Below, piece by piece: positions 1-51,425 of a stretch of 51,425 nucleotides of DNA. This DNA is from a virus. Each line of letters starts with the position of its first letter. Position 1 is the first letter of the stretch. The notes under the pieces were generated by a model. It was not told the origin of the DNA and did no database searches. It saw only the letters and a list, made by a program, of their open reading frames with translations. The translations under genes were made by a program, and so were the position numbers. Location: positions 1 through 51,425 of the IMG/VR virus record IMGVR_UViG_3300032222_000148; one strand, 5' to 3'.

Positions 1-638
1 CTATGAAAATCATCTGTTTTTATAGGAGTTACCGAATGTTTTGGATTAACATGCATAAAATCTAACACTGCAAAGTTACCATAAAGTGGTTGCTGTTTAT
101 ATCCACCTTCTATAACTAATTCTCCACCATCTTCCTCTTCCCAATCATCATTTAAATAGATAAGTATATTACATATCATTCTTTTTCCACCACCATCCGC
201 ATGCGGTTCTATCCAACAATCTTTATTGAAATGAGTAAGATTTATATTACTTCCGTTTATTTCCCATATTTTATCCAATAACTCATCTCCATACGCATAT
301 TTGAATACCTCTAAGAATAAGTTTCTCATTGTAGGCATCAAACTCATTTTAAGTTGGCTTGATTTATTATCATCATTATTCCAAGTAAAAAATGTTTGCC
401 AAAGTTTACCATCTGTATTACCCTTTAAATGGGTATTCTTAACCTCTTCGGCTTCAGCGTAACTATTGGTACTAGTTGCTTCAAATGGTACTTGTTTATA
501 ATATGAATGAGTTACCCTCGTGAAGTTTTCAGGATTTCTAATTGATTCTAAACTTTTCAGTTCATCAATAAGTGAGGGGTTTATATCAGAAAGGTGTCCG
601 AATAGACATCCTTTTGTTTTAAGTTCTTCTCTAACCAT
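1..638 (-). CDS. 2-oxoglutarate/Fe(II) oxygenase, prolyl 4-hydroxylase-like (C-terminus cut by window edge)
   Basis: About 212 residues are readable from the ATG at 638 before the window ends, so the C-terminus is missing. The sequence EPHADGGG around residue 143 supplies the HxD iron-ligand pair, and FMHVNPKHSV near residue 200 supplies the distal histidine region. The segment between them (ICNILIYLNDDW...GGELVI) is typical of the double-stranded beta-helix of prolyl 4-hydroxylase-like enzymes. Such enzymes hydroxylate proteins, sugars or small molecules; the substrate here is unknown. The 2-oxoglutarate-binding basic residue would lie just beyond the edge. The start overlaps the end of the HAD gene by 8 bases, so the two are probably co-transcribed from the promoter at 1162-1193. 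Confidence 0.8.
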   Translation of the reverse strand, partial: MVREELKTKGCLFGHLSDINPSLIDELKSLESIRNPENFTRVTHSYYKQVPFEATSTNSYAEAEEVKNTHLKGNTDGKLWQTFFTWNNDDNKSSQLKMSLMPTMRNLFLEVFKYAYGDELLDKIWEINGSNINLTHFNKDCWIEPHADGGGKRMICNILIYLNDDWEEEDGGELVIEGGYKQQPLYGNFAVLDFMHVNPKHSVTPIKTDDFH

Positions 639-1158
639 GTTTTACCAATTGGACTTTCTTTCTAATATTAGGGTACTTATTTAATCTTCTTCTAACTGCA
701 TCCACATTCTTAGACGAGTCATCTACAAAATAAATATTATCGTATCCCTTTCTTTCGATTTCCTTTTCTATCCAATCGGCTTTTGATTCTGGGTTATTAT
801 CTCCCAATGCAACTACGAAAACATCTTTGATTCCGCTATCTCTAATGAAGTTATATACAGGTTGGTAAGCGGCTCTTGCAGTTAAAATATACACTGCTCT
901 ATCAGATGTTGCCGCCATATTCTTAAGTAATTGGAAATATCCCTTAATTACCTTTGGGTTCTTTACTTTATCAAAATCTTTGAAATCGAATACATCTCCT
1001 GGTTTCTCTTTGTAAACCGCATATTGTCCAGGTGTAAGTTTGGATTTTGCTCCATTCTTATGTGTGATGTAAATAAAGGATGTAGTTTTTACTAAGGTAT
1101 CATCGAAATCGAATACCCTAAGTTTCTTATCTTCTGTAAATAAACTTCTAGCTATCAT
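631..1158 (-). CDS. HAD-superfamily phosphatase
   Basis: A 175-residue protein with the HAD motifs in order: motif I DFDDTLV near the N-terminus (nucleophile and acid Asp), motif II Thr in YILTAR, motif III Lys in SKADW, and motif IV VDDSSKN. It is a minimal HAD phosphatase without a large cap; the region between motifs I and II carries a lysine-rich insert. The substrate could be a nucleotide, sugar phosphate or polynucleotide end and cannot be told from sequence. A GTG at 1182 would add eight residues, but the ATG at 1158 is preferred because a good promoter lies at 1162-1193, placing the GTG upstream of the likely transcript start. Confidence 0.85.
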   Translation of the reverse strand: MIARSLFTEDKKLRVFDFDDTLVKTTSFIYITHKNGAKSKLTPGQYAVYKEKPGDVFDFKDFDKVKNPKVIKGYFQLLKNMAATSDRAVYILTARAAYQPVYNFIRDSGIKDVFVVALGDNNPESKADWIEKEIERKGYDNIYFVDDSSKNVDAVRRRLNKYPNIRKKVQLVKHG

Positions 1159-1161
1159 AGT

Positions 1162-1193
1162 CAAATATAGTGAATTATTCACAGATTTCCAAG
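1162..1193 (-). promoter_or_regulatory. Bacteroidota-type promoter (P0) of the HAD gene
   Basis: On the minus strand the -33 element CTTG (1190-1193) is followed by GGAAA, a spacer of exactly 20 bases and the -7 element TATATTTG (1162-1169). This matches the Bacteroidota consensus TTTG, 19-21 bases, TAnnTTTG with one mismatch. Only three bases separate it from the ATG at 1158, so the message is probably leaderless or nearly so. Confidence 0.7.
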
Positions 1194-1194
1194 T

Positions 1195-1509
1195 TTATCC
1201 GTTAATTTGTTTCCTAGTCTTTGGTAGTGCTTTTTCTAACTTGTCGTTTTCTTTGGTAAGATATTCAACTTTAACAGATAGTGCTGCTACTTCTTTTGTA
1301 AGTTCTAACACCATAGTACGAAGTTCATCTTTCTCTTTTGAACTATTTTCTAATAAGGCTTCTAATTTAGAGATACGGTCTTTACAATCGTGTCTGATAA
1401 ACTCATCATCCCTGTCTTTACGCATTGCTCTTTTCTCATAGAAACGAAATGCAGTTGTTCCACCTAAAACAGTTATTGCAGTTATTAATACAGAGTACAT
1501 GTTTTCCAT
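1195..1509 (-). CDS. Small membrane-anchored coiled-coil protein
   Basis: A 104-residue protein with one hydrophobic N-terminal segment (about residues 4-22) followed by a basic patch (RFYEKRAMRKDR). A long charged helix then covers residues 45-95 with heptad-like leucines and valines (LEALLE...LELTKEVAALSVKVEYL). This is the architecture of an anchored coiled coil; lysis proteins of the spanin or holin-accessory type can look like this, but there is no specific signature. It starts at a TAATG junction with the stop of the preceding gene, so translation is probably coupled. Function unknown. Confidence 0.8.
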   Translation of the reverse strand: MENMYSVLITAITVLGGTTAFRFYEKRAMRKDRDDEFIRHDCKDRISKLEALLENSSKEKDELRTMVLELTKEVAALSVKVEYLTKENDKLEKALPKTRKQING

Positions 1510-1772
1510 TATCCTTCTATTTTTACACCTTGTAAATAAGTTCCAATTTTATCATCATATTTCATAATATAATGAATTCCATCCATTCCGATATGTTTAT
1601 TATATTTAGGAATTTTAGACCATTCTTTCTTAGTAATAGTGTGTTTTAATTTATCCTCATTAACAACTGCTTCCTCTTCCTCTACTTTTTCTACTACAGG
1701 AGTGGGTTCGTTTCTAGTCATTCCTAATGAAGGAAGAGTTACAATACTATTTACTATATCCATTAATCTCAT
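1509..1772 (-). CDS. Hypothetical protein, 87 residues
   Basis: Small protein with an acidic middle (VEKVEEEEAVVNEDKLK) and a C-terminal half rich in aromatic and lysine residues (WSKIPKYNKHIGMDGIHYIMKYDDKIGTYLQG). No recognised domain, signal peptide or membrane segment. It lies between a likely virion-associated gene upstream and the coiled-coil protein, sharing a TAATG stop/start junction with the latter. The C-terminal region looks like a small folded beta-rich unit, but no function can be assigned. Confidence 0.75.
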   Translation of the reverse strand: MRLMDIVNSIVTLPSLGMTRNEPTPVVEKVEEEEAVVNEDKLKHTITKKEWSKIPKYNKHIGMDGIHYIMKYDDKIGTYLQGVKIEG

Positions 1773-1779
1773 TTCCTTA

Positions 1780-2541
1780 TTATTTTAATTTGGTTAATCT
1801 TAGTGATGTGTTTACTGATTCATCTTTTCTAGAGAAAAAATACTTTCTCAATCCTTCTAAATCTTTTACCACTCTCTGAAGCGTGCTTTTTACACCACTT
1901 TCTAATTTCTCATCTTTTAAATACATACCTAAAACTGCATAAGCACCATTGATAAATTGATATGCATTGTCTGCTTTAACATTATATGATACTTCGTTTA
2001 CTGATTCCAATTTCAAACTTCTCTGTGCATTAGTTAAACCACTAATAATAGATTTCAATCCACCCTTAACTCCTTCGGTATCTCTATCTTTAACTCTTTT
2101 ATCTAAAATCTTTGTATTCATTTTTAAAAAGTTAATGATTGCATTTTCAACTGCATTCCATTTAATTTCCTCTTCATTTATGGATTCATTTGCTACACCA
2201 TCCAATGAAGGGTATCTAGATGCTCCATTTATACCCGCTTCGTTTGTTGAGTATTCGTGATAGTTAGATGATGCTTGAGAAATTAAGTTTTCTGCTTTAG
2301 CGATATGGTCTTGAATCCAAGCAGGAATTTCTTTTTCATTTTCACCCATTTTAGCTTTTAACTCAGTTGTCATCTTAATAATAGTATCCAATGAGTTTTG
2401 AGCCATAGAAACTTCGTGGTCTTCTTCCTCTTTAACAATAGTTTCAACTTGTGGTGTAAACGCTCTAGCATATGGGTTTGATACCACTTGTCCAGGCTTC
2501 GCTCCCAATGTCTGCATTATTCCTTTTAAATTCATATTCAT
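1780..2541 (-). CDS. Probable virion-associated protein with conserved amphipathic motif
   Basis: A 253-residue protein. Residues 43-98 contain a helical motif (MAQNSLDTIIK ... EIPAWIQDHIAKAENLI) that resembles a short segment shared by several virion or head-associated proteins of marine T4-like phages; this comparison is from memory and not from a search. The C-terminal part (residues 120-245) is largely helical and charged. No catalytic motif, membrane segment or signal peptide. It sits in a run of small genes whose upstream neighbour also looks structural, so a role in the virion or head assembly is an inference. Confidence 0.7.
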   Translation of the reverse strand: MNMNLKGIMQTLGAKPGQVVSNPYARAFTPQVETIVKEEEDHEVSMAQNSLDTIIKMTTELKAKMGENEKEIPAWIQDHIAKAENLISQASSNYHEYSTNEAGINGASRYPSLDGVANESINEEEIKWNAVENAIINFLKMNTKILDKRVKDRDTEGVKGGLKSIISGLTNAQRSLKLESVNEVSYNVKADNAYQFINGAYAVLGMYLKDEKLESGVKSTLQRVVKDLEGLRKYFFSRKDESVNTSLRLTKLK

Positions 2542-2546
2542 ATTAT

Positions 2547-3338
2547 TTATCTAGCTAATATTTTCCAAGCCATGTTAACCATAGAAATTAAACCACCATT
2601 AACGTATTTGATTCTATTTGAAGTACCCAATCCATTGTATATGTGAACAACTGCATTTGCACTTTGTACATCTACAGTTACAGTCTTTCCGTTCTTACCA
2701 TCTCTGATTTTCTGAGCTTGATGATTCTTTACTATATCTTTTAATGCAGTAATTACATCTGGTTCTGTGTCCGGTGAAGTTAATGCTTCCTTATCTAATT
2801 GTTTTCTTGTATTCTTAACATCATCTTCAGTAGGTGAACCATTTATTGTTCCTCCCGGAAAGGTTAACCCAGTTCCTGCTGCCGGTAATGCAATTTCACT
2901 ATGAGGTGCTTTAATACCATGTCCCTTCTTTATATTAGAAAGTGTCTGTAAAGCATTCTTTAATCTATCTTGAAATAATTTCTTTTGTTCCGCTGATTTT
3001 GTATCTGATAGTTTCTGCTTCAAAGCCTTAATTCTATCGTTTATTTTTTGGATTCTATCCCCTTCTTCTGATTCTTCTAACCCACTTTCTACGAATTTTT
3101 TGAGTTCGGATTTAACAACCATATTATTGATTGCTTCTTTCACCTGGTCTTTATTCAATCCTATTACCTTCACTTCACCCTCTTCATTTGTGTATGCAGC
3201 GTGCTTTAATCCCATATCCTCTAAATACTTAATGAACTTCTCACCAATAGGAGATTGTTCTTTTTCTTTAGTTTGAGGGAGACCTTGAGCTACTCTCTGT
3301 GGTTCTCCTCCTTCTTTAAGTTTTTTCTTATTATTCAT
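2547..3338 (-). CDS. Hypothetical, possibly structural or head-associated protein
   Basis: A 263-residue protein with a very basic start (MNNKKKLKEGG), a coiled-coil-prone middle (about residues 92-140, INDRIKALKQKLSDTKSAEQKK) and a Gly/Pro-rich linker. The C-terminal motif VDVQSANAVVHIYNGL...KYVNGGLISMVNMAWKIL resembles a short terminal module seen in assorted phage structural proteins. No enzymatic signature. It is the first gene after the glycan island in the direction of transcription, separated from it by 47 bases. Function not established. Confidence 0.7.
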   Translation of the reverse strand: MNNKKKLKEGGEPQRVAQGLPQTKEKEQSPIGEKFIKYLEDMGLKHAAYTNEEGEVKVIGLNKDQVKEAINNMVVKSELKKFVESGLEESEEGDRIQKINDRIKALKQKLSDTKSAEQKKLFQDRLKNALQTLSNIKKGHGIKAPHSEIALPAAGTGLTFPGGTINGSPTEDDVKNTRKQLDKEALTSPDTEPDVITALKDIVKNHQAQKIRDGKNGKTVTVDVQSANAVVHIYNGLGTSNRIKYVNGGLISMVNMAWKILAR

Positions 3339-3372
3339 AGTGTATATAAATATATGATTTTAAGAATAAGAG

Positions 3373-3393
3373 TAGATTATACCATCTAATCTA
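3373..3393 (-). terminator. Weak stem-loop after the GDPD-like gene
   Basis: A perfect 7-base inverted repeat (TAGATTA / TAATCTA) with a 7-base loop overlaps the stop codon of the GDPD-like gene and is followed on the minus strand by a pyrimidine-rich stretch (CTCTTATTCTT). It could be a weak intrinsic terminator or an mRNA-stabilising hairpin ending the glycan island. The stem is all A-T except one pair, so confidence is low. Confidence 0.25.
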
Positions 3394-3820
3394 TTTCTTT
3401 GAATGATAATATATTTTCCGACACTATACCCTTTAGTGGTAGAGATGCATACTCATAATCTTCAGTTAATAATAATGTATCCCCTTCATACCCTTCTATA
3501 AGTTGGTCGGTTATAATGTGTCCACCATCAGTTAGGAGTGGTTCACCATTATAATAGAAACAATGTGGTGATTTATATTCTTTTAATTTAAGTAGAGTTT
3601 CAAAGTTCATCGCATTACTCCAAAGAGAGAACATATTGATAAATGATGGTTTGACGGGATATTTTGGTTTATGAGTTCCCAACCAAAATTGCTCCTCATG
3701 CCACCATACATCTATCCAACAATGAAACCCCATCCGAATAACTTCCGTTACCTGATAGGGTTTGTTTTCTTTTTGCTCATCTACTCCTAAGATGTTTCCT
3801 CTATATGAAATTAAATACAT
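3386..3820 (-). CDS. Glycerophosphodiester phosphodiesterase-like protein (divergent)
   Basis: A 144-residue protein whose first half follows the GDPD/PLC-like pattern: ISYRGN at the N-terminus, an ENKPYQV helix start, GFHCWIDVWW in place of the usual G-x-ELDV strand, and LGTH where GDPDs have a metal-binding HD. It is about half the length of a full GDPD barrel, so it may be a reduced or specialised version as found in glycan gene clusters. It starts inside the last codons of the glycosyltransferase at 3811 (10-base overlap), tying it to the glycan island. A role in phosphodiester-linked glycan processing is inferred. Confidence 0.5.
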   Translation of the reverse strand: MYLISYRGNILGVDEQKENKPYQVTEVIRMGFHCWIDVWWHEEQFWLGTHKPKYPVKPSFINMFSLWSNAMNFETLLKLKEYKSPHCFYYNGEPLLTDGGHIITDQLIEGYEGDTLLLTEDYEYASLPLKGIVSENILSFKEID

Positions 3821-4962
3821 TTTCTAGTATACCATTCCGATTTTAATGTAATCAGTTTATGATGATAGGTGTTAAATGCTATGATTTGTATGTTTACCCC
3901 TTCTACTTGATACATCCCTACTTTTTGAGCCTGAGAGATTATATTAGGTAAAGTTGTTAATGCTTGATACCCCTTCTCCGTTAATTGTGCAAAATCAAAT
4001 GAAACTATAATATCGTTATCTCTAGGTGTTTCATATGATTTAATCTTTTTAGTCAAATTAAACTTAGTCTTAGATTGATTTAAGTTAATATACTCAGTTG
4101 GGTCACAATCTACATATACATTTGAAAAGAAAGGTTCTAATACATCTAATGCTTCTGTTGAACCATTCTTAAGAACCAATCCTATATCATATGTGTTCTT
4201 AACAGGGTTACCACCATGTCTTCCCCACTTTCTTAAGAAGTTTTTATTGGATGCCATTTCTTTAACTTTTGTATCTCTTTCGTGCTCCGGAGAGAAACGA
4301 GATGTTTTAGATACAAAGTGATAAACTACACTATCTAATGCAGTATATTGTTCAAACCCTAATAAACTTAATCTAAAAATTAGGTCATCGTCTTCGGAAA
4401 ACATAGGGTTATATAGGTTATCCATTCCTCCCATTTGTAAGTATCTTTTTCTACTTTGACACATAAAGAATGAAATGCCAGCAGATGTTTTATCAGCTTC
4501 ATTTTTAACTTCTCTTTCCGCATATTGTTCTAACTCCTCTAATTTTAATGTATCAAAATCTCCACCGAAATCCATAATGATTTTACCTGGTCTAGCGTGT
4601 CCCGCAAATACAGGTGGTTCGATTGTTGTGTATGAAACTACTTTTCTATCTCCACAATGTTTCTGTAAGTTCTCTAAGAATCCATTACATACTACTATAT
4701 CATTATGACAGAATACTATGTACTCTTTGGTTGCCAATTCAGCACACTTATTAAATGTATCCGAAAATGTTTTACTTTCCTCTGAATAGAAGTAAATAAG
4801 GTTTCCATCATTAAGTGAATCCAACCACTCATGTGTCCCATCCGATGAACCCCAACTAACGAATACTAATTCCTCCGTTGGATATATCTCTCTAAATCTT
4901 TTATAGAACTTTTGTGAATATTCTAAATTGTTTCTTAATCCTACTAATGTTGAAATTGTCAT
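3811..4962 (-). CDS. Glycosyltransferase, GT-A fold (family 2-like)
   Basis: A 383-residue GT-A enzyme. The N-terminal nucleotide-sugar binding region (STLVGLRNN...VFVSWGSSDGTHEWL), the metal-binding DxD-type motif in VFCHNDIVV near residue 100, and the acidic EDDDLIFRL motif near residue 190 are all present. The last 130 residues form a separate domain of unknown role with charged and beta-rich sequence. No transmembrane segment, so it probably acts in the cytoplasm. It would transfer a sugar from an activated donor to a glycan or protein; donor and acceptor are unknown. It overlaps the GDPD-like gene downstream. Confidence 0.8.
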   Translation of the reverse strand: MTISTLVGLRNNLEYSQKFYKRFREIYPTEELVFVSWGSSDGTHEWLDSLNDGNLIYFYSEESKTFSDTFNKCAELATKEYIVFCHNDIVVCNGFLENLQKHCGDRKVVSYTTIEPPVFAGHARPGKIIMDFGGDFDTLKLEELEQYAEREVKNEADKTSAGISFFMCQSRKRYLQMGGMDNLYNPMFSEDDDLIFRLSLLGFEQYTALDSVVYHFVSKTSRFSPEHERDTKVKEMASNKNFLRKWGRHGGNPVKNTYDIGLVLKNGSTEALDVLEPFFSNVYVDCDPTEYINLNQSKTKFNLTKKIKSYETPRDNDIIVSFDFAQLTEKGYQALTTLPNIISQAQKVGMYQVEGVNIQIIAFNTYHHKLITLKSEWYTRKCI

Positions 4963-4971
4963 AACTATATT

Positions 4972-5688
4972 TTATTGGGTTTCTATCATTTTACCATTAT
5001 ATTCTCTTATTGCGAATCCGAAAATTCTTTCCATTGCATGTGCATATCCCGTATCAGGCTTTCCTTTTTCAAAATGAGATGCAAATTCATCAAAATTAAC
5101 CCCATTAAACATTTTTTTAAATAATAATGTAGAACTCATAAACATAGTTCCTGCAAAAAAAGGAATTCCATATTCTATATTTTGTCTAAAATGAAAGAAT
5201 TTATCACTTAAAGTTTTAACCATATTAAATGCGTGGTATCCAGATAACACGCTTTCTCCATCTTTTAACACAGCTGAAGTTCCTAGCATTAGTGGTACTC
5301 CATCATCATTTTGAAATTTTTCTACATAGAGATGCATATTTAAAAACTTTTCATAATCATCTACTAAAGGTTTATAAGCGTGAACTCTCCAATCATCATT
5401 TGATTTTTTTGATTGTATTTTTGTAACAACGCTATATGTGTCCGTAAATAATACTTTATCATATAATGTTTTTACAAATGGAAGTACATCCATTCCTCTA
5501 TTCTCCACTATACTATATGTTATTCTCGATGGTTTTATTTTTTCCAAAACTTCATCTGTTATAGTATCTTCACAAAAATCTATATGTATATCAACAAAAT
5601 TGCTTTTCTCTAATAAATGATAACAATTTACCAAAAATTCATCTAGCACTTCTATATGATAACAATATATTAAAATTAAATGTCTCAT
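4972..5688 (-). CDS. RgpF-like (rhamnan synthesis protein F family) protein
   Basis: A 238-residue protein with the order of motifs seen in the RgpF family: an N-terminal Rossmann-like strand (HLILIYCYHIEVL), ENRGMDVLPFV near residue 65, KIQSKKS near residue 90, FFAGTMF near residue 178 and a HAMERIFGF motif near the C-terminus. RgpF proteins take part in assembly of rhamnose-containing polysaccharides. It is shorter than bacterial members, which are often fused to other glycosyltransferase domains. It sits between two GT-A enzymes with one- to nine-base gaps, so it belongs to the same glycan operon. Confidence 0.6.
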   Translation of the reverse strand: MRHLILIYCYHIEVLDEFLVNCYHLLEKSNFVDIHIDFCEDTITDEVLEKIKPSRITYSIVENRGMDVLPFVKTLYDKVLFTDTYSVVTKIQSKKSNDDWRVHAYKPLVDDYEKFLNMHLYVEKFQNDDGVPLMLGTSAVLKDGESVLSGYHAFNMVKTLSDKFFHFRQNIEYGIPFFAGTMFMSSTLLFKKMFNGVNFDEFASHFEKGKPDTGYAHAMERIFGFAIREYNGKMIETQ

Positions 5689-5689
5689 A

Positions 5690-6298
5690 TTATTCTTTTA
5701 TAAAATTTTCTCTATGTCTTCTGTAATATAATAATCCCTCATTTACATGAGAAACCGTTGCTCCTGCTCCCAACATTCTTTGCCATAAAACTAAATCTTC
5801 TTCCGAATTATAACCCCCACTCGCCGCATATCCTACGGATTTTGCAATATTAGCATTGTATAACATAGAACCATGATGTTTCATATATCTACTCCAATAA
5901 TAATCACCCTGATGAGGTTTCATTTCTCCATAATGCCTTGCATATAATTTATCTTTTAAATCACCTGTTACTATTATATCATATGTTACTATATCAGCAG
6001 TTTCTTTACTAAGTAATTCTATTGTATCAGCTCTCATCCAATTATCAGCTCCTATAAACATACATTTATTAGTGGTAACTCGATTTAACATATCTGAAAA
6101 ATTAGCAACCGTTCCCATATTTTTCTCTCTTAATATAAAATCAACTTGAGGATATATAGCAGGTAAATGTGAACAATCCCCCACTCCATCATCTACAAAC
6201 ATAATTCTTTCAGCAGCTTTACTTTGTGCCAAAACACTTTCTATACAATGTGAAGCTAAATGTCCGTATCGATATGATGCTATTATTACCGTTATCAT
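5690..6298 (-). CDS. Glycosyltransferase family 2
   Basis: A 202-residue, compact GT2 enzyme. It starts directly with the GT-A core (ITVIIASYRYGHLASHCIESVLAQ), continues with FVDDGVGD, and has the metal-binding region CMFIGADNW around residue 80 and the SEEDLVLWQRM acidic motif around residue 165. There is no membrane segment. It is one base away from the RgpF-like gene downstream and one base from the PhyH gene upstream, consistent with one transcript. Sugar specificity unknown. Confidence 0.85.
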   Translation of the reverse strand: MITVIIASYRYGHLASHCIESVLAQSKAAERIMFVDDGVGDCSHLPAIYPQVDFILREKNMGTVANFSDMLNRVTTNKCMFIGADNWMRADTIELLSKETADIVTYDIIVTGDLKDKLYARHYGEMKPHQGDYYWSRYMKHHGSMLYNANIAKSVGYAASGGYNSEEDLVLWQRMLGAGATVSHVNEGLLYYRRHRENFIKE

Positions 6299-6299
6299 A

Positions 6300-7034
6300 T
6301 TAAGGTATTTTTGTAGGGTTTATATTTTTTATTAATTCGCCATTAACTAAATAATCTGGATATATTGTTGTTGCCTTTGTTCTACAAAATCCATTCATAT
6401 AAGTCATACGGTCTTTATTTGATTTATTTGATTCACTACCATGCACTGTCAACACACTCCAAATCAACACATCTCCTTTTTTAGCGGTATATTTAGTTCC
6501 TTTTAATTCTCCTCTATTAAACACTCTCAAATTCTGAGGTGCTCCAATTCTCATAGTTTTGTGAGAACCGTCTATAAATTCAATAGCTCCATTTTCTTCT
6601 GTAATATCATCTACTGCAATAATAGTTTGAAAATAATCTGCTTCAACATCACCATTGAAACTACCCGCTTCTCTAAACATTATATCTTGATGCCAAGCAA
6701 ATTGGTCTTCATCACCGCTTTCTCTAAAGTATATTTGGTTATTTATTTGTCTAACATCATCTCCGATAAATTCTTTTACTAACTCAACCATTCTTTCATC
6801 TGTTCTAATATTATTGATATAGTCATTAGCTAAAGCAGGAAAGAATATAAGAGACCTTTTATTATAGGCAGTTTCGGATGCATCATGTGGATACCCTGCT
6901 TTTTTTATATCAGTATCCTTAATTAAGTACGCTTGTCTTTTTATTTCATCACACTCTTCCGACGTAAATACAGATGGTATTACGATAATACCATTTTTAT
7001 CATATTGAGTTTTAAATGTTTTTATATTTTTCAT
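6300..7034 (-). CDS. Phytanoyl-CoA dioxygenase (PhyH) family oxygenase
   Basis: A 244-residue Fe(II)/2-oxoglutarate oxygenase. The iron ligands are visible as HQD in FAWHQDIMFREAG (near residue 119) and the distal His in VHGSESNKSNKDR (near residue 200), followed by an Arg (NKDRMTYMNG) suited to bind 2-oxoglutarate. The segment between carries the usual AVDDITEENGAIEFIDGSH signature. PhyH enzymes hydroxylate small molecules, including sugars and amino-acid derivatives; here it is embedded in a glycan operon, so a sugar-linked substrate is plausible. Its ATG overlaps the stop of the deacetylase-like gene downstream in an ATGA junction. Confidence 0.85.
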   Translation of the reverse strand: MKNIKTFKTQYDKNGIIVIPSVFTSEECDEIKRQAYLIKDTDIKKAGYPHDASETAYNKRSLIFFPALANDYINNIRTDERMVELVKEFIGDDVRQINNQIYFRESGDEDQFAWHQDIMFREAGSFNGDVEADYFQTIIAVDDITEENGAIEFIDGSHKTMRIGAPQNLRVFNRGELKGTKYTAKKGDVLIWSVLTVHGSESNKSNKDRMTYMNGFCRTKATTIYPDYLVNGELIKNINPTKIP

Positions 7035-7543
7035 AAATAATCTCTGTATATTTTATAATTGTAATCTATATCGTTTTTATCTAATGCACCCTGAGTAACA
7101 CTCCACGCAAACTTAAATCCTGCTTTCTTAACACACTCTATAACTAAATCATTATAATTTCCATATGGATAAGCGAATAAATCCATTTGGTATGGTGGAG
7201 TAACTTCTTTCATAATTTCATTCTCAGATAATTTAGTTAAATCAGGATGATTCCAGGTATGCCAACCTATTTTAAAATTATATTTAGTGCACATTTCTTC
7301 AACTTGTTCCCAACTACAATATTTTTCTAACTTAGGAACGTATTCTAAATCAAACGAATTATCTCCTCCCATAAAATTTCCCATAACAAAAAATACACCA
7401 GTTTTATCCTTTAATATATCTTGATTTTCATATACATTTAAATAAATTCCATCGAACCCCAATGGTTCACTACAATTTATCACTTGCTCTCTTGTATTAT
7501 AGTTAGAGTGATTTATATCTCCTATGTTATGCAGTAACTTCAT
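7031..7543 (-). CDS. Polysaccharide deacetylase-like (NodB-fold) protein, reduced
   Basis: A 170-residue protein with the NodB metal-binding motif HxxxH in IGWHTWNHPDL (near residue 112) and the FAYPYGNYNDLV motif (near residue 145). The first motif, normally TFDDG, appears as GFDGIYLNVYE with only one Asp, so either the catalytic base or a metal ligand is altered. It is somewhat shorter than typical NodB domains. NodB enzymes remove N- or O-acetyl groups from sugars. The gene overlaps the methyltransferase upstream by 17 bases and the PhyH gene by 4, so the three are probably translated together. Confidence 0.65.
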   Translation of the reverse strand: MKLLHNIGDINHSNYNTREQVINCSEPLGFDGIYLNVYENQDILKDKTGVFFVMGNFMGGDNSFDLEYVPKLEKYCSWEQVEEMCTKYNFKIGWHTWNHPDLTKLSENEIMKEVTPPYQMDLFAYPYGNYNDLVIECVKKAGFKFAWSVTQGALDKNDIDYNYKIYRDYL

Positions 7544-8000
7544 ATAATCTTACTATTTGAGTGTATTCTCTATATTGAAATTCTATTTCTTTTATTACTT
7601 TCCCAAAATCACTCCATATCATCCAATCTTTAATTCCACCAACTAATATATGATGTGATGAAGATTGTCTAATCCATTCAGTAATTTGTTGATGATTGTA
7701 TTGCTGATATAATGTTCCAGTTGTCATTACTAGTTCATATTTACCATTTGGTTCATTTAATCTATTTACATTTTTAGGTAATCGTAAAGATGCATTATCC
7801 GATAACTCTATACCAAATATTTTTGTTGCAGGTAAATGAGTTGTTACAAATCCTTCCCCACATCCAATATCCAATGCAGTCTCGTAATTATCCAATATAG
7901 AAAGTATTGTATTTTTTCTATATAAATCATCATCGGTAGTTTTATAATGCCATGGGTCTTCAACTGAGTACCAATCTTCTAACTCTTGTTTAGTTTGCAT
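7527..8000 (-). CDS. SAM-dependent methyltransferase, NodS-like
   Basis: A 157-residue class I methyltransferase. The SAM-binding glycine motif ALDIGCGEGFVT lies near residue 45 and is preceded by DPWHYKTTDDDLYRK, which matches the start of NodS-like N-methyltransferases. The acidic end of the second strand (FGIELSD) and a MTTGTLY post-II region follow. The ATG at 8000 is preferred over an in-frame TTG at 8018, because the latter would overlap the upstream gene by 29 bases without a better signal. It would methylate a sugar amine or hydroxyl in the glycan pathway; this is inferred from context. Confidence 0.75.
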   Translation of the reverse strand: MQTKQELEDWYSVEDPWHYKTTDDDLYRKNTILSILDNYETALDIGCGEGFVTTHLPATKIFGIELSDNASLRLPKNVNRLNEPNGKYELVMTTGTLYQQYNHQQITEWIRQSSSHHILVGGIKDWMIWSDFGKVIKEIEFQYREYTQIVRLYEVTA

Positions 8001-8724
8001 CTCCTTGAAAATAATCAAATTGTGAATAATATTCTTTGTCTTTTATATAGTGTACGTTATCAACTGTTGCTAATAACTCTATTCCTCTTCTAATATTCAT
8101 AGCAGTAGCCCAAGACATTGGACCGGATTGGTTTCCTATAAATAATTTACTACCGTTTATCTTTGCAAAAAATTCATATAATGAGTTAACTTTAAGCATT
8201 TCACATTGGTCGTTTAATGGAAAAGTTTGGTATTGCGATTCATCAAAGCAAATAAACACCTTCTTCTCAAACTCATTTAATACACTTTGATATACCCCTT
8301 TTGTTCTATCACTCATTGGTTTCATAGAACGATTGATTACAAGTGTATCACTTAAAGTTTCATCTTTCTCTAATTCTATCCAACTATATTCGCTTGGTGG
8401 CATCATATCATCAAAAAACTCTTTGAAATATATCTCTATCCAATTAGTAGTATATAAGAATCTGCTCTGTCTAAATCTAGTTAAATTAACATCTATGATT
8501 TCACCATTATAGATATTGAATGAGTTTAACCATTCTTGTTTTTCTAGTATTGGTTTTAAATCGTTATATGTAAACTCCAACCCTTTTTCGAAATGTCCTG
8601 CATTGTTGGAGATGTATAAATCAGCTTTATATCCGAAAAATTCCCAATTGAATTTACATACAACTAAACTATGTATGAAATCTCCTAGCTTACCTTCCTG
8701 TAAATATGATTTTGTATCTTTCAT
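7990..8724 (-). CDS. Glycosyltransferase family 9-like (GT-B) protein
   Basis: A 244-residue protein. It opens with LGDFIHSLVVCKF near residue 13, the typical GDxIhsl start of ADP-heptose/GT9-type transferases, and ends with SKLFIGNQSGPMSWATAM, the donor-site signature of that family. The middle has DVNLTRFRQSRF and a conserved WIE/Asn-Arg segment (LVINRSMKP). Length is below that of LPS heptosyltransferases. The call is moderate because the N-terminal domain is short. It overlaps the methyltransferase downstream by 11 bases and shares an ATGA junction with the upstream small gene. Confidence 0.55.
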   Translation of the reverse strand: MKDTKSYLQEGKLGDFIHSLVVCKFNWEFFGYKADLYISNNAGHFEKGLEFTYNDLKPILEKQEWLNSFNIYNGEIIDVNLTRFRQSRFLYTTNWIEIYFKEFFDDMMPPSEYSWIELEKDETLSDTLVINRSMKPMSDRTKGVYQSVLNEFEKKVFICFDESQYQTFPLNDQCEMLKVNSLYEFFAKINGSKLFIGNQSGPMSWATAMNIRRGIELLATVDNVHYIKDKEYYSQFDYFQGDAN

Positions 8725-9071
8725 ATTTTAACTTCTGTTATTTGGTTATCAAAAAATTTGGTTTGCAATTCTACCTTCTTAATATATCTTTTATAATTAG
8801 CTTCCGCAGTTTGTTTAGATAGAGAGGTTTCCCCTGCTCTATCTACTAAATCAAATACTTCTTTGTTAGCTTGCTTTAAATCAAAGTAAGCTGAACTATT
8901 AATGATAGAATGATGTTTAGTGATTCCAATTTGATTCTGAATTTCATCAGATAGTTTATTAAATGAATCCAAACTTTTCTGTTTTTTTTCACCTTTACTA
9001 TTTTCTATTTTTACCGCGTATATAGATAAAATATCATATACATATGCCTCATCTAAACTTATCTTAATCAT
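8721..9071 (-). CDS. Hypothetical protein in glycan operon
   Basis: A 116-residue protein starting at the ATG at 9071 (MIKISLDEAYVYDIL). An upstream in-frame start at 9173 would run 100 bases into the preceding methyltransferase and is rejected. The protein is helical and charged, with no membrane segment or catalytic motif that I can recognise. Its 3' end overlaps the GT9-like gene in an ATGA junction and its start lies one base after the stop of the methyltransferase upstream, so it is strongly tied to the glycan operon, perhaps as a small partner or regulator. Function unknown. Confidence 0.75.
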   Translation of the reverse strand: MIKISLDEAYVYDILSIYAVKIENSKGEKKQKSLDSFNKLSDEIQNQIGITKHHSIINSSAYFDLKQANKEVFDLVDRAGETSLSKQTAEANYKRYIKKVELQTKFFDNQITEVKI

Positions 9072-9072
9072 T

Positions 9073-9696
9073 TTATTTCTTCTTAAATACAAATGTTGCA
9101 AATGTGTACCAGTGACCTGCATAACAGAAATCATTTTCTCCACTATAATCCGCTTCCAATAATTCACAATCATTATCTTCCAAAATATTATTCAAACGAA
9201 TTCTCAAATCATATTCAGTATATAATCTAACATCTTCATTTGGTTTACTAACTCCACCATTTAAGTATCCATTATTATAATCCATAGTTACGATACCATA
9301 ACCACCACTCTTTAATAATTTACAGATACAATCAATAAACTCCTCATCTCTTTCAACATGCTCAATTACAGATGTAGAAACTACACCGTCTAACTTACCA
9401 TGTATTGATGGGTTATTATCAAAATATGTTTTTAAATCAGTATTGATTTGAGGGTCTACATCTATTACATTATACCCAACTTTCTTTAACGTTTCAGTTG
9501 CAGTATCTTCCCAACAACCCGCTGATAATAGATTACCGCTAGTTGGAATTAAATCTAATGTAGTTTGCAAAGTAAATGCCTGTTGAATGTTTGCTTCAGG
9601 TATTTTCCTACTTAACATTTCAGCGCAATGAGTTTGTAATAAATCTAATGCACCTTTATAATTTGCGAATTCTTTTTTGTTTAATAATTTGTTCAT
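9073..9696 (-). CDS. SAM-dependent methyltransferase (class I)
   Basis: A 207-residue protein. The SAM-binding loop is present as LLSAGCWEDTATETL, a modified version of the G-x-G motif, followed by VIDVDP as the acidic end of strand two and VVSTSVIEHVERDEEFI as the methyltransferase type 11/23 motif. LLKSGGYGIVTMDY supplies strand five. The substrate is unknown; the neighbouring sugar C-methyltransferase and glycosyltransferases suggest a sugar or glycan end. It is separated from the C-methyltransferase upstream by seven bases. Confidence 0.75.
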   Translation of the reverse strand: MNKLLNKKEFANYKGALDLLQTHCAEMLSRKIPEANIQQAFTLQTTLDLIPTSGNLLSAGCWEDTATETLKKVGYNVIDVDPQINTDLKTYFDNNPSIHGKLDGVVSTSVIEHVERDEEFIDCICKLLKSGGYGIVTMDYNNGYLNGGVSKPNEDVRLYTEYDLRIRLNNILEDNDCELLEADYSGENDFCYAGHWYTFATFVFKKK

Positions 9697-9703
9697 TGTA
9701 TTT

Positions 9704-10936
9704 TTATTTTCCGATTATTTGAAAGTTTGGACAGGGTACGATAAATTTACCACCTTTAGATAAGAACTCATCTTCTCTTTTAACGAACTCAGCAATAAAA
9801 TGCCAAGGTAATACCAACATATAATCTGGATTCATTGCTCTAACATCTTCTTCTGATAAGATAGGAATGTTAGTTCCAATTGTTTTTAATCCAAACTTAT
9901 AATGGCTTCTCTCTGCGATAGCATCAATTAAAGTATTATCTAAACCGAAGTATTGTAATAAGGTATTTCCTTTTGTAGAAGCACCATATCCACATATTAC
10001 TTTTCCTTTAGCCTTTTCAGCTTTAATGAAATCAACTGTCTCTTTTTTTAATGCTTCGATTCTGTTATAGAAATCTAACCAAATCTCTTCTTTATCTAAT
10101 TTCAATCCCTTTTCCCATTTGATTAACGATTCAACTCTTACATTACATACATCTCTATAAGGTGCAGTAGCAAAAGTAGATACATCGGATTTCTTCTTCT
10201 TAATGTAGATTCTGAAACTTCCTCCATTCACATCGTTTAATTGACAATCTACAACTTTCAATCCAGCTTTCTTTAATAACTTTTCGATTGAAGCTAATCC
10301 CCAATAGTAAACGTGCTCATGACAGATGTTATCAAATGCCAATTGCTTTATCATTAGAGGAGTGTAACTCATCTGTAATACAAACAATCCATCATCATCT
10401 AAAACCTTCGTAACATCCTTTAAAAACTCAACTGGCTCATCTAAATCATAGAACATAGCAATACAGGTTACAACCTTTGCTTTCTTCTTTTTAAATTTAG
10501 ATTTTTTAAAGTTTTCCAACGTAAAGAAATCTTGTATAACTTCATCTGCAATTTTAGATGATTCGTTTTTAAAAGAATCTTCCGCAGGGTCAATACCTAA
10601 TTTCTTAATACCATCTGGTACAAAACTCAATAGTGTACCATCGTTACACGCAATATCTAACCATAAATCACCTTCGTTTAGTTTTTGAACTGAAGTAACA
10701 CTATCAACTATACCTTTTAATTCAGTTCTCATTGTTTGGTTGATACCACTTCTATACCAATACTTTCCAAACATAGAATGGATAGGTGTACATTTCTCTA
10801 AACGCGCTGCACCATATCTTTCATCTATCACAAGAGTCATATCATGCTTACCTGCTCTTGCATCTTCATCCTTATTGATAAAATCCGAAACATAAAGTTC
10901 TCCCAAAGAGAATAACTTTTTTGTAAACTTGCTCAT
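9704..10936 (-). CDS. NDP-sugar C-methyltransferase-like protein
   Basis: A 410-residue protein with the three-part layout of nucleotide-sugar C-methyltransferases. It has an N-terminal region (residues 8-45, FSLGELYVSDFI), a central SAM-binding domain (LWLDIACNDGTLLSF near residue 92, LGIDPAEDS) and a C-terminal domain typical of this family (VICGYGASTKGNTLLQYF near residue 316, then IAERSHYKFG and MLVLPWHF). Family members add a methyl group to a ketosugar ring carbon. The N-terminal domain usually binds zinc through cysteines, which are absent here. With GDP-mannose dehydratase nearby, a branched or methylated 6-deoxysugar product is plausible but inferred. Confidence 0.8.
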   Translation of the reverse strand: MSKFTKKLFSLGELYVSDFINKDEDARAGKHDMTLVIDERYGAARLEKCTPIHSMFGKYWYRSGINQTMRTELKGIVDSVTSVQKLNEGDLWLDIACNDGTLLSFVPDGIKKLGIDPAEDSFKNESSKIADEVIQDFFTLENFKKSKFKKKKAKVVTCIAMFYDLDEPVEFLKDVTKVLDDDGLFVLQMSYTPLMIKQLAFDNICHEHVYYWGLASIEKLLKKAGLKVVDCQLNDVNGGSFRIYIKKKKSDVSTFATAPYRDVCNVRVESLIKWEKGLKLDKEEIWLDFYNRIEALKKETVDFIKAEKAKGKVICGYGASTKGNTLLQYFGLDNTLIDAIAERSHYKFGLKTIGTNIPILSEEDVRAMNPDYMLVLPWHFIAEFVKREDEFLSKGGKFIVPCPNFQIIGK

Positions 10937-10937
10937 A

Positions 10938-11885
10938 TTATTTTCTATTTAAAATTGTTGTTAAAGCGTATTCATATTTTTCTAATAACTTTTTATTAGA
11001 ATGTTGTTCATAAAATGGTTCTAATGGTGCGATTCCATTTGCTATAATTTCAGGAAGTGTTAAATCATCTACACATATTGAAGGTGTAGCGGATTGTATA
11101 TGTCTAAACATTGCACTATTTGATATAGCTATAGGTTTTCTTACCGATAAAGCATAATCAATTGTACTACTTAAACTTCTAGTTTCATGTTTATCATACA
11201 AAAATACATTTATATCATTACCTCTTAAGAAATGCAACACATCTTCATGCCCCATAAAATTATGGTTTACTTCTAATTGTATTCCATTATTACCACTCTT
11301 CTGAATTACTTCTCTTACTTTATCAGCTTCTGCTTTAGCCATATTCCCATCAGCATCACCAAATGTAGCAAATGGTATGCTTAATTTAATCAATGCCTTA
11401 TCAAATTGTGAACATACTAATTCAGCAATTCTAGGAAAGTTTTTATCAGGAAATCCAAAACCAAAACTACCAATTACAGGAATAGGGTTTGCTATCAAAT
11501 CATCCTCTATAGAGTAATTGAACAATGGTCTAGGTGATACAAAGAAATTATTATCTGGATTTTCCAATTTAGTAGAATTTATATCAATTATCCCATTAGG
11601 AGAAAATGCAAATCCTACTTCATGATAAACTGCAACATGAGGAATATGTCTTATCGGTGCAATAAAATCATCTGTTACGAATTGTAATATAGTTGGATAA
11701 TAATTGTATAAAACAACATCTGGCATTATTTGGTTATATAACTCTACATATTCTGTAGGAGTTTCTATTTCAGCAAAATGAACATCTAATAAAGTAGAAG
11801 TTTGTAAGATAGAATTTACTCTCTTACCATAATCATTTACACCACAGTGTTCTGCCTTTCTACTTATGAATAATACTTTTATCAT
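10938..11885 (-). CDS. Glycosyltransferase, GT-B fold (family 4-like)
   Basis: A 315-residue protein with an N-terminal Rossmann start (IKVLFISRKAEHCGVNDYGKRV) containing the CGV-x-DY sequence common in GT4 enzymes, a central strand PVIGSFGFGFPDKNF and a donor-domain segment (VFLYDKHETRSLSSTIDYALSVRKPIAISNS) that corresponds to the conserved E-x7-E region in a weaker form. It is shorter than typical GT4 enzymes. It shares a TAATG junction at 11885 with the GDP-mannose dehydratase upstream, so the two proteins are produced together. Confidence 0.7.
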   Translation of the reverse strand: MIKVLFISRKAEHCGVNDYGKRVNSILQTSTLLDVHFAEIETPTEYVELYNQIMPDVVLYNYYPTILQFVTDDFIAPIRHIPHVAVYHEVGFAFSPNGIIDINSTKLENPDNNFFVSPRPLFNYSIEDDLIANPIPVIGSFGFGFPDKNFPRIAELVCSQFDKALIKLSIPFATFGDADGNMAKAEADKVREVIQKSGNNGIQLEVNHNFMGHEDVLHFLRGNDINVFLYDKHETRSLSSTIDYALSVRKPIAISNSAMFRHIQSATPSICVDDLTLPEIIANGIAPLEPFYEQHSNKKLLEKYEYALTTILNRK

Positions 11886-12853
11886 TATTTTTTTAGTATT
11901 TCAATATCATTTGAAACCATCTTTTTTACTAAATCTGTAAAATGTGTTTTTGGTTTCCAACCTAATTCTCTTTCTGCTTTTGACCAATCACCTCTTAATA
12001 CATCTACTTCTGCTGGTCTGAAAAACTTATCATCTTTCTTTACATAAGGTGTCCAATCGGTAATTCCTATTTCTCCAAATGCAATATCTAAGAATTTCTC
12101 TACACTATTAACCTCTCCCGTTGCAACTACATAATCTTCAGGTTTATCTTGTTGTAACATCAACCACATTGCTTCTACAAAATCAGGTGAATAACCCCAA
12201 TCTCTCCTTGCTTTTGTATTACCTAATGATAATGAATCAGCTAAACCTAAATGGATTTTTGCTACACCATCTGAAATCTTACGGGTAACAAATTCATGTC
12301 CTCTTCTTTCGGATTCATGATTAAACAGAATACCACTTACTGCAAACATATTATAACTCTCTCTATAGTTCTTAGTAATCCAATGCCCGTATAATTTAGC
12401 TACACCATATGGAGAACGAGGATAGAAAGGAGTGTTTTCGTTTGCAGGATTTTCAATCATCTTACCAAACATTTCCGAAGAAGATGCTTGATAAAAACGA
12501 ATATCTGTGTTTTTACTTTCTCTAATTGCCTCTAACATTCTCAATACACCTAAAGCAGTTGTATTACCTGTCATTTCAGGTGCATTCCAACTATCACCTA
12601 CAAATGATTGTGCCGCTAAGTTATATACTTCATTAGGTTCTGTATCCTTAATTGCTCTTAATAGAGAATTTTGGTCTGTTAACTCACCTTTGATTATATT
12701 TACCTTTCCTATTAAATGTTTTGCATTGGTAAGGTAGTTCTCTGCTTTGTTTCTGATTAATCCGAATACTTCGTAATCTTTTTCTAATAAGAAATCAGCT
12801 AAATGAGACCCATCCATTCCATTTAATCCTGTGATTAGTGCTCTTTTTTTCAT
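11885..12853 (-). CDS. gmd: GDP-mannose 4,6-dehydratase
   Basis: A 322-residue short-chain dehydrogenase of the extended type. The NAD(P)-binding motif TGLNGMDGSHL is at residues 8-18, the Ser/Thr of the catalytic set in ASSSEMFG near residue 129, and YGVAK supplies the Tyr and Lys. The FNHESERRGHEFVTRKI segment and the ARRDWGYSPDFVEAMW segment are characteristic of GMD. It converts GDP-mannose to GDP-4-keto-6-deoxymannose, the precursor of fucose, rhamnose and perosamine-type sugars. No reductase or aminotransferase for the next step is seen in this window, so the intermediate may be used by the C-methyltransferase or by host enzymes. Confidence 0.93.
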   Translation of the reverse strand: MKKRALITGLNGMDGSHLADFLLEKDYEVFGLIRNKAENYLTNAKHLIGKVNIIKGELTDQNSLLRAIKDTEPNEVYNLAAQSFVGDSWNAPEMTGNTTALGVLRMLEAIRESKNTDIRFYQASSSEMFGKMIENPANENTPFYPRSPYGVAKLYGHWITKNYRESYNMFAVSGILFNHESERRGHEFVTRKISDGVAKIHLGLADSLSLGNTKARRDWGYSPDFVEAMWLMLQQDKPEDYVVATGEVNSVEKFLDIAFGEIGITDWTPYVKKDDKFFRPAEVDVLRGDWSKAERELGWKPKTHFTDLVKKMVSNDIEILKK

Positions 12854-13473
12854 ATATTGTTGTAAAAATTGTTTTGTCTTTCTTGTCTTTCGATTTGTTT
12901 GTGGTGGTATAATGAGAATCTTTCTTCTGCAGGGAAATTAGCAAATGTATTGTAGCCACTAATTCTCTCATGCACTTTACCAAACCACTCTACATCAGTT
13001 GTATTTTTGTAAATTCTAGTTTGATAATCAGGAAAGTTTACCCATCCTTTTTCATTCACTCTCCATCCCCAACCCTGAATATGTGCCTCAGTTAATCCGT
13101 TTACGGTATTTACTCTCGGTACAAACACTATATCAACATTATTACTTTCTAAAATTGTTTTAAGATTTTGCATTAAGTATTCAGTTGGTGTTTCATCCGC
13201 ATCAATTTGGAAAATATAATCCCCACTACAATTCTTTTTAAGATTGTTTTTAAATGTTGCGAAATCTTTGTTAAGGGGAAATGATACTATCTTAGTTTGT
13301 TTGTTTATTTCACCAAAGATAGTTAGGAAGTCTGATACCTCTTTTGTAACACCATTTGTATCGTATTGAATTATAATCTCATCTTCCTCTTCAATTCTAC
13401 TTTGAAGGAAGTTAGTTAATTCTGTAATCTCTTTCAGTTCATTACAAACTGTTATTGCGTAACTTATTTTCAT
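12850..13473 (-). CDS. Glycosyltransferase family 2
   Basis: A 207-residue GT-A enzyme. It starts with the core strand ISYAITVCNELKEI, has DEIIIQYDTNG, and the metal-binding DxD is present as IFQIDADETPTEYL around residue 90. A WFGKVHERISG sequence near residue 165 matches the acceptor-side H-E motif of related enzymes. There is no membrane segment. It ends in an ATGA overlap with the GMD gene, so it is translationally coupled to the supply of its probable activated sugar precursor. Confidence 0.85.
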   Translation of the reverse strand: MKISYAITVCNELKEITELTNFLQSRIEEEDEIIIQYDTNGVTKEVSDFLTIFGEINKQTKIVSFPLNKDFATFKNNLKKNCSGDYIFQIDADETPTEYLMQNLKTILESNNVDIVFVPRVNTVNGLTEAHIQGWGWRVNEKGWVNFPDYQTRIYKNTTDVEWFGKVHERISGYNTFANFPAEERFSLYHHKQIERQERQNNFYNNI

Positions 13474-13481
13474 AAACTTTA

Positions 13482-14027
13482 TTATTCATTTAAATTTTCC
13501 CTTCTTTCCGCTTGCTTCTTAGATGTACTTGCTCCAGGCATTAATTTATCTGATATATATTCCCTGTCAATTGTAACCAATTCCACACTCTTTATAGAAG
13601 TCATTTTATATTCTCTGTAATTGTCTTTATAAATTAGAGGTTTTCGTTTTAAAATATCGAATAAAGGTGCTCCATCTGGAGGAAACTTTCTCAATAGAAA
13701 TTTAAATTCTTCTAAGTTATACGCATCAATTATTTTATCTTCCGTTACAGGTTGACTGATAGCAGGTTTCAATGCATCGAAAAATAATTCAGGATTAACA
13801 TGCTTTAATTTTATTACAGCAAATCTAACTTGCTTATCTACAAATCTACCAATTAGAAATATGTAAGTTGTATCTAACCCTGTTAATGTTCTAGTCCTTC
13901 CATCTTCTGCATATTTATACACCACTATTTTGTAAAAATTACCAGGCTTCATCATACCATGCGCCATCGGCTTAAATCCGGTAATAATGTTATCCCACTG
14001 TGATGTAAAAATTCTACTCGTTGCCAT
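13482..14027 (-). CDS. Hypothetical protein within glycan island
   Basis: A 181-residue protein with a beta-rich first half (FYKIVVYKYAEDG...TYIFLIGRF...FAVIKLKHV) and a lysine- and arginine-rich C-terminus (STSKKQAERRENLNE). No glycosyltransferase or methyltransferase signature, signal peptide or membrane segment. It looks more like a small structural or nucleic-acid-binding phage protein than a sugar enzyme, which suggests that the glycan genes were inserted around an older phage gene. Its start shares a TAATG-type region with the stop of the upstream... the downstream glycosyltransferase junction is at 14027. Function unknown. Confidence 0.75.
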   Translation of the reverse strand: MATSRIFTSQWDNIITGFKPMAHGMMKPGNFYKIVVYKYAEDGRTRTLTGLDTTYIFLIGRFVDKQVRFAVIKLKHVNPELFFDALKPAISQPVTEDKIIDAYNLEEFKFLLRKFPPDGAPLFDILKRKPLIYKDNYREYKMTSIKSVELVTIDREYISDKLMPGASTSKKQAERRENLNE

Positions 14028-15262
14028 TAATCAGGTAGTATTAAATCAATTTTTTGTGCAACCTTAATATGAGTATTAGCTATTTTTCTTAGTGATTCTG
14101 TCATAGAATTAATACTAAATTTTGTTCTATTTCTTTCTCCTAATTTTTTAGATTCAACTGAATACTTATCGTAGTTCTTATAAATATCAAGCATTTTAAC
14201 CGCCGCATTACTATAATTTACATAAAACCATTGAGTATCTTTTAATAAGAATTGGTTTGCTGCACTTTCATCTACATTTCTCAATTGGCCTTCTAACAAA
14301 ACTGCTCCTTTTTCATCTAAGAAATCTAAGTGACCACTCCATTTAGAAACTACTACAGGTTTACCTGTCAAACTGAATTCTAAAAGAGGTCTACCATATC
14401 CTTCTCCATGAGTAAACGATACCGATGCTTTTACTTTTGGATGATTATATAACTTCCACATATCTTCTTCACTCAAATCTCCATGCAATAAATAAATAGG
14501 TGCTGAACCATTTACTTTAGAACTCGCATCTTCAATCTTTCTTCTCATTTCTTCTCTATCTCTTACCGAAAACCCAGCAGAAGAAGTTTTCATAACTAAT
14601 GCCGGTTTCTTTCCTTTACTTCTAGCAAATGCAGATAAGAATGTTTGGATTAATCCTCCGTTATCTTTTCTATCGTGATATAATCCTCCAGGTAACCAAT
14701 GCCCTACAAATAAGAAAATAAAATCTTCTTCGATTTGGTCTAATAATTCCAACCCACCTGTCTTATGATAATCACACCCCTCAAACAGAACTTCAATTGG
14801 TTTAGTTAACTTATGTTCAGCTACAGTTTGTTGCGTTTGTTTATCTTTTTCATGATAGATAGTTCCAGCTATTCCATTTTTAGAATGCTCTGATGTTGTA
14901 ATAATCAAATCCATTCTATTACAACCTTCTATCCAATCTTTAGCTACTAAGTTAGTTTCAATACCAGCAGTTATACCAATATTAAATTTACCCATTCTCT
15001 GAAATTCATTTGGAACTGTTACCTGTACATATACATCAATTTCTCTATCTATTGATGTAACGGTATTGGTGTTAATCCATTTATGAAATTCATTTTCTGG
15101 ATTTAATTGGTCCATTGGGCAGTTTCCCCACTTTGTTGATACTACCTTAATATCATATAAATCTAAATCTTTAAAAGATTTTAAAAGGTCTCTACTATGG
15201 TCTCCATACCCACTTCTCGTAGATACTGGAGCCTGAAAAACTAATAATGGTTTTTGTGTCAT
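14027..15262 (-). CDS. Glycosyltransferase, GT-B fold (family 4/1-like)
   Basis: A 411-residue enzyme. The acceptor domain begins LLVFQAPVSTRSGYGDHSRDLL, with the flexible glycine-rich loop typical of GT4. The donor domain has FIFLFVGHWLPGG near residue 190 and SFTHGEGYGRPLLEFSLTGKPVVVSKWSGHLDFL near residue 285, which supplies the conserved E-x7-E pattern. It has no membrane segment and so works on cytoplasmic or membrane-surface substrates. Its stop codon forms a TAATG junction at 14027 with the start of the hypothetical gene that follows it. Confidence 0.85.
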   Translation of the reverse strand: MTQKPLLVFQAPVSTRSGYGDHSRDLLKSFKDLDLYDIKVVSTKWGNCPMDQLNPENEFHKWINTNTVTSIDREIDVYVQVTVPNEFQRMGKFNIGITAGIETNLVAKDWIEGCNRMDLIITTSEHSKNGIAGTIYHEKDKQTQQTVAEHKLTKPIEVLFEGCDYHKTGGLELLDQIEEDFIFLFVGHWLPGGLYHDRKDNGGLIQTFLSAFARSKGKKPALVMKTSSAGFSVRDREEMRRKIEDASSKVNGSAPIYLLHGDLSEEDMWKLYNHPKVKASVSFTHGEGYGRPLLEFSLTGKPVVVSKWSGHLDFLDEKGAVLLEGQLRNVDESAANQFLLKDTQWFYVNYSNAAVKMLDIYKNYDKYSVESKKLGERNRTKFSINSMTESLRKIANTHIKVAQKIDLILPD

Positions 15263-15266
15263 AACT

Positions 15267-15692
15267 TTATTTTCCTGTTGAACCGAATCCGCCTTCGCCT
15301 CTTTCGGTGTTAGATAATTCGTTTACTTCGTTAAATTCAATTGGTGGATGTGGGATGATGGTAATCTGACAAACTCTATCACCCACTTCATATTTTGAGG
15401 ATACAACTCCTTTATGTTTTCTAAATGTAGCCTGCAATTCACCTCTATATCCACTATCAATTACGCCTACACAATTAGTTAAACTTAAATCTGTTTTTCT
15501 AATCGATGAACGAGGAAATACTAATCCTACAAATCCTTCAGGTATTTCTAATGCAATACCTAAACCGTATGTAATTTGAAATACTTCTTCGCTTATAATT
15601 GATGTTGCAACTAAATCCATCCCGGCATCTCCATTTTTTGCATAAGATGGGATTACCGCTTCAGGATGTATTCTTTTAATGTTTACTATCAT
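15267..15692 (-). CDS. dut: dUTP diphosphatase (dUTPase)
   Basis: A 141-residue trimeric-type dUTPase with all five motifs: AGMDLVA (motif I), PRSSIRKT (motif II), GVIDSGYRGEL (motif III with the catalytic Asp and uracil-binding hairpin), GDRVCQITIIP (motif IV) and the C-terminal RGEGGFGSTGK (motif V, P-loop-like arm). It hydrolyses dUTP to dUMP and diphosphate, preventing uracil incorporation and feeding dTMP synthesis. It is full length. It lies between glycosyltransferase genes and overlaps the zinc-binding protein gene upstream by 17 bases. Confidence 0.96.
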   Translation of the reverse strand: MIVNIKRIHPEAVIPSYAKNGDAGMDLVATSIISEEVFQITYGLGIALEIPEGFVGLVFPRSSIRKTDLSLTNCVGVIDSGYRGELQATFRKHKGVVSSKYEVGDRVCQITIIPHPPIEFNEVNELSNTERGEGGFGSTGK

Positions 15693-15945
15693 AATATTTT
15701 TTTCTTACCTTTGCACCCAACTCATCATTGTTAGGTGTATCTAAAATTGTTCTTTCATCTATTGTTATTAGGTTTCTATCGGATGCCATATAACACATTC
15801 TGCATAATTGCCCAGCTCCTTCAATGTATCCAATTCTGAAATCTATATGAGTTGTTTTAAGTGTATCAGTTTCTATTCCACATTGAATACACGTTTCAAA
15901 CATATCAAATTCATCTTTTGGAAATAATTCTAATTGCTTCCCCAT
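15676..15945 (-). CDS. Small zinc-binding protein (two CxxC motifs)
   Basis: An 89-residue protein with ETCIQCG near residue 18 and QLCRMCYM near residue 48, a spacing consistent with one four-cysteine zinc site holding a small beta-hairpin domain (THIDFRIGYIEGAGQLCRM between). The C-terminus is basic. Such small zinc proteins in phages often bind nucleic acid or host proteins, but nothing specific is recognised. It overlaps dUTPase by 17 bases, so the two are co-translated. Confidence 0.8.
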   Translation of the reverse strand: MGKQLELFPKDEFDMFETCIQCGIETDTLKTTHIDFRIGYIEGAGQLCRMCYMASDRNLITIDERTILDTPNNDELGAKVRKKYYDSKH

Positions 15946-15946
15946 A

Positions 15947-17350
15947 TTAGTCTTTTATTTTAAATAAATCGTATTTTTTTCTAGGTTTCCATTTTTCAAA
16001 TGCACCTTCCATACCTTCTATTAATGTATCACACATTCTTTGTGCGTGGTATCCATTAGGCCCTTTGAAGAATTCATGTCCAATTAAACCTCTTTTCTTT
16101 CTTTCTTCTTTAGGAATATCATACCAATATCTCATAGCATCTGCTAAATCTTGAATATCAATCTTATCATCGATAATATATGGTGTAGGAACTGAGCCTG
16201 TCATTGTCTGTGCCTTTGCCCATACTGGTTTAACCCATTCTCCATATGTTACCTTATCTTGCGAATCTCTCCAATTATGTAGTGAACCAATTTTTACATA
16301 ATCTTCTGCAGTTACCAATTCTCCACTATCTTTCCAACGGAATCCACATTGGTCTTGTAATCCACCGGTTGTTAACACAATAATCGGTGTACCCGCCATT
16401 ACAGCTTCCGCAGTTCCTAACCCAAACCCTTCATTACCACATATATTAATTGATACATCTGATACATTTAAAACTTGATTAAGTTGTTCTGTATTTAGTT
16501 TACCTGTTGAAAATTTAATATTGCAATCAGGTGCTAATCTTTGGATAACCGCAGGTAAATCTGTTCCATTTTCATCTACCGGCTGAGTATGCATTAATAA
16601 TAATACTTTATCTTTTTGCTCAGGTGTCAATGTATCACAGAAAACTTTATACGCCCAAATTACATCAGATGGTTGCTTTCTACGAATGTTTCTGTTTGAC
16701 CAATGGAATACAAAATCATATTCTTTTCCTTCAAATAATTGAGTAGCGAAAACTTTATCAATTTGTGATTCTTCTAATGGTTTATATAAATTGGATACAC
16801 CATGTGGTACATATGATACTTGCCAGTCTTCTCTAGGAACCCAGGTTTTATTATTTTCTAATTTACCAACTCTTTTAGTGATGCCATAAGTTTGTTTTGA
16901 AATACATCCAATCCAATCACAACTTTCATAGTAATCTCTATTGTAATGAGGGTCTGGTAAATCATCCCAAATATGGTAAAAGAATATTGGTGTAGTTTGC
17001 CTGATTTCATGTTCGATGTCATACAACCAAATCCAATATCTAGGGTCTGTGAAGTGTAAGATAGCATCAGGATTGTGCTTTTCTATTAGTTGTTTAACAA
17101 TATTGTAATCTCCATACCCACTATATGGATAAATAGTTACATTACCTTCCGTTAAACCCGCAACTCTTCTCGCATCTTCCGATACATCAACTATTTTTCC
17201 TTGCTCAGGATGGTTAATCGCTGCACCAACTTGAATCCAATCGTATTTGTGTAAACTACCTAATACTAATTCTTTTGACATTGTGGCTATCCCACTATGC
17301 ATTCTTAAATCATCTGATAAAAGTAAGATTGTCTTTCTTTTGTTCGCCAT
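15947..17350 (-). CDS. Glycosyltransferase, GT-B fold (family 4-like)
   Basis: A 467-residue enzyme, the largest transferase in the island. The N-terminal domain opens with KTILLLSDDLRMHSGIATMS, giving the flexible G-rich loop; FHWSNRNIRRKQPSDVIWAY near residue 215 is the start of the donor domain; and SINICGNEGFGLGTAEAVMAGTPIIVLTTGG near residue 305 is the E-x7-E donor-binding motif. It is the first gene of the glycan island in the direction of transcription, 20 bases after the ribbon-helix-helix gene. Sugar donor and acceptor are unknown. Confidence 0.88.
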   Translation of the reverse strand: MANKRKTILLLSDDLRMHSGIATMSKELVLGSLHKYDWIQVGAAINHPEQGKIVDVSEDARRVAGLTEGNVTIYPYSGYGDYNIVKQLIEKHNPDAILHFTDPRYWIWLYDIEHEIRQTTPIFFYHIWDDLPDPHYNRDYYESCDWIGCISKQTYGITKRVGKLENNKTWVPREDWQVSYVPHGVSNLYKPLEESQIDKVFATQLFEGKEYDFVFHWSNRNIRRKQPSDVIWAYKVFCDTLTPEQKDKVLLLMHTQPVDENGTDLPAVIQRLAPDCNIKFSTGKLNTEQLNQVLNVSDVSINICGNEGFGLGTAEAVMAGTPIIVLTTGGLQDQCGFRWKDSGELVTAEDYVKIGSLHNWRDSQDKVTYGEWVKPVWAKAQTMTGSVPTPYIIDDKIDIQDLADAMRYWYDIPKEERKKRGLIGHEFFKGPNGYHAQRMCDTLIEGMEGAFEKWKPRKKYDLFKIKD

Positions 17351-17370
17351 AACTTATTAATAATCTCTTT

Positions 17371-17562
17371 TTAAAATTGTGAACCTGATATTTGTAATTC
17401 TCCGAATGAGTCAATCTTCTGTTTGAAGGTTGGGTCTTCTACATAAAGTGTAAGTGAGCGGTTAACCAATTTTTGTAAGCTCATCTTATCATCTAATGTA
17501 GTTCTCTTAAATGAAGAATACAAATCTTTAAGGATTTTTACACTTGTTAATTTTACGTCCAT
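17371..17562 (-). CDS. Ribbon-helix-helix (Arc/MetJ-like) DNA-binding protein
   Basis: A 63-residue protein with the ribbon-helix-helix layout: an N-terminal beta strand (DVKLTSVKI), helix one (KDLYSSFKRTTLD), a turn and helix two (SLQKLVNRSLTLYVED). This size and pattern are typical of dimeric repressors. Its immediate upstream region holds a 9-base inverted repeat that could be its operator, suggesting autoregulation and possibly control of the glycan island that follows it. No direct evidence for its target. Confidence 0.75.
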   Translation of the reverse strand: MDVKLTSVKILKDLYSSFKRTTLDDKMSLQKLVNRSLTLYVEDPTFKQKIDSFGELQISGSQF

Positions 17563-17616
17563 ATCGTTTTGTATTTGTATATATAGATATATATATGTAT
17601 TTTTGATAAAACGATA
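17562..17616 (-). promoter_or_regulatory. AT-rich inverted repeat upstream of the RHH gene, possible operator
   Basis: TATCGTTTT at 17562-17570 and its exact reverse complement AAAACGATA at 17608-17616 flank a 37-base stretch of alternating A and T. One arm touches the start codon of the ribbon-helix-helix gene. Such a paired site is what a dimeric RHH repressor acting on its own gene would need. No Bacteroidota-type promoter is seen here. The region from 17563 to 17634 otherwise holds nothing recognisable. Confidence 0.35.
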
Positions 17617-17634
17617 AGTTTTTTGAATATTTTT

Positions 17635-18498
17635 TTAATCTTTATAAAGTGGACAGAGTTTTCTTTCTTTGAACTCACACCAATTACAGGATGTTCCTTT
17701 TTTAGTTGGATAATCTATATCTCTATAGTTTCCTGCTTCATCAAATACTGTATTTACAAACTCCATAAATCCATTCCATGCTTTATTTACAGATGGTTTA
17801 CCGCTTGCTGGCACATGCTTTGAGATACGAGGGATAGGATAATCCGCATCTTCTTTAACCTTTCTTTTTAGGATATGAAACTCTACTTTTACTTTATCTT
17901 CACTTATGTTATATTTTTCAGCATAGAATTTTTTGTAGATAAGAATCTGTGCGTTCTTAATTGGGTCTGATTTCTGATATTTACTCCAACCTGCAGTTGA
18001 TGTTTTGAAATCTATAATTGTAACTGATTTATCCCACGTATCCCTAACGATAACATCGACAAATCCTATGAAGTTTACATTCTCTTTAATCTGCATATTA
18101 AGTGGTAACTCAATAGCAACTAATTCAAATCCTTTTTTATTAAAGAAACTTCCTAATTTAGTTTTAAAGTAATGAATTATCTTTCTACCATCTCCGTAGA
18201 ATTCCTCTAACTCCTCTTTTGTGCAAGGAAATTCTCCTTCACCTAACTTTTCTTTTTCTTTGTTGAAATTTTCAACTAATCTCTTACCTAATAATCCATC
18301 TAAATCTAACGCCATTGCAGCAGTTTTAGTGGTATTATACATTATATCTAAAAAGTGTTGTAGAGTTTCATGCATAGCAGTACCAAATATCAAATGTATA
18401 TTTGCATTTGATATAGATAACTTATCTATATAATTTAGTTTGTATTGCTGTGGACAGGTTGACCACATTGAATATTGTGAAAACGAAACTCTTCCCAT
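17635..18498 (-). CDS. PD-(D/E)XK nuclease with probable Fe-S cluster (RecB/Cas4-like)
   Basis: A 287-residue nuclease. The core has GTAMHETLQHFLD (motif I His) near residue 42, a metal Asp in FIGFVDVIV, and the D-x-K pair in VTIIDFKTSTAGW near residue 155. One cysteine in STCPQQYKLNY near residue 15 and three in CNWCEFKERKLC near the C-terminus match the four-cysteine Fe-S cluster arrangement of AddB/Cas4-type nucleases. A role in DNA end processing during phage recombination or host DNA degradation is likely. It lies three bases after the gp62-like clamp-loader gene. Confidence 0.85.
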   Translation of the reverse strand: MGRVSFSQYSMWSTCPQQYKLNYIDKLSISNANIHLIFGTAMHETLQHFLDIMYNTTKTAAMALDLDGLLGKRLVENFNKEKEKLGEGEFPCTKEELEEFYGDGRKIIHYFKTKLGSFFNKKGFELVAIELPLNMQIKENVNFIGFVDVIVRDTWDKSVTIIDFKTSTAGWSKYQKSDPIKNAQILIYKKFYAEKYNISEDKVKVEFHILKRKVKEDADYPIPRISKHVPASGKPSVNKAWNGFMEFVNTVFDEAGNYRDIDYPTKKGTSCNWCEFKERKLCPLYKD

Positions 18499-18501
18499 AA
18501 A

Positions 18502-18966
18502 TTATTTTTTACCTTTTTTTACTTTTTCTGTTTTTGGAACTTTTTCCTTCCCTTTGTATCCATACTTATTTTTTAAGTACGTCTTATACTCTTCTCCTTC
18601 CTTAATACAGGTTAGTATATGGTAATAATCTATAGCGGTTGATTTAGAACAATTGTATTCCTGTTGTAATAGTTGAACAATGGCTTCATCGGATGTTTCC
18701 TCTGATTTACCTTTGATGTATCTAAAATAATATCTACCGGATGGTATCAATCCAATAAGTAATTTATAAAATATTTCAGGCTCCATTGTTTGTGTTAATG
18801 GTTGAACCTGTGCAATCAAATCTACAAAATCATAATTCATTGAAAGAAATCTATGAATCATATAATTACTCCATGTCTTTTTATCCTCTTCTGATAAATC
18901 TTTAAAGTAATCAGGTTTCTGGTCTTTTGATATTGCGTTTAAATGGTCGAATAATGTTTTAGCCAT
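18502..18966 (-). CDS. Clamp-loader small subunit, gp62-like (tentative)
   Basis: A 154-residue protein with TLFDHLNAISKDQKPDYF at the start, WSNYMIHRFLSMNYDFVDLI near residue 32 and IPSGRYYFRYIKGK near residue 75. This order matches the pattern remembered for the T4-like gp62 family (short N-terminal LFDFLN motif, N/H-RFLS motif, then a K/R-rich FxxYIK region). gp62 joins gp44 to form the clamp loader; the gp44-like gene is present at 24270, about 5 kb away. The C-terminus is very lysine rich. It shares a TAATG junction with the nucleosidase gene upstream. Confidence 0.6.
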   Translation of the reverse strand: MAKTLFDHLNAISKDQKPDYFKDLSEEDKKTWSNYMIHRFLSMNYDFVDLIAQVQPLTQTMEPEIFYKLLIGLIPSGRYYFRYIKGKSEETSDEAIVQLLQQEYNCSKSTAIDYYHILTCIKEGEEYKTYLKNKYGYKGKEKVPKTEKVKKGKK

Positions 18967-19538
18967 TAGCCTTTGATATAAGTGTTATAAAATTTTTGTT
19001 TAAATTGTTCATACCCAATTCTACAATTTTCCAACCAGTCTTCTGTTCCGCCATCATCACTTACCCATTTATAAGAAGTGATAGGTATCTTAAACTCTCT
19101 GCAAACTCTAGTGATTGAGTATAATTCCATCTCAAAGATACTACAATTATTTAATAATTCCAACTTTTGAGGAGGGAAAGATTTAATTTTATCTTTTGTT
19201 ATAAATGTTTCAGTTGTAAAGCATTTAACTCCCATATCCATTACGGGAAACGAACCACCATCTTCTTCAAATGGAGTAACAGAGTATCTTACAAATGGTT
19301 CTGCATCCATATCACCATTGAATACTTCTTTGACTGTTACTAACGTTCCCTTATCTAATTGGAATGAACCACAACTTCCAAAATTACATACAAATTTAGG
19401 TTTATATTGTTGGATAGCCAATGCGGTTTTATATCCTGCATTTATCTTACCAACTCCAGTATGAATTATCGGTGAACCAAACAGAGTAGTTTCTCCATTT
19501 GATTCATCCGGCAATGCACATATGAATAATACTTCCAT
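18966..19538 (-). CDS. MTA/SAH nucleosidase-like (PNP/UDP phosphorylase family) protein
   Basis: A 190-residue protein that keeps the functional positions of MTA/SAH nucleosidases: Glu in ALPDE near residue 12, TGVGKINAG, FGSCGSF, GDMDAEPF, the ribose-binding FEMELYSITRVC, and the catalytic Asp in KWVSDDGG. It is shorter than bacterial enzymes (about 230 residues). The family cleaves adenine from methylthioadenosine, S-adenosylhomocysteine or related nucleosides. In a phage with several SAM-dependent methyltransferases it could remove the inhibitory product S-adenosylhomocysteine; it might instead act on a signalling or defence nucleotide. TAATG-coupled to the gp62-like gene. Confidence 0.75.
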   Translation of the reverse strand: MEVLFICALPDESNGETTLFGSPIIHTGVGKINAGYKTALAIQQYKPKFVCNFGSCGSFQLDKGTLVTVKEVFNGDMDAEPFVRYSVTPFEEDGGSFPVMDMGVKCFTTETFITKDKIKSFPPQKLELLNNCSIFEMELYSITRVCREFKIPITSYKWVSDDGGTEDWLENCRIGYEQFKQKFYNTYIKG

Positions 19539-19539
19539 A

Positions 19540-19860
19540 TTAAATTTCTAATGAACTCTTAGTAACTACAGGCTCTTCAGGAGTAGCAGGTGTTTCTGTT
19601 TGAGTAGGTGTTTGTCTTCTTAATTCAGCTGGTAATAACTCATCCATTGGTTTACCGCAATTTCCACATAATAATACATCTACAGGTAGCACCGCATCCT
19701 TTGCAGTATTAGCTACGAATCTTGAAATCTTCTTCATCATTACTGCCTGAATAAAGTAAGGATAGTTACAATGAGGACAATTCATATCCTGTGCTTGAGA
19801 TAAATCCACTCTAGGTTGTTGTGGTGGAACTCCTGGTTGGTTTCCTAAAATTTGTGCCAT
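19540..19860 (-). CDS. Zinc-ribbon protein
   Basis: A 106-residue protein with two CxxC pairs, MNCPHCNYPYF near residue 28 and LLCGNCGKPMDEL near residue 65, separated by a basic helical stretch (MMKKISRFVANTAKD). This is a zinc-ribbon layout that recurs in phage genomes as a conserved small protein, here remembered and not looked up. Flanking regions are Pro/Gln/Thr rich and probably disordered. The start is preceded by an A-rich leader (AAAACAAAACAAA), typical of this genome and of Bacteroidota. Possible nucleic-acid or RNA-polymerase contact; function unknown. Confidence 0.75.
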   Translation of the reverse strand: MAQILGNQPGVPPQQPRVDLSQAQDMNCPHCNYPYFIQAVMMKKISRFVANTAKDAVLPVDVLLCGNCGKPMDELLPAELRRQTPTQTETPATPEEPVVTKSSLEI

Positions 19861-19871
19861 TTTGTTTTGTT

Positions 19872-20786
19872 TTAATTTATATTTAATTTTCTTTTCAAAT
19901 TTTCTTTTAATACCTGATATATCTTTCTGTGTCCGTTTTCATTTGGATGTGCATTATCAGGAGTTCCCATTGGTCTATCAGGTAGAAGAAACTCCTTCCA
20001 AACGGTTGTATCACTTCCACTATATACCGGCTCTATCAATATATCAGTTACTTTATTAGTATCATCTATTTCATCAACAAAGAAAAAACTTTCGTTTCTA
20101 AATGATTCATAAAACGCATTTCTTTCATCACTCTTTTCTGTTAGGAATCTAATCATTGTTTTTGCAAAGAAATTAAAATCAGAAAATTCGTAATTCCTGT
20201 ATTCCAATTTATACCCTACAACCGGAACAGGTATATCAAAAAATAAATGCGTTATATCGTTTGCCTTAAACCATTTGTGAACTAAGTATAAAGGGTATGT
20301 ATTTTGTTTATACAATTCTTTCATATAGAAAACCCATTTATTATGGTCAAAATCTTTTTTATATGACCAATAAGTTCTTTCGTAAAAAGGTTTGTAATCT
20401 GTCCAATATCCTACCCAATCTTTAATTCTTAACTCACTCGCATCACACCCATATTCCTTTTCAAATTCATCTATTGAAAATGTATTAGTAAACACCTCCT
20501 TATAAAATCTGTTATCGTAAAATGGGTTCTGCAAAAGGTCTTTATCAACCTGTCGTTCGAAGTATGTAGTTTGAAATAAAACTAATGCATTCTTAAAAAA
20601 ATCAATTGGTTTATTTAATATAACATTTCCTCCAACTATATTACCCGCGCCATTAATAGATAAGTTTACAAGGGGAACTCCTAAGTCATCGGCAATTCGT
20701 TGCCCATATATCTTATCCTTATCGGCATTTAATCCATATCCGATTGAACACCCCCATAATATAACTCTATCTATAATTTTTTCCAT
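19872..20786 (-). CDS. SGNH-fold hydrolase/esterase-like protein
   Basis: A 304-residue protein with the SGNH hydrolase signatures at both ends: VILWGCSIGYGLNA (block I, nucleophile Ser) near residue 13, NLSINGAGN (block II/III Gly and Asn region) near residue 43, and DNAHPNENGH (block V Asp and His) near residue 285. The middle is rich in aromatics and unlike common lipases. These enzymes typically remove acyl groups from glycans or lipids. The ATG at 20786 is chosen over a GTG at 20792. It overlaps the methyltransferase upstream by 16 bases. Confidence 0.75.
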   Translation of the reverse strand: MEKIIDRVILWGCSIGYGLNADKDKIYGQRIADDLGVPLVNLSINGAGNIVGGNVILNKPIDFFKNALVLFQTTYFERQVDKDLLQNPFYDNRFYKEVFTNTFSIDEFEKEYGCDASELRIKDWVGYWTDYKPFYERTYWSYKKDFDHNKWVFYMKELYKQNTYPLYLVHKWFKANDITHLFFDIPVPVVGYKLEYRNYEFSDFNFFAKTMIRFLTEKSDERNAFYESFRNESFFFVDEIDDTNKVTDILIEPVYSGSDTTVWKEFLLPDRPMGTPDNAHPNENGHRKIYQVLKENLKRKLNIN

Positions 20787-22000
20787 ACCCACATTGGTTC
20801 ACAAAATCTTTTACCTCTTGCTTCTTCCGCTTTGGCTAATGCTTCCTCCGTATATCTTCCTTCATCACCTTCAATAATAGCACCTGCTCCCGCTGAACCA
20901 GGTCTCTTAGCCATTTCCATGCCCAAGCATCCTTCGTATTCAGCCCCCAATGATTTGATGTAATCGTTCATTGGGTTTGTAATCTCCACATATCCCTTCT
21001 CTCTATCATTTGATTTAGCATATACATCCGCAATATTAACTGCCAAATAACCCCCTTTGCGCAACGTTGGCCATAGGTTATGAATTACTTTGTGTAAGAA
21101 ATCTTCATTCCATGCATCAATTGATTTATAACGTACCCAACTCTGAGTATCATCGTATGAATATCTCTCTACATTGAAGTAAGGAGGTGATGTGAATACA
21201 ATATCAAAATGGTCTGTATATGGAGAGAAATCAAAATCTTCAGCTGGTGAACAATGGAACTCTGCTCTTTTATCCGTTTCAAAAAATCCATTATGTTTTT
21301 TGTACCATTCTGCCTGTTGATTATAGATTGGATGGTTTTCTTTTCTAGGGTCAATACCTACATAATGTTCACCATACTCCGATGCAAAGAAACCTGCTAC
21401 TCTATCTCCCCAACCTGCTGAGAAATCCAATACATTCTTACACTCTAAGTAATCATATAATGCTTTCGCTACATTTGGTTTGAATTGTGCACAAATATAC
21501 TTTCTTAATCCTAAACAGGTTCTTAATGAGTTTCTATCAATCTCATCAAACTTAAGTGTATATAACCCACCCATAAGTGAAACCATAAACTCTTTTGTTT
21601 CCCAAGTTCTTTTTGGGCCGGGTGAAACAGTTCCGTCTACACTCCAACGATTTGATTGTTGGAAATAGTTAGATGCTTCATTACCTATGTTGTTTCTACT
21701 AAAGTATTGTTGTTTACCTCTGAATGTTATTGGGTATCTACTCTCCGATGCTTTTCTAGGAAACCATTCTCCTTCTTTAAGTAAATCTGCCCACCAAGTT
21801 CCTTTTAATTTTTTATATGAATCCAATGCATCTTTTTCTGATATTTCGGCATAAGGAATAGGATACTCCATAAGAATAGTTGCTAATGTTTCTTTAACAT
21901 CATCTATAGCAAATGTAGTTTTAATGTAAGTCCAATCTTCTTTTGGTATATGAAGATACGGCTCCATCCCTTTGTATTTATCTAAATAATCTAAGTACAT
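20771..22000 (-). CDS. DNA methyltransferase-like protein (TSPPY motif)
   Basis: A 409-residue protein. The SAM-binding motif VLDFSAGWGDRVAGF lies near residue 192 and the catalytic motif VFTSPPYFNVERY near residue 252, with GGYLAVNIADVY as a later strand. TSPPY is the motif IV form used by amino-methyltransferases that modify cytosine N4 or adenine N6. The order motif I then IV is kept. About 170 residues precede the core and may recognise the target. It could protect phage DNA from restriction or take part in base modification. It overlaps genes on both sides (SGNH by 16 bases, GNAT by 23). Confidence 0.8.
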   Translation of the reverse strand: MYLDYLDKYKGMEPYLHIPKEDWTYIKTTFAIDDVKETLATILMEYPIPYAEISEKDALDSYKKLKGTWWADLLKEGEWFPRKASESRYPITFRGKQQYFSRNNIGNEASNYFQQSNRWSVDGTVSPGPKRTWETKEFMVSLMGGLYTLKFDEIDRNSLRTCLGLRKYICAQFKPNVAKALYDYLECKNVLDFSAGWGDRVAGFFASEYGEHYVGIDPRKENHPIYNQQAEWYKKHNGFFETDKRAEFHCSPAEDFDFSPYTDHFDIVFTSPPYFNVERYSYDDTQSWVRYKSIDAWNEDFLHKVIHNLWPTLRKGGYLAVNIADVYAKSNDREKGYVEITNPMNDYIKSLGAEYEGCLGMEMAKRPGSAGAGAIIEGDEGRYTEEALAKAEEARGKRFCEPMWVWKKL

Positions 22001-22556
22001 TTTGTATGAAGTTTAATTTTATTTTAGGTTCGTTTATGTTTTCTATATTCTTTTCAGCGGGTAATCTCAATCTATAAATTGAGCCTCCAATAGGTCCATC
22101 TTTTTTGCTATTCCACAAATTTGGATTAGAGTCAACTAATTCAAACCCATTCTTTTCATAGAATTTTCTAGCTATTTCATTTGATGTTCTTACTGAAAGA
22201 ATTATGTTTTCACAATGTTGTGTTTTACAATATTTAACAAATTCATTGAATACTCGCTGAGCCGAACCATTTCTTTCTTTTGCAGCAATCTGATGTAATA
22301 TCATATCGCCTTTCTTTTTTCTAGCAAATGTTTTTCTCGCAACTCTAGTGTTACTCTTACTTTTTTCAAATGTAATAACTACACCATCTTGCAATACCAC
22401 TCCACCATGTGGTTTATTAAAATATTTTCTTAATTTGAATCCTTGCTTATATAAGTGTGGAAAAAAATGAGGATATATATCAATTGTTTCCATTGCTTCT
22501 GCAATAGCGTTATCCATTTCAGGACCATCTTCATATATGTGTAATACTCTAAGCAT
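21978..22556 (-). CDS. GNAT-family N-acetyltransferase
   Basis: A 192-residue protein with the GNAT core: DGVVITFEK strand, DMILHQIAAKERNGSAQRVFNEFVKYC as the acetyl-CoA loop (R-x-G-x-A near residue 95) and helix, IILSVRTSNEIARKFYEKNGFELVD as the conserved C-terminal half. The substrate is unknown. It overlaps the methyltransferase gene that follows and shares a TAATG junction with asparagine synthetase before it, so the three are co-translated. An amine made by the neighbouring amidotransferase would be a possible acceptor, but this is speculation. Confidence 0.85.
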   Translation of the reverse strand: MLRVLHIYEDGPEMDNAIAEAMETIDIYPHFFPHLYKQGFKLRKYFNKPHGGVVLQDGVVITFEKSKSNTRVARKTFARKKKGDMILHQIAAKERNGSAQRVFNEFVKYCKTQHCENIILSVRTSNEIARKFYEKNGFELVDSNPNLWNSKKDGPIGGSIYRLRLPAEKNIENINEPKIKLNFIQNVLRLFR

Positions 22557-24004
22557 TATTCAAAGAATTTATTTATTAATATATCATTACGATACAAATA
22601 TAAGGATTTTAATTTACTTTTCAAAGTCTCTTTTTGAGCCTCTATCAATTCACCGGTTCTTGCACCTTTAGCAAAGAACACTTTTGGTCTCCACAATAAT
22701 TCATCAGAAATTTCACCTCTAAACGCTTCTCTTAACAAAGGTTTCATATGGTTATTTTCCTTCTGATATAATGGTGGGATATTTAATGAGTATTCAACGA
22801 ATGGTCTCCAACTATATGGTGTTCTTACTTCCACAGTTCCTCCCCACATAATAGATTGATTAGTAGTTAAGAAGTTTGTTTTATGAACATCCTCTACTAA
22901 TTTTCTTCTTGCCTTATCATAATCCTCCGGTCTCCAATGGAATGCTTGAATGTGACCATAACTTCCCCAAATTTCATCGGAAAGGTCTCCACTAAACACA
23001 ACCTTAAATCCCATCTCATTTATCTTTCTTCCTAATGCAACTTGAGCAATTGCACTTCCTAAATTCTGCCATCTTGCTTGCTCAATAACATATAGTGTTT
23101 CTTCAATTGAATCCAATACATCTTTTTCAGTAAGAATGATTTCATTTAAGTTTACACCAAATTCTTTAGCCGCAATCCTAGCATATTTTATATCATCGTT
23201 AATAGTGTTCCCATCTCCCATAGATACAACGAATGCTTGTACGTCTGGCTTTCGTTTAGAGAGGAGATAAGTTGTAATAACAGAATCTATACCTCCACTT
23301 AATATCGTACAAATAGGCACATCAGAAATCATTTTAACACCTACTGCTTCATCCAATAATGTTCGTATGTTTTTGATAATAGTTTCCCTATCATCATTTA
23401 TAATTTCAGTAGGTAGTTTATAATACGTTTCAGTAGAGTGTTCTAATGTAGTGTAATCATATTGTAGATATGTTCCAGGATAAACCGCCTTAACTTGAGT
23501 ATCAAATAACTCACTTATAGGTAATCCTTTTTTCTCTGAACAAAATACTAATTGTCCATCGTTATTTATCGCGTACCACAATGGAAGTTCTCCTACATAA
23601 TCTCTAACTACAAATGCTTTATTTATTCGCTTATCAACTATACAGAATGAAAACATCCCATCTAGCATTTCAAACGAATCTACTCCCATTTCTAGATAAG
23701 CATTTAAAATAATTTCAGTATCGGATTTTGTTCGGAATGGAGTTCTTAGTGATTTCTTTAATTCTTTTGTTTCAACACTATCCCACAACTCCCCATTATA
23801 AACAATACAAACCTCGTCATTCACATCGAACATTGGTTGATTTGCAGTATCGGAAAGGTCTTGTATAGATAGTCGATTATGACCGGCAAAAAATCCTCCT
23901 ATATCAACAAAGGAAGAGTTGTCTCTTCCTCTGTGTATAGTTTTATCTAACCCCACCTTAATTGTTTTATCGGTAAATCCGTTACCTCCTATTATTCCGC
24001 ACAT
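22556..24004 (-). CDS. asnB: Asparagine synthetase (glutamine-hydrolysing)-like amidotransferase
   Basis: A 482-residue enzyme. It starts with MCGIIGG, giving Cys2 as the N-terminal nucleophile of a class II glutaminase domain, and keeps NHRLSIQDLS and VYNGELWD of that domain. The synthetase domain has the PP-loop LSGGIDSVITTYL near residue 238 and GDLSDEIWGSYGH near residue 335. It is shorter than bacterial AsnB (about 550 residues). It transfers ammonia from glutamine to an adenylated carboxylate. The acceptor might be aspartate or a special metabolite, since family members also modify glycans and natural products. Coupled to GNAT by TAATG. Confidence 0.9.
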   Translation of the reverse strand: MCGIIGGNGFTDKTIKVGLDKTIHRGRDNSSFVDIGGFFAGHNRLSIQDLSDTANQPMFDVNDEVCIVYNGELWDSVETKELKKSLRTPFRTKSDTEIILNAYLEMGVDSFEMLDGMFSFCIVDKRINKAFVVRDYVGELPLWYAINNDGQLVFCSEKKGLPISELFDTQVKAVYPGTYLQYDYTTLEHSTETYYKLPTEIINDDRETIIKNIRTLLDEAVGVKMISDVPICTILSGGIDSVITTYLLSKRKPDVQAFVVSMGDGNTINDDIKYARIAAKEFGVNLNEIILTEKDVLDSIEETLYVIEQARWQNLGSAIAQVALGRKINEMGFKVVFSGDLSDEIWGSYGHIQAFHWRPEDYDKARRKLVEDVHKTNFLTTNQSIMWGGTVEVRTPYSWRPFVEYSLNIPPLYQKENNHMKPLLREAFRGEISDELLWRPKVFFAKGARTGELIEAQKETLKSKLKSLYLYRNDILINKFFE

Positions 24005-24270
24005 TCTTCTTTTCGTTTGAAGTATTTTAGTATTATAAGTTTACCAATTGAACCGGATAATAAAAATAAAGTAATAGTAATCCAATCTCCTTTTAAAAAG
24101 CTATCTACTGACCATGCGGTAGAAGCAATCCAAAACATTGTTTGTATATTAAATAATACTACTGATTTTGTTATATCATTTTCAACTACCCATTTGATTT
24201 CTAACACTTTAAAAACTGCTAAAGCCAATTGAGTTAGTATTACACAAAAATATATTAAAATTGGATGCAT
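23992..24270 (-). CDS. Small multi-spanning membrane protein
   Basis: A 92-residue protein with three likely membrane segments (about residues 3-22, 38-56 and 62-82) and a charged C-terminus (KYFKRKEECAE). The loop after the first segment carries LEIKWVVEND. No family recognised with certainty; small hydrophobic phage proteins include holins and envelope modifiers. It overlaps the asparagine synthetase gene by 13 bases and begins at a TAATG junction with the clamp-loader gene, linking the replication block to the accessory cluster. Confidence 0.75.
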   Translation of the reverse strand: MHPILIYFCVILTQLALAVFKVLEIKWVVENDITKSVVLFNIQTMFWIASTAWSVDSFLKGDWITITLFLLSGSIGKLIILKYFKRKEECAE

Positions 24271-25217
24271 TATTTATTGAGTATTTGTAATACCGCAATA
24301 ATACCACTCATAAATTGAATTTCTTTATCCACTACTAATGCATCTTTTGCCGATGCTTCCGCTAATGCTATAATAACATTTGCGGTATTTCCCTTCGCAT
24401 ACTCATCCAATTTATCATAAAGGTAAGTGTATGTATCGGTGAAATCGGTTACTCTATTATCCGCAACTAACTGTCTGACATTCATAAACTTATTTCTAAG
24501 TTCATCTTTTGATTTAAGTATCTCTACTAATTTAATACGGAAATCCGAATCTACAATTGTAGCACTATCAGTTTTTAATACACCACCTACACAAGCTAAT
24601 TGGCAAGTATTGATAATTTTTCTAATATCTGGATAATATCCATCTACAATAGGAACTAAATCAGCTGGATTAAATTGCATCTCCTCTTGCTTTAAGATTT
24701 TAGCAATCTGAACTGCTACATCTTTTTTAGTTGGAGGAACAATCTGAAATGATTGACATCTGCTTTGAATAGGTAGAATGATTTTCTCAATATAGTTACA
24801 GGTTAAAATAAATCTACAATGTCTACTAAATGTTTCCATTAAGTTTCTTAACAATGCCTGTGCGTTTGGAGTCATATAATCAAACTCATCTAAGATAACA
24901 ATCTTATATTTTTTAAACCCAACACCACTTGCAAAGTTTTTAACTTTATTTCTAACTGTATCAACATTATTCTCATCCGATGCATTGATAATCATTACAT
25001 CTGAATCTATGTTTTTTACAATTAATTTAGCTAAAGTAGTCTTACCTGTGCCCGCTTTACCAAAAAACAAAAGGTGAGGGATGTCACCACTTTCGATGTA
25101 TCCCTTTACCTTTGCTTTAAGATTTTCGTTACCTACATAATCATCTAACTGTGTAGGTCTATATTTCTCAACCCAAAGTGAGTGAACTTCTTCTTCTTGT
25201 TGTTCAAAAAAACTCAT
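24270..25217 (-). CDS. Sliding-clamp loader ATPase subunit (gp44-like)
   Basis: A 315-residue AAA+ ATPase of the RFC/gp44 type. It has WVEKYRP near residue 15, Walker A GKAGTGKTT at residues 53-61, Walker B VILDEFDY at about 107-114, sensor 1 in FILTCNY and the SRC arginine-finger motif at 152-154. It opens and loads the sliding clamp onto primed DNA with its small-subunit partner (gp62-like gene at 18502). It is full length for the family. It lies 18 bases after the clamp gene and is likely expressed from the promoter at 25979-26010. Confidence 0.95.
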   Translation of the reverse strand: MSFFEQQEEEVHSLWVEKYRPTQLDDYVGNENLKAKVKGYIESGDIPHLLFFGKAGTGKTTLAKLIVKNIDSDVMIINASDENNVDTVRNKVKNFASGVGFKKYKIVILDEFDYMTPNAQALLRNLMETFSRHCRFILTCNYIEKIILPIQSRCQSFQIVPPTKKDVAVQIAKILKQEEMQFNPADLVPIVDGYYPDIRKIINTCQLACVGGVLKTDSATIVDSDFRIKLVEILKSKDELRNKFMNVRQLVADNRVTDFTDTYTYLYDKLDEYAKGNTANVIIALAEASAKDALVVDKEIQFMSGIIAVLQILNK

Positions 25218-25235
25218 ACTTTATCGGGTTTAAAA

Positions 25236-25952
25236 TTATGATAATTGTACTTCAACTAAATAATAAGATGAAGTAAATCCATCTACTGCGAATTCAACAT
25301 GTGATAAACCATCCTTAGATACAGCTAAAGTAGCTTTATTTGCTTCTTTGTTAGCAGAAAGGATTTCTTTAAAGTATTTTGCTGAGAATGAAATTGGTTT
25401 AACTTCTTGAGTAAAATTATCATTCACTACAATATCAACTCTATTTGTATTGATATTAGAATATCCAATAACAATTTTCAACTTACCTTTTTCTGTTAAA
25501 ACAGTAAAGTTATCTACATCACTTAATGCACCTTTTGCTTTGATAAATTTATCAATAAAGTTTGCATCCAAATCAATAGAGATACCAAATTCAGGTAATT
25601 GTTTTAAATCCGGTACATTTGGGATAACAGTTAAATCTGCTAATTGATACTGAACAGTTGTAGAATCAGATGTTAAAGAAAGAGAAATTGGTTTTTCATC
25701 AATTTTCTTTAAATCAATTTGAACATCATTGCCCAATACATTCAATAAACTTTTTAGTGTGTTTGTGTTATACACACCTACAGTAGCATCTTCAAAATCA
25801 AAGTTATCCAATGTAACTACTCCTAATACAGTCTTATCATCTGATACGAATTTAGTAGAAAGCTTTCCACCTTCTGAATTCCATGCAACTGATTCAACTA
25901 ATCCCGCCAAATTATATTTTGAGATAAAGCGGCTTAAACGATTTTTTTCCAT
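25236..25952 (-). CDS. Sliding clamp (gp45-like processivity factor)
   Basis: A 238-residue protein from the ATG at 25952. A longer in-frame start at 26009 is rejected, because those codons lie across the promoter. The sequence has the alternating beta-strand pattern of clamps (TVLGVVTLDNFDF, VGVYNTNTLKSLLNVLGND, KPISFSAKYFKEILSANKE) with two similar halves, and sits in the clamp, clamp-loader, polymerase order known from T4-like phages. Direct identity is weak, as usual for clamps, so position is an important part of the case. It forms a ring that tethers the polymerase to DNA. Confidence 0.85.
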   Translation of the reverse strand: MEKNRLSRFISKYNLAGLVESVAWNSEGGKLSTKFVSDDKTVLGVVTLDNFDFEDATVGVYNTNTLKSLLNVLGNDVQIDLKKIDEKPISLSLTSDSTTVQYQLADLTVIPNVPDLKQLPEFGISIDLDANFIDKFIKAKGALSDVDNFTVLTEKGKLKIVIGYSNINTNRVDIVVNDNFTQEVKPISFSAKYFKEILSANKEANKATLAVSKDGLSHVEFAVDGFTSSYYLVEVQLS

Positions 25953-25978
25953 AATTTTTGTTTTATTTTTTATTAATG

Positions 25979-26010
25979 TAAAGATACGAAATTTATTCCA
26001 AACTACCAAA
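25979..26010 (-). promoter_or_regulatory. Bacteroidota-type promoter (P1) of the sliding clamp gene
   Basis: Minus strand: TTTG at 26007-26010, exactly 20 bases, then TATCTTTA at 25979-25986. It differs from the TAnnTTTG consensus only in the last base. The transcript would start about 20-25 bases upstream of the ATG at 25952, with an A-rich leader. The site abuts the 3' end of the polymerase gene. Confidence 0.75.
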
Positions 26011-28551
26011 TTAAAATGAGAAAAACTTATCGGATTTGGTGATTTTTAGTTGTAAATGCCCCCATCCTAAAGCCTTATAAAAATCCTCCAATTTGTTCTG
26101 CATTTCATGCTCAAAAATCTTATCATAATCGATGTAATTTTTGATGAAAGATTCTATCTCCTCAGGGTCATTTGCTCCCTTAAATCCTATAGTATCCAAT
26201 CCTAATGGGTTTTGTTTAAGATATACCCATTTCATTTTATCACCATTTCTCATAGGTGAATATTTGAATCCACAATTAAAGTGTTTTAGTAATTGATTGT
26301 AAGTCCATGCTGCTTTAACGTGCGCCGGAGTTCCTTTTGCGAATTGGAACATAGCTCCTTTGGTTGGTGTGTATTTAGATAATTCTTTAACCGAACTACT
26401 CTTAGCAATATCATAGAATCCAATTAGTGGTAATGATGATTTAAATGTCATAATCTTCTCATCCATTACTTCTTTCGGCTCACTTCGTAGAATATCAATC
26501 AAAGTTTGTTTCATAAATACTTTGAATGCTCCAGGAAATGATGAACGAACTACATCCAATCCTTTTACTTGAAGAGTATCACATTTGATGCCATTCTCCG
26601 CAATAATCCATTGAGCGTATCGTTTCTTAGCAATCCAAATTCCAGACCTACTTACAAATTCTTTTTTAATCTGTAATCTATGTTTATCCTTTGGTACATT
26701 TAATATTCTTTCAGAGAATACATCGTAGAAATTATTTAAATAATCTTGTGTTTCTCCTGCAATACCATCTACTTTTAGTGCAACTTCATCATCAGGCATT
26801 TCTCTCCAATTAGGATGTCGTTTTTCTAATAAAGGAACTGCTGAAAAGAATACAGAATCAGTATCGATGTAGATGTTATAATCCCCATCCGTTGTTCCCA
26901 ATTCTTTATTGTATTTGATATTAGCCATATCAGCAGTAGATTTAATTACTCTCTGACCAGTTAACGTTACCGCTTCAGCATTATCCACATCATAGAAACG
27001 GAATGATGGTAATCCTAATACCCCATATAATGAGTTAAGTAAAATCTTTTGTACTAATTGCCTTTTCTTATAGAATGCATATTTCTCAGCATCTCCTTCT
27101 TCACCATACTTTTTTTCTAACTTACGATATTCAACACGCTTACTAAACCACTCATCTAAGATTGCAGGAATACATCCTATTTTATCTTGTCTATAAATTA
27201 CACCATTCGATGCTATTGAATTTCCACTACTCTTTAAGAAATCTTCAAATTTATCTCTCTGTATTTGTTTTCCGTTTATTACATAGAACTCATCTTCTTT
27301 TTTAAGGTATCGTTGAACATCCCAATCTTGCACTTTCGCCATCTTTGTTTCAGGTGAAATATTGAGTGTCATAATGATTGATGGGTATAGAGAAGTTAAG
27401 TCCAAGTCATATATCCAATCGTATTTTCCTACAATAGGGTCTTTTACATATGCACCAATAAATTTCTGGTCTTTTGCACCTTCGTTAATTCCACCCTGCT
27501 CTCTCATCGAATCTAACATTCTATCCGAATCTTCTTTTCTCATTTTGTTTGGTGCTACTAATCCTCTTTGTTTTAGGAAGCAAAGTAATGCACCTTCTAA
27601 TGAACGGGATGTAAAAAATACATCTTCGTATGCAACGTGTCCGGCGTGAGCAATACCTCTACATAGGTCAATGAATTGTAGCTTCTTATCCATATCTACA
27701 ATCAATCGAACGTCTTCTAAGTTATACTCAATAAACTTTTCTATGTCATCTCTGAATAAATCATCCAAATTACCTGCATACTCTACCTTACCTCTGCCTA
27801 ATTCAATTTTAGCAACGGTATCCAATCGATAGTTATCTAATTCAGTATAGTTGTATTCTTTATATAGAACCAAATAATCTAATGCCGATACTCCACCAAT
27901 GAACCACTTCTTTCTATATGGTGAAAAGAATACTTCTCTAATAGGAGATAATCTTCTCGCTTGCTTTTCTCCCAATACATTTTTTAAACGATTGTAGAGA
28001 TATGGAACGTCAAAGAAATCGATATTCCATCCGGTAATAATTGTTGGATTAATGTGTTCGTATATGGAAAGAAACTTAGATAGCATCTCTCCTTCTGATT
28101 TGAACGGAACTACAATTCGGTTTTCCGTTTTTGATGAAGTCATTGTTCCCTTTTTATCGAGAACTAATACATAATAAAAATCTTCAACCGAATCATGTGC
28201 TGCAATAGAAGTTATTTCATTCTGTGCCTTTTCCGTATCGGGAAGACCGGTAATCATTTCTACCTCGATGTCAAAGGTACATATTCTATGCCCTTCTGAT
28301 GGTAAATCTGAATTTGTATATAAATCTACCAACACTCTCGTTACTTCAGGAACATCCGATTCGAATAAACCTTCATCTTCCTTTGTGTATTTGTAAATCT
28401 TTGTTAACCTATCACCATAGATACTCTCCCATTCTCCGTTTTGTGCGGGTTTGAAAGCGTATCTTTGGTAAGGTATAGTGAAATATCCTTTAACATCATC
28501 CCAAATGTGGACGGTATTAGTATTTCGTTGGTAGTATATATTTTGATACAT
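26011..28551 (-). CDS. DNA polymerase, family B (gp43-like)
   Basis: An 846-residue replicative polymerase with both activities. Proofreading: Exo I FDIEVE (residues 93-98), Exo II WNIDFFD (175-181) and Exo III YNLEDVRL (276-283). Polymerase: motif A DLDLTSLYPSI (382-392), motif B KILLNSLYGVLG (502-513) and motif C YIDTDSV (561-567). The C-terminus ends SDKFFSF, resembling the hydrophobic clamp-binding tail of T4 gp43. It is full length for the family (T4 gp43 is 898 residues). It has its own promoter at 28572-28603 and lies directly upstream of the clamp gene. Confidence 0.97.
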   Translation of the reverse strand: MYQNIYYQRNTNTVHIWDDVKGYFTIPYQRYAFKPAQNGEWESIYGDRLTKIYKYTKEDEGLFESDVPEVTRVLVDLYTNSDLPSEGHRICTFDIEVEMITGLPDTEKAQNEITSIAAHDSVEDFYYVLVLDKKGTMTSSKTENRIVVPFKSEGEMLSKFLSIYEHINPTIITGWNIDFFDVPYLYNRLKNVLGEKQARRLSPIREVFFSPYRKKWFIGGVSALDYLVLYKEYNYTELDNYRLDTVAKIELGRGKVEYAGNLDDLFRDDIEKFIEYNLEDVRLIVDMDKKLQFIDLCRGIAHAGHVAYEDVFFTSRSLEGALLCFLKQRGLVAPNKMRKEDSDRMLDSMREQGGINEGAKDQKFIGAYVKDPIVGKYDWIYDLDLTSLYPSIIMTLNISPETKMAKVQDWDVQRYLKKEDEFYVINGKQIQRDKFEDFLKSSGNSIASNGVIYRQDKIGCIPAILDEWFSKRVEYRKLEKKYGEEGDAEKYAFYKKRQLVQKILLNSLYGVLGLPSFRFYDVDNAEAVTLTGQRVIKSTADMANIKYNKELGTTDGDYNIYIDTDSVFFSAVPLLEKRHPNWREMPDDEVALKVDGIAGETQDYLNNFYDVFSERILNVPKDKHRLQIKKEFVSRSGIWIAKKRYAQWIIAENGIKCDTLQVKGLDVVRSSFPGAFKVFMKQTLIDILRSEPKEVMDEKIMTFKSSLPLIGFYDIAKSSSVKELSKYTPTKGAMFQFAKGTPAHVKAAWTYNQLLKHFNCGFKYSPMRNGDKMKWVYLKQNPLGLDTIGFKGANDPEEIESFIKNYIDYDKIFEHEMQNKLEDFYKALGWGHLQLKITKSDKFFSF

Positions 28552-28571
28552 CGTAACATTTTAGTGTACCA

Positions 28572-28603
28572 CAAAGATACAAAAACTTTTTAATAAAAAC
28601 AAG
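28572..28603 (-). promoter_or_regulatory. Bacteroidota-type promoter (P2) of DNA polymerase
   Basis: Minus strand: CTTG at 28600-28603, exactly 20 bases, then TATCTTTG at 28572-28579, a full match to TAnnTTTG. The leader to the ATG at 28551 is short, roughly 15 bases. The 53-base gap after the thioredoxin gene holds only this element and an A/T-rich stretch. Confidence 0.75.
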
Positions 28604-28604
28604 T

Positions 28605-28868
28605 CTATTTTAGGTACTCGTTTATTTTGTTTTCGTAGGTCATCTTTGCATTTACACCTGCTAATCTATCAACCTCAACACCATCTTTTACGAATACTAC
28701 AGTTGGTACTGAACGGATTCCGTATTTAGATGCCTGTTCGTGGTCTGTATCTACATCAATTGTTTCAAATACTACATTTGAATATTGTGATTTAATTCCT
28801 TCCATTACAGGTGCTAATGCTCTACACGGACCACACCATACTGCTGAAAATCTTTTTACTTCTAACAT
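28605..28868 (-). CDS. Thioredoxin
   Basis: An 87-residue, compact thioredoxin. The redox motif WCGPC is at residues 11-15 and is followed by RALAPVMEGI; the cis-proline segment RSVPTVVFVKDG lies near residue 53. It lacks the first strand and helix of the longer E. coli protein (108 residues). It reduces ribonucleotide reductase, whose large-subunit gene ends 20 bases upstream and carries the matching C-terminal CVSC. The leader before the ATG is A-rich (AAAAAACAAAAAAG), with no Shine-Dalgarno sequence. Confidence 0.95.
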   Translation of the reverse strand: MLEVKRFSAVWCGPCRALAPVMEGIKSQYSNVVFETIDVDTDHEQASKYGIRSVPTVVFVKDGVEVDRLAGVNAKMTYENKINEYLK

Positions 28869-28888
28869 CTTTTTTGTTTTTTAATTGT

Positions 28889-30670
28889 TTATCCTTCACA
28901 GCTTACACAGGTTTCATCCATTGCTCTCGCAGCGATGTCACCTCTTAAAACTGATTCAGTTCTCATATAATATAACGTCTTAACACCTTGTTTCCAAGCT
29001 TCCATATGAATTTGATTAATCCACTTTGGTTCTGCTGTTGCAGGGAAAGCCAAATTCAATGAAACGGCCTGGTCAATATATTGTTGTCGTACTCCCGCTT
29101 GTCTTACTAAATCTAATTGGTTAATTTCTTTAAATGTTTTAAATACATCTTTAACTGAACTACATCTATGCGCTCTCTCATCAATTGATACTTCACTGCA
29201 TTCAACTAATTTACCATCTGAAAAACACCAATCATCTAAGAAATCTAAATCTTGTACTGAACCGCCATCTGCTAAAATTTTATCCCATACTTCTTTGGTA
29301 TTCTTACCAATCTTACGGAGTACTCTTTCTAATTCAGGATTCTTTCTGATAAATGTTCCTTTTGATGTTTGTTCGGTAAATACATTAGCGGCCCAAGGTT
29401 CAATACCACTACTTACGTTACCACTCAATTTAGAGTTTGATACCGTAGGTGCTACTGCTCTTAGGTGAGTATTACGGAATCCACTTTCTTTACACCATAA
29501 TGGTTCGCCATACTCATCTGCCAAATCTCTACTTGCTCTTTCAGATTCAATCTTCATTTGAGAGAAAATCTTACGAGTTTCAAATTGAGCCTGTAATCCT
29601 TCGAATGGTAATCCTTTTTGTTGTAAGTAAGTGTGCCATCCTAATACACCTAATCCTAATGCTCTACCTCTTTCTGCTGAACGAACTGAATTCTCAAATC
29701 CTTTCATATTCTTAGCTCTTTGTAAGAATTCTTCTAATACACCATCTAAGAAAATAGTAGATGTATAAACTAAATCAGTATCTTTCCACTCATCGTATTT
29801 TGCTAAGTTTAATGAACTTAAGCAACAAACAAATGAGTGTTGTTCATCAGTATGTAAAACGATTTCAGAACAAATGTTAGTCATATGTACCTTCAATCCG
29901 TTCTTTTTGTACATATCAGGATTTGCTTTGTTTACATTTCCTTTGTACATAATGTAAGGTTCACCGGTTGCTTTTCTTTTCTGAAGTAACTTACCCCATT
30001 TTCTACGAGCTTCCTGGTCACCTTCTTCAACTTTTTTCATAAATCTATCACTAACTACAACACATTGATGTAAGTTTAATGATTGGCGATTAACATCACC
30101 TTTAGGTTCTCTAATCTCTAAGAAATCTTCGAAATCTTTATGTTCGATTTTAATGTTAACCGATGCTGCTCCCCTACGAACACTTCCCTGATTGGTTGCT
30201 AGTATCGTAGAATCGTATATCTTAGCAAATGGTACAATACCATCGGATGTTCCATTACCTGTGATTTTTGCCCCTGCTGGTCGAATCATATTAATACCAA
30301 TACCAACTCCACCACCATGCTTTGCCAATAGCATTAATTCTAAATTCTTAGAACCAATTTCAAATATACTATCACCCACATCAATACCGAAGCATGATAT
30401 TGGTAATCCTCTATCGGTGCCTGTATTTGATAATACCGGTGTTGCTAAACACAACCATCCTTTCCAAATGTAATCAAAGAACTTTGTTGCTAATTGTGGC
30501 TTCTCCAATCTTTTAGCAACTGCCGTAGCAACTCTCCAATATGCATCTTTAGGTTTTTCACCTGCTTGTAGATATGTTTTGGATATAGTTTTTACATATA
30601 TCTCATTGTTCCCCCAATGTGGGAAATCAACATCTACTTCCCATCCTAATTCTTCTCCGTAATTTTTCAT
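28889..30670 (-). CDS. nrdA: Ribonucleoside-diphosphate reductase, class I alpha subunit
   Basis: A 593-residue reductase. The active-site cysteine pair is represented by SCFGID (Cys93) and the SFVCCLSS region (Cys282/283); the thiyl-radical Cys267 sits in TNICSEI with Asn265 and Glu269. TLYYMRT (Tyr567-568) is the radical-transfer pair and DETCVSCEG at the C-terminus is the thioredoxin-reactive tail. An N-terminal ATP cone is absent, which explains the shorter length than E. coli NrdA (761 residues) and suggests loss of dATP feedback inhibition. It reduces ribonucleotides for phage DNA synthesis; nrdB lies nine bases upstream. Confidence 0.96.
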   Translation of the reverse strand: MKNYGEELGWEVDVDFPHWGNNEIYVKTISKTYLQAGEKPKDAYWRVATAVAKRLEKPQLATKFFDYIWKGWLCLATPVLSNTGTDRGLPISCFGIDVGDSIFEIGSKNLELMLLAKHGGGVGIGINMIRPAGAKITGNGTSDGIVPFAKIYDSTILATNQGSVRRGAASVNIKIEHKDFEDFLEIREPKGDVNRQSLNLHQCVVVSDRFMKKVEEGDQEARRKWGKLLQKRKATGEPYIMYKGNVNKANPDMYKKNGLKVHMTNICSEIVLHTDEQHSFVCCLSSLNLAKYDEWKDTDLVYTSTIFLDGVLEEFLQRAKNMKGFENSVRSAERGRALGLGVLGWHTYLQQKGLPFEGLQAQFETRKIFSQMKIESERASRDLADEYGEPLWCKESGFRNTHLRAVAPTVSNSKLSGNVSSGIEPWAANVFTEQTSKGTFIRKNPELERVLRKIGKNTKEVWDKILADGGSVQDLDFLDDWCFSDGKLVECSEVSIDERAHRCSSVKDVFKTFKEINQLDLVRQAGVRQQYIDQAVSLNLAFPATAEPKWINQIHMEAWKQGVKTLYYMRTESVLRGDIAARAMDETCVSCEG

Positions 30671-30679
30671 AATCTTTTT

Positions 30680-31693
30680 TTAAAATATATCATCCCAATT
30701 TTCACCTTCACCTGCTTTTGAATAATCAGTAGGTCTCATAGCAAAAAAATCAGTATGAGTAACACCTCCAGTAAGATGGTAAAACCAATCCAACTCCGAT
30801 GCTTTCTTTTCGTTAAATTCAAAGTAATCATCACCACCCTTAATAGGGTTATATCCTAACTCTCCTAACTTTTCATTAACTCTTTTTGTAATAAATTCTT
30901 TTAGGTCATTCTTTTTAAGATTCTCTAAATCACCCATTTCAAAAATCTTATCAATAAATTTGTGTTCCAAATCTCTAATGATTTCAGCTGCTTTGTAGAT
31001 GTCAGCTTTTGCTTCTTCTAACAATTCAGGAAACTCATCACACATATGTCTGAATAATTGACAACCCATTTTAGAATGTAATGATTCATCCCTAACACTC
31101 CACTTCATTTGTTGTCCAATTCCTTTCAATAGATTTCTCATTTGAAAACTATAAAGAACTGCGAATGAAGAATACAATGCCACACCTTCTGCAAATGCCG
31201 AAAAGATAGCAAGTGAACGAGCAACCTCAACTCTTGCCTTATGATTTTTTTGTAAATCTTTTGGAGTCCAATCAGCCGTTGTGTTGGTTAATAACTCAAA
31301 TCTTTCCTTCATTGTTTCATCATGTAGGAAACCTGCGAAATCATCTAACCCCAATGTTTCATTAAGATATGAATATGCAACTGAATGGATTGTTTCTTGC
31401 GAACCAAATGCCATTGCCATCTGTCTAATTTCATGCTTTGGAAACCATTTAGTTACCATACCTGTCCAATAATCGGATACTGCACATTCCGTTTGAGCAA
31501 ATCCTAAAAGGATATTACCAACTAAGTGTTTTTCTTCTTTTGTTAAGTTTTCATTCCAATCCTTCACATCCCCTTGCATTGGTATTTCGGTATGTAACCA
31601 AAATGCCTGCATTTGCTTTAGCCATCCTTCATTGTAGTAGTCTGGATATTCAAATGGTTTGTAGGGAATTCTATCCGTAAATAATTTGCTCAT
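30680..31693 (-). CDS. nrdB: Ribonucleoside-diphosphate reductase, class I beta subunit
   Basis: A 337-residue radical-generating subunit. Iron ligands are visible at Glu69 (QTECAV), Glu100 and His103 (SQETIHSVAY), Glu169 (FAEGVAL), and Glu203 with His206 (RDESLHSKMG). Tyr107, four residues after His103, is in the position of the tyrosyl radical, which supports class Ia/Ib-type chemistry. The C-terminus (GEGENWDDIF) is acidic and aromatic as needed to dock on NrdA. It starts after a 123-base gap and forms an operon with nrdA and thioredoxin. Confidence 0.96.
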   Translation of the reverse strand: MSKLFTDRIPYKPFEYPDYYNEGWLKQMQAFWLHTEIPMQGDVKDWNENLTKEEKHLVGNILLGFAQTECAVSDYWTGMVTKWFPKHEIRQMAMAFGSQETIHSVAYSYLNETLGLDDFAGFLHDETMKERFELLTNTTADWTPKDLQKNHKARVEVARSLAIFSAFAEGVALYSSFAVLYSFQMRNLLKGIGQQMKWSVRDESLHSKMGCQLFRHMCDEFPELLEEAKADIYKAAEIIRDLEHKFIDKIFEMGDLENLKKNDLKEFITKRVNEKLGELGYNPIKGGDDYFEFNEKKASELDWFYHLTGGVTHTDFFAMRPTDYSKAGEGENWDDIF

Positions 31694-31745
31694 AGTGTAA
31701 TCTTTATTATGTGTTTATTCTAATAGGTAAGAATAAATACATCAT

Positions 31746-31778
31746 ATTTTCTAAAAAATTTTGGGTTCTTTAGAAAAT
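31746..31778 (-). terminator. Hairpin between the 93-residue protein gene and nrdB
   Basis: A perfect 10-base inverted repeat (ATTTTCTAAA at 31746-31755 and TTTAGAAAAT at 31769-31778) with a 13-base loop. It lies in the 123-base gap 31694-31816. It may end transcription from the helicase operon or act in the nrdB leader. A clear T-run does not follow on the minus strand, so it is not a textbook terminator. Next to it the sequence CTAAAGAAAA is repeated in tandem (about 31790-31811). No promoter match was found in this gap. Confidence 0.4.
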
Positions 31779-31816
31779 TTTTATGTCGTTTTTTCTTTAG
31801 TTTTCTTTAGTTTTTT

Positions 31817-32098
31817 TTACGAATCGGAATCATCAAATGGAAATCTACTAAATATTATAGGAGAAATATCAACACCATCTTCATTTGTCAGATGTAATCT
31901 TACAATATTGTAATCAATATATTCTATAGATTCATCAACTGTCATTCCTCTTTGAATTAAAAGGCTAACTATAGTATCATAATCATATATAATACGAGTA
32001 GTATTAGAATCATATCCAATTATAGCATCATTTAATCCATCTAATATAACCATACCAGATGATACTTCATCTATTATCTCTAAATTACTTTCATTCAT
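31817..32098 (-). CDS. Hypothetical acidic protein, 93 residues
   Basis: A 93-residue acidic protein, rich in Asp and Ile. The sequence DGLNDAIIGYDSNTTRIIYDYDTIVSLLIQRGMTVDESIEYIDYNIV resembles a small family found in phages and some bacteria, with a Y-D-x-D-x-I helix start and a hydrophobic helix; its function is not known to me. There is no membrane segment or zinc site. It begins one base after the helicase stop codon and so belongs to the helicase transcript. It is followed by a 123-base gap with a hairpin. Confidence 0.8.
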   Translation of the reverse strand: MNESNLEIIDEVSSGMVILDGLNDAIIGYDSNTTRIIYDYDTIVSLLIQRGMTVDESIEYIDYNIVRLHLTNEDGVDISPIIFSRFPFDDSDS

Positions 32099-32099
32099 T

Positions 32100-33461
32100 T
32101 TAACCCATATTATCTACATACTTTTTATGTAGTAGTTGTTTTTGTAATAATTCTCCGTTTTTACTTTCTTTACTAGCTATAATTCCATTTGATGAATTGG
32201 CTGCATATACTTCAATGATGCCTTTGTTAGTATTCATCTTTGAAGGGAAAGTTAATCCATCCTGTCCAAATCTGTTTTTCATAACGTGGAATCGAGCAGT
32301 ATCATTCAACTTATCAGTATCTTTTCTACTAACTGATATGATTAAATCTGCGTTCATTACCTTTGCATAACTATCCGCAATTTTATCAGCGTGAATTACA
32401 TCACTTTCAATCGCACTTCTATTAGTTTGGGATGCTGTCCAAATTGGTATTTGATACTCACCTCCCATTGCTCTTAAATCAATATAGATACCACCTTGTT
32501 CCTGATAATCCGAATTGTTTTTAGAGTTAACTGAAACTAATAAATCAGCGTAGTCTATAATTATCAAATCTGGCTGAAATTTGGTTGAACGAACCATATC
32601 AACGTGTGCCGCAATTGTATTTGCAGTAATACCCTTTGGTGGATAATATTTAATCATCAATCCACCTTTTAGTTTATCTACCTTTTCTCTAATTTGGTCT
32701 TTGTTCTCTTTTAAATCAGATGATGGGATACCGGTGAAGATTGTATCATATCTTTGCCCAACGTAGTTCTGTGTAAGTTCTAATGTGTAGTGTAATACAT
32801 TCTTTCCCTGTCTAACTGCTTCTGCACCGATGTGGCAGAGAACCCAAGTCTTACCAACACCCGATGGTGCAACAATAACTCCTAATTCTCCAGGCCCTAA
32901 ACCTCCATCTGTTAAATCATCTATAACATCCCAATTCGTTTTAACAGTTCTTCTGTTAACCTCTTCGAAACGAACTTCTATATCTTCTTTGTAATCTAAT
33001 CCTAAATCATTTGCTTGTCCAACTTTAACTGCATCTCTTACTAATTTTTCAATCTTATCAAATTGACCGGTATGTAATAGGTCAACTGATGTAAGAATAA
33101 CATTTTTAAAGTTTTGATTTTTACAGAATGTTACAAACTCATTCTTAACCCACTCAGAATCTCCTCCACTTTGTTGAGCATAAACTGCTTTTAACTGAGA
33201 TAAAACATTTTGTTGTAATGCCTTATCTGTAATCTTTTGTATTTCAGTTTTAAAGAAATCCGTAGTAGGAGTGTTCTTATATTTGCTAAAGTATTTACGA
33301 GTCAGTTCAACAATCCATTTGTTAGTATCCGATTCAAAATACTTTGTTTCCAAAATATCCGAAACCTGCTCTAAAAAAGGTCTGTCTGTTACTAAATTTG
33401 TTACCACTTTAGTTTGATAACTCTGCCCGTATTTTGATAAATTATCTACCGCTTCACTCAT
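32100..33461 (-). CDS. Replicative DNA helicase, DnaB/gp41-like
   Basis: A 453-residue RecA-fold helicase. The N-terminal 150 residues are helical, as in DnaB/gp41. The ATPase core has Walker A GVIVAPSGVGKT near residue 192, Walker B with LIIIDYADLL near residue 297, and the H4-like loop with TASQTNRSAIE near residue 340. It unwinds DNA ahead of the polymerase as a hexamer and would work with a primase that is not visible in this window. It has its own promoter at 33466-33497, only four bases from the ATG, suggesting a leaderless or very short 5' end. Confidence 0.93.
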   Translation of the reverse strand: MSEAVDNLSKYGQSYQTKVVTNLVTDRPFLEQVSDILETKYFESDTNKWIVELTRKYFSKYKNTPTTDFFKTEIQKITDKALQQNVLSQLKAVYAQQSGGDSEWVKNEFVTFCKNQNFKNVILTSVDLLHTGQFDKIEKLVRDAVKVGQANDLGLDYKEDIEVRFEEVNRRTVKTNWDVIDDLTDGGLGPGELGVIVAPSGVGKTWVLCHIGAEAVRQGKNVLHYTLELTQNYVGQRYDTIFTGIPSSDLKENKDQIREKVDKLKGGLMIKYYPPKGITANTIAAHVDMVRSTKFQPDLIIIDYADLLVSVNSKNNSDYQEQGGIYIDLRAMGGEYQIPIWTASQTNRSAIESDVIHADKIADSYAKVMNADLIISVSRKDTDKLNDTARFHVMKNRFGQDGLTFPSKMNTNKGIIEVYAANSSNGIIASKESKNGELLQKQLLHKKYVDNMG

Positions 33462-33465
33462 GCAA

Positions 33466-33497
33466 CAAATATAAGATTAAAATTTGGTATTTCCAAA
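33466..33497 (-). promoter_or_regulatory. Bacteroidota-type promoter (P3) of the helicase gene
   Basis: Minus strand: TTTG at 33494-33497 followed by GAAA, a spacer of 20 bases, then TATATTTG at 33466-33473; both elements fit the consensus fully. Four bases separate the -7 element from the ATG at 33461, so transcription would start at or next to the start codon. It lies within the 39-base gap after the exonuclease gene. Confidence 0.8.
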
Positions 33498-33500
33498 TTA

Positions 33501-34538
33501 TTATAAAACTAAATTACCAAATGATGACCTTAACCAGTCATTTACATCTCCCCAATTTTGTAGGATTTTATATTTCATACCAAACCCAATGAACTTCATT
33601 TTATCCAATGGTTCAATCGATTCATTAAATCTATCGTTTATTTTAAGTTTGGTAATCCCGCTAATATCCGGGTCTTCCAATTGCATTATCTGGAAGTTTC
33701 TTTCAATGATTTTTTTACTATCTAAAATAGTTTGAAAAACTTTGTATTCTCCTTTTTGTTCCTCTGCTAATCTCATCAGTTCATCCACTGTCAATCTAGC
33801 ATCAGTTTCTAATACAGGTAATCTTTTAAGAAGTGTTTTTAAACCACATCCTTTTACACCATCTATGTTATCGGATTTATCACCATCCATTACTCTATAC
33901 CATATAAAGTTTTCAGCGTGAACTCCGTATAATTCTTTTAATTTATTCTTATCAATTTTTTGTTTCTTTAATGGATTCCAAACGTGGATATTATCAGAAA
34001 CTAATTGTAAGAAATCTTTATCAGATGAAAGAATTAATGCTCCTTCATCTTCTTTGATAACTTGTTTAGCTAAATAACCGATTACATCATCTGCTTCAAT
34101 GTTATCATATATCATTGTAGTTATCGGCAATACTCCTAATATATTAGCCAATGAACTCAATTGCCTTCTCAAACTTACTTGCTCATCTTCTTCACTCATC
34201 ATATCATCATATTGACGATTGACTCTGAATTTAACTTTTCTATCCGCTTTGTAATTTGAGAATACTTCTTTTCTTTTTTGTGAACCTCCCTTACCATCAA
34301 ATATTACTACTACTCTAGTAGGGTTCTCCTGGCGTATAACTGCTCCCAATGATTTTAGGAATCCAACCATGCCACCTGTATGTTCTCCATCTTCGTTCAT
34401 TGTAGGATTTGTACTCCAACAACGGAAGAACATATTTAGTCCATCCACAAATAACACCTTAGAATTTCTAGTTCTAAGGTGTTTAGTGGTATGTTCCAAA
34501 TTTACTTCATCTAATAAATTCTTGTATTTGTTATTCAC
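33501..34538 (-). CDS. 5'-3' exonuclease/flap endonuclease (T4 RNase H-like)
   Basis: A 345-residue FEN-family nuclease. Metal ligands lie in VLFVDGLNMFFR (near residue 30), VVVIFDGKGGSQKRKE (near 97), IEADDVIGYLA (near 168), SSDKDFLQLV (near 190) and DGDKSDNIDGVKGCGLKT (near 238), the last including the helix-hairpin-helix. It removes RNA primers and flaps on the lagging strand. It starts with GTG at 34538 in a TAGTG junction with the stop codon of the recombinase gene, which explains the rare start. No polymerase domain is attached. Confidence 0.94.
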   Translation of the reverse strand: MNNKYKNLLDEVNLEHTTKHLRTRNSKVLFVDGLNMFFRCWSTNPTMNEDGEHTGGMVGFLKSLGAVIRQENPTRVVVIFDGKGGSQKRKEVFSNYKADRKVKFRVNRQYDDMMSEEDEQVSLRRQLSSLANILGVLPITTMIYDNIEADDVIGYLAKQVIKEDEGALILSSDKDFLQLVSDNIHVWNPLKKQKIDKNKLKELYGVHAENFIWYRVMDGDKSDNIDGVKGCGLKTLLKRLPVLETDARLTVDELMRLAEEQKGEYKVFQTILDSKKIIERNFQIMQLEDPDISGITKLKINDRFNESIEPLDKMKFIGFGMKYKILQNWGDVNDWLRSSFGNLVL

Positions 34539-35656
34539 TATTCTACTTCGTTTGGTAAATTTGTATCAACTTCCATTGCTTCAATATCGTATGTATCCTT
34601 TTTATATTGAAGAATAGTCGTCTCACAAATCTTTTTATAAATTTGGTCTCTTAACTCAGGTTTTTGTTGCATCATTATAATGAAATCCTTTGATTGGAAT
34701 TTAACAACTTCACCGGTATCAGTATCTACATACTCATACCAAGCTCCACCCTGTTTAACTAACTTATTATCTTTCAATACAGTTAGCCAGCTACCATAGT
34801 TATCGATACCTCTATCGAAATAGATTTCAAAATCTGCTGAACGAAGTGGTGGCCCTAATCGGTTCTTAACCACTTGTGCTCTTACTGAGATTCCTACTAC
34901 TTTATCCGTTCCGCCAATTTTAGTTTTGATTTGACCAACGTTCTTCAATCTTAAACGAACTGATGCGTGGAAAGCCAAAGCCTTACCACCACTCGTTGTC
35001 CAAGGGTCACCGAACATTACTCCTAACTTTTGTCTTAATTGGTTTGTGAAGATAACTGCAATTTTCTGTCTACCAATTACATTGGTAATCTTTCTCATTG
35101 CTTTGGATATGATAATAGCTTTATCGGTTGCATAACCGTCTTTATCATAATCCGATTCCATCTCTTTCTTAGTAGAAGCCGCCGCAACGGAATCCACAAC
35201 GATTGTTACTAACTTATCTTTTTCAGATGTTCTAACTTTCTCAATGATTGTTTCAATCGTTTCGAAAATATCCTCAACTGTATCTACACTCACATATAGA
35301 AGTTTGGATACATCTACTCCAATTGCATCAAAGAACTCTCTACTTACCGCAGTTTCAGTATCAATCAATACTGCAACTCCACCTTGTTTTTGAGTTTCCG
35401 CTAAGATGTGGGCAGAGAGTAATGATTTACCACTCTGCTCCAAACCTGTGATTTCAGTAATTCTACCGACAGGTATTCCACCATACGGGCGATTAGAAAT
35501 AGCAACGTCCATCATAGCTGCTCCGGTTGAAATCCACCCATTTACATTGGTTGGTGCTCCATCGGAATCATCATCTAAGAAGAAAGCGATTTTTTGGTCT
35601 TTGTTTTTCTTGTTCAGACTATCGACCAGAATATCTGCTAAATCAGTTTTTGCCAT
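34538..35656 (-). CDS. Recombinase, UvsX/RecA-like
   Basis: A 372-residue RecA-fold ATPase. Walker A GLEQSGKS lies at residues 71-78, the catalytic Glu region in VLIDTETAVS near residue 99, Walker B TIVVDSVAA near residue 150, and the signature NQLRQKLGVMFGDPWTTSGGKALAFHASVRLRL near residue 205. The C-terminal 80 residues are acidic, as in UvsX. It forms filaments on single-stranded DNA for strand exchange and recombination-dependent replication. It lies 16 bases after the SSB gene and is probably on the same transcript as SSB, from the promoter at 36624-36655. Confidence 0.94.
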   Translation of the reverse strand: MAKTDLADILVDSLNKKNKDQKIAFFLDDDSDGAPTNVNGWISTGAAMMDVAISNRPYGGIPVGRITEITGLEQSGKSLLSAHILAETQKQGGVAVLIDTETAVSREFFDAIGVDVSKLLYVSVDTVEDIFETIETIIEKVRTSEKDKLVTIVVDSVAAASTKKEMESDYDKDGYATDKAIIISKAMRKITNVIGRQKIAVIFTNQLRQKLGVMFGDPWTTSGGKALAFHASVRLRLKNVGQIKTKIGGTDKVVGISVRAQVVKNRLGPPLRSADFEIYFDRGIDNYGSWLTVLKDNKLVKQGGAWYEYVDTDTGEVVKFQSKDFIIMMQQKPELRDQIYKKICETTILQYKKDTYDIEAMEVDTNLPNEVE

Positions 35657-35672
35657 AATTTATAACTTGTTA

Positions 35673-36548
35673 TTATTTGAATAAATCTTCGAATGCATCC
35701 GCAACTTGTTGAGTTGTTTTGGATACAGGAGTTGATGGTGTTTCATCCCAAGGCAACTCTTGTTGAGTAGCCGATTGTGGAATCTCATCATCTAATTGGT
35801 GAGGCTTTGTATCGAAATCAAATGAATCACTCACACTCTTTTCTGTTTTAGCCACAAGTGTTTCTTGTGTAGCAGATTGTGCTCCTTCATCAGTTGTGTT
35901 TCCAGCTAACCAATTTTCTAAGATTTTCTTCAACTCATCATATGACAATTCTGAGTAGATAGTGGTGATTTCTTTTTCGTTACCAATCAACTCACTAATC
36001 TTAGAATCATTCTCATGCAACTTAGTAGTTGTAGGTTTAACTCTGATAGTAGTAGTTGGGTAAGATGCTCCACCTTCCGCAGCTGCGTAATCTACAACGA
36101 TGTCTCTACCATTAATTGGGTCGGATAAATCGCCGTAATCTGGGTCAGCAAAGTAACCCAATAATTCTTGATAAACTGTTTTACCAAATCCCCAAAACTT
36201 AACACCTTCACTTTCCTGACCTCTTACGATTACGGGAACAAAAGTTCTCAATTTTGGCTCCATTTTCTTAGCTTCGCGGTAATCATCCTTTCCACCCATT
36301 CTCTTAAGTTTTTCTGCAAACTCTACGATAGGGTCAGGTCTTCCGAATGAAGCTGGTGATAAATAGGATTTGTTGTTGATGTTGTAGTGAAAATACAATT
36401 CAATAAAAGGAATATCCTTGTTGAATTTGTAAGGTACTAAACGGATTTGGTGTTTACCAACTGTTGGCTTCCATAGTGAGTCAGCCGTTTTCTGTGTGCC
36501 CTGAAGTTTGTTCAGACGGGCTCTGATTGCATCAATGTTTGTTGACAT
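35673..36548 (-). CDS. Single-stranded DNA-binding protein, gp32-like
   Basis: A 291-residue protein with the gp32 layout: a basic N-terminal segment for cooperative binding (IDAIRARLNKLQGTQ), a core with aromatic and basic strands (HQIRLVPYKFNKDIPFIELYFHYNINNKSYLSPASF) and a long acidic, disordered C-terminal tail (from about residue 215) ending DAFEDLFK. The four zinc ligands of T4 gp32 are absent, as in some other T4-like SSBs. It coats single-stranded DNA and recruits replication and recombination proteins. Its leader contains a hairpin at 36582-36620 that could serve autoregulation. Confidence 0.85.
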   Translation of the reverse strand: MSTNIDAIRARLNKLQGTQKTADSLWKPTVGKHQIRLVPYKFNKDIPFIELYFHYNINNKSYLSPASFGRPDPIVEFAEKLKRMGGKDDYREAKKMEPKLRTFVPVIVRGQESEGVKFWGFGKTVYQELLGYFADPDYGDLSDPINGRDIVVDYAAAEGGASYPTTTIRVKPTTTKLHENDSKISELIGNEKEITTIYSELSYDELKKILENWLAGNTTDEGAQSATQETLVAKTEKSVSDSFDFDTKPHQLDDEIPQSATQQELPWDETPSTPVSKTTQQVADAFEDLFK

Positions 36549-36581
36549 ACTTTATTTGTTTTATGGTTTAAAAATTAAGTT

Positions 36582-36620
36582 TAAGTTTATAGATATAAAT
36601 ATCTACAAGTAATAAACTTA
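36582..36620 (-). promoter_or_regulatory. 5'-terminal hairpin in the SSB mRNA leader
   Basis: TAAGTTTAT at 36582-36590 pairs perfectly with ATAAACTTA at 36612-36620, and inside it AGATAT (36591-36596) can pair with ATATCT (36599-36604). The outer arm begins about where transcription from the -7 element at 36624-36631 should start, so the hairpin would form the 5' end of the SSB message, followed by a roughly 30-base A/U-rich single-stranded leader. T4 gene 32 uses a leader structure plus unstructured RNA for translational autoregulation; the same role here is an inference. Confidence 0.45.
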
Positions 36621-36623
36621 GAA

Positions 36624-36655
36624 CAAAGATACACTATTATATCGAATATTCCAAG
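36624..36655 (-). promoter_or_regulatory. Bacteroidota-type promoter (P4) of the SSB gene
   Basis: Minus strand: CTTG at 36652-36655 followed by GAATA, 20 bases of spacer, then TATCTTTG at 36624-36631, a full match to TAnnTTTG. It lies in the 127-base gap 36549-36675, which also contains the SSB leader hairpin. It probably drives SSB, the UvsX-like recombinase and the exonuclease. Confidence 0.78.
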
Positions 36656-36675
36656 CTTTTTTAAATATTTTTTTA

Positions 36676-36969
36676 CTAAAATATTTCTTCTTCTAACTCT
36701 TTGATAGTCAGTTCATTACACTCCTTATTATCCTTACATTTTTTGTAAGCATCGTATAATTTCTTATGACGGTTAATTCTTTGAAGAACATACCACCCAT
36801 CATCATTTGTGGTGTAAATAGATTCCCATAGAGTTAAATTCTCTGAGTATGGGTGTGGTTGATTCTGTGCCCAATTTTTAGCAGCAGTAAAGCCTTTTGG
36901 GGTCGCAGGAAATTCTCCTTTAGGTGTAGGAGTAAAAAATGAGATTAGTTTTCGTAGTAAGTTTTTCAT
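36676..36969 (-). CDS. Hypothetical protein, 97 residues
   Basis: A 97-residue protein with a short hydrophobic, basic N-terminus (MKNLLRKLISFFTPTPKG) too short for a clear membrane segment, a Trp/Pro-rich middle and a helical, charged C-terminus (KECNELTIKELEEEIF). No family recognised. It is preceded by its own promoter at 37007-37037 and an atypically C-rich leader, and followed by the SSB promoter region, so it forms a single-gene transcription unit. Early host-interaction proteins of phages often have this arrangement, but no function can be assigned. Confidence 0.75.
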   Translation of the reverse strand: MKNLLRKLISFFTPTPKGEFPATPKGFTAAKNWAQNQPHPYSENLTLWESIYTTNDDGWYVLQRINRHKKLYDAYKKCKDNKECNELTIKELEEEIF

Positions 36970-37006
36970 GAAACGGAAGGAGTTGGGATTCCCCTATAAA
37001 TATATA

Positions 37007-37037
37007 CAAATATACAAAAACAATTACTTTATCCAAC
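37007..37037 (-). promoter_or_regulatory. Bacteroidota-type promoter (P5) of the 97-residue protein gene
   Basis: Minus strand: GTTG at 37034-37037 followed by GATAA, a spacer of 19 bases, then TATATTTG at 37007-37014. The -33 element has one mismatch to TTTG and lies inside the 3' end of the DUF454 gene. A second similar sequence (TATATTTA) lies just downstream, so the exact -7 element is less certain than in the other promoters. Confidence 0.6.
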
Positions 37038-37434
37038 CTATTTTTTTACCTTCTTTTTTTCTTCTTTCCCACTCTTCTTCTGAACCTGGAAATCTCCATG
37101 CCCACACTATCCAAAACAACATAAATCCTCCTATACCAATTAAGGCAACTGGCTTATGTAATGTAAATAATAGAATTGTATAACTGATAATCATAGTGAT
37201 GACCATTATCCATTTAACCTTTGTTGGATAGATACTCTTCTCTTCCCAACGAATTAAATAAGGTGAGAACTTAGGATGAGTGTGCAACCAATGATTTAAC
37301 TTTGGTGAACTCTTAGCGAACGCCCATGCCGCTAATATAACGAATGTGGTCATTGGTACACCGGGTACAATTGCTCCAATATAAGCACACCCTACAAAAA
37401 ATAGCCCTAAGGCTCTCCATAACCAAATTTTCAT
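37024..37434 (-). CDS. DUF454 (YbaN-like) inner-membrane protein
   Basis: A 136-residue protein with the family pattern: LFFVGCAYIGAIVPGVPMTTFVILAAWAFAKSSPKLNHWLHTHPKFSPYLIRWEEKS is split over the first half, with a proline- and glycine-containing hydrophobic region (about residues 5-40), the conserved FAKSSPKLNHWL helix and a soluble turn. A second pair of membrane segments follows (about residues 76-110). The C-terminus is positively charged (ERRKKEGKKIGWIK). Function of DUF454 is unknown. It is more common in bacterial genomes than in phages, so it may have been taken from a host. It lies after a 57-residue gene. Confidence 0.85.
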   Translation of the reverse strand: MKIWLWRALGLFFVGCAYIGAIVPGVPMTTFVILAAWAFAKSSPKLNHWLHTHPKFSPYLIRWEEKSIYPTKVKWIMVITMIISYTILLFTLHKPVALIGIGGFMLFWIVWAWRFPGSEEEWERRKKEGKKIGWIK

Positions 37435-37435
37435 T

Positions 37436-37609
37436 TTACTTTGTTTTATCTTTGATATATTCTCTTACCATTTCATCTAAATAATCGATTGACTCCGAAT
37501 CCCCTGTCCATCCTTCATACTTCATATAGTATTCAATTAACTTAGGATTCTCTGCTAATCTTTCTTTTAGTTCACTTAGTTTAGGTATGTATATGTTTAT
37601 ATAAGTCAT
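37436..37609 (-). CDS. Small hypothetical protein, 57 residues
   Basis: A short open frame from the ATG at 37609 to the TAA at 37436-37438, encoding a helical, charged protein that begins MTYINIYIPKLSELKERL and ends EYIKDKTK. It fills the whole interval between two well-supported genes: its ATG forms a TAATG junction with the stop of the gene upstream, and the DUF454 ATG follows its stop by one base. This tight fit is the main evidence that it is real. Function unknown. Confidence 0.7.
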   Translation of the reverse strand: MTYINIYIPKLSELKERLAENPKLIEYYMKYEGWTGDSESIDYLDEMVREYIKDKTK

Positions 37610-37965
37610 TACTTAGCCCACTTTCCTCTGCTAACTAATTGTGCAATGATTCCATATACAGATAAATCTTGATAAGTATCATCGATTGCTTCTCCTACAT
37701 TATCCTGCTTTCCTAATACCACCAATTGTTTCAATCTCTGAATCTTATCGTTCATTCTGAACCACAATCCTGTTTGAGATAATTTTCTTTCCTCTTCGGT
37801 AGCTAATGATGTTCCTACGGATATATTACCTGGTCCGTAATTGGATTGTTTTAAACAGAAGGTTTCATATCCTTCTATCATAATCTTTTTGTATTCCGCT
37901 GTCGTTTCCGGATACTCCTGCTCTATTTGAGCCACCACTTCTGGATTTTTATAGTTGATTGTCAT
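37609..37965 (-). CDS. Nucleotide-modification-associated domain 1 (DUF1599-like) protein
   Basis: A 118-residue helical protein. KQSNYGPGNI near residue 38, LWFRMNDKIQRLKQL near residue 67 and GEAIDDTYQDLSVYGII near residue 91 match the order and spacing of the Nmad1/DUF1599 family (K-x-x-x-YG, R-x-x-DKxxRL, D-T-x-x-DLxxY). The acidic and basic residues resemble those of all-alpha NTP pyrophosphatases. The family often accompanies modified-base genes in phages; the exact reaction is not settled. It is the first gene of a three-gene operon, with a strong promoter at 37985-38016. Confidence 0.8.
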   Translation of the reverse strand: MTINYKNPEVVAQIEQEYPETTAEYKKIMIEGYETFCLKQSNYGPGNISVGTSLATEEERKLSQTGLWFRMNDKIQRLKQLVVLGKQDNVGEAIDDTYQDLSVYGIIAQLVSRGKWAK

Positions 37966-37984
37966 AACATTTGGTTTATAAGTG

Positions 37985-38016
37985 TAAAGATACTAATAAA
38001 ATTTTACATTTCCAAA
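37985..38016 (-). promoter_or_regulatory. Bacteroidota-type promoter (P6) of the Nmad1 operon
   Basis: Minus strand: TTTG at 38013-38016 followed by GAAATG, 20 bases of spacer, then TATCTTTA at 37985-37992 (one mismatch, at the final base). It occupies the 51-base gap after the giant multidomain gene and should drive the Nmad1-like gene, the 57-residue gene and DUF454. Confidence 0.75.
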
Positions 38017-41000
38017 TTATTTTATCTTTGGTTTTTCTTTGTGAATCTCAGATGGGTTTCGATTTGTAGGTCTAACTACGGTACAGTCACCCTGTTTTGA
38101 ATAGTTAAATCCAACATCATCTTTAATTTTCATATAGCAAGGATTTTCTACACCATCCAAGTTTTCAGATTGGCAGCTTACAGCCTTACCTTTACTTATA
38201 CCGAATTTTTGGTTAGAATTCTTAAAATTAGTATAATCTAAATCGTTATTATAAAGAACTTCGGAAATTTTTTGATTCTTATAATACAATTTCATTGTTT
38301 CTTCAAATCTTACCTTTTCTTCATCGTTCATACAATCTAGAACTCCATTATCCTTAAATTTTTCTAATACTGATGCAACTCTTCTCTCTGCCCAATCTTC
38401 GGCAGCTTTTACTTCTTCTTCGGTAGCGATTCCATTCTCTACCATCCATTTTTTATCATCTTCTAAAGCCGCCTTTTGTTCATTAACCTGCTCATCTGAT
38501 GGAGGAAAATCAGGAGGGGTTTGTTTTTCTGAATAAAATAAATCGTATGCTGATAACATTCTATTTCCCCTTCTTCTCGTCTCATTATTTTTGAACCTAC
38601 TCTGTCTCCATTTTTCATCACTTGTTCCAGCTGCACCTCCTTGCATTTTTACACTAATTCCACCAGAGAATTCTAATGATACCATAAGAAATTCTATATC
38701 AGTTTCATTTTCACTAATTTGATTTACAACCAATACATCAGCGGTTTTAAACGCTTCATCAGCTGGTAAATAAACTGAATTACCTTTTGATAGTAATTCC
38801 ATTGCAACTTTTATTTCTGCAAAATCAGCAATACCATCTCTGAAATCTTTACTATTAAACATATTGATTTGGAGCTCATCTAAAAGTTTTTGATATTCTT
38901 TTTGTTTTTCAGGATTTGATTCCACGTCATCTCCATCAAAATCTCTAAGTTTTTCAAAGGTTTCCATTACCTTTTGATTTTCAGGTAAATCCTTTTTATC
39001 TCCTAATAATTGTGTAAATTTATCAATCGATTTATCCAATATTTTTTTCCTAGCTTCATTTCTTCCTTCAGGTGTCGTAGTATCTCCAATATCAACTGTT
39101 TTAAATTTTCCACCTGTTTTTTTAGAAATTTCTGCTAATTCATCAATACTATCATTTTTACTTTTAATTTTGTTTACAAATAATGAAGCTTTTTCCTCTA
39201 ATTCTTCATCACTAAGGTTAGGATTACTTTGTTTAAGTTTTACCTTTGCTTGTTCAATTGTAGGAACTGATAATTTCTTATGAGTTTTTCCATTGAATAC
39301 AACTGTATTTTCATCAATTATTCCAATTTCAATTTCTTTTTCTTCTCCTATAATTTTAGCAGGCGTTGGGTCTTTTTTACCCACTGCTCCTTGTCCGGAT
39401 TTTCCAGTTGTTACCCCATATTTTTTACTCGCTCCATCCGCCCATTCTCTACTAGCTTTACCTGCTCCTAATTCTAGAACTTTAATATAGCCTTGTTGAG
39501 ACCAATCACCTTTCTTTTTCGAGGCAATATAAATTTTAACTTTTTTATCATTTACTATTTTAATATAATCCTTTGCAATGACCTGTTCTTCATCTGTTAA
39601 ATCTTCTCCTCCCGTTATCTTACCAACAATAGTAGATATTTGCTCTTTAAGATTATCATCTAAAATAGAATCTTTGTATTTAGGTTGATTCATTTGTTTA
39701 GCTGCTACATCTTTGTAATTTTTACCCGTTAATGGAGTTACATTAGTATCACTTTGAGCAGAATCTTCTCCCTCTTTATTAGAATCCAATTCATCGGCTT
39801 TTTCGGTTGCCTCCGGTTGGTCTTTAACATCAATCGGTGTTACTCTAGCGGTATCACCATTTGGTAATTTTTTTGTTACACTCTCTTCAAATAATAAACT
39901 TAAAAACTTGTCGTTTTCATTTTCAAATACTTCTCTAACTACACTTTCTGTTTTTACATATTGTGCAGGTCCATCAGGAGTATCTGAGTAATAATTTCCA
40001 CCTACTGGATATATTGCTCCACCTTCTTTTTTATTTGGTTCTTTTGGTGCAGGTAGTTCACCATCTTTAACATCCGCTTTTTTAGCTGCAATCCCCATAT
40101 CTTCAGCAAACTTATTCGCCATTGGAATCGCATCTTTAATATCCATATCGATTACCGTTGATTTCATCGGTATTGGATTATCTGGATTTTTAGCATTATG
40201 TGCTACAATTGCAGCCCATCTATGATGTCCATCAATTACATATCCATCTCTACTCACATATATTGGTGCAGTAATTTTTGGATGATTAGGGTCTTTCTCT
40301 AATGCTCCCATCATACCAATTACTTTACCACCAACTAAATCTTTTTGTGTTGCTTTTAATTTATCAGCAGGTACTTCTGTTTGTAATACTTTGATGTTCT
40401 TCTCTTTCAACATCTCTCTGAATACCGGCTCTGTATCTACTTCACCATCTTTATCCGTTTCCATTCCGGCTGCTCTACTACCTTCCACTGCCTTTCCTTT
40501 GAATTGAGGCATTTCTTCTCTAGGTATTCCCTTATTATCATCACAATATAAGTTAGTTCCAGGAATAGTAATATCACATAAGTTGATGTCAGGTACAGGT
40601 TCTCCTTTAGCCTTTGCATCATCTAACATTTTACTAATCTTACTTATATCAGTATTGAATTGGTTTAAATCGTTTGGAGAAATTCCATCTAATGCTTTAC
40701 CATCTTTACTGAATGTTTCTTTATCAGCTTCCGGCATTTCTTCCGCTACTTTTTGAGGCTCTACTTGCTTAGTTTCAGTTTTTCTATCTGAGCCACCTTT
40801 CATCATTTTATCAACCAATTCAACGTGGCTTTCACCTGCAATTACAATTGGTATCTTACCCTTTGCTACTAATTCTTTTCTCTTTTCTATAATATTCTCA
40901 TCCCTTATATCATTAAACGCAACTTGAATATCATTTATTTTTGTTTCCTTATCTCCATTATCTTCTGGAAATGCTAATCTGAATAATGTTCCTCTATCAC

Positions 41001-43092
41001 CACTTCCTTCTGGATTATTTTCATCAGGCACTTCACCGGTCGGATTCTCCCAATTTTCTATTGGAGGTAACCCAGCTTCTTTAGCTGCATCTTGTAAGAA
41101 TTGCTTACCATCCTCATCTAAGAAATCATTTGGTGACATTGTATCCGTACCTTCACCTTGCCCAATCATACTAGCCCAATTACCAGCTTTAACTTGTGAA
41201 TCGTTAAGGCCAGTTTTTTCTTTTTGCTTTTGGTATAATTTAGATTGGTCATCATGTACATCTAATTCATCACCATCCCATGTATCAATACCCGCACCTA
41301 ATTGTTTAAATTTAGGAGCCGCATATTCCATCTCATCGTTAAATTCCAATTCATCATTATCACCTGTTGCACCACCCTCTCCTAAAAATACAATATTCTC
41401 CCATTCCTCTTGTGGAATAGTTGCTTTTATTTGGTCCATTATATCATCGACCATTTTAGTATTTCCGTGAACAGTTCCAAACATCATTCCACCATCTTCA
41501 AATTCTATTGTTTGAATATCTTTGCCAGATTTCTTACCTTTAAATTTTTGTACTTTTGAATCGGTATCTTCGTTAGCAGGTTCTAATCTAGTAGGTTCTC
41601 CAATTGTACCTTGTCCAGAATCTTCTTTTTTATTCTTATCGATAGTTTGCTGAGATTTAAATGCTCTGGCTTTAGCTTTATTCTGTGCACTTGCTTTAGG
41701 GTCATCTAAAACTAAATCAGGATTATCTTTTGGTAAAGTTTTTTCCGCTTCCTTTTCTTTAGTATCCAATGCTTTAGTTGCAGTATCAATCATAGATGCG
41801 GTATCAGGCTTATCACTATCAGAAGGTTCTCCCTCATCAGCTCCACCATCTCCTTTACCTAATTCTGCCTTTTCCTTATCAGTTAAAGGTCTTAAACTAC
41901 CTTTATCATTTTTAAGCTCAGCTTCTCCTCCAGCTACACTAGAGTAATACCCACCTCCTAAGTGAAACTTACCTGGAAATTCTTTCGATTCACCCTTATC
42001 ATCTTCTTCATTTAATATTCGGTTAAATAATTCATTTAAATCAATTACTTCCGATTGTGGTTCGTTTAATTTTTTCTTTTCGTTATATGAATCTACCATA
42101 GACATCATTAATTCATCAGGTATTTCCATATTCTCCATATTATCAGCAAAAGAGTCCATAAAATCACCTAATACTCTTTCATCTTCCCCATCTGCACCCG
42201 CAAATAGAGATGCCTTACCAACTCCTACAGCAATTGTTTCAACTACAACGTGTGGGACTAATTCCATTGCAACGTGTTTTGCAAATGCAACTGCACCATG
42301 TGCTAATCCACCAAATACTCCTGCAGTCAATGCGGTTGTTGCAACTTTAATACCAACTGTTATTAACGCTTTCTTTTCTTCTTTATCTAAACTCGTAAAT
42401 CCTCCAGGCTCACTAAATACTTTTCCAGCAGCTTTGGCAGCAGTTTTAAATATATGTGCTTCATGCTTTAAACCATGTACAATAGCATTTCTAGCTCCCT
42501 TTGCTTTATCTTTTAATGCCTGCCCAAAACTTCTACGAGTTTCTGAACCTGGTTTATCCTGACCTTTATTAAAAAATTCTTTTTCCTTTTCACTCCATTT
42601 TTCCACTTTACTTTTTAGTACATCCGCCTTCGATTTAACTACGGATGCTGCTTTCATTGGTGCAGGAGCTTCAGCAGGAGTATCTTTTGGTTGCTCAGCA
42701 GGAGGTGTTTCAGATGAAGGTTCTTTTGGTTTAGGAGCAGTTGGTTTTTCCGCAGTAGGTGTTTTACCACCCTTTGAATCAAACTTTGCTTTTTCTTCTG
42801 GAGTTACGGGTCTTAGATTACCCTTATCATTTTTAAATTCAGCATCACCTCCATCGTTAGACGAGTAGTATCCACCACCTAAATGGAATTTACCTGGAAA
42901 CAAACCAGATTCTTTTTCACCTTCTGCTTCTGAAAGCAATTCGTATAGTTTAGGTTTTATATACCCATATCCTAATTCATCACATATTTCCATCAACGCA
43001 ATTACCTGCTCTCTATCTTTCATATTAGGGAATGGATAGGTTACAGATAATTCTAAAAGTAGCTCATCTATGATTTTATTAATATCAGCCAT
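38017..43092 (-). CDS. Giant multidomain virion-associated-type protein (1691 residues)
   Basis: Residues 1-60 are a helical start domain. Residues 62-103 and 368-411 are two copies of a module with FPGKFHLGGGYYSS and KNDKG-x-LRP; a weaker third copy is at 1024-1046. Residues 190-330 are helical and hydrophobic (GLKHEAH, then a stretch without charge to about 300). Residues 530-760 have FGTVHGN, FLGEGG and IVIAGESHVELV, spaced like TraB/ChaN/EreA-type domains. Residues 905-985 are ParB-like, with YVIDGHHRWAAI at 951-962. Residues 1418-1490 resemble a PD-(D/E)XK nuclease (FAEIKVAMELL, TADVLVV, ISVKMQGG). Pro/Glu-rich linkers join the parts. A packaged or injected polyprotein is inferred; no function is proven. 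Confidence 0.8.
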   Translation of the reverse strand: MADINKIIDELLLELSVTYPFPNMKDREQVIALMEICDELGYGYIKPKLYELLSEAEGEKESGLFPGKFHLGGGYYSSNDGGDAEFKNDKGNLRPVTPEEKAKFDSKGGKTPTAEKPTAPKPKEPSSETPPAEQPKDTPAEAPAPMKAASVVKSKADVLKSKVEKWSEKEKEFFNKGQDKPGSETRRSFGQALKDKAKGARNAIVHGLKHEAHIFKTAAKAAGKVFSEPGGFTSLDKEEKKALITVGIKVATTALTAGVFGGLAHGAVAFAKHVAMELVPHVVVETIAVGVGKASLFAGADGEDERVLGDFMDSFADNMENMEIPDELMMSMVDSYNEKKKLNEPQSEVIDLNELFNRILNEEDDKGESKEFPGKFHLGGGYYSSVAGGEAELKNDKGSLRPLTDKEKAELGKGDGGADEGEPSDSDKPDTASMIDTATKALDTKEKEAEKTLPKDNPDLVLDDPKASAQNKAKARAFKSQQTIDKNKKEDSGQGTIGEPTRLEPANEDTDSKVQKFKGKKSGKDIQTIEFEDGGMMFGTVHGNTKMVDDIMDQIKATIPQEEWENIVFLGEGGATGDNDELEFNDEMEYAAPKFKQLGAGIDTWDGDELDVHDDQSKLYQKQKEKTGLNDSQVKAGNWASMIGQGEGTDTMSPNDFLDEDGKQFLQDAAKEAGLPPIENWENPTGEVPDENNPEGSGDRGTLFRLAFPEDNGDKETKINDIQVAFNDIRDENIIEKRKELVAKGKIPIVIAGESHVELVDKMMKGGSDRKTETKQVEPQKVAEEMPEADKETFSKDGKALDGISPNDLNQFNTDISKISKMLDDAKAKGEPVPDINLCDITIPGTNLYCDDNKGIPREEMPQFKGKAVEGSRAAGMETDKDGEVDTEPVFREMLKEKNIKVLQTEVPADKLKATQKDLVGGKVIGMMGALEKDPNHPKITAPIYVSRDGYVIDGHHRWAAIVAHNAKNPDNPIPMKSTVIDMDIKDAIPMANKFAEDMGIAAKKADVKDGELPAPKEPNKKEGGAIYPVGGNYYSDTPDGPAQYVKTESVVREVFENENDKFLSLLFEESVTKKLPNGDTARVTPIDVKDQPEATEKADELDSNKEGEDSAQSDTNVTPLTGKNYKDVAAKQMNQPKYKDSILDDNLKEQISTIVGKITGGEDLTDEEQVIAKDYIKIVNDKKVKIYIASKKKGDWSQQGYIKVLELGAGKASREWADGASKKYGVTTGKSGQGAVGKKDPTPAKIIGEEKEIEIGIIDENTVVFNGKTHKKLSVPTIEQAKVKLKQSNPNLSDEELEEKASLFVNKIKSKNDSIDELAEISKKTGGKFKTVDIGDTTTPEGRNEARKKILDKSIDKFTQLLGDKKDLPENQKVMETFEKLRDFDGDDVESNPEKQKEYQKLLDELQINMFNSKDFRDGIADFAEIKVAMELLSKGNSVYLPADEAFKTADVLVVNQISENETDIEFLMVSLEFSGGISVKMQGGAAGTSDEKWRQSRFKNNETRRRGNRMLSAYDLFYSEKQTPPDFPPSDEQVNEQKAALEDDKKWMVENGIATEEEVKAAEDWAERRVASVLEKFKDNGVLDCMNDEEKVRFEETMKLYYKNQKISEVLYNNDLDYTNFKNSNQKFGISKGKAVSCQSENLDGVENPCYMKIKDDVGFNYSKQGDCTVVRPTNRNPSEIHKEKPKIK
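39955..40023 (-). repeat. Degenerate third copy of the GGGYYSS module
   Basis: Encodes residues 1024-1046 of the giant protein, AIYPVGGNYYSDTPDGPAQ, which lines up with HLGGGYYSSNDGGDAE of the first copy but has lost the FPGK start and the KNDKG end. As with the other two copies, an acidic helix-forming segment lies next to it (SVVREVFENENDKFL). Confidence 0.4.
41860..41991 (-). repeat. Second copy of the GGGYYSS module
   Basis: Encodes residues 368-411 of the giant protein. Against the first copy it keeps FPGKFHLGGGYYSS, then GG-x-AE-x-KNDKG-x-LRP and EKA, with differences mostly at third codon positions and in the linker. It is preceded by a short acidic helix (LNELFNRILNEEDDKG), like the first copy (YELLSEAEGEKE). 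Confidence 0.85.
42784..42909 (-). repeat. First copy of the GGGYYSS module
   Basis: Encodes residues 62-103 of the giant protein, the best-conserved form: FPGKFHLGGGYYSS followed by AEFKNDKGNLRPVTPEEKA. The next copy lies about 900 bases downstream. The repeat is visible in both DNA and protein. Confidence 0.85.
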
Positions 43093-43096
43093 AAAA

Positions 43097-43492
43097 TTAA
43101 TTAAATTCTATTTTTTCAAAAATTCTAGTTGGAACTTTTCTAATTCCTTGTAAACCCGTCAATATAATACAATTTCTAAATTTATCCCAATCTAAAGAGA
43201 ATGAGGTATCTAATACTCCTCCATTTTCCTCTTTAATTAGTTGGTTCAAAGCATTGATTGTATATAGGGTATTTGATTGTTTCTTCCTGTGTACCAATAT
43301 GGTATTAGGTAATTGTTTATTAGGTCTAAATTCCACATCGATATTATATGTAATGTACAACTCATCTAAGTTTGTTTTATTCTGTAGGATATAAATGTAG
43401 TTATATACTATTTTATAATTTTCTCTAATTTGTTGTAATACATCCTGCAAAACTTCTTTATCCGTAAAGGTGCATAGTAACTGTGTTTTCAT
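43097..43492 (-). CDS. Hypothetical protein, 131 residues
   Basis: A 131-residue protein with a likely alpha/beta fold: LLCTFTDKEVLQDVLQQIRENY at the start, then alternating strands (YNYIYIL, LYITYNIDVEF, NTILVHRKK, CIILTGLQGIRKV). No catalytic motif, membrane segment or zinc site. It is separated from the family A polymerase-like gene upstream by 38 A/T-rich bases without a recognisable promoter, and from the giant gene downstream by four bases. It may share a transcript with the giant protein. Function unknown. Confidence 0.75.
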   Translation of the reverse strand: MKTQLLCTFTDKEVLQDVLQQIRENYKIVYNYIYILQNKTNLDELYITYNIDVEFRPNKQLPNTILVHRKKQSNTLYTINALNQLIKEENGGVLDTSFSLDWDKFRNCIILTGLQGIRKVPTRIFEKIEFN

Positions 43493-43530
43493 CTAACGAT
43501 TTATTTTATACTTTTTATCCTATATAAGTA

Positions 43531-44769
43531 TTAAATATTTCCGTAACTATAATTTTTCTCCATCTTTGTAGGAGATATTCTATGTAAAACCTCCTCTATT
43601 TTGGGTAAAAGTTCAATTTCGTTAGTATCAACATCAAATAAAAAAGAATCATATGTGTAAAGAACCAATTTTGTTTTAGTATTTTCCAATAAAATGTTAA
43701 GTTGGTGTAACAATAAAACGTTCTGTTCGGTTTCCAATGCCTGTAAATAATAGTTAAATACCTTCTGAGCATTGTGGTTATCTATCTTAGTAAATGGTAT
43801 CCTTTTCCCAAATCTTGTCTCAACAAATCCATTAACTATAAATTGTTTGTATAGTTTGGTTATAAAATCATTTGTCTTCTGAAAGAATGGTATCTCTAAA
43901 TTATGAACATCTATCCCACCATACAATTGTTGGAATGTAATTTTTTTACTATTGAGATAATCTTCTTCGGTTAGTTCTTCTTTCCCAAAGTATTGCTTAC
44001 CCAACCATTCATGCGCAGAACCTTCCGGCATTGCTTCCCCTACTAATTTTGCAATCAATCGGATGTGATACCCATCAAAATCATATTGAACCAACTCACC
44101 ATTCTTACTAACAATGAAATCTCTACTACCATCTGATTTCTTAAGTGCTGAATAATTTACTCCTCCAAACGTATTCGAAGGTCTTCCTGTTGTGGTAAAA
44201 TTATTGTAAAGAGAATACTCATATCCATAAGTTGTAGGAATACCATTTGCTTCGATTCTAAGGAACGATGGTATTGTATAATCATTGTATCTATCAAAAC
44301 CATTTGCATCGATTCTTGCGTACTTAGCGTTCTCCACAACGAAGTCCACTACACCTTTAAGAATAGTTGCAATTGGAATAAATGAAATATCGGATTTATC
44401 TCTGTATCCGTTAGTAAACGATTGATAAATCATATCATACGCATAGGATTTAAACTCAGTTAAATGATATGAAACATCTACACTTTTCCAATTTGTAATT
44501 TTGGTTTTATGTAAGAACCATTTGGTATCAAAGATGTACTTAACCCTATCACTTCTCTCCAATATGGATAAACTTACCGGTACACAATCATTGTGGTCTT
44601 CCATTATCACCCAACAATGTTCTCCTATAAACACAAAAACACCCAATAGTTTATTTACTAATGGATGTTCTGTTCTATTTTTAAATAGTGGAAATATGAC
44701 AGAATCCTTCGATGTGTATTCATCGAAAAACATTTTAGCCGTATCTTTATTCTCTACATAGTAAACCAT
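43531..44769 (-). CDS. Divergent family A DNA polymerase-like protein (no active proofreading domain)
   Basis: A 412-residue protein from the ATG at 44769. Pol I-type landmarks occur in order: TTTGRPS (residues 192-198), DFIV (217-220), motif A YDFDGYHIRLIAKLVGE (229-245; Asp230, Arg237), SAHEWLGKQYFG (251-262), motif B KKITFQQLYGG (275-285; Lys275, Phe279, Tyr283), GFVETRFGKR (314-323), the Gln/Glu helix YLQALETEQN (341-350) and motif C YTYDSFLFDV (371-380; Asp374). Motif C lacks the usual His-Asp-Glu and the Glu of motif A is His. The N-terminal 110 residues look like a reduced exonuclease region. It has its own promoter. Whether it polymerises DNA is unknown. Confidence 0.75.
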   Translation of the reverse strand: MVYYVENKDTAKMFFDEYTSKDSVIFPLFKNRTEHPLVNKLLGVFVFIGEHCWVIMEDHNDCVPVSLSILERSDRVKYIFDTKWFLHKTKITNWKSVDVSYHLTEFKSYAYDMIYQSFTNGYRDKSDISFIPIATILKGVVDFVVENAKYARIDANGFDRYNDYTIPSFLRIEANGIPTTYGYEYSLYNNFTTTGRPSNTFGGVNYSALKKSDGSRDFIVSKNGELVQYDFDGYHIRLIAKLVGEAMPEGSAHEWLGKQYFGKEELTEEDYLNSKKITFQQLYGGIDVHNLEIPFFQKTNDFITKLYKQFIVNGFVETRFGKRIPFTKIDNHNAQKVFNYYLQALETEQNVLLLHQLNILLENTKTKLVLYTYDSFLFDVDTNEIELLPKIEEVLHRISPTKMEKNYSYGNI

Positions 44770-44775
44770 ATGGAA

Positions 44776-44807
44776 CAAATATACGAAAAAATATTAAGAA
44801 TTCCAAT
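44776..44807 (-). promoter_or_regulatory. Bacteroidota-type promoter (P7) of the family A polymerase-like gene
   Basis: Minus strand: ATTG at 44804-44807 followed by GAATT, 20 bases of spacer, then TATATTTG at 44776-44783, a full match to TAnnTTTG. Six bases separate the -7 element from the ATG at 44769, so the leader is extremely short. The -33 element lies within the end of the PhyH gene. Confidence 0.65.
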
Positions 44808-45570
44808 ATTTTTCTTGTAAAGGTTGCAAATCAATTGGTTCTCTTTTCATATGTGAACCCTGATTGAAGTATGCACCCTTCTTAAGGTATCCCCCTAATA
44901 GGTTTCTACGGAATCTGTTTGAGTTGTTTGGCTCTGAACCATGTACACAATGCGAGTGGAGGAGAACTACCTGTCCCTTTTTAAGAACTCCTTCTACTTT
45001 ACGGAAATCATGTCCCTCTGGCATAATACAAGGTTTACCTCTTTCGTTTCTCCAAAAGTTAGGATTAGTTTTAGCTCTTTCCTCATCCACTTCAATTGGT
45101 AAAGTCGGTAAACGATGTGAACCTTCATAGTTCCATACAGCACCATTACCCTCATCGTGATTATCTAATGCTAATGCAGTATTGATAATCTCATTGTGAC
45201 CACATCCTGTGTAGAATGCGTTTTGGTGCATATCTCTACCTAATTGTCCAGGTGGTTTGAAATAAGACCAAGTTTGCATACCTACAATATCACCACCCAT
45301 AAGGTATGAACACGCTTCGATGATTTTCGGATGTACAAAAAGTTTCTCTATTTTTTCTGAGATTTTATGTGGGTATGAAAATGGGTCCCACTCTCCCCAC
45401 TCTTTACCATCTGGAGTAAGTGTTCCTTTTCTTTCCTGACGAAGTCTTTCTAACTCATCATTTATTTCATCACACTCTTCTTCGGTAAGTAATTCTAAGG
45501 TTGTAAACCCTCTGTATCGCCAATCAAATGTAATTTGTTGGACTTCTAAATCTGTAAGATGTTTGAACAT
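44794..45570 (-). CDS. PhyH-family oxygenase-like protein with altered iron motif
   Basis: A 258-residue protein of the phytanoyl-CoA dioxygenase family. It has the N-terminal GFTTLELLTEEECDEINDEL, a central LALDNHDEGNGAVWNYEGSH signature, the distal His in SHCVHGSEPNNSNRFRR and a 2-oxoglutarate-type Arg soon after. The first iron motif reads DMHQNAFYTGCGHN: where the family has His-x-Asp, this protein has His-x-Asn. Iron chemistry could thus be altered or lost. The gene has its own promoter at 45594-45625 and directly precedes the family A polymerase-like gene, from which it is separated by 24 bases. Confidence 0.8.
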   Translation of the reverse strand: MFKHLTDLEVQQITFDWRYRGFTTLELLTEEECDEINDELERLRQERKGTLTPDGKEWGEWDPFSYPHKISEKIEKLFVHPKIIEACSYLMGGDIVGMQTWSYFKPPGQLGRDMHQNAFYTGCGHNEIINTALALDNHDEGNGAVWNYEGSHRLPTLPIEVDEERAKTNPNFWRNERGKPCIMPEGHDFRKVEGVLKKGQVVLLHSHCVHGSEPNNSNRFRRNLLGGYLKKGAYFNQGSHMKREPIDLQPLQEKYWNS

Positions 45571-45593
45571 AACTTTGTTGTTTATTATAACTA

Positions 45594-45625
45594 TAAATAT
45601 ACGATAAATTGTTTACTTTTCCAAA
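45594..45625 (-). promoter_or_regulatory. Bacteroidota-type promoter (P8) of the PhyH-like gene
   Basis: Minus strand: TTTG at 45622-45625 followed by GAAAA, 20 bases of spacer, then TATATTTA at 45594-45601 (one mismatch). The leader to the ATG at 45570 is about 20 bases and A-rich (AATAAACAACAAAG). It marks the switch from the tail genes to the accessory and replication genes. Confidence 0.75.
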
Positions 45626-45638
45626 TAAATTTATGATT

Positions 45639-46031
45639 TTAATCAACCTTATGAAATTGCTTTAAGTTAACTAAATATAGATTTATATCATCCATTGTCT
45701 TTTCCGCTTCCGCAATTGATTTAGAATTTGATGTAATAACTGATGGTATAAACGCACCATTATCATCATACCTATCAACTAAATCTCCTATTATTCTCCA
45801 TTTAAGATTTACTCCTGTATAAAAAGGAGTTTTGTAATACTGAACAAATGTTGTTCTCTTAACTTCAAAAATAGGAGCTCCCTTAGTATCTCTTTTTTGA
45901 ATAAAATATCTTTCTATATAACCTTTGTTGTAATCCTCTTTAGAAGGAGTTGGATAGTATGCAATAGGTGTTCTAAGATTGCTCGCTGAATCCGACCTAA
46001 GTTTTTTATATAATTCTAAGTCCGTTTTCAT
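45639..46031 (-). CDS. Hypothetical protein in baseplate cluster
   Basis: A 130-residue protein from the ATG at 46031 (MKTDLELYKKLRSDSAS). A longer start at 46064 would lie within the preceding gene and is rejected. The protein has a charged N-terminal helix, a beta-rich middle (IERYFIQKRDTKGAPIFEVKRTTFVQYYKTPFYTG... in part) and a C-terminal helix (AEAEKTMDDINLYLVNLKQF). No known motif. It starts one base after the stop codon of the hub-like gene, so it is probably a small baseplate or tail component. Confidence 0.75.
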   Translation of the reverse strand: MKTDLELYKKLRSDSASNLRTPIAYYPTPSKEDYNKGYIERYFIQKRDTKGAPIFEVKRTTFVQYYKTPFYTGVNLKWRIIGDLVDRYDDNGAFIPSVITSNSKSIAEAEKTMDDINLYLVNLKQFHKVD

Positions 46032-46032
46032 A

Positions 46033-48171
46033 TTATCTAAAAAATGGTTTAAACATAGAATCAACGGTAGTTGTCCAATGTTTACCGTCTACTTTGTGTG
46101 TAACTTCTGTAATCATAAATGCACCTTTGTTAATATCAGTATATTGAGATGGTAATCCTACAACTTTAAATAATTGTCCAACTTGAAATCCACTCATACC
46201 CAATGTGGTAAACCCAAACTTAACCGGCAAAGGTCTTCCATTATAAACATTACCCGACCCCGCATATCCCGTATCAGTTTTTCGTATCGTATTGAAAAAT
46301 TTCTTATTTAAGTATATACCATATATCCCCCATTCATTAACATTACCTCCTACAGAACTTTTCTTAACAACCGATGGGTCAACCATAATTTTAATATTTC
46401 TTCTTAAGTCTATCCAACCATTCTTTTTTATCTCATCTTCTGTCAATTTAGGAGTCTGTGTAGTATTAGCATCAGTAGATTCTACCTTCACCTTTTCTAA
46501 TTTAGTATCCTTTTTATTTGAGAATAATCCAGTTTGCTCAGGTGTACCATCTCCGCTTATTGAACCATCATCTATACTCTTTACCATAACAACTTTACTT
46601 GCCATAGCTTTTGGTATATCTAAATTAAAAGAAGCATCTAAGAACCAACTTTTTGTACCGGTATAAAAAAATGAAGGAATATCTATGCCACCTTTTTCAT
46701 TTCTTAAATTTGCATCACTAATTCTTAATGAATTTCCATCTTGTACAATTTGAAAATTCCATAATCCTTCAACTGATTCTTCCATAACTTTCAGAACTCC
46801 ATCTAATACTTCTTTAACCGGTCTTCTAACATCTCTTAATGCTTCAAACGCTACCTCCGAATCTAAATAAACATTCCCAATCCAACCATGTTTGTTTCCA
46901 GGTAGAGTTACAACAGTACCATCTTTCATAGTAAATGTAGTATCATTAACTATAGGAAATGAAACTTGACTTGTTCTTCCCGCTGCACCCCATTTCCCCA
47001 TAAGTTCTGCTCTGTAGGGAGCTGAACCTCTAAAATATGCTTCATTTTGAAAAAAGTTTACCATACCTGAATTTGGTATATAAACTCTTTCATCGGTTGA
47101 AAATATTCGCCTAAATGCCGATATATAAGTTTGGGATATATCTAAATTAAAATTCATACTACCGTCTTTGCTTAATTTTAATTTAGTTTCATTCATTATA
47201 TCGATAAAATTTCTAAATCTAATATATTTTCTAGGTGTCACAGGAGAACTAGCATCTCTAGCTTGAAAAACTCTATCGAATATAGCAACATCCTGATTAA
47301 ATGTAATTATACCAAATGCAAAAGTACCTTTTTTTGTTTCCTCAGTTGCCTCTTCTATTAAACTTTCATTAAAATTTATAAAATCTGCTCCTGCATCTAC
47401 TTTAGATGCATCATTAATCCAACCTTTAATAACATTGGTTCTATGTTCAGCAGGTAAAGCATTGAATGCATATACATAATTTAATTTTACATCACCTTCA
47501 TACGAAGTAATCTCTGTTTCGCCAAATGCAGGTTTATCAGATACCTTTTCCGAATCAGGTGTTACCGTTTCTTGACTTCTACCCATCAGTATTTCTCCAA
47601 TCGATGAAACTTTAACGGATACTTTATATTCGTTTCCATTTATATTACTTTCTCCACCTGTTATAATACCAACCATATTATCATAACACCCATTATTTTT
47701 TTGTCTAATTTCGTTTAATGCTGTTGGGTTTCTATTATATAAATTTACATTCCCCGCATCCGCTGATAAAGGAATTACACTTTTTCCCGTAGTTAAACTT
47801 TTATTCCATCCCCATTGTATAAAACAACTTATTCCTGGCTCCAAAAAATATTCTTGTAATTTAGAAAGGTCATCAACAGTATAACAAGTTATCACAAAGG
47901 TTGCTCTCCTTAATGTTCCTCTACTCGCAAAGTCTACAGAAAAATCTGTTATTATTGGTTTTGGTCTAAATCTAGTACCACTATCACTATGATACATTCC
48001 ACTTGCTCCGAATAAATCTGGATAAGATGAACTACCTAATTCATATCCATCAGCTAAGTTCGATGTTATTTTTATCCAAGGTACAAGTTCGGATGCCTTC
48101 AATGGGTCTTTTCTTGTATTTAACTCGGTATCTATATATGCATCTAATGATTTTAAAAAAGGAAATGCCAT
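46033..48171 (-). CDS. Baseplate hub-like structural protein
   Basis: A 712-residue protein. An N-terminal region (ITDFSVDFASRGTLRRATFVITCYTVDDLSKL, then PGISCFIQWGWNKS) has the strand pattern of T4 gp27/gpD-type hub domains. The C-terminal portion (SGFQVGQLFKVVGLPSQY, then GAFMITEVTHKVDGKHWTTTVDSMFKP) resembles the closing domain of hub proteins, which carries the beta-barrel of the tail hub. The middle has low-complexity linkers (residues 560-600). No lysozyme domain is attached. It lies next to a LysM baseplate gene. It would form the central hub at the tail tip, through which the tube passes. Confidence 0.6.
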   Translation of the reverse strand: MAFPFLKSLDAYIDTELNTRKDPLKASELVPWIKITSNLADGYELGSSSYPDLFGASGMYHSDSGTRFRPKPIITDFSVDFASRGTLRRATFVITCYTVDDLSKLQEYFLEPGISCFIQWGWNKSLTTGKSVIPLSADAGNVNLYNRNPTALNEIRQKNNGCYDNMVGIITGGESNINGNEYKVSVKVSSIGEILMGRSQETVTPDSEKVSDKPAFGETEITSYEGDVKLNYVYAFNALPAEHRTNVIKGWINDASKVDAGADFINFNESLIEEATEETKKGTFAFGIITFNQDVAIFDRVFQARDASSPVTPRKYIRFRNFIDIMNETKLKLSKDGSMNFNLDISQTYISAFRRIFSTDERVYIPNSGMVNFFQNEAYFRGSAPYRAELMGKWGAAGRTSQVSFPIVNDTTFTMKDGTVVTLPGNKHGWIGNVYLDSEVAFEALRDVRRPVKEVLDGVLKVMEESVEGLWNFQIVQDGNSLRISDANLRNEKGGIDIPSFFYTGTKSWFLDASFNLDIPKAMASKVVMVKSIDDGSISGDGTPEQTGLFSNKKDTKLEKVKVESTDANTTQTPKLTEDEIKKNGWIDLRRNIKIMVDPSVVKKSSVGGNVNEWGIYGIYLNKKFFNTIRKTDTGYAGSGNVYNGRPLPVKFGFTTLGMSGFQVGQLFKVVGLPSQYTDINKGAFMITEVTHKVDGKHWTTTVDSMFKPFFR

Positions 48172-48183
48172 AAAACTATTTTA

Positions 48184-48462
48184 TTATATATTATTTAATA
48201 CTTCAATTTTGTCAGCAGGTATTCTAAGTTGTATACCAGGTTCTAACCCCAAGTTAACTGAATTTAAATTATTAGCCTGTGCGATAATCCACCAAAGAGA
48301 TGGGTCGTTATAATATTCTCTCGCTAATGTATCCAGTCTATCAGTTTCCTGTGTAATAACATATATATCATTATCTTTTTTAGTAATTTGTCTAGGTATA
48401 ACTGTCTCATATACCTTTTTTCCATTAACTAATCTAATTATTTCAGTATTATTGTATCTCAT
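48184..48462 (-). CDS. LysM-domain baseplate protein (gp53/gpX-like)
   Basis: A 92-residue protein whose C-terminal half is a LysM domain: ETDRLDTLAREYYNDPSLWWIIAQANNL, then LGLEPGIQLRIPADKI. The DRLD-x-LA and LWWIIAxAN signatures are typical of LysM domains in tail baseplate proteins such as T4 gp53 and phage gpX. In virions these domains bind within the baseplate or to peptidoglycan. It lies 12 bases upstream of the hub-like gene and 28 bases after the large tail gene. Confidence 0.8.
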   Translation of the reverse strand: MRYNNTEIIRLVNGKKVYETVIPRQITKKDNDIYVITQETDRLDTLAREYYNDPSLWWIIAQANNLNSVNLGLEPGIQLRIPADKIEVLNNI

Positions 48463-48490
48463 AATATTATATATAAAAATCTAAGATTGT

Positions 48491-51425
48491 TTAGAATCCT
48501 CCTCCTGCTCCTCCGCCGCCAAAACTACCACCACCAAATTTAAGTTGATTTGTACCATCCGGAACATTTGTGCCCGCAATCTTCTTTTGTTTAGTTACAT
48601 TTTTAGTTTCTACTAGATTTGTACCAGATGTACCTGTACCACCTGCCCCTTTTGCGGTTGTATTACTATTTGCATTGTTTTGTTTATTACCATCTGATGT
48701 TTGTGATTTACCCGCTGGTGGAGATACTGCGTTACTCAATGAACCTCCATAATCATATAGTCTAGAGGTGGTATTTCTACTTTCTATAAATGTTACTCCA
48801 ATTGATGCGTTTAAAAACTTAGGTAATCTAAAATTTGTCATACTATAGTTAACCTCCTGATACCCCACTTTAGACGTATTGCTGTTTACTTCTTCAACAA
48901 ATCCTTTTTTAGCGACAGGGTCATATACCCTATTTTCGCCTTCTTTTATACCTTCTCTATTCCTTGAAATAGCAGTATATGCCCCACCTGAACTATTTAT
49001 TACTTCTCCACCTGGATTAGCTCTAAATTTTCCATTAAATTCATAATCATTATCATAGTAATCAGAAACTCCGTATTTCATTTGTCCATCGCCCAATTCC
49101 CAAAGATTTTCACTATCTTCGATTGAATAACTTAAACTATCTAAAAAACAAACTCTATTATGATATAAATCTCCAAAAGTAAATTTGGCTAAATTAGCTA
49201 AAACTATTCCACCATCTGTGTATCCACCTGGATAATTAAAGTCAGCTAAGAATTCAATTTTTCTCCACATCATTGCCAATTCTACCGAAGACATTGCATA
49301 CATCTTAAGGTTAAATGTTACCTTTCTTTCTACTCCTGTATAATTGTAAAAATTAAATGGAGAACCAATCATTTTACTACTTTCCCAAGATGGAGAAAAT
49401 GTTTCATTAAATCCGCTTACGATTGCTCTAAAATAAATCGTCTCACCGCTGGTCATACTAGTAAAACGAAGTGGTATCAAATCAACTTCATCTATTGTTT
49501 TTCCATTATATTTTATTGATTCTAATTCAGATGAAGTAAATACTCCAGTTTGATTTATTACATCTGATAATGTTTTTAATCCTCTTCTTGATGAAAGTGA
49601 ATCTGTTATATTCGATACACTTTCTCCTGAATTGTTCAACCTTGTTCTTAAACTAAATCTATCCGCCTTATTTCTTTTTTTAGGTTGAATAAATCCTAAT
49701 ATTGGGTTAGTTAATATTTTACTCGGTATCAATGGCCCCGCTGCTGAACCTGAATAGTATGGATTTATAAATGTATTATACTGTGCTAATTTATCAGCAG
49801 TCGGTTCACCTTTCTTTTTATTTAAGTCCGTATCGGATAATCTAAATGCATAGTTAGATTTAATACCAAATACCCCACGCGGTCTTACTAATCCTCTCAC
49901 AGAAGAATTAAGTTCCCAAGGTTGGCGTATCAACATCTTACTACCCAATAAAACTTCTGTAGAAAGTGGAAATGGTGCGGTAGATGGACCACTAAATCCA
50001 CCATCACGTTCATATTTGTTTACACTTGTATAAATAAATGGTATATTAGCAATAGTAGGTTCTCCGAATTTTTTGTGATTAGTGTTATCAGATAAACTAA
50101 ATGCGTATTCTGTATTTTCACCGAATATACCATTCTGTTTAATAGAATTTGTTATACCCCCTGCAATTGAGTTTAATCTCCAAGGTTTGTTAAGTAACAA
50201 CTTACTACCTTTGGTAGGGTCTGTTTCTACTCTAAAATTAGGTATAGTAGATTTTCCTGCAATAGCATTAAAGGGACTATATGGATTTTCTTTGGTATAA
50301 ATTAACGGTAAATCTTTTAATCTAGGTTCACCAAATCTTTGATTTCTACTACCATCGGAAATACGAAATGCATATTCTGTCTTACCAAATATACCGGTTT
50401 TTAAAGCTTCCGGAGCTATATACTCTGCAGGAGAGTTAAGAAAATAAGTATCTCCTAGAAATTTAGTATTTATAAATTTACTACTATATTGTATCTCAGC
50501 AGTTTCTCTATTAGGTAATCCCTTAGCTCTATCGTTCGGATTAGTTGATGTGTATGTATCACCTATCCAATATCTATTATCTTGTAAGAAAGCGGAAGTA
50601 GGCTCACCCTTTCTTCCGTTTAATCTCATACCATAACTCTTTGTTCCTAAATCTCTACCATATATTTCACCTTTTCGAGTGAATCCTTTAACAGGTGATA
50701 CGGATGATATATCTAAATAATTTAGAGCTAGTGTCTGAGTGTATGTACTCATTGAAGATTCATAATTAGCAGTAGATGCGTATTTTCCTACAAATCCATT
50801 ATGATTTCCTTTTGCTTTATCGGCAACAGTTTGACTTCCAAATAAAGTAGTTCTAATTGCACCCTGAGTAACTTTTAATCCACCTCCAATTATTTGTTTA
50901 GCTAATTGAGATGGAGTACCTCCACCGGTTTGTTTTAAGAATCTACCAAATGAACTACCCGCTGCATCTTTTTTAATTTGAGCGAGTGTAATCATAGTAT
51001 CAGGCTCTTTTCCTTTTTGAAGTTCGCCTGTACCAATTACATACGTTGGGTATGTATCTTGAGGTAATCTTAATTTTTTAGTAACGAATCCTTCAACTTT
51101 CTTTAATACCTTTCCTATCAATCCATTATTACCACCACTTGTACCATTGTTGTTTATGCTATCTTTCATAGCCTGAACATCATTGGTTTTTTTAGTAGTT
51201 AATCTTACTATATCAGTTCCATATAATAATGGAGATGAAATCAAACGAAGTGGTCTCAGCCCACTAAATTCTTGCTCTAATAAAGTTTCCTTTGTTCTAA
51301 ATCCAGTAGCTTTTCTGATTCCATTAATTGCTTTAAATGGCAATCCCATAAGAGGGCTATTAGAAGAAATAGCAATATCTTTACTATTACGAATATCGTA
51401 AGTTTTTTCAGCAGTAGCTCCACTA
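48491..51425 (-). CDS. Large tail/baseplate structural protein with internal repeats (5' end outside window)
   Basis: The frame is open through the window edge: 25 in-frame sense codons precede the ATG at 51349, reading ...YDIRNSKDIAISSNSPL, so the gene probably starts outside. The visible 952 residues hold an N-terminal region, a central array of about 90-residue repeats (residues 227-545), and a C-terminal domain from about residue 610 (PLRFTSMTSGETIYFRAIVSGFNE in part, then FNYPGGYTDGG) that resembles tail-tube or baseplate proteins of the gp48/gp54 type. The protein ends in a Ser/Asn/Gly-rich linker and a Gly-rich tail (GGGSFGGGGAGGGF). Position by LysM and hub genes supports a baseplate role. 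Confidence 0.65.
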   Translation of the reverse strand, partial: SGATAEKTYDIRNSKDIAISSNSPLMGLPFKAINGIRKATGFRTKETLLEQEFSGLRPLRLISSPLLYGTDIVRLTTKKTNDVQAMKDSINNNGTSGGNNGLIGKVLKKVEGFVTKKLRLPQDTYPTYVIGTGELQKGKEPDTMITLAQIKKDAAGSSFGRFLKQTGGGTPSQLAKQIIGGGLKVTQGAIRTTLFGSQTVADKAKGNHNGFVGKYASTANYESSMSTYTQTLALNYLDISSVSPVKGFTRKGEIYGRDLGTKSYGMRLNGRKGEPTSAFLQDNRYWIGDTYTSTNPNDRAKGLPNRETAEIQYSSKFINTKFLGDTYFLNSPAEYIAPEALKTGIFGKTEYAFRISDGSRNQRFGEPRLKDLPLIYTKENPYSPFNAIAGKSTIPNFRVETDPTKGSKLLLNKPWRLNSIAGGITNSIKQNGIFGENTEYAFSLSDNTNHKKFGEPTIANIPFIYTSVNKYERDGGFSGPSTAPFPLSTEVLLGSKMLIRQPWELNSSVRGLVRPRGVFGIKSNYAFRLSDTDLNKKKGEPTADKLAQYNTFINPYYSGSAAGPLIPSKILTNPILGFIQPKKRNKADRFSLRTRLNNSGESVSNITDSLSSRRGLKTLSDVINQTGVFTSSELESIKYNGKTIDEVDLIPLRFTSMTSGETIYFRAIVSGFNETFSPSWESSKMIGSPFNFYNYTGVERKVTFNLKMYAMSSVELAMMWRKIEFLADFNYPGGYTDGGIVLANLAKFTFGDLYHNRVCFLDSLSYSIEDSENLWELGDGQMKYGVSDYYDNDYEFNGKFRANPGGEVINSSGGAYTAISRNREGIKEGENRVYDPVAKKGFVEEVNSNTSKVGYQEVNYSMTNFRLPKFLNASIGVTFIESRNTTSRLYDYGGSLSNAVSPPAGKSQTSDGNKQNNANSNTTAKGAGGTGTSGTNLVETKNVTKQKKIAGTNVPDGTNQLKFGGGSFGGGGAGGGF
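49715..50671 (-). repeat. Array of about 90-residue repeats within the large tail gene
   Basis: Three clear copies begin at residues 319, 407 and 492 with G(I/V)FG-x(2-3)-(E/N)YAF-x-(I/L)SD, then (K/R)-x-GEP and (I/Y)YT-x-x-N-x-Y. Two of them also share GSK-(L/M)L-(x)-(K/Q)PW-(R/E)LNS. A weaker copy begins near residue 227 (EIYGRDLGTKSYGMRLNGRKGEP). Sequence between copies has diverged, so the array is old and not a recent DNA duplication. Confidence 0.75.

Follow-up and report, generated by a model that had tools for sequence, protein, structure and literature searches.

The 412-residue protein encoded on the minus strand at positions 43531 to 44769 of the window (the whole stretch of viral DNA analysed here, 51,425 nucleotides) is a new member of an already published family of divergent family A polymerases, divPolA1. 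Its best reading, which we hold with somewhat more confidence than doubt, is an active polymerase that would not proofread, would have low processivity and would carry out short gap-filling. The open reading frame begins with an ATG at 44769 and its stop codon ends at 43531, and the plus strand of the same interval is full of stops. A preliminary description of this DNA, read from the letters alone, had given the coordinates and length correctly without stating the minus strand, and the residues that it listed (TTTGRPS at 192-198, Asp230, Arg237, Lys275, Phe279, Tyr283 and Asp374) are all present as it had them. It had overlooked a tyrosine, Tyr271, at the position of Arg754 in Klenow, the deletion of the thumb and the persistence of an exonuclease-like fold. 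With the family already in print, what our analysis newly adds is the uniformity of the active-site changes, the size of the family, its spread throughout a clade, members that have no exonuclease-like domain, the partner gene p131 and an argument against a primase role.

The product of the divPolA1 gene is a real relative of family A polymerases, both by profile and by fold. Alone, the protein matches the Pfam DNA_pol_A model (PF00476) with an E-value of 1.6e-6 and 27.7 bits, below the gathering score of 34.3 that gene 1 of the immuto phage exceeds with 42.7 bits. Its PHROGs match is phrog_17, DNA polymerase (E 1e-4), and phmmer with the single protein gave no match in the PDB, so that a family profile was needed: a profile of 62 divPolA1 sequences retrieved E. 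coli Klenow from the PDB at E 6e-9, and hhalign against five canonical PolA sequences gave an E-value of 1.2e-15 and a probability of 98.6%. The AlphaFold model has a mean pLDDT of 93.8 and its best PDB match with Foldseek is again Klenow (E 3e-19). VIA-align superposed the model (residues 1-412) on residues 300-875 of the Bst Pol I chain with a Z-score of 27.7 and an rmsd of 3.1 over 389 residues. A family A profile match and a predicted palm and fingers fold were thus both obtained, in accordance with the preliminary description, which had proposed a divergent stand-alone family A palm and fingers protein beside a full family B polymerase; the latter was recognised by PF00136. We also considered a kinship with single-subunit RNA polymerases and rejected it, since none is among the profile matches listed, which are DNA polymerases.

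The divPolA1 family was described by Yutin et al. (2024, Virol J 21:200, PMC11348598) in 14 phages including immuto. By their definition it is a divergent PolA, the second in its genome, whose palm catalytic residues are intact while the thumb is truncated and the exonuclease inactivated; its gene lies upstream of conserved replication genes, and the genome has a regular polymerase (family A, B or C) besides. In the modelled members all three catalytic aspartates of the exonuclease are replaced, and the authors concluded that divPolA1 most likely retains polymerase activity and participates in replication (PMC11348598). Among papers on family A phage polymerases that are thumbless or inactivated, only that one and its preprint use the name. 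Gene 1 of immuto_3-5A, an example of the family, aligns end to end with the window protein and is homologous over 89% of length with 30.8% identity (tblastn, residues 31-397, E 8e-43). The two share the palm residues, the truncated thumb, the exonuclease-like domain, the downstream replication genes and the presence of a second, regular polymerase, which is a PolB in this genome and a full PolA in immuto, and nothing excludes membership. By its published description, barbavirus divPolA2 is likewise a second PolA beside PolB with the thumb missing, but it has its own N-terminal domain and a variable gene neighbourhood (PMC11348598).

At the thumb site (residues 173-196; 44182 to 44253, minus strand) the IExxG motif and the Arg of TGRPS are separated by just 23 residues. 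This spacing is 23-41 residues in 85 relatives and 127 in Klenow, and the HMMER profile alignment skips from Klenow 553 to 650, that is, the thumb, so about 100 thumb residues are gone compared with Klenow, as in the published definition of the family. Residues 1-150 (44320 to 44769, minus strand) form an exonuclease-like domain of the DnaQ type, recognised by secondary structure and fold alignment and presumably inactive given its low conservation of Asp and Glu: acidic residues exceed 90% in just two columns of residues 1-156, 6 and 61, and the hhalign alignment stops short of the region. Where the preliminary description spoke of a proofreading domain "absent or degraded", the second word holds and the first does not, as the fold persists over residues ~1-150. 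The exonuclease activity has presumably been lost from this protein, and the polymerase would be unable to proofread. Five members of the family (L061, L068, L075, L093 and L102; 332-336 aa) are without most of residues 1-120, which leaves palm and fingers as the minimal unit.

To locate the active site we used the pairing by hhalign with Klenow, with which the protein shares the fold and motifs A, B and C at 13% identity. The pairs are D230 with D705, H235 with E710 and R237 with R712 in the region of motif A; Y271 with R754, K275 with K758, F279 with F762 and Y283 with Y766 in that of motif B; and Q343 with Q849, Y373 with H881, D374 with D882 and S375 with E883 in the remainder. Motif A, DFDGYHI (residues 230-236; 44062 to 44082, minus strand), keeps Asp705 and has His235 in place of Glu710; motif B on the O-helix (residues 271-284; 43918 to 43959, minus strand) keeps Lys758, Phe762 and Tyr766 and has Tyr in place of Arg754, a residue that in Klenow contacts the triphosphate; motif C, TYDSFLF (residues 372-378; 43636 to 43656, minus strand), keeps Asp882 and reads YDS for HDE. 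The changes in motifs A and C agree with those first read from the letters. In an alignment of 85 sequences, mostly 30-40% identical to the window protein and with 84 or 85 scored per column, the equivalents of R668, D705, K758, F762, Y766, Q849 and D882 are invariant, the metal-binding Asp being found in 85/85 for motif A and 84/84 for motif C. The replacements are uniform as well: the steric-gate position Glu710 is His in 85/85, that of Arg754 is Tyr in 80/85, that of H881 is Tyr in 84/84 and that of E883 is Ser in 71 and Ala in 13 of 84 sequences. Five canonical PolA sequences all have E710, R754 and H881, and vary at position 883 (E, E, S, Q, E). Motifs A and C were among the retrieval patterns, so we checked for bias on loci with one pattern only. 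All 40 loci with the motif A pattern alone keep the Asp of motif C, and all 8 with the motif C pattern alone keep the Asp and His of motif A, hence the invariance is not a product of retrieval. The published text on divPolA1 does not discuss these uniform changes and makes no mention of a steric gate, of histidine or of UvsX (PMC11348598).

Inactivity does not follow from the altered motifs, because the metal-binding aspartates are invariant and the E883 position is naturally occupied by Ser in an active phage enzyme, the PolA of Thermus phage Tt72 (PMC9324360). Tt72 PolA, which unlike divPolA1 possesses a thumb, active proofreading and the steric-gate Glu, retains 35% activity with Ala at the E710 equivalent, and only two Asp are critical, their Ala variants having 4% activity (PMC9324360). 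Judging from these residues divPolA1 is probably catalytic, with two-metal catalysis on Asp230 and Asp374 that would still transfer nucleotides, and the invariant His at the steric gate together with Tyr for Arg754 suggests an altered selection of sugar and triphosphate. Loss of the thumb would make for poor processivity. Two points speak against an active polymerase, namely the loss of Arg754 and the binding of a duplex without a thumb, which is unexplained; ASFV PolX is known to fill gaps without a thumb (PMC5330486). The family is in this sense a directly testable case of a Pol I-type enzyme that works, or has been repurposed, without a thumb and a standard steric gate.

A changed steric gate also raises the alternative that divPolA1 is a ribonucleotide-tolerant or RNA-making polymerase, which at forks or on recombination intermediates would make or extend primers of RNA or of mixed composition. 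The Asp-Ser of motif C resembles the HDS of single-subunit RNA polymerases, although the Ser is found in an ordinary phage DNA polymerase too. The Glu that is replaced by His throughout the alignment blocks ribonucleotides in family A (PMC9324360), and an RNA polymerase role was suggested for the distinct divPolA2 group (PMC11348598). His is itself bulky, though, and may still exclude the 2'-OH, Phe762 and Tyr766 are kept as is typical of DNA polymerases, and the profile matches listed include no RNA polymerase. Of the genomes searched, the four largest (immuto, Mel-JY01, LR756508 and the 173-kb contig G001) moreover encode a DnaG-like primase, which was found with the immuto protein as query, the Pfam zinc-ribbon model alone having missed most of these primases. 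We consider a ribonucleotide-tolerant or RNA-making enzyme unlikely. The same four primases led us to reject replacement of the primase as the main reading; they make a dedicated primase role unlikely and count against the priming role that the preliminary description had offered among its options. In the 51-kb fragment that forms the window the immuto query found no primase, in a search that had no positive control.

To see how widespread the gene is we searched several collections. A first search of IMG/VR gave 16 loci, several 94-96% identical and others 67-70%, and an alignment-based search raised this to at least 580 confirmed relatives, a lower bound, so that divPolA1 is common in public viral contigs compared with the 14 published genomes. 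Among about 85,000 prokaryotic genomes a single contig matched, which we take as phage DNA since it carries the same gene block. The close homologues in 50,697 annotated phage records belong to the Flavobacterium immuto phages, where they are annotated "DNA polymerase family A", to Microcystis phage Mel-JY01 and to an uncultured 484-kb phage; ten further matches are weak (E 1e-4 or worse) and include ordinary PolA. When gp41 was compared instead, the nearest annotated phages were the same divPolA1-bearing records (41-46% identity), followed by a drop to 33%. As far as sampled here, divPolA1 runs through the whole of one T4-like phage clade, and the family is derived from DNA polymerase I.

Values of dN/dS for divPolA1 against close relatives are 0.03-0.07 and the gene is under strong purifying selection. 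A pseudogene is ruled out by these values and by the absence of internal stops in the checked loci. Low dN/dS and invariant key residues together form the pattern of a working enzyme, and this bears on another alternative, a non-catalytic replisome or recombination factor that would use the Pol A fold as a scaffold for binding DNA or a partner. Its small size, the missing thumb and Arg754, the degraded exonuclease-like domain, the fixed gene neighbourhood and a co-occurring partner, p131, would all suit a scaffold. Without catalysis it is hard to explain why both metal ligands, as well as Lys758, Phe762, Tyr766, Arg668 and Gln849, are invariant, and the exonuclease-like part diverged, and was lost in some members, while the palm residues stayed. 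We regard such a factor as unlikely.

The gene neighbourhood is the basis for the gap-filling part of our favoured reading, the active polymerase. With tblastn of the window genes against all loci we found the order p952, gp53-like, p712, p141, divPolA1, p131, SSB, UvsX, FEN, gp41 on one strand, conserved in most loci with enough flank, a few genes being undetected in single loci. In the window the genes downstream, all on the minus strand, encode a gp32-like SSB (35673 to 36548; phrog_224 and synteny), a UvsX/RecA-like recombinase (34538 to 35656) and a gp41/DnaB-like replicative helicase (32100 to 33461), the latter two identified by profile matches and synteny, and between these two a 5'-3' exonuclease, FEN, as in the N-terminal domain of Pol I (33501 to 34538; PF02739, E 6e-36, and synteny). 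The presumed main replicase is a family B DNA polymerase with an exonuclease domain (26011 to 28551, minus strand; PF00136, E 8e-37). Both clamp-loader subunits are encoded in the window, and probably a clamp as well. Between PolB and the loader, which is the clamp position, lies a gene at 25236 that matched only an unnamed family. Most parts of the "complete T4-type replisome" of the preliminary description are thereby present, the phrase being slightly overstated in that the fragment has no match to the related phage's primase. We also considered that divPolA1 replaces gp59 or UvsY; Pfam searches for the two proteins gave no match, but neither did their controls. A regular second polymerase was detected in 20 of 28 divPolA1 records, PolB in 19 and a full-length PolA in immuto. 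In the 484-kb phage LR756508.1 (L020) the PolB signal extends over two ORFs, 260623-262308 and 266583-266900, which suggests a split PolB gene.

The fixed position of divPolA1 at the head of the gp32-UvsX-FEN-gp41 block supports gap-filling. With the FEN nuclease and SSB encoded nearby, divPolA1 would amount to a split Pol I that fills short gaps in Okazaki-fragment processing or in recombination repair dependent on UvsX, and copying of the genome would be left to the PolB (or PolA) replicase. That this is its main job is, on the evidence of the neighbouring genes, a tentative proposal, plausible but falling somewhat short of an even chance; T4, which does the same job with PolB, argues against it. 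The link to UvsX, the expected lack of proofreading and an active site open without a thumb could also point to a polymerase of the translesion or terminal-transferase type that counters DNA damage. We saw neither damage-related regulation nor a lesion-specific insert, and the gene is present throughout the clade and is not accessory, which makes a role of this kind very unlikely.

The gene immediately downstream, p131 (131 aa; 43097 to 43492, minus strand), is a partner of divPolA1 by co-occurrence and synteny, the annotated records with p131 being precisely the 6 in which a close divPolA1 homologue occurs. We confirmed 462 relatives in IMG/VR, near divPolA1 wherever checked, with an invariant H-R-K-K and several invariant Asn positions. 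The p131 protein of the window had no match in Pfam, PHROGs or NCBIfam. Its AlphaFold model has a pLDDT of 92.5, and fold searches gave weak matches only (best Z 6.3 over the first 67 residues; Foldseek E 0.29 or worse). One may speculate that the steric gate was rebuilt, with its invariant His and the Tyr at Arg754, for ribonucleotides or an unusual substrate while p131 supplies the thumb in trans, an idea that we rate as a long shot. Inserted between p131 and the SSB gene (38017-43092) is a gene for a 1691-aa protein with repeated FPGKFHLGGGYYSS segments, whose sole match is a phrog of unknown function over residues 836-1061.

The divPolA1 gene is preceded by a promoter-like element, TTGG-N19-TATATTTG (44776 to 44806, minus strand), of which the TATATTTG box starts 14 nt upstream of the ATG. 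The form TTGG-N19-TATNTTTG occurs 5 times in the window against 0.11 expected, always on the coding strand (44776-44806, 36624-36654, 33466-33496, 19133-19163 and 1162-1192, all minus): single copies lie immediately ahead of divPolA1 and in front of gp41 and the SSB gene. With the second box 12-14 nt from the ATG at gp41 and divPolA1, transcripts may be leaderless, and that of divPolA1 may be leaderless or nearly so. The element resembles Bacteroidota promoters and would be in keeping with a Flavobacterium-like host. Similar elements, judged by eye, precede many divPolA1 relatives; the strict TANNTTTG string is near the gene start in only 19 of 77. In the early part of the window, from 3811 to 17350, reading of the translations pointed to an extended series of ORFs that resemble glycosyltransferases, methyltransferases and epimerases.
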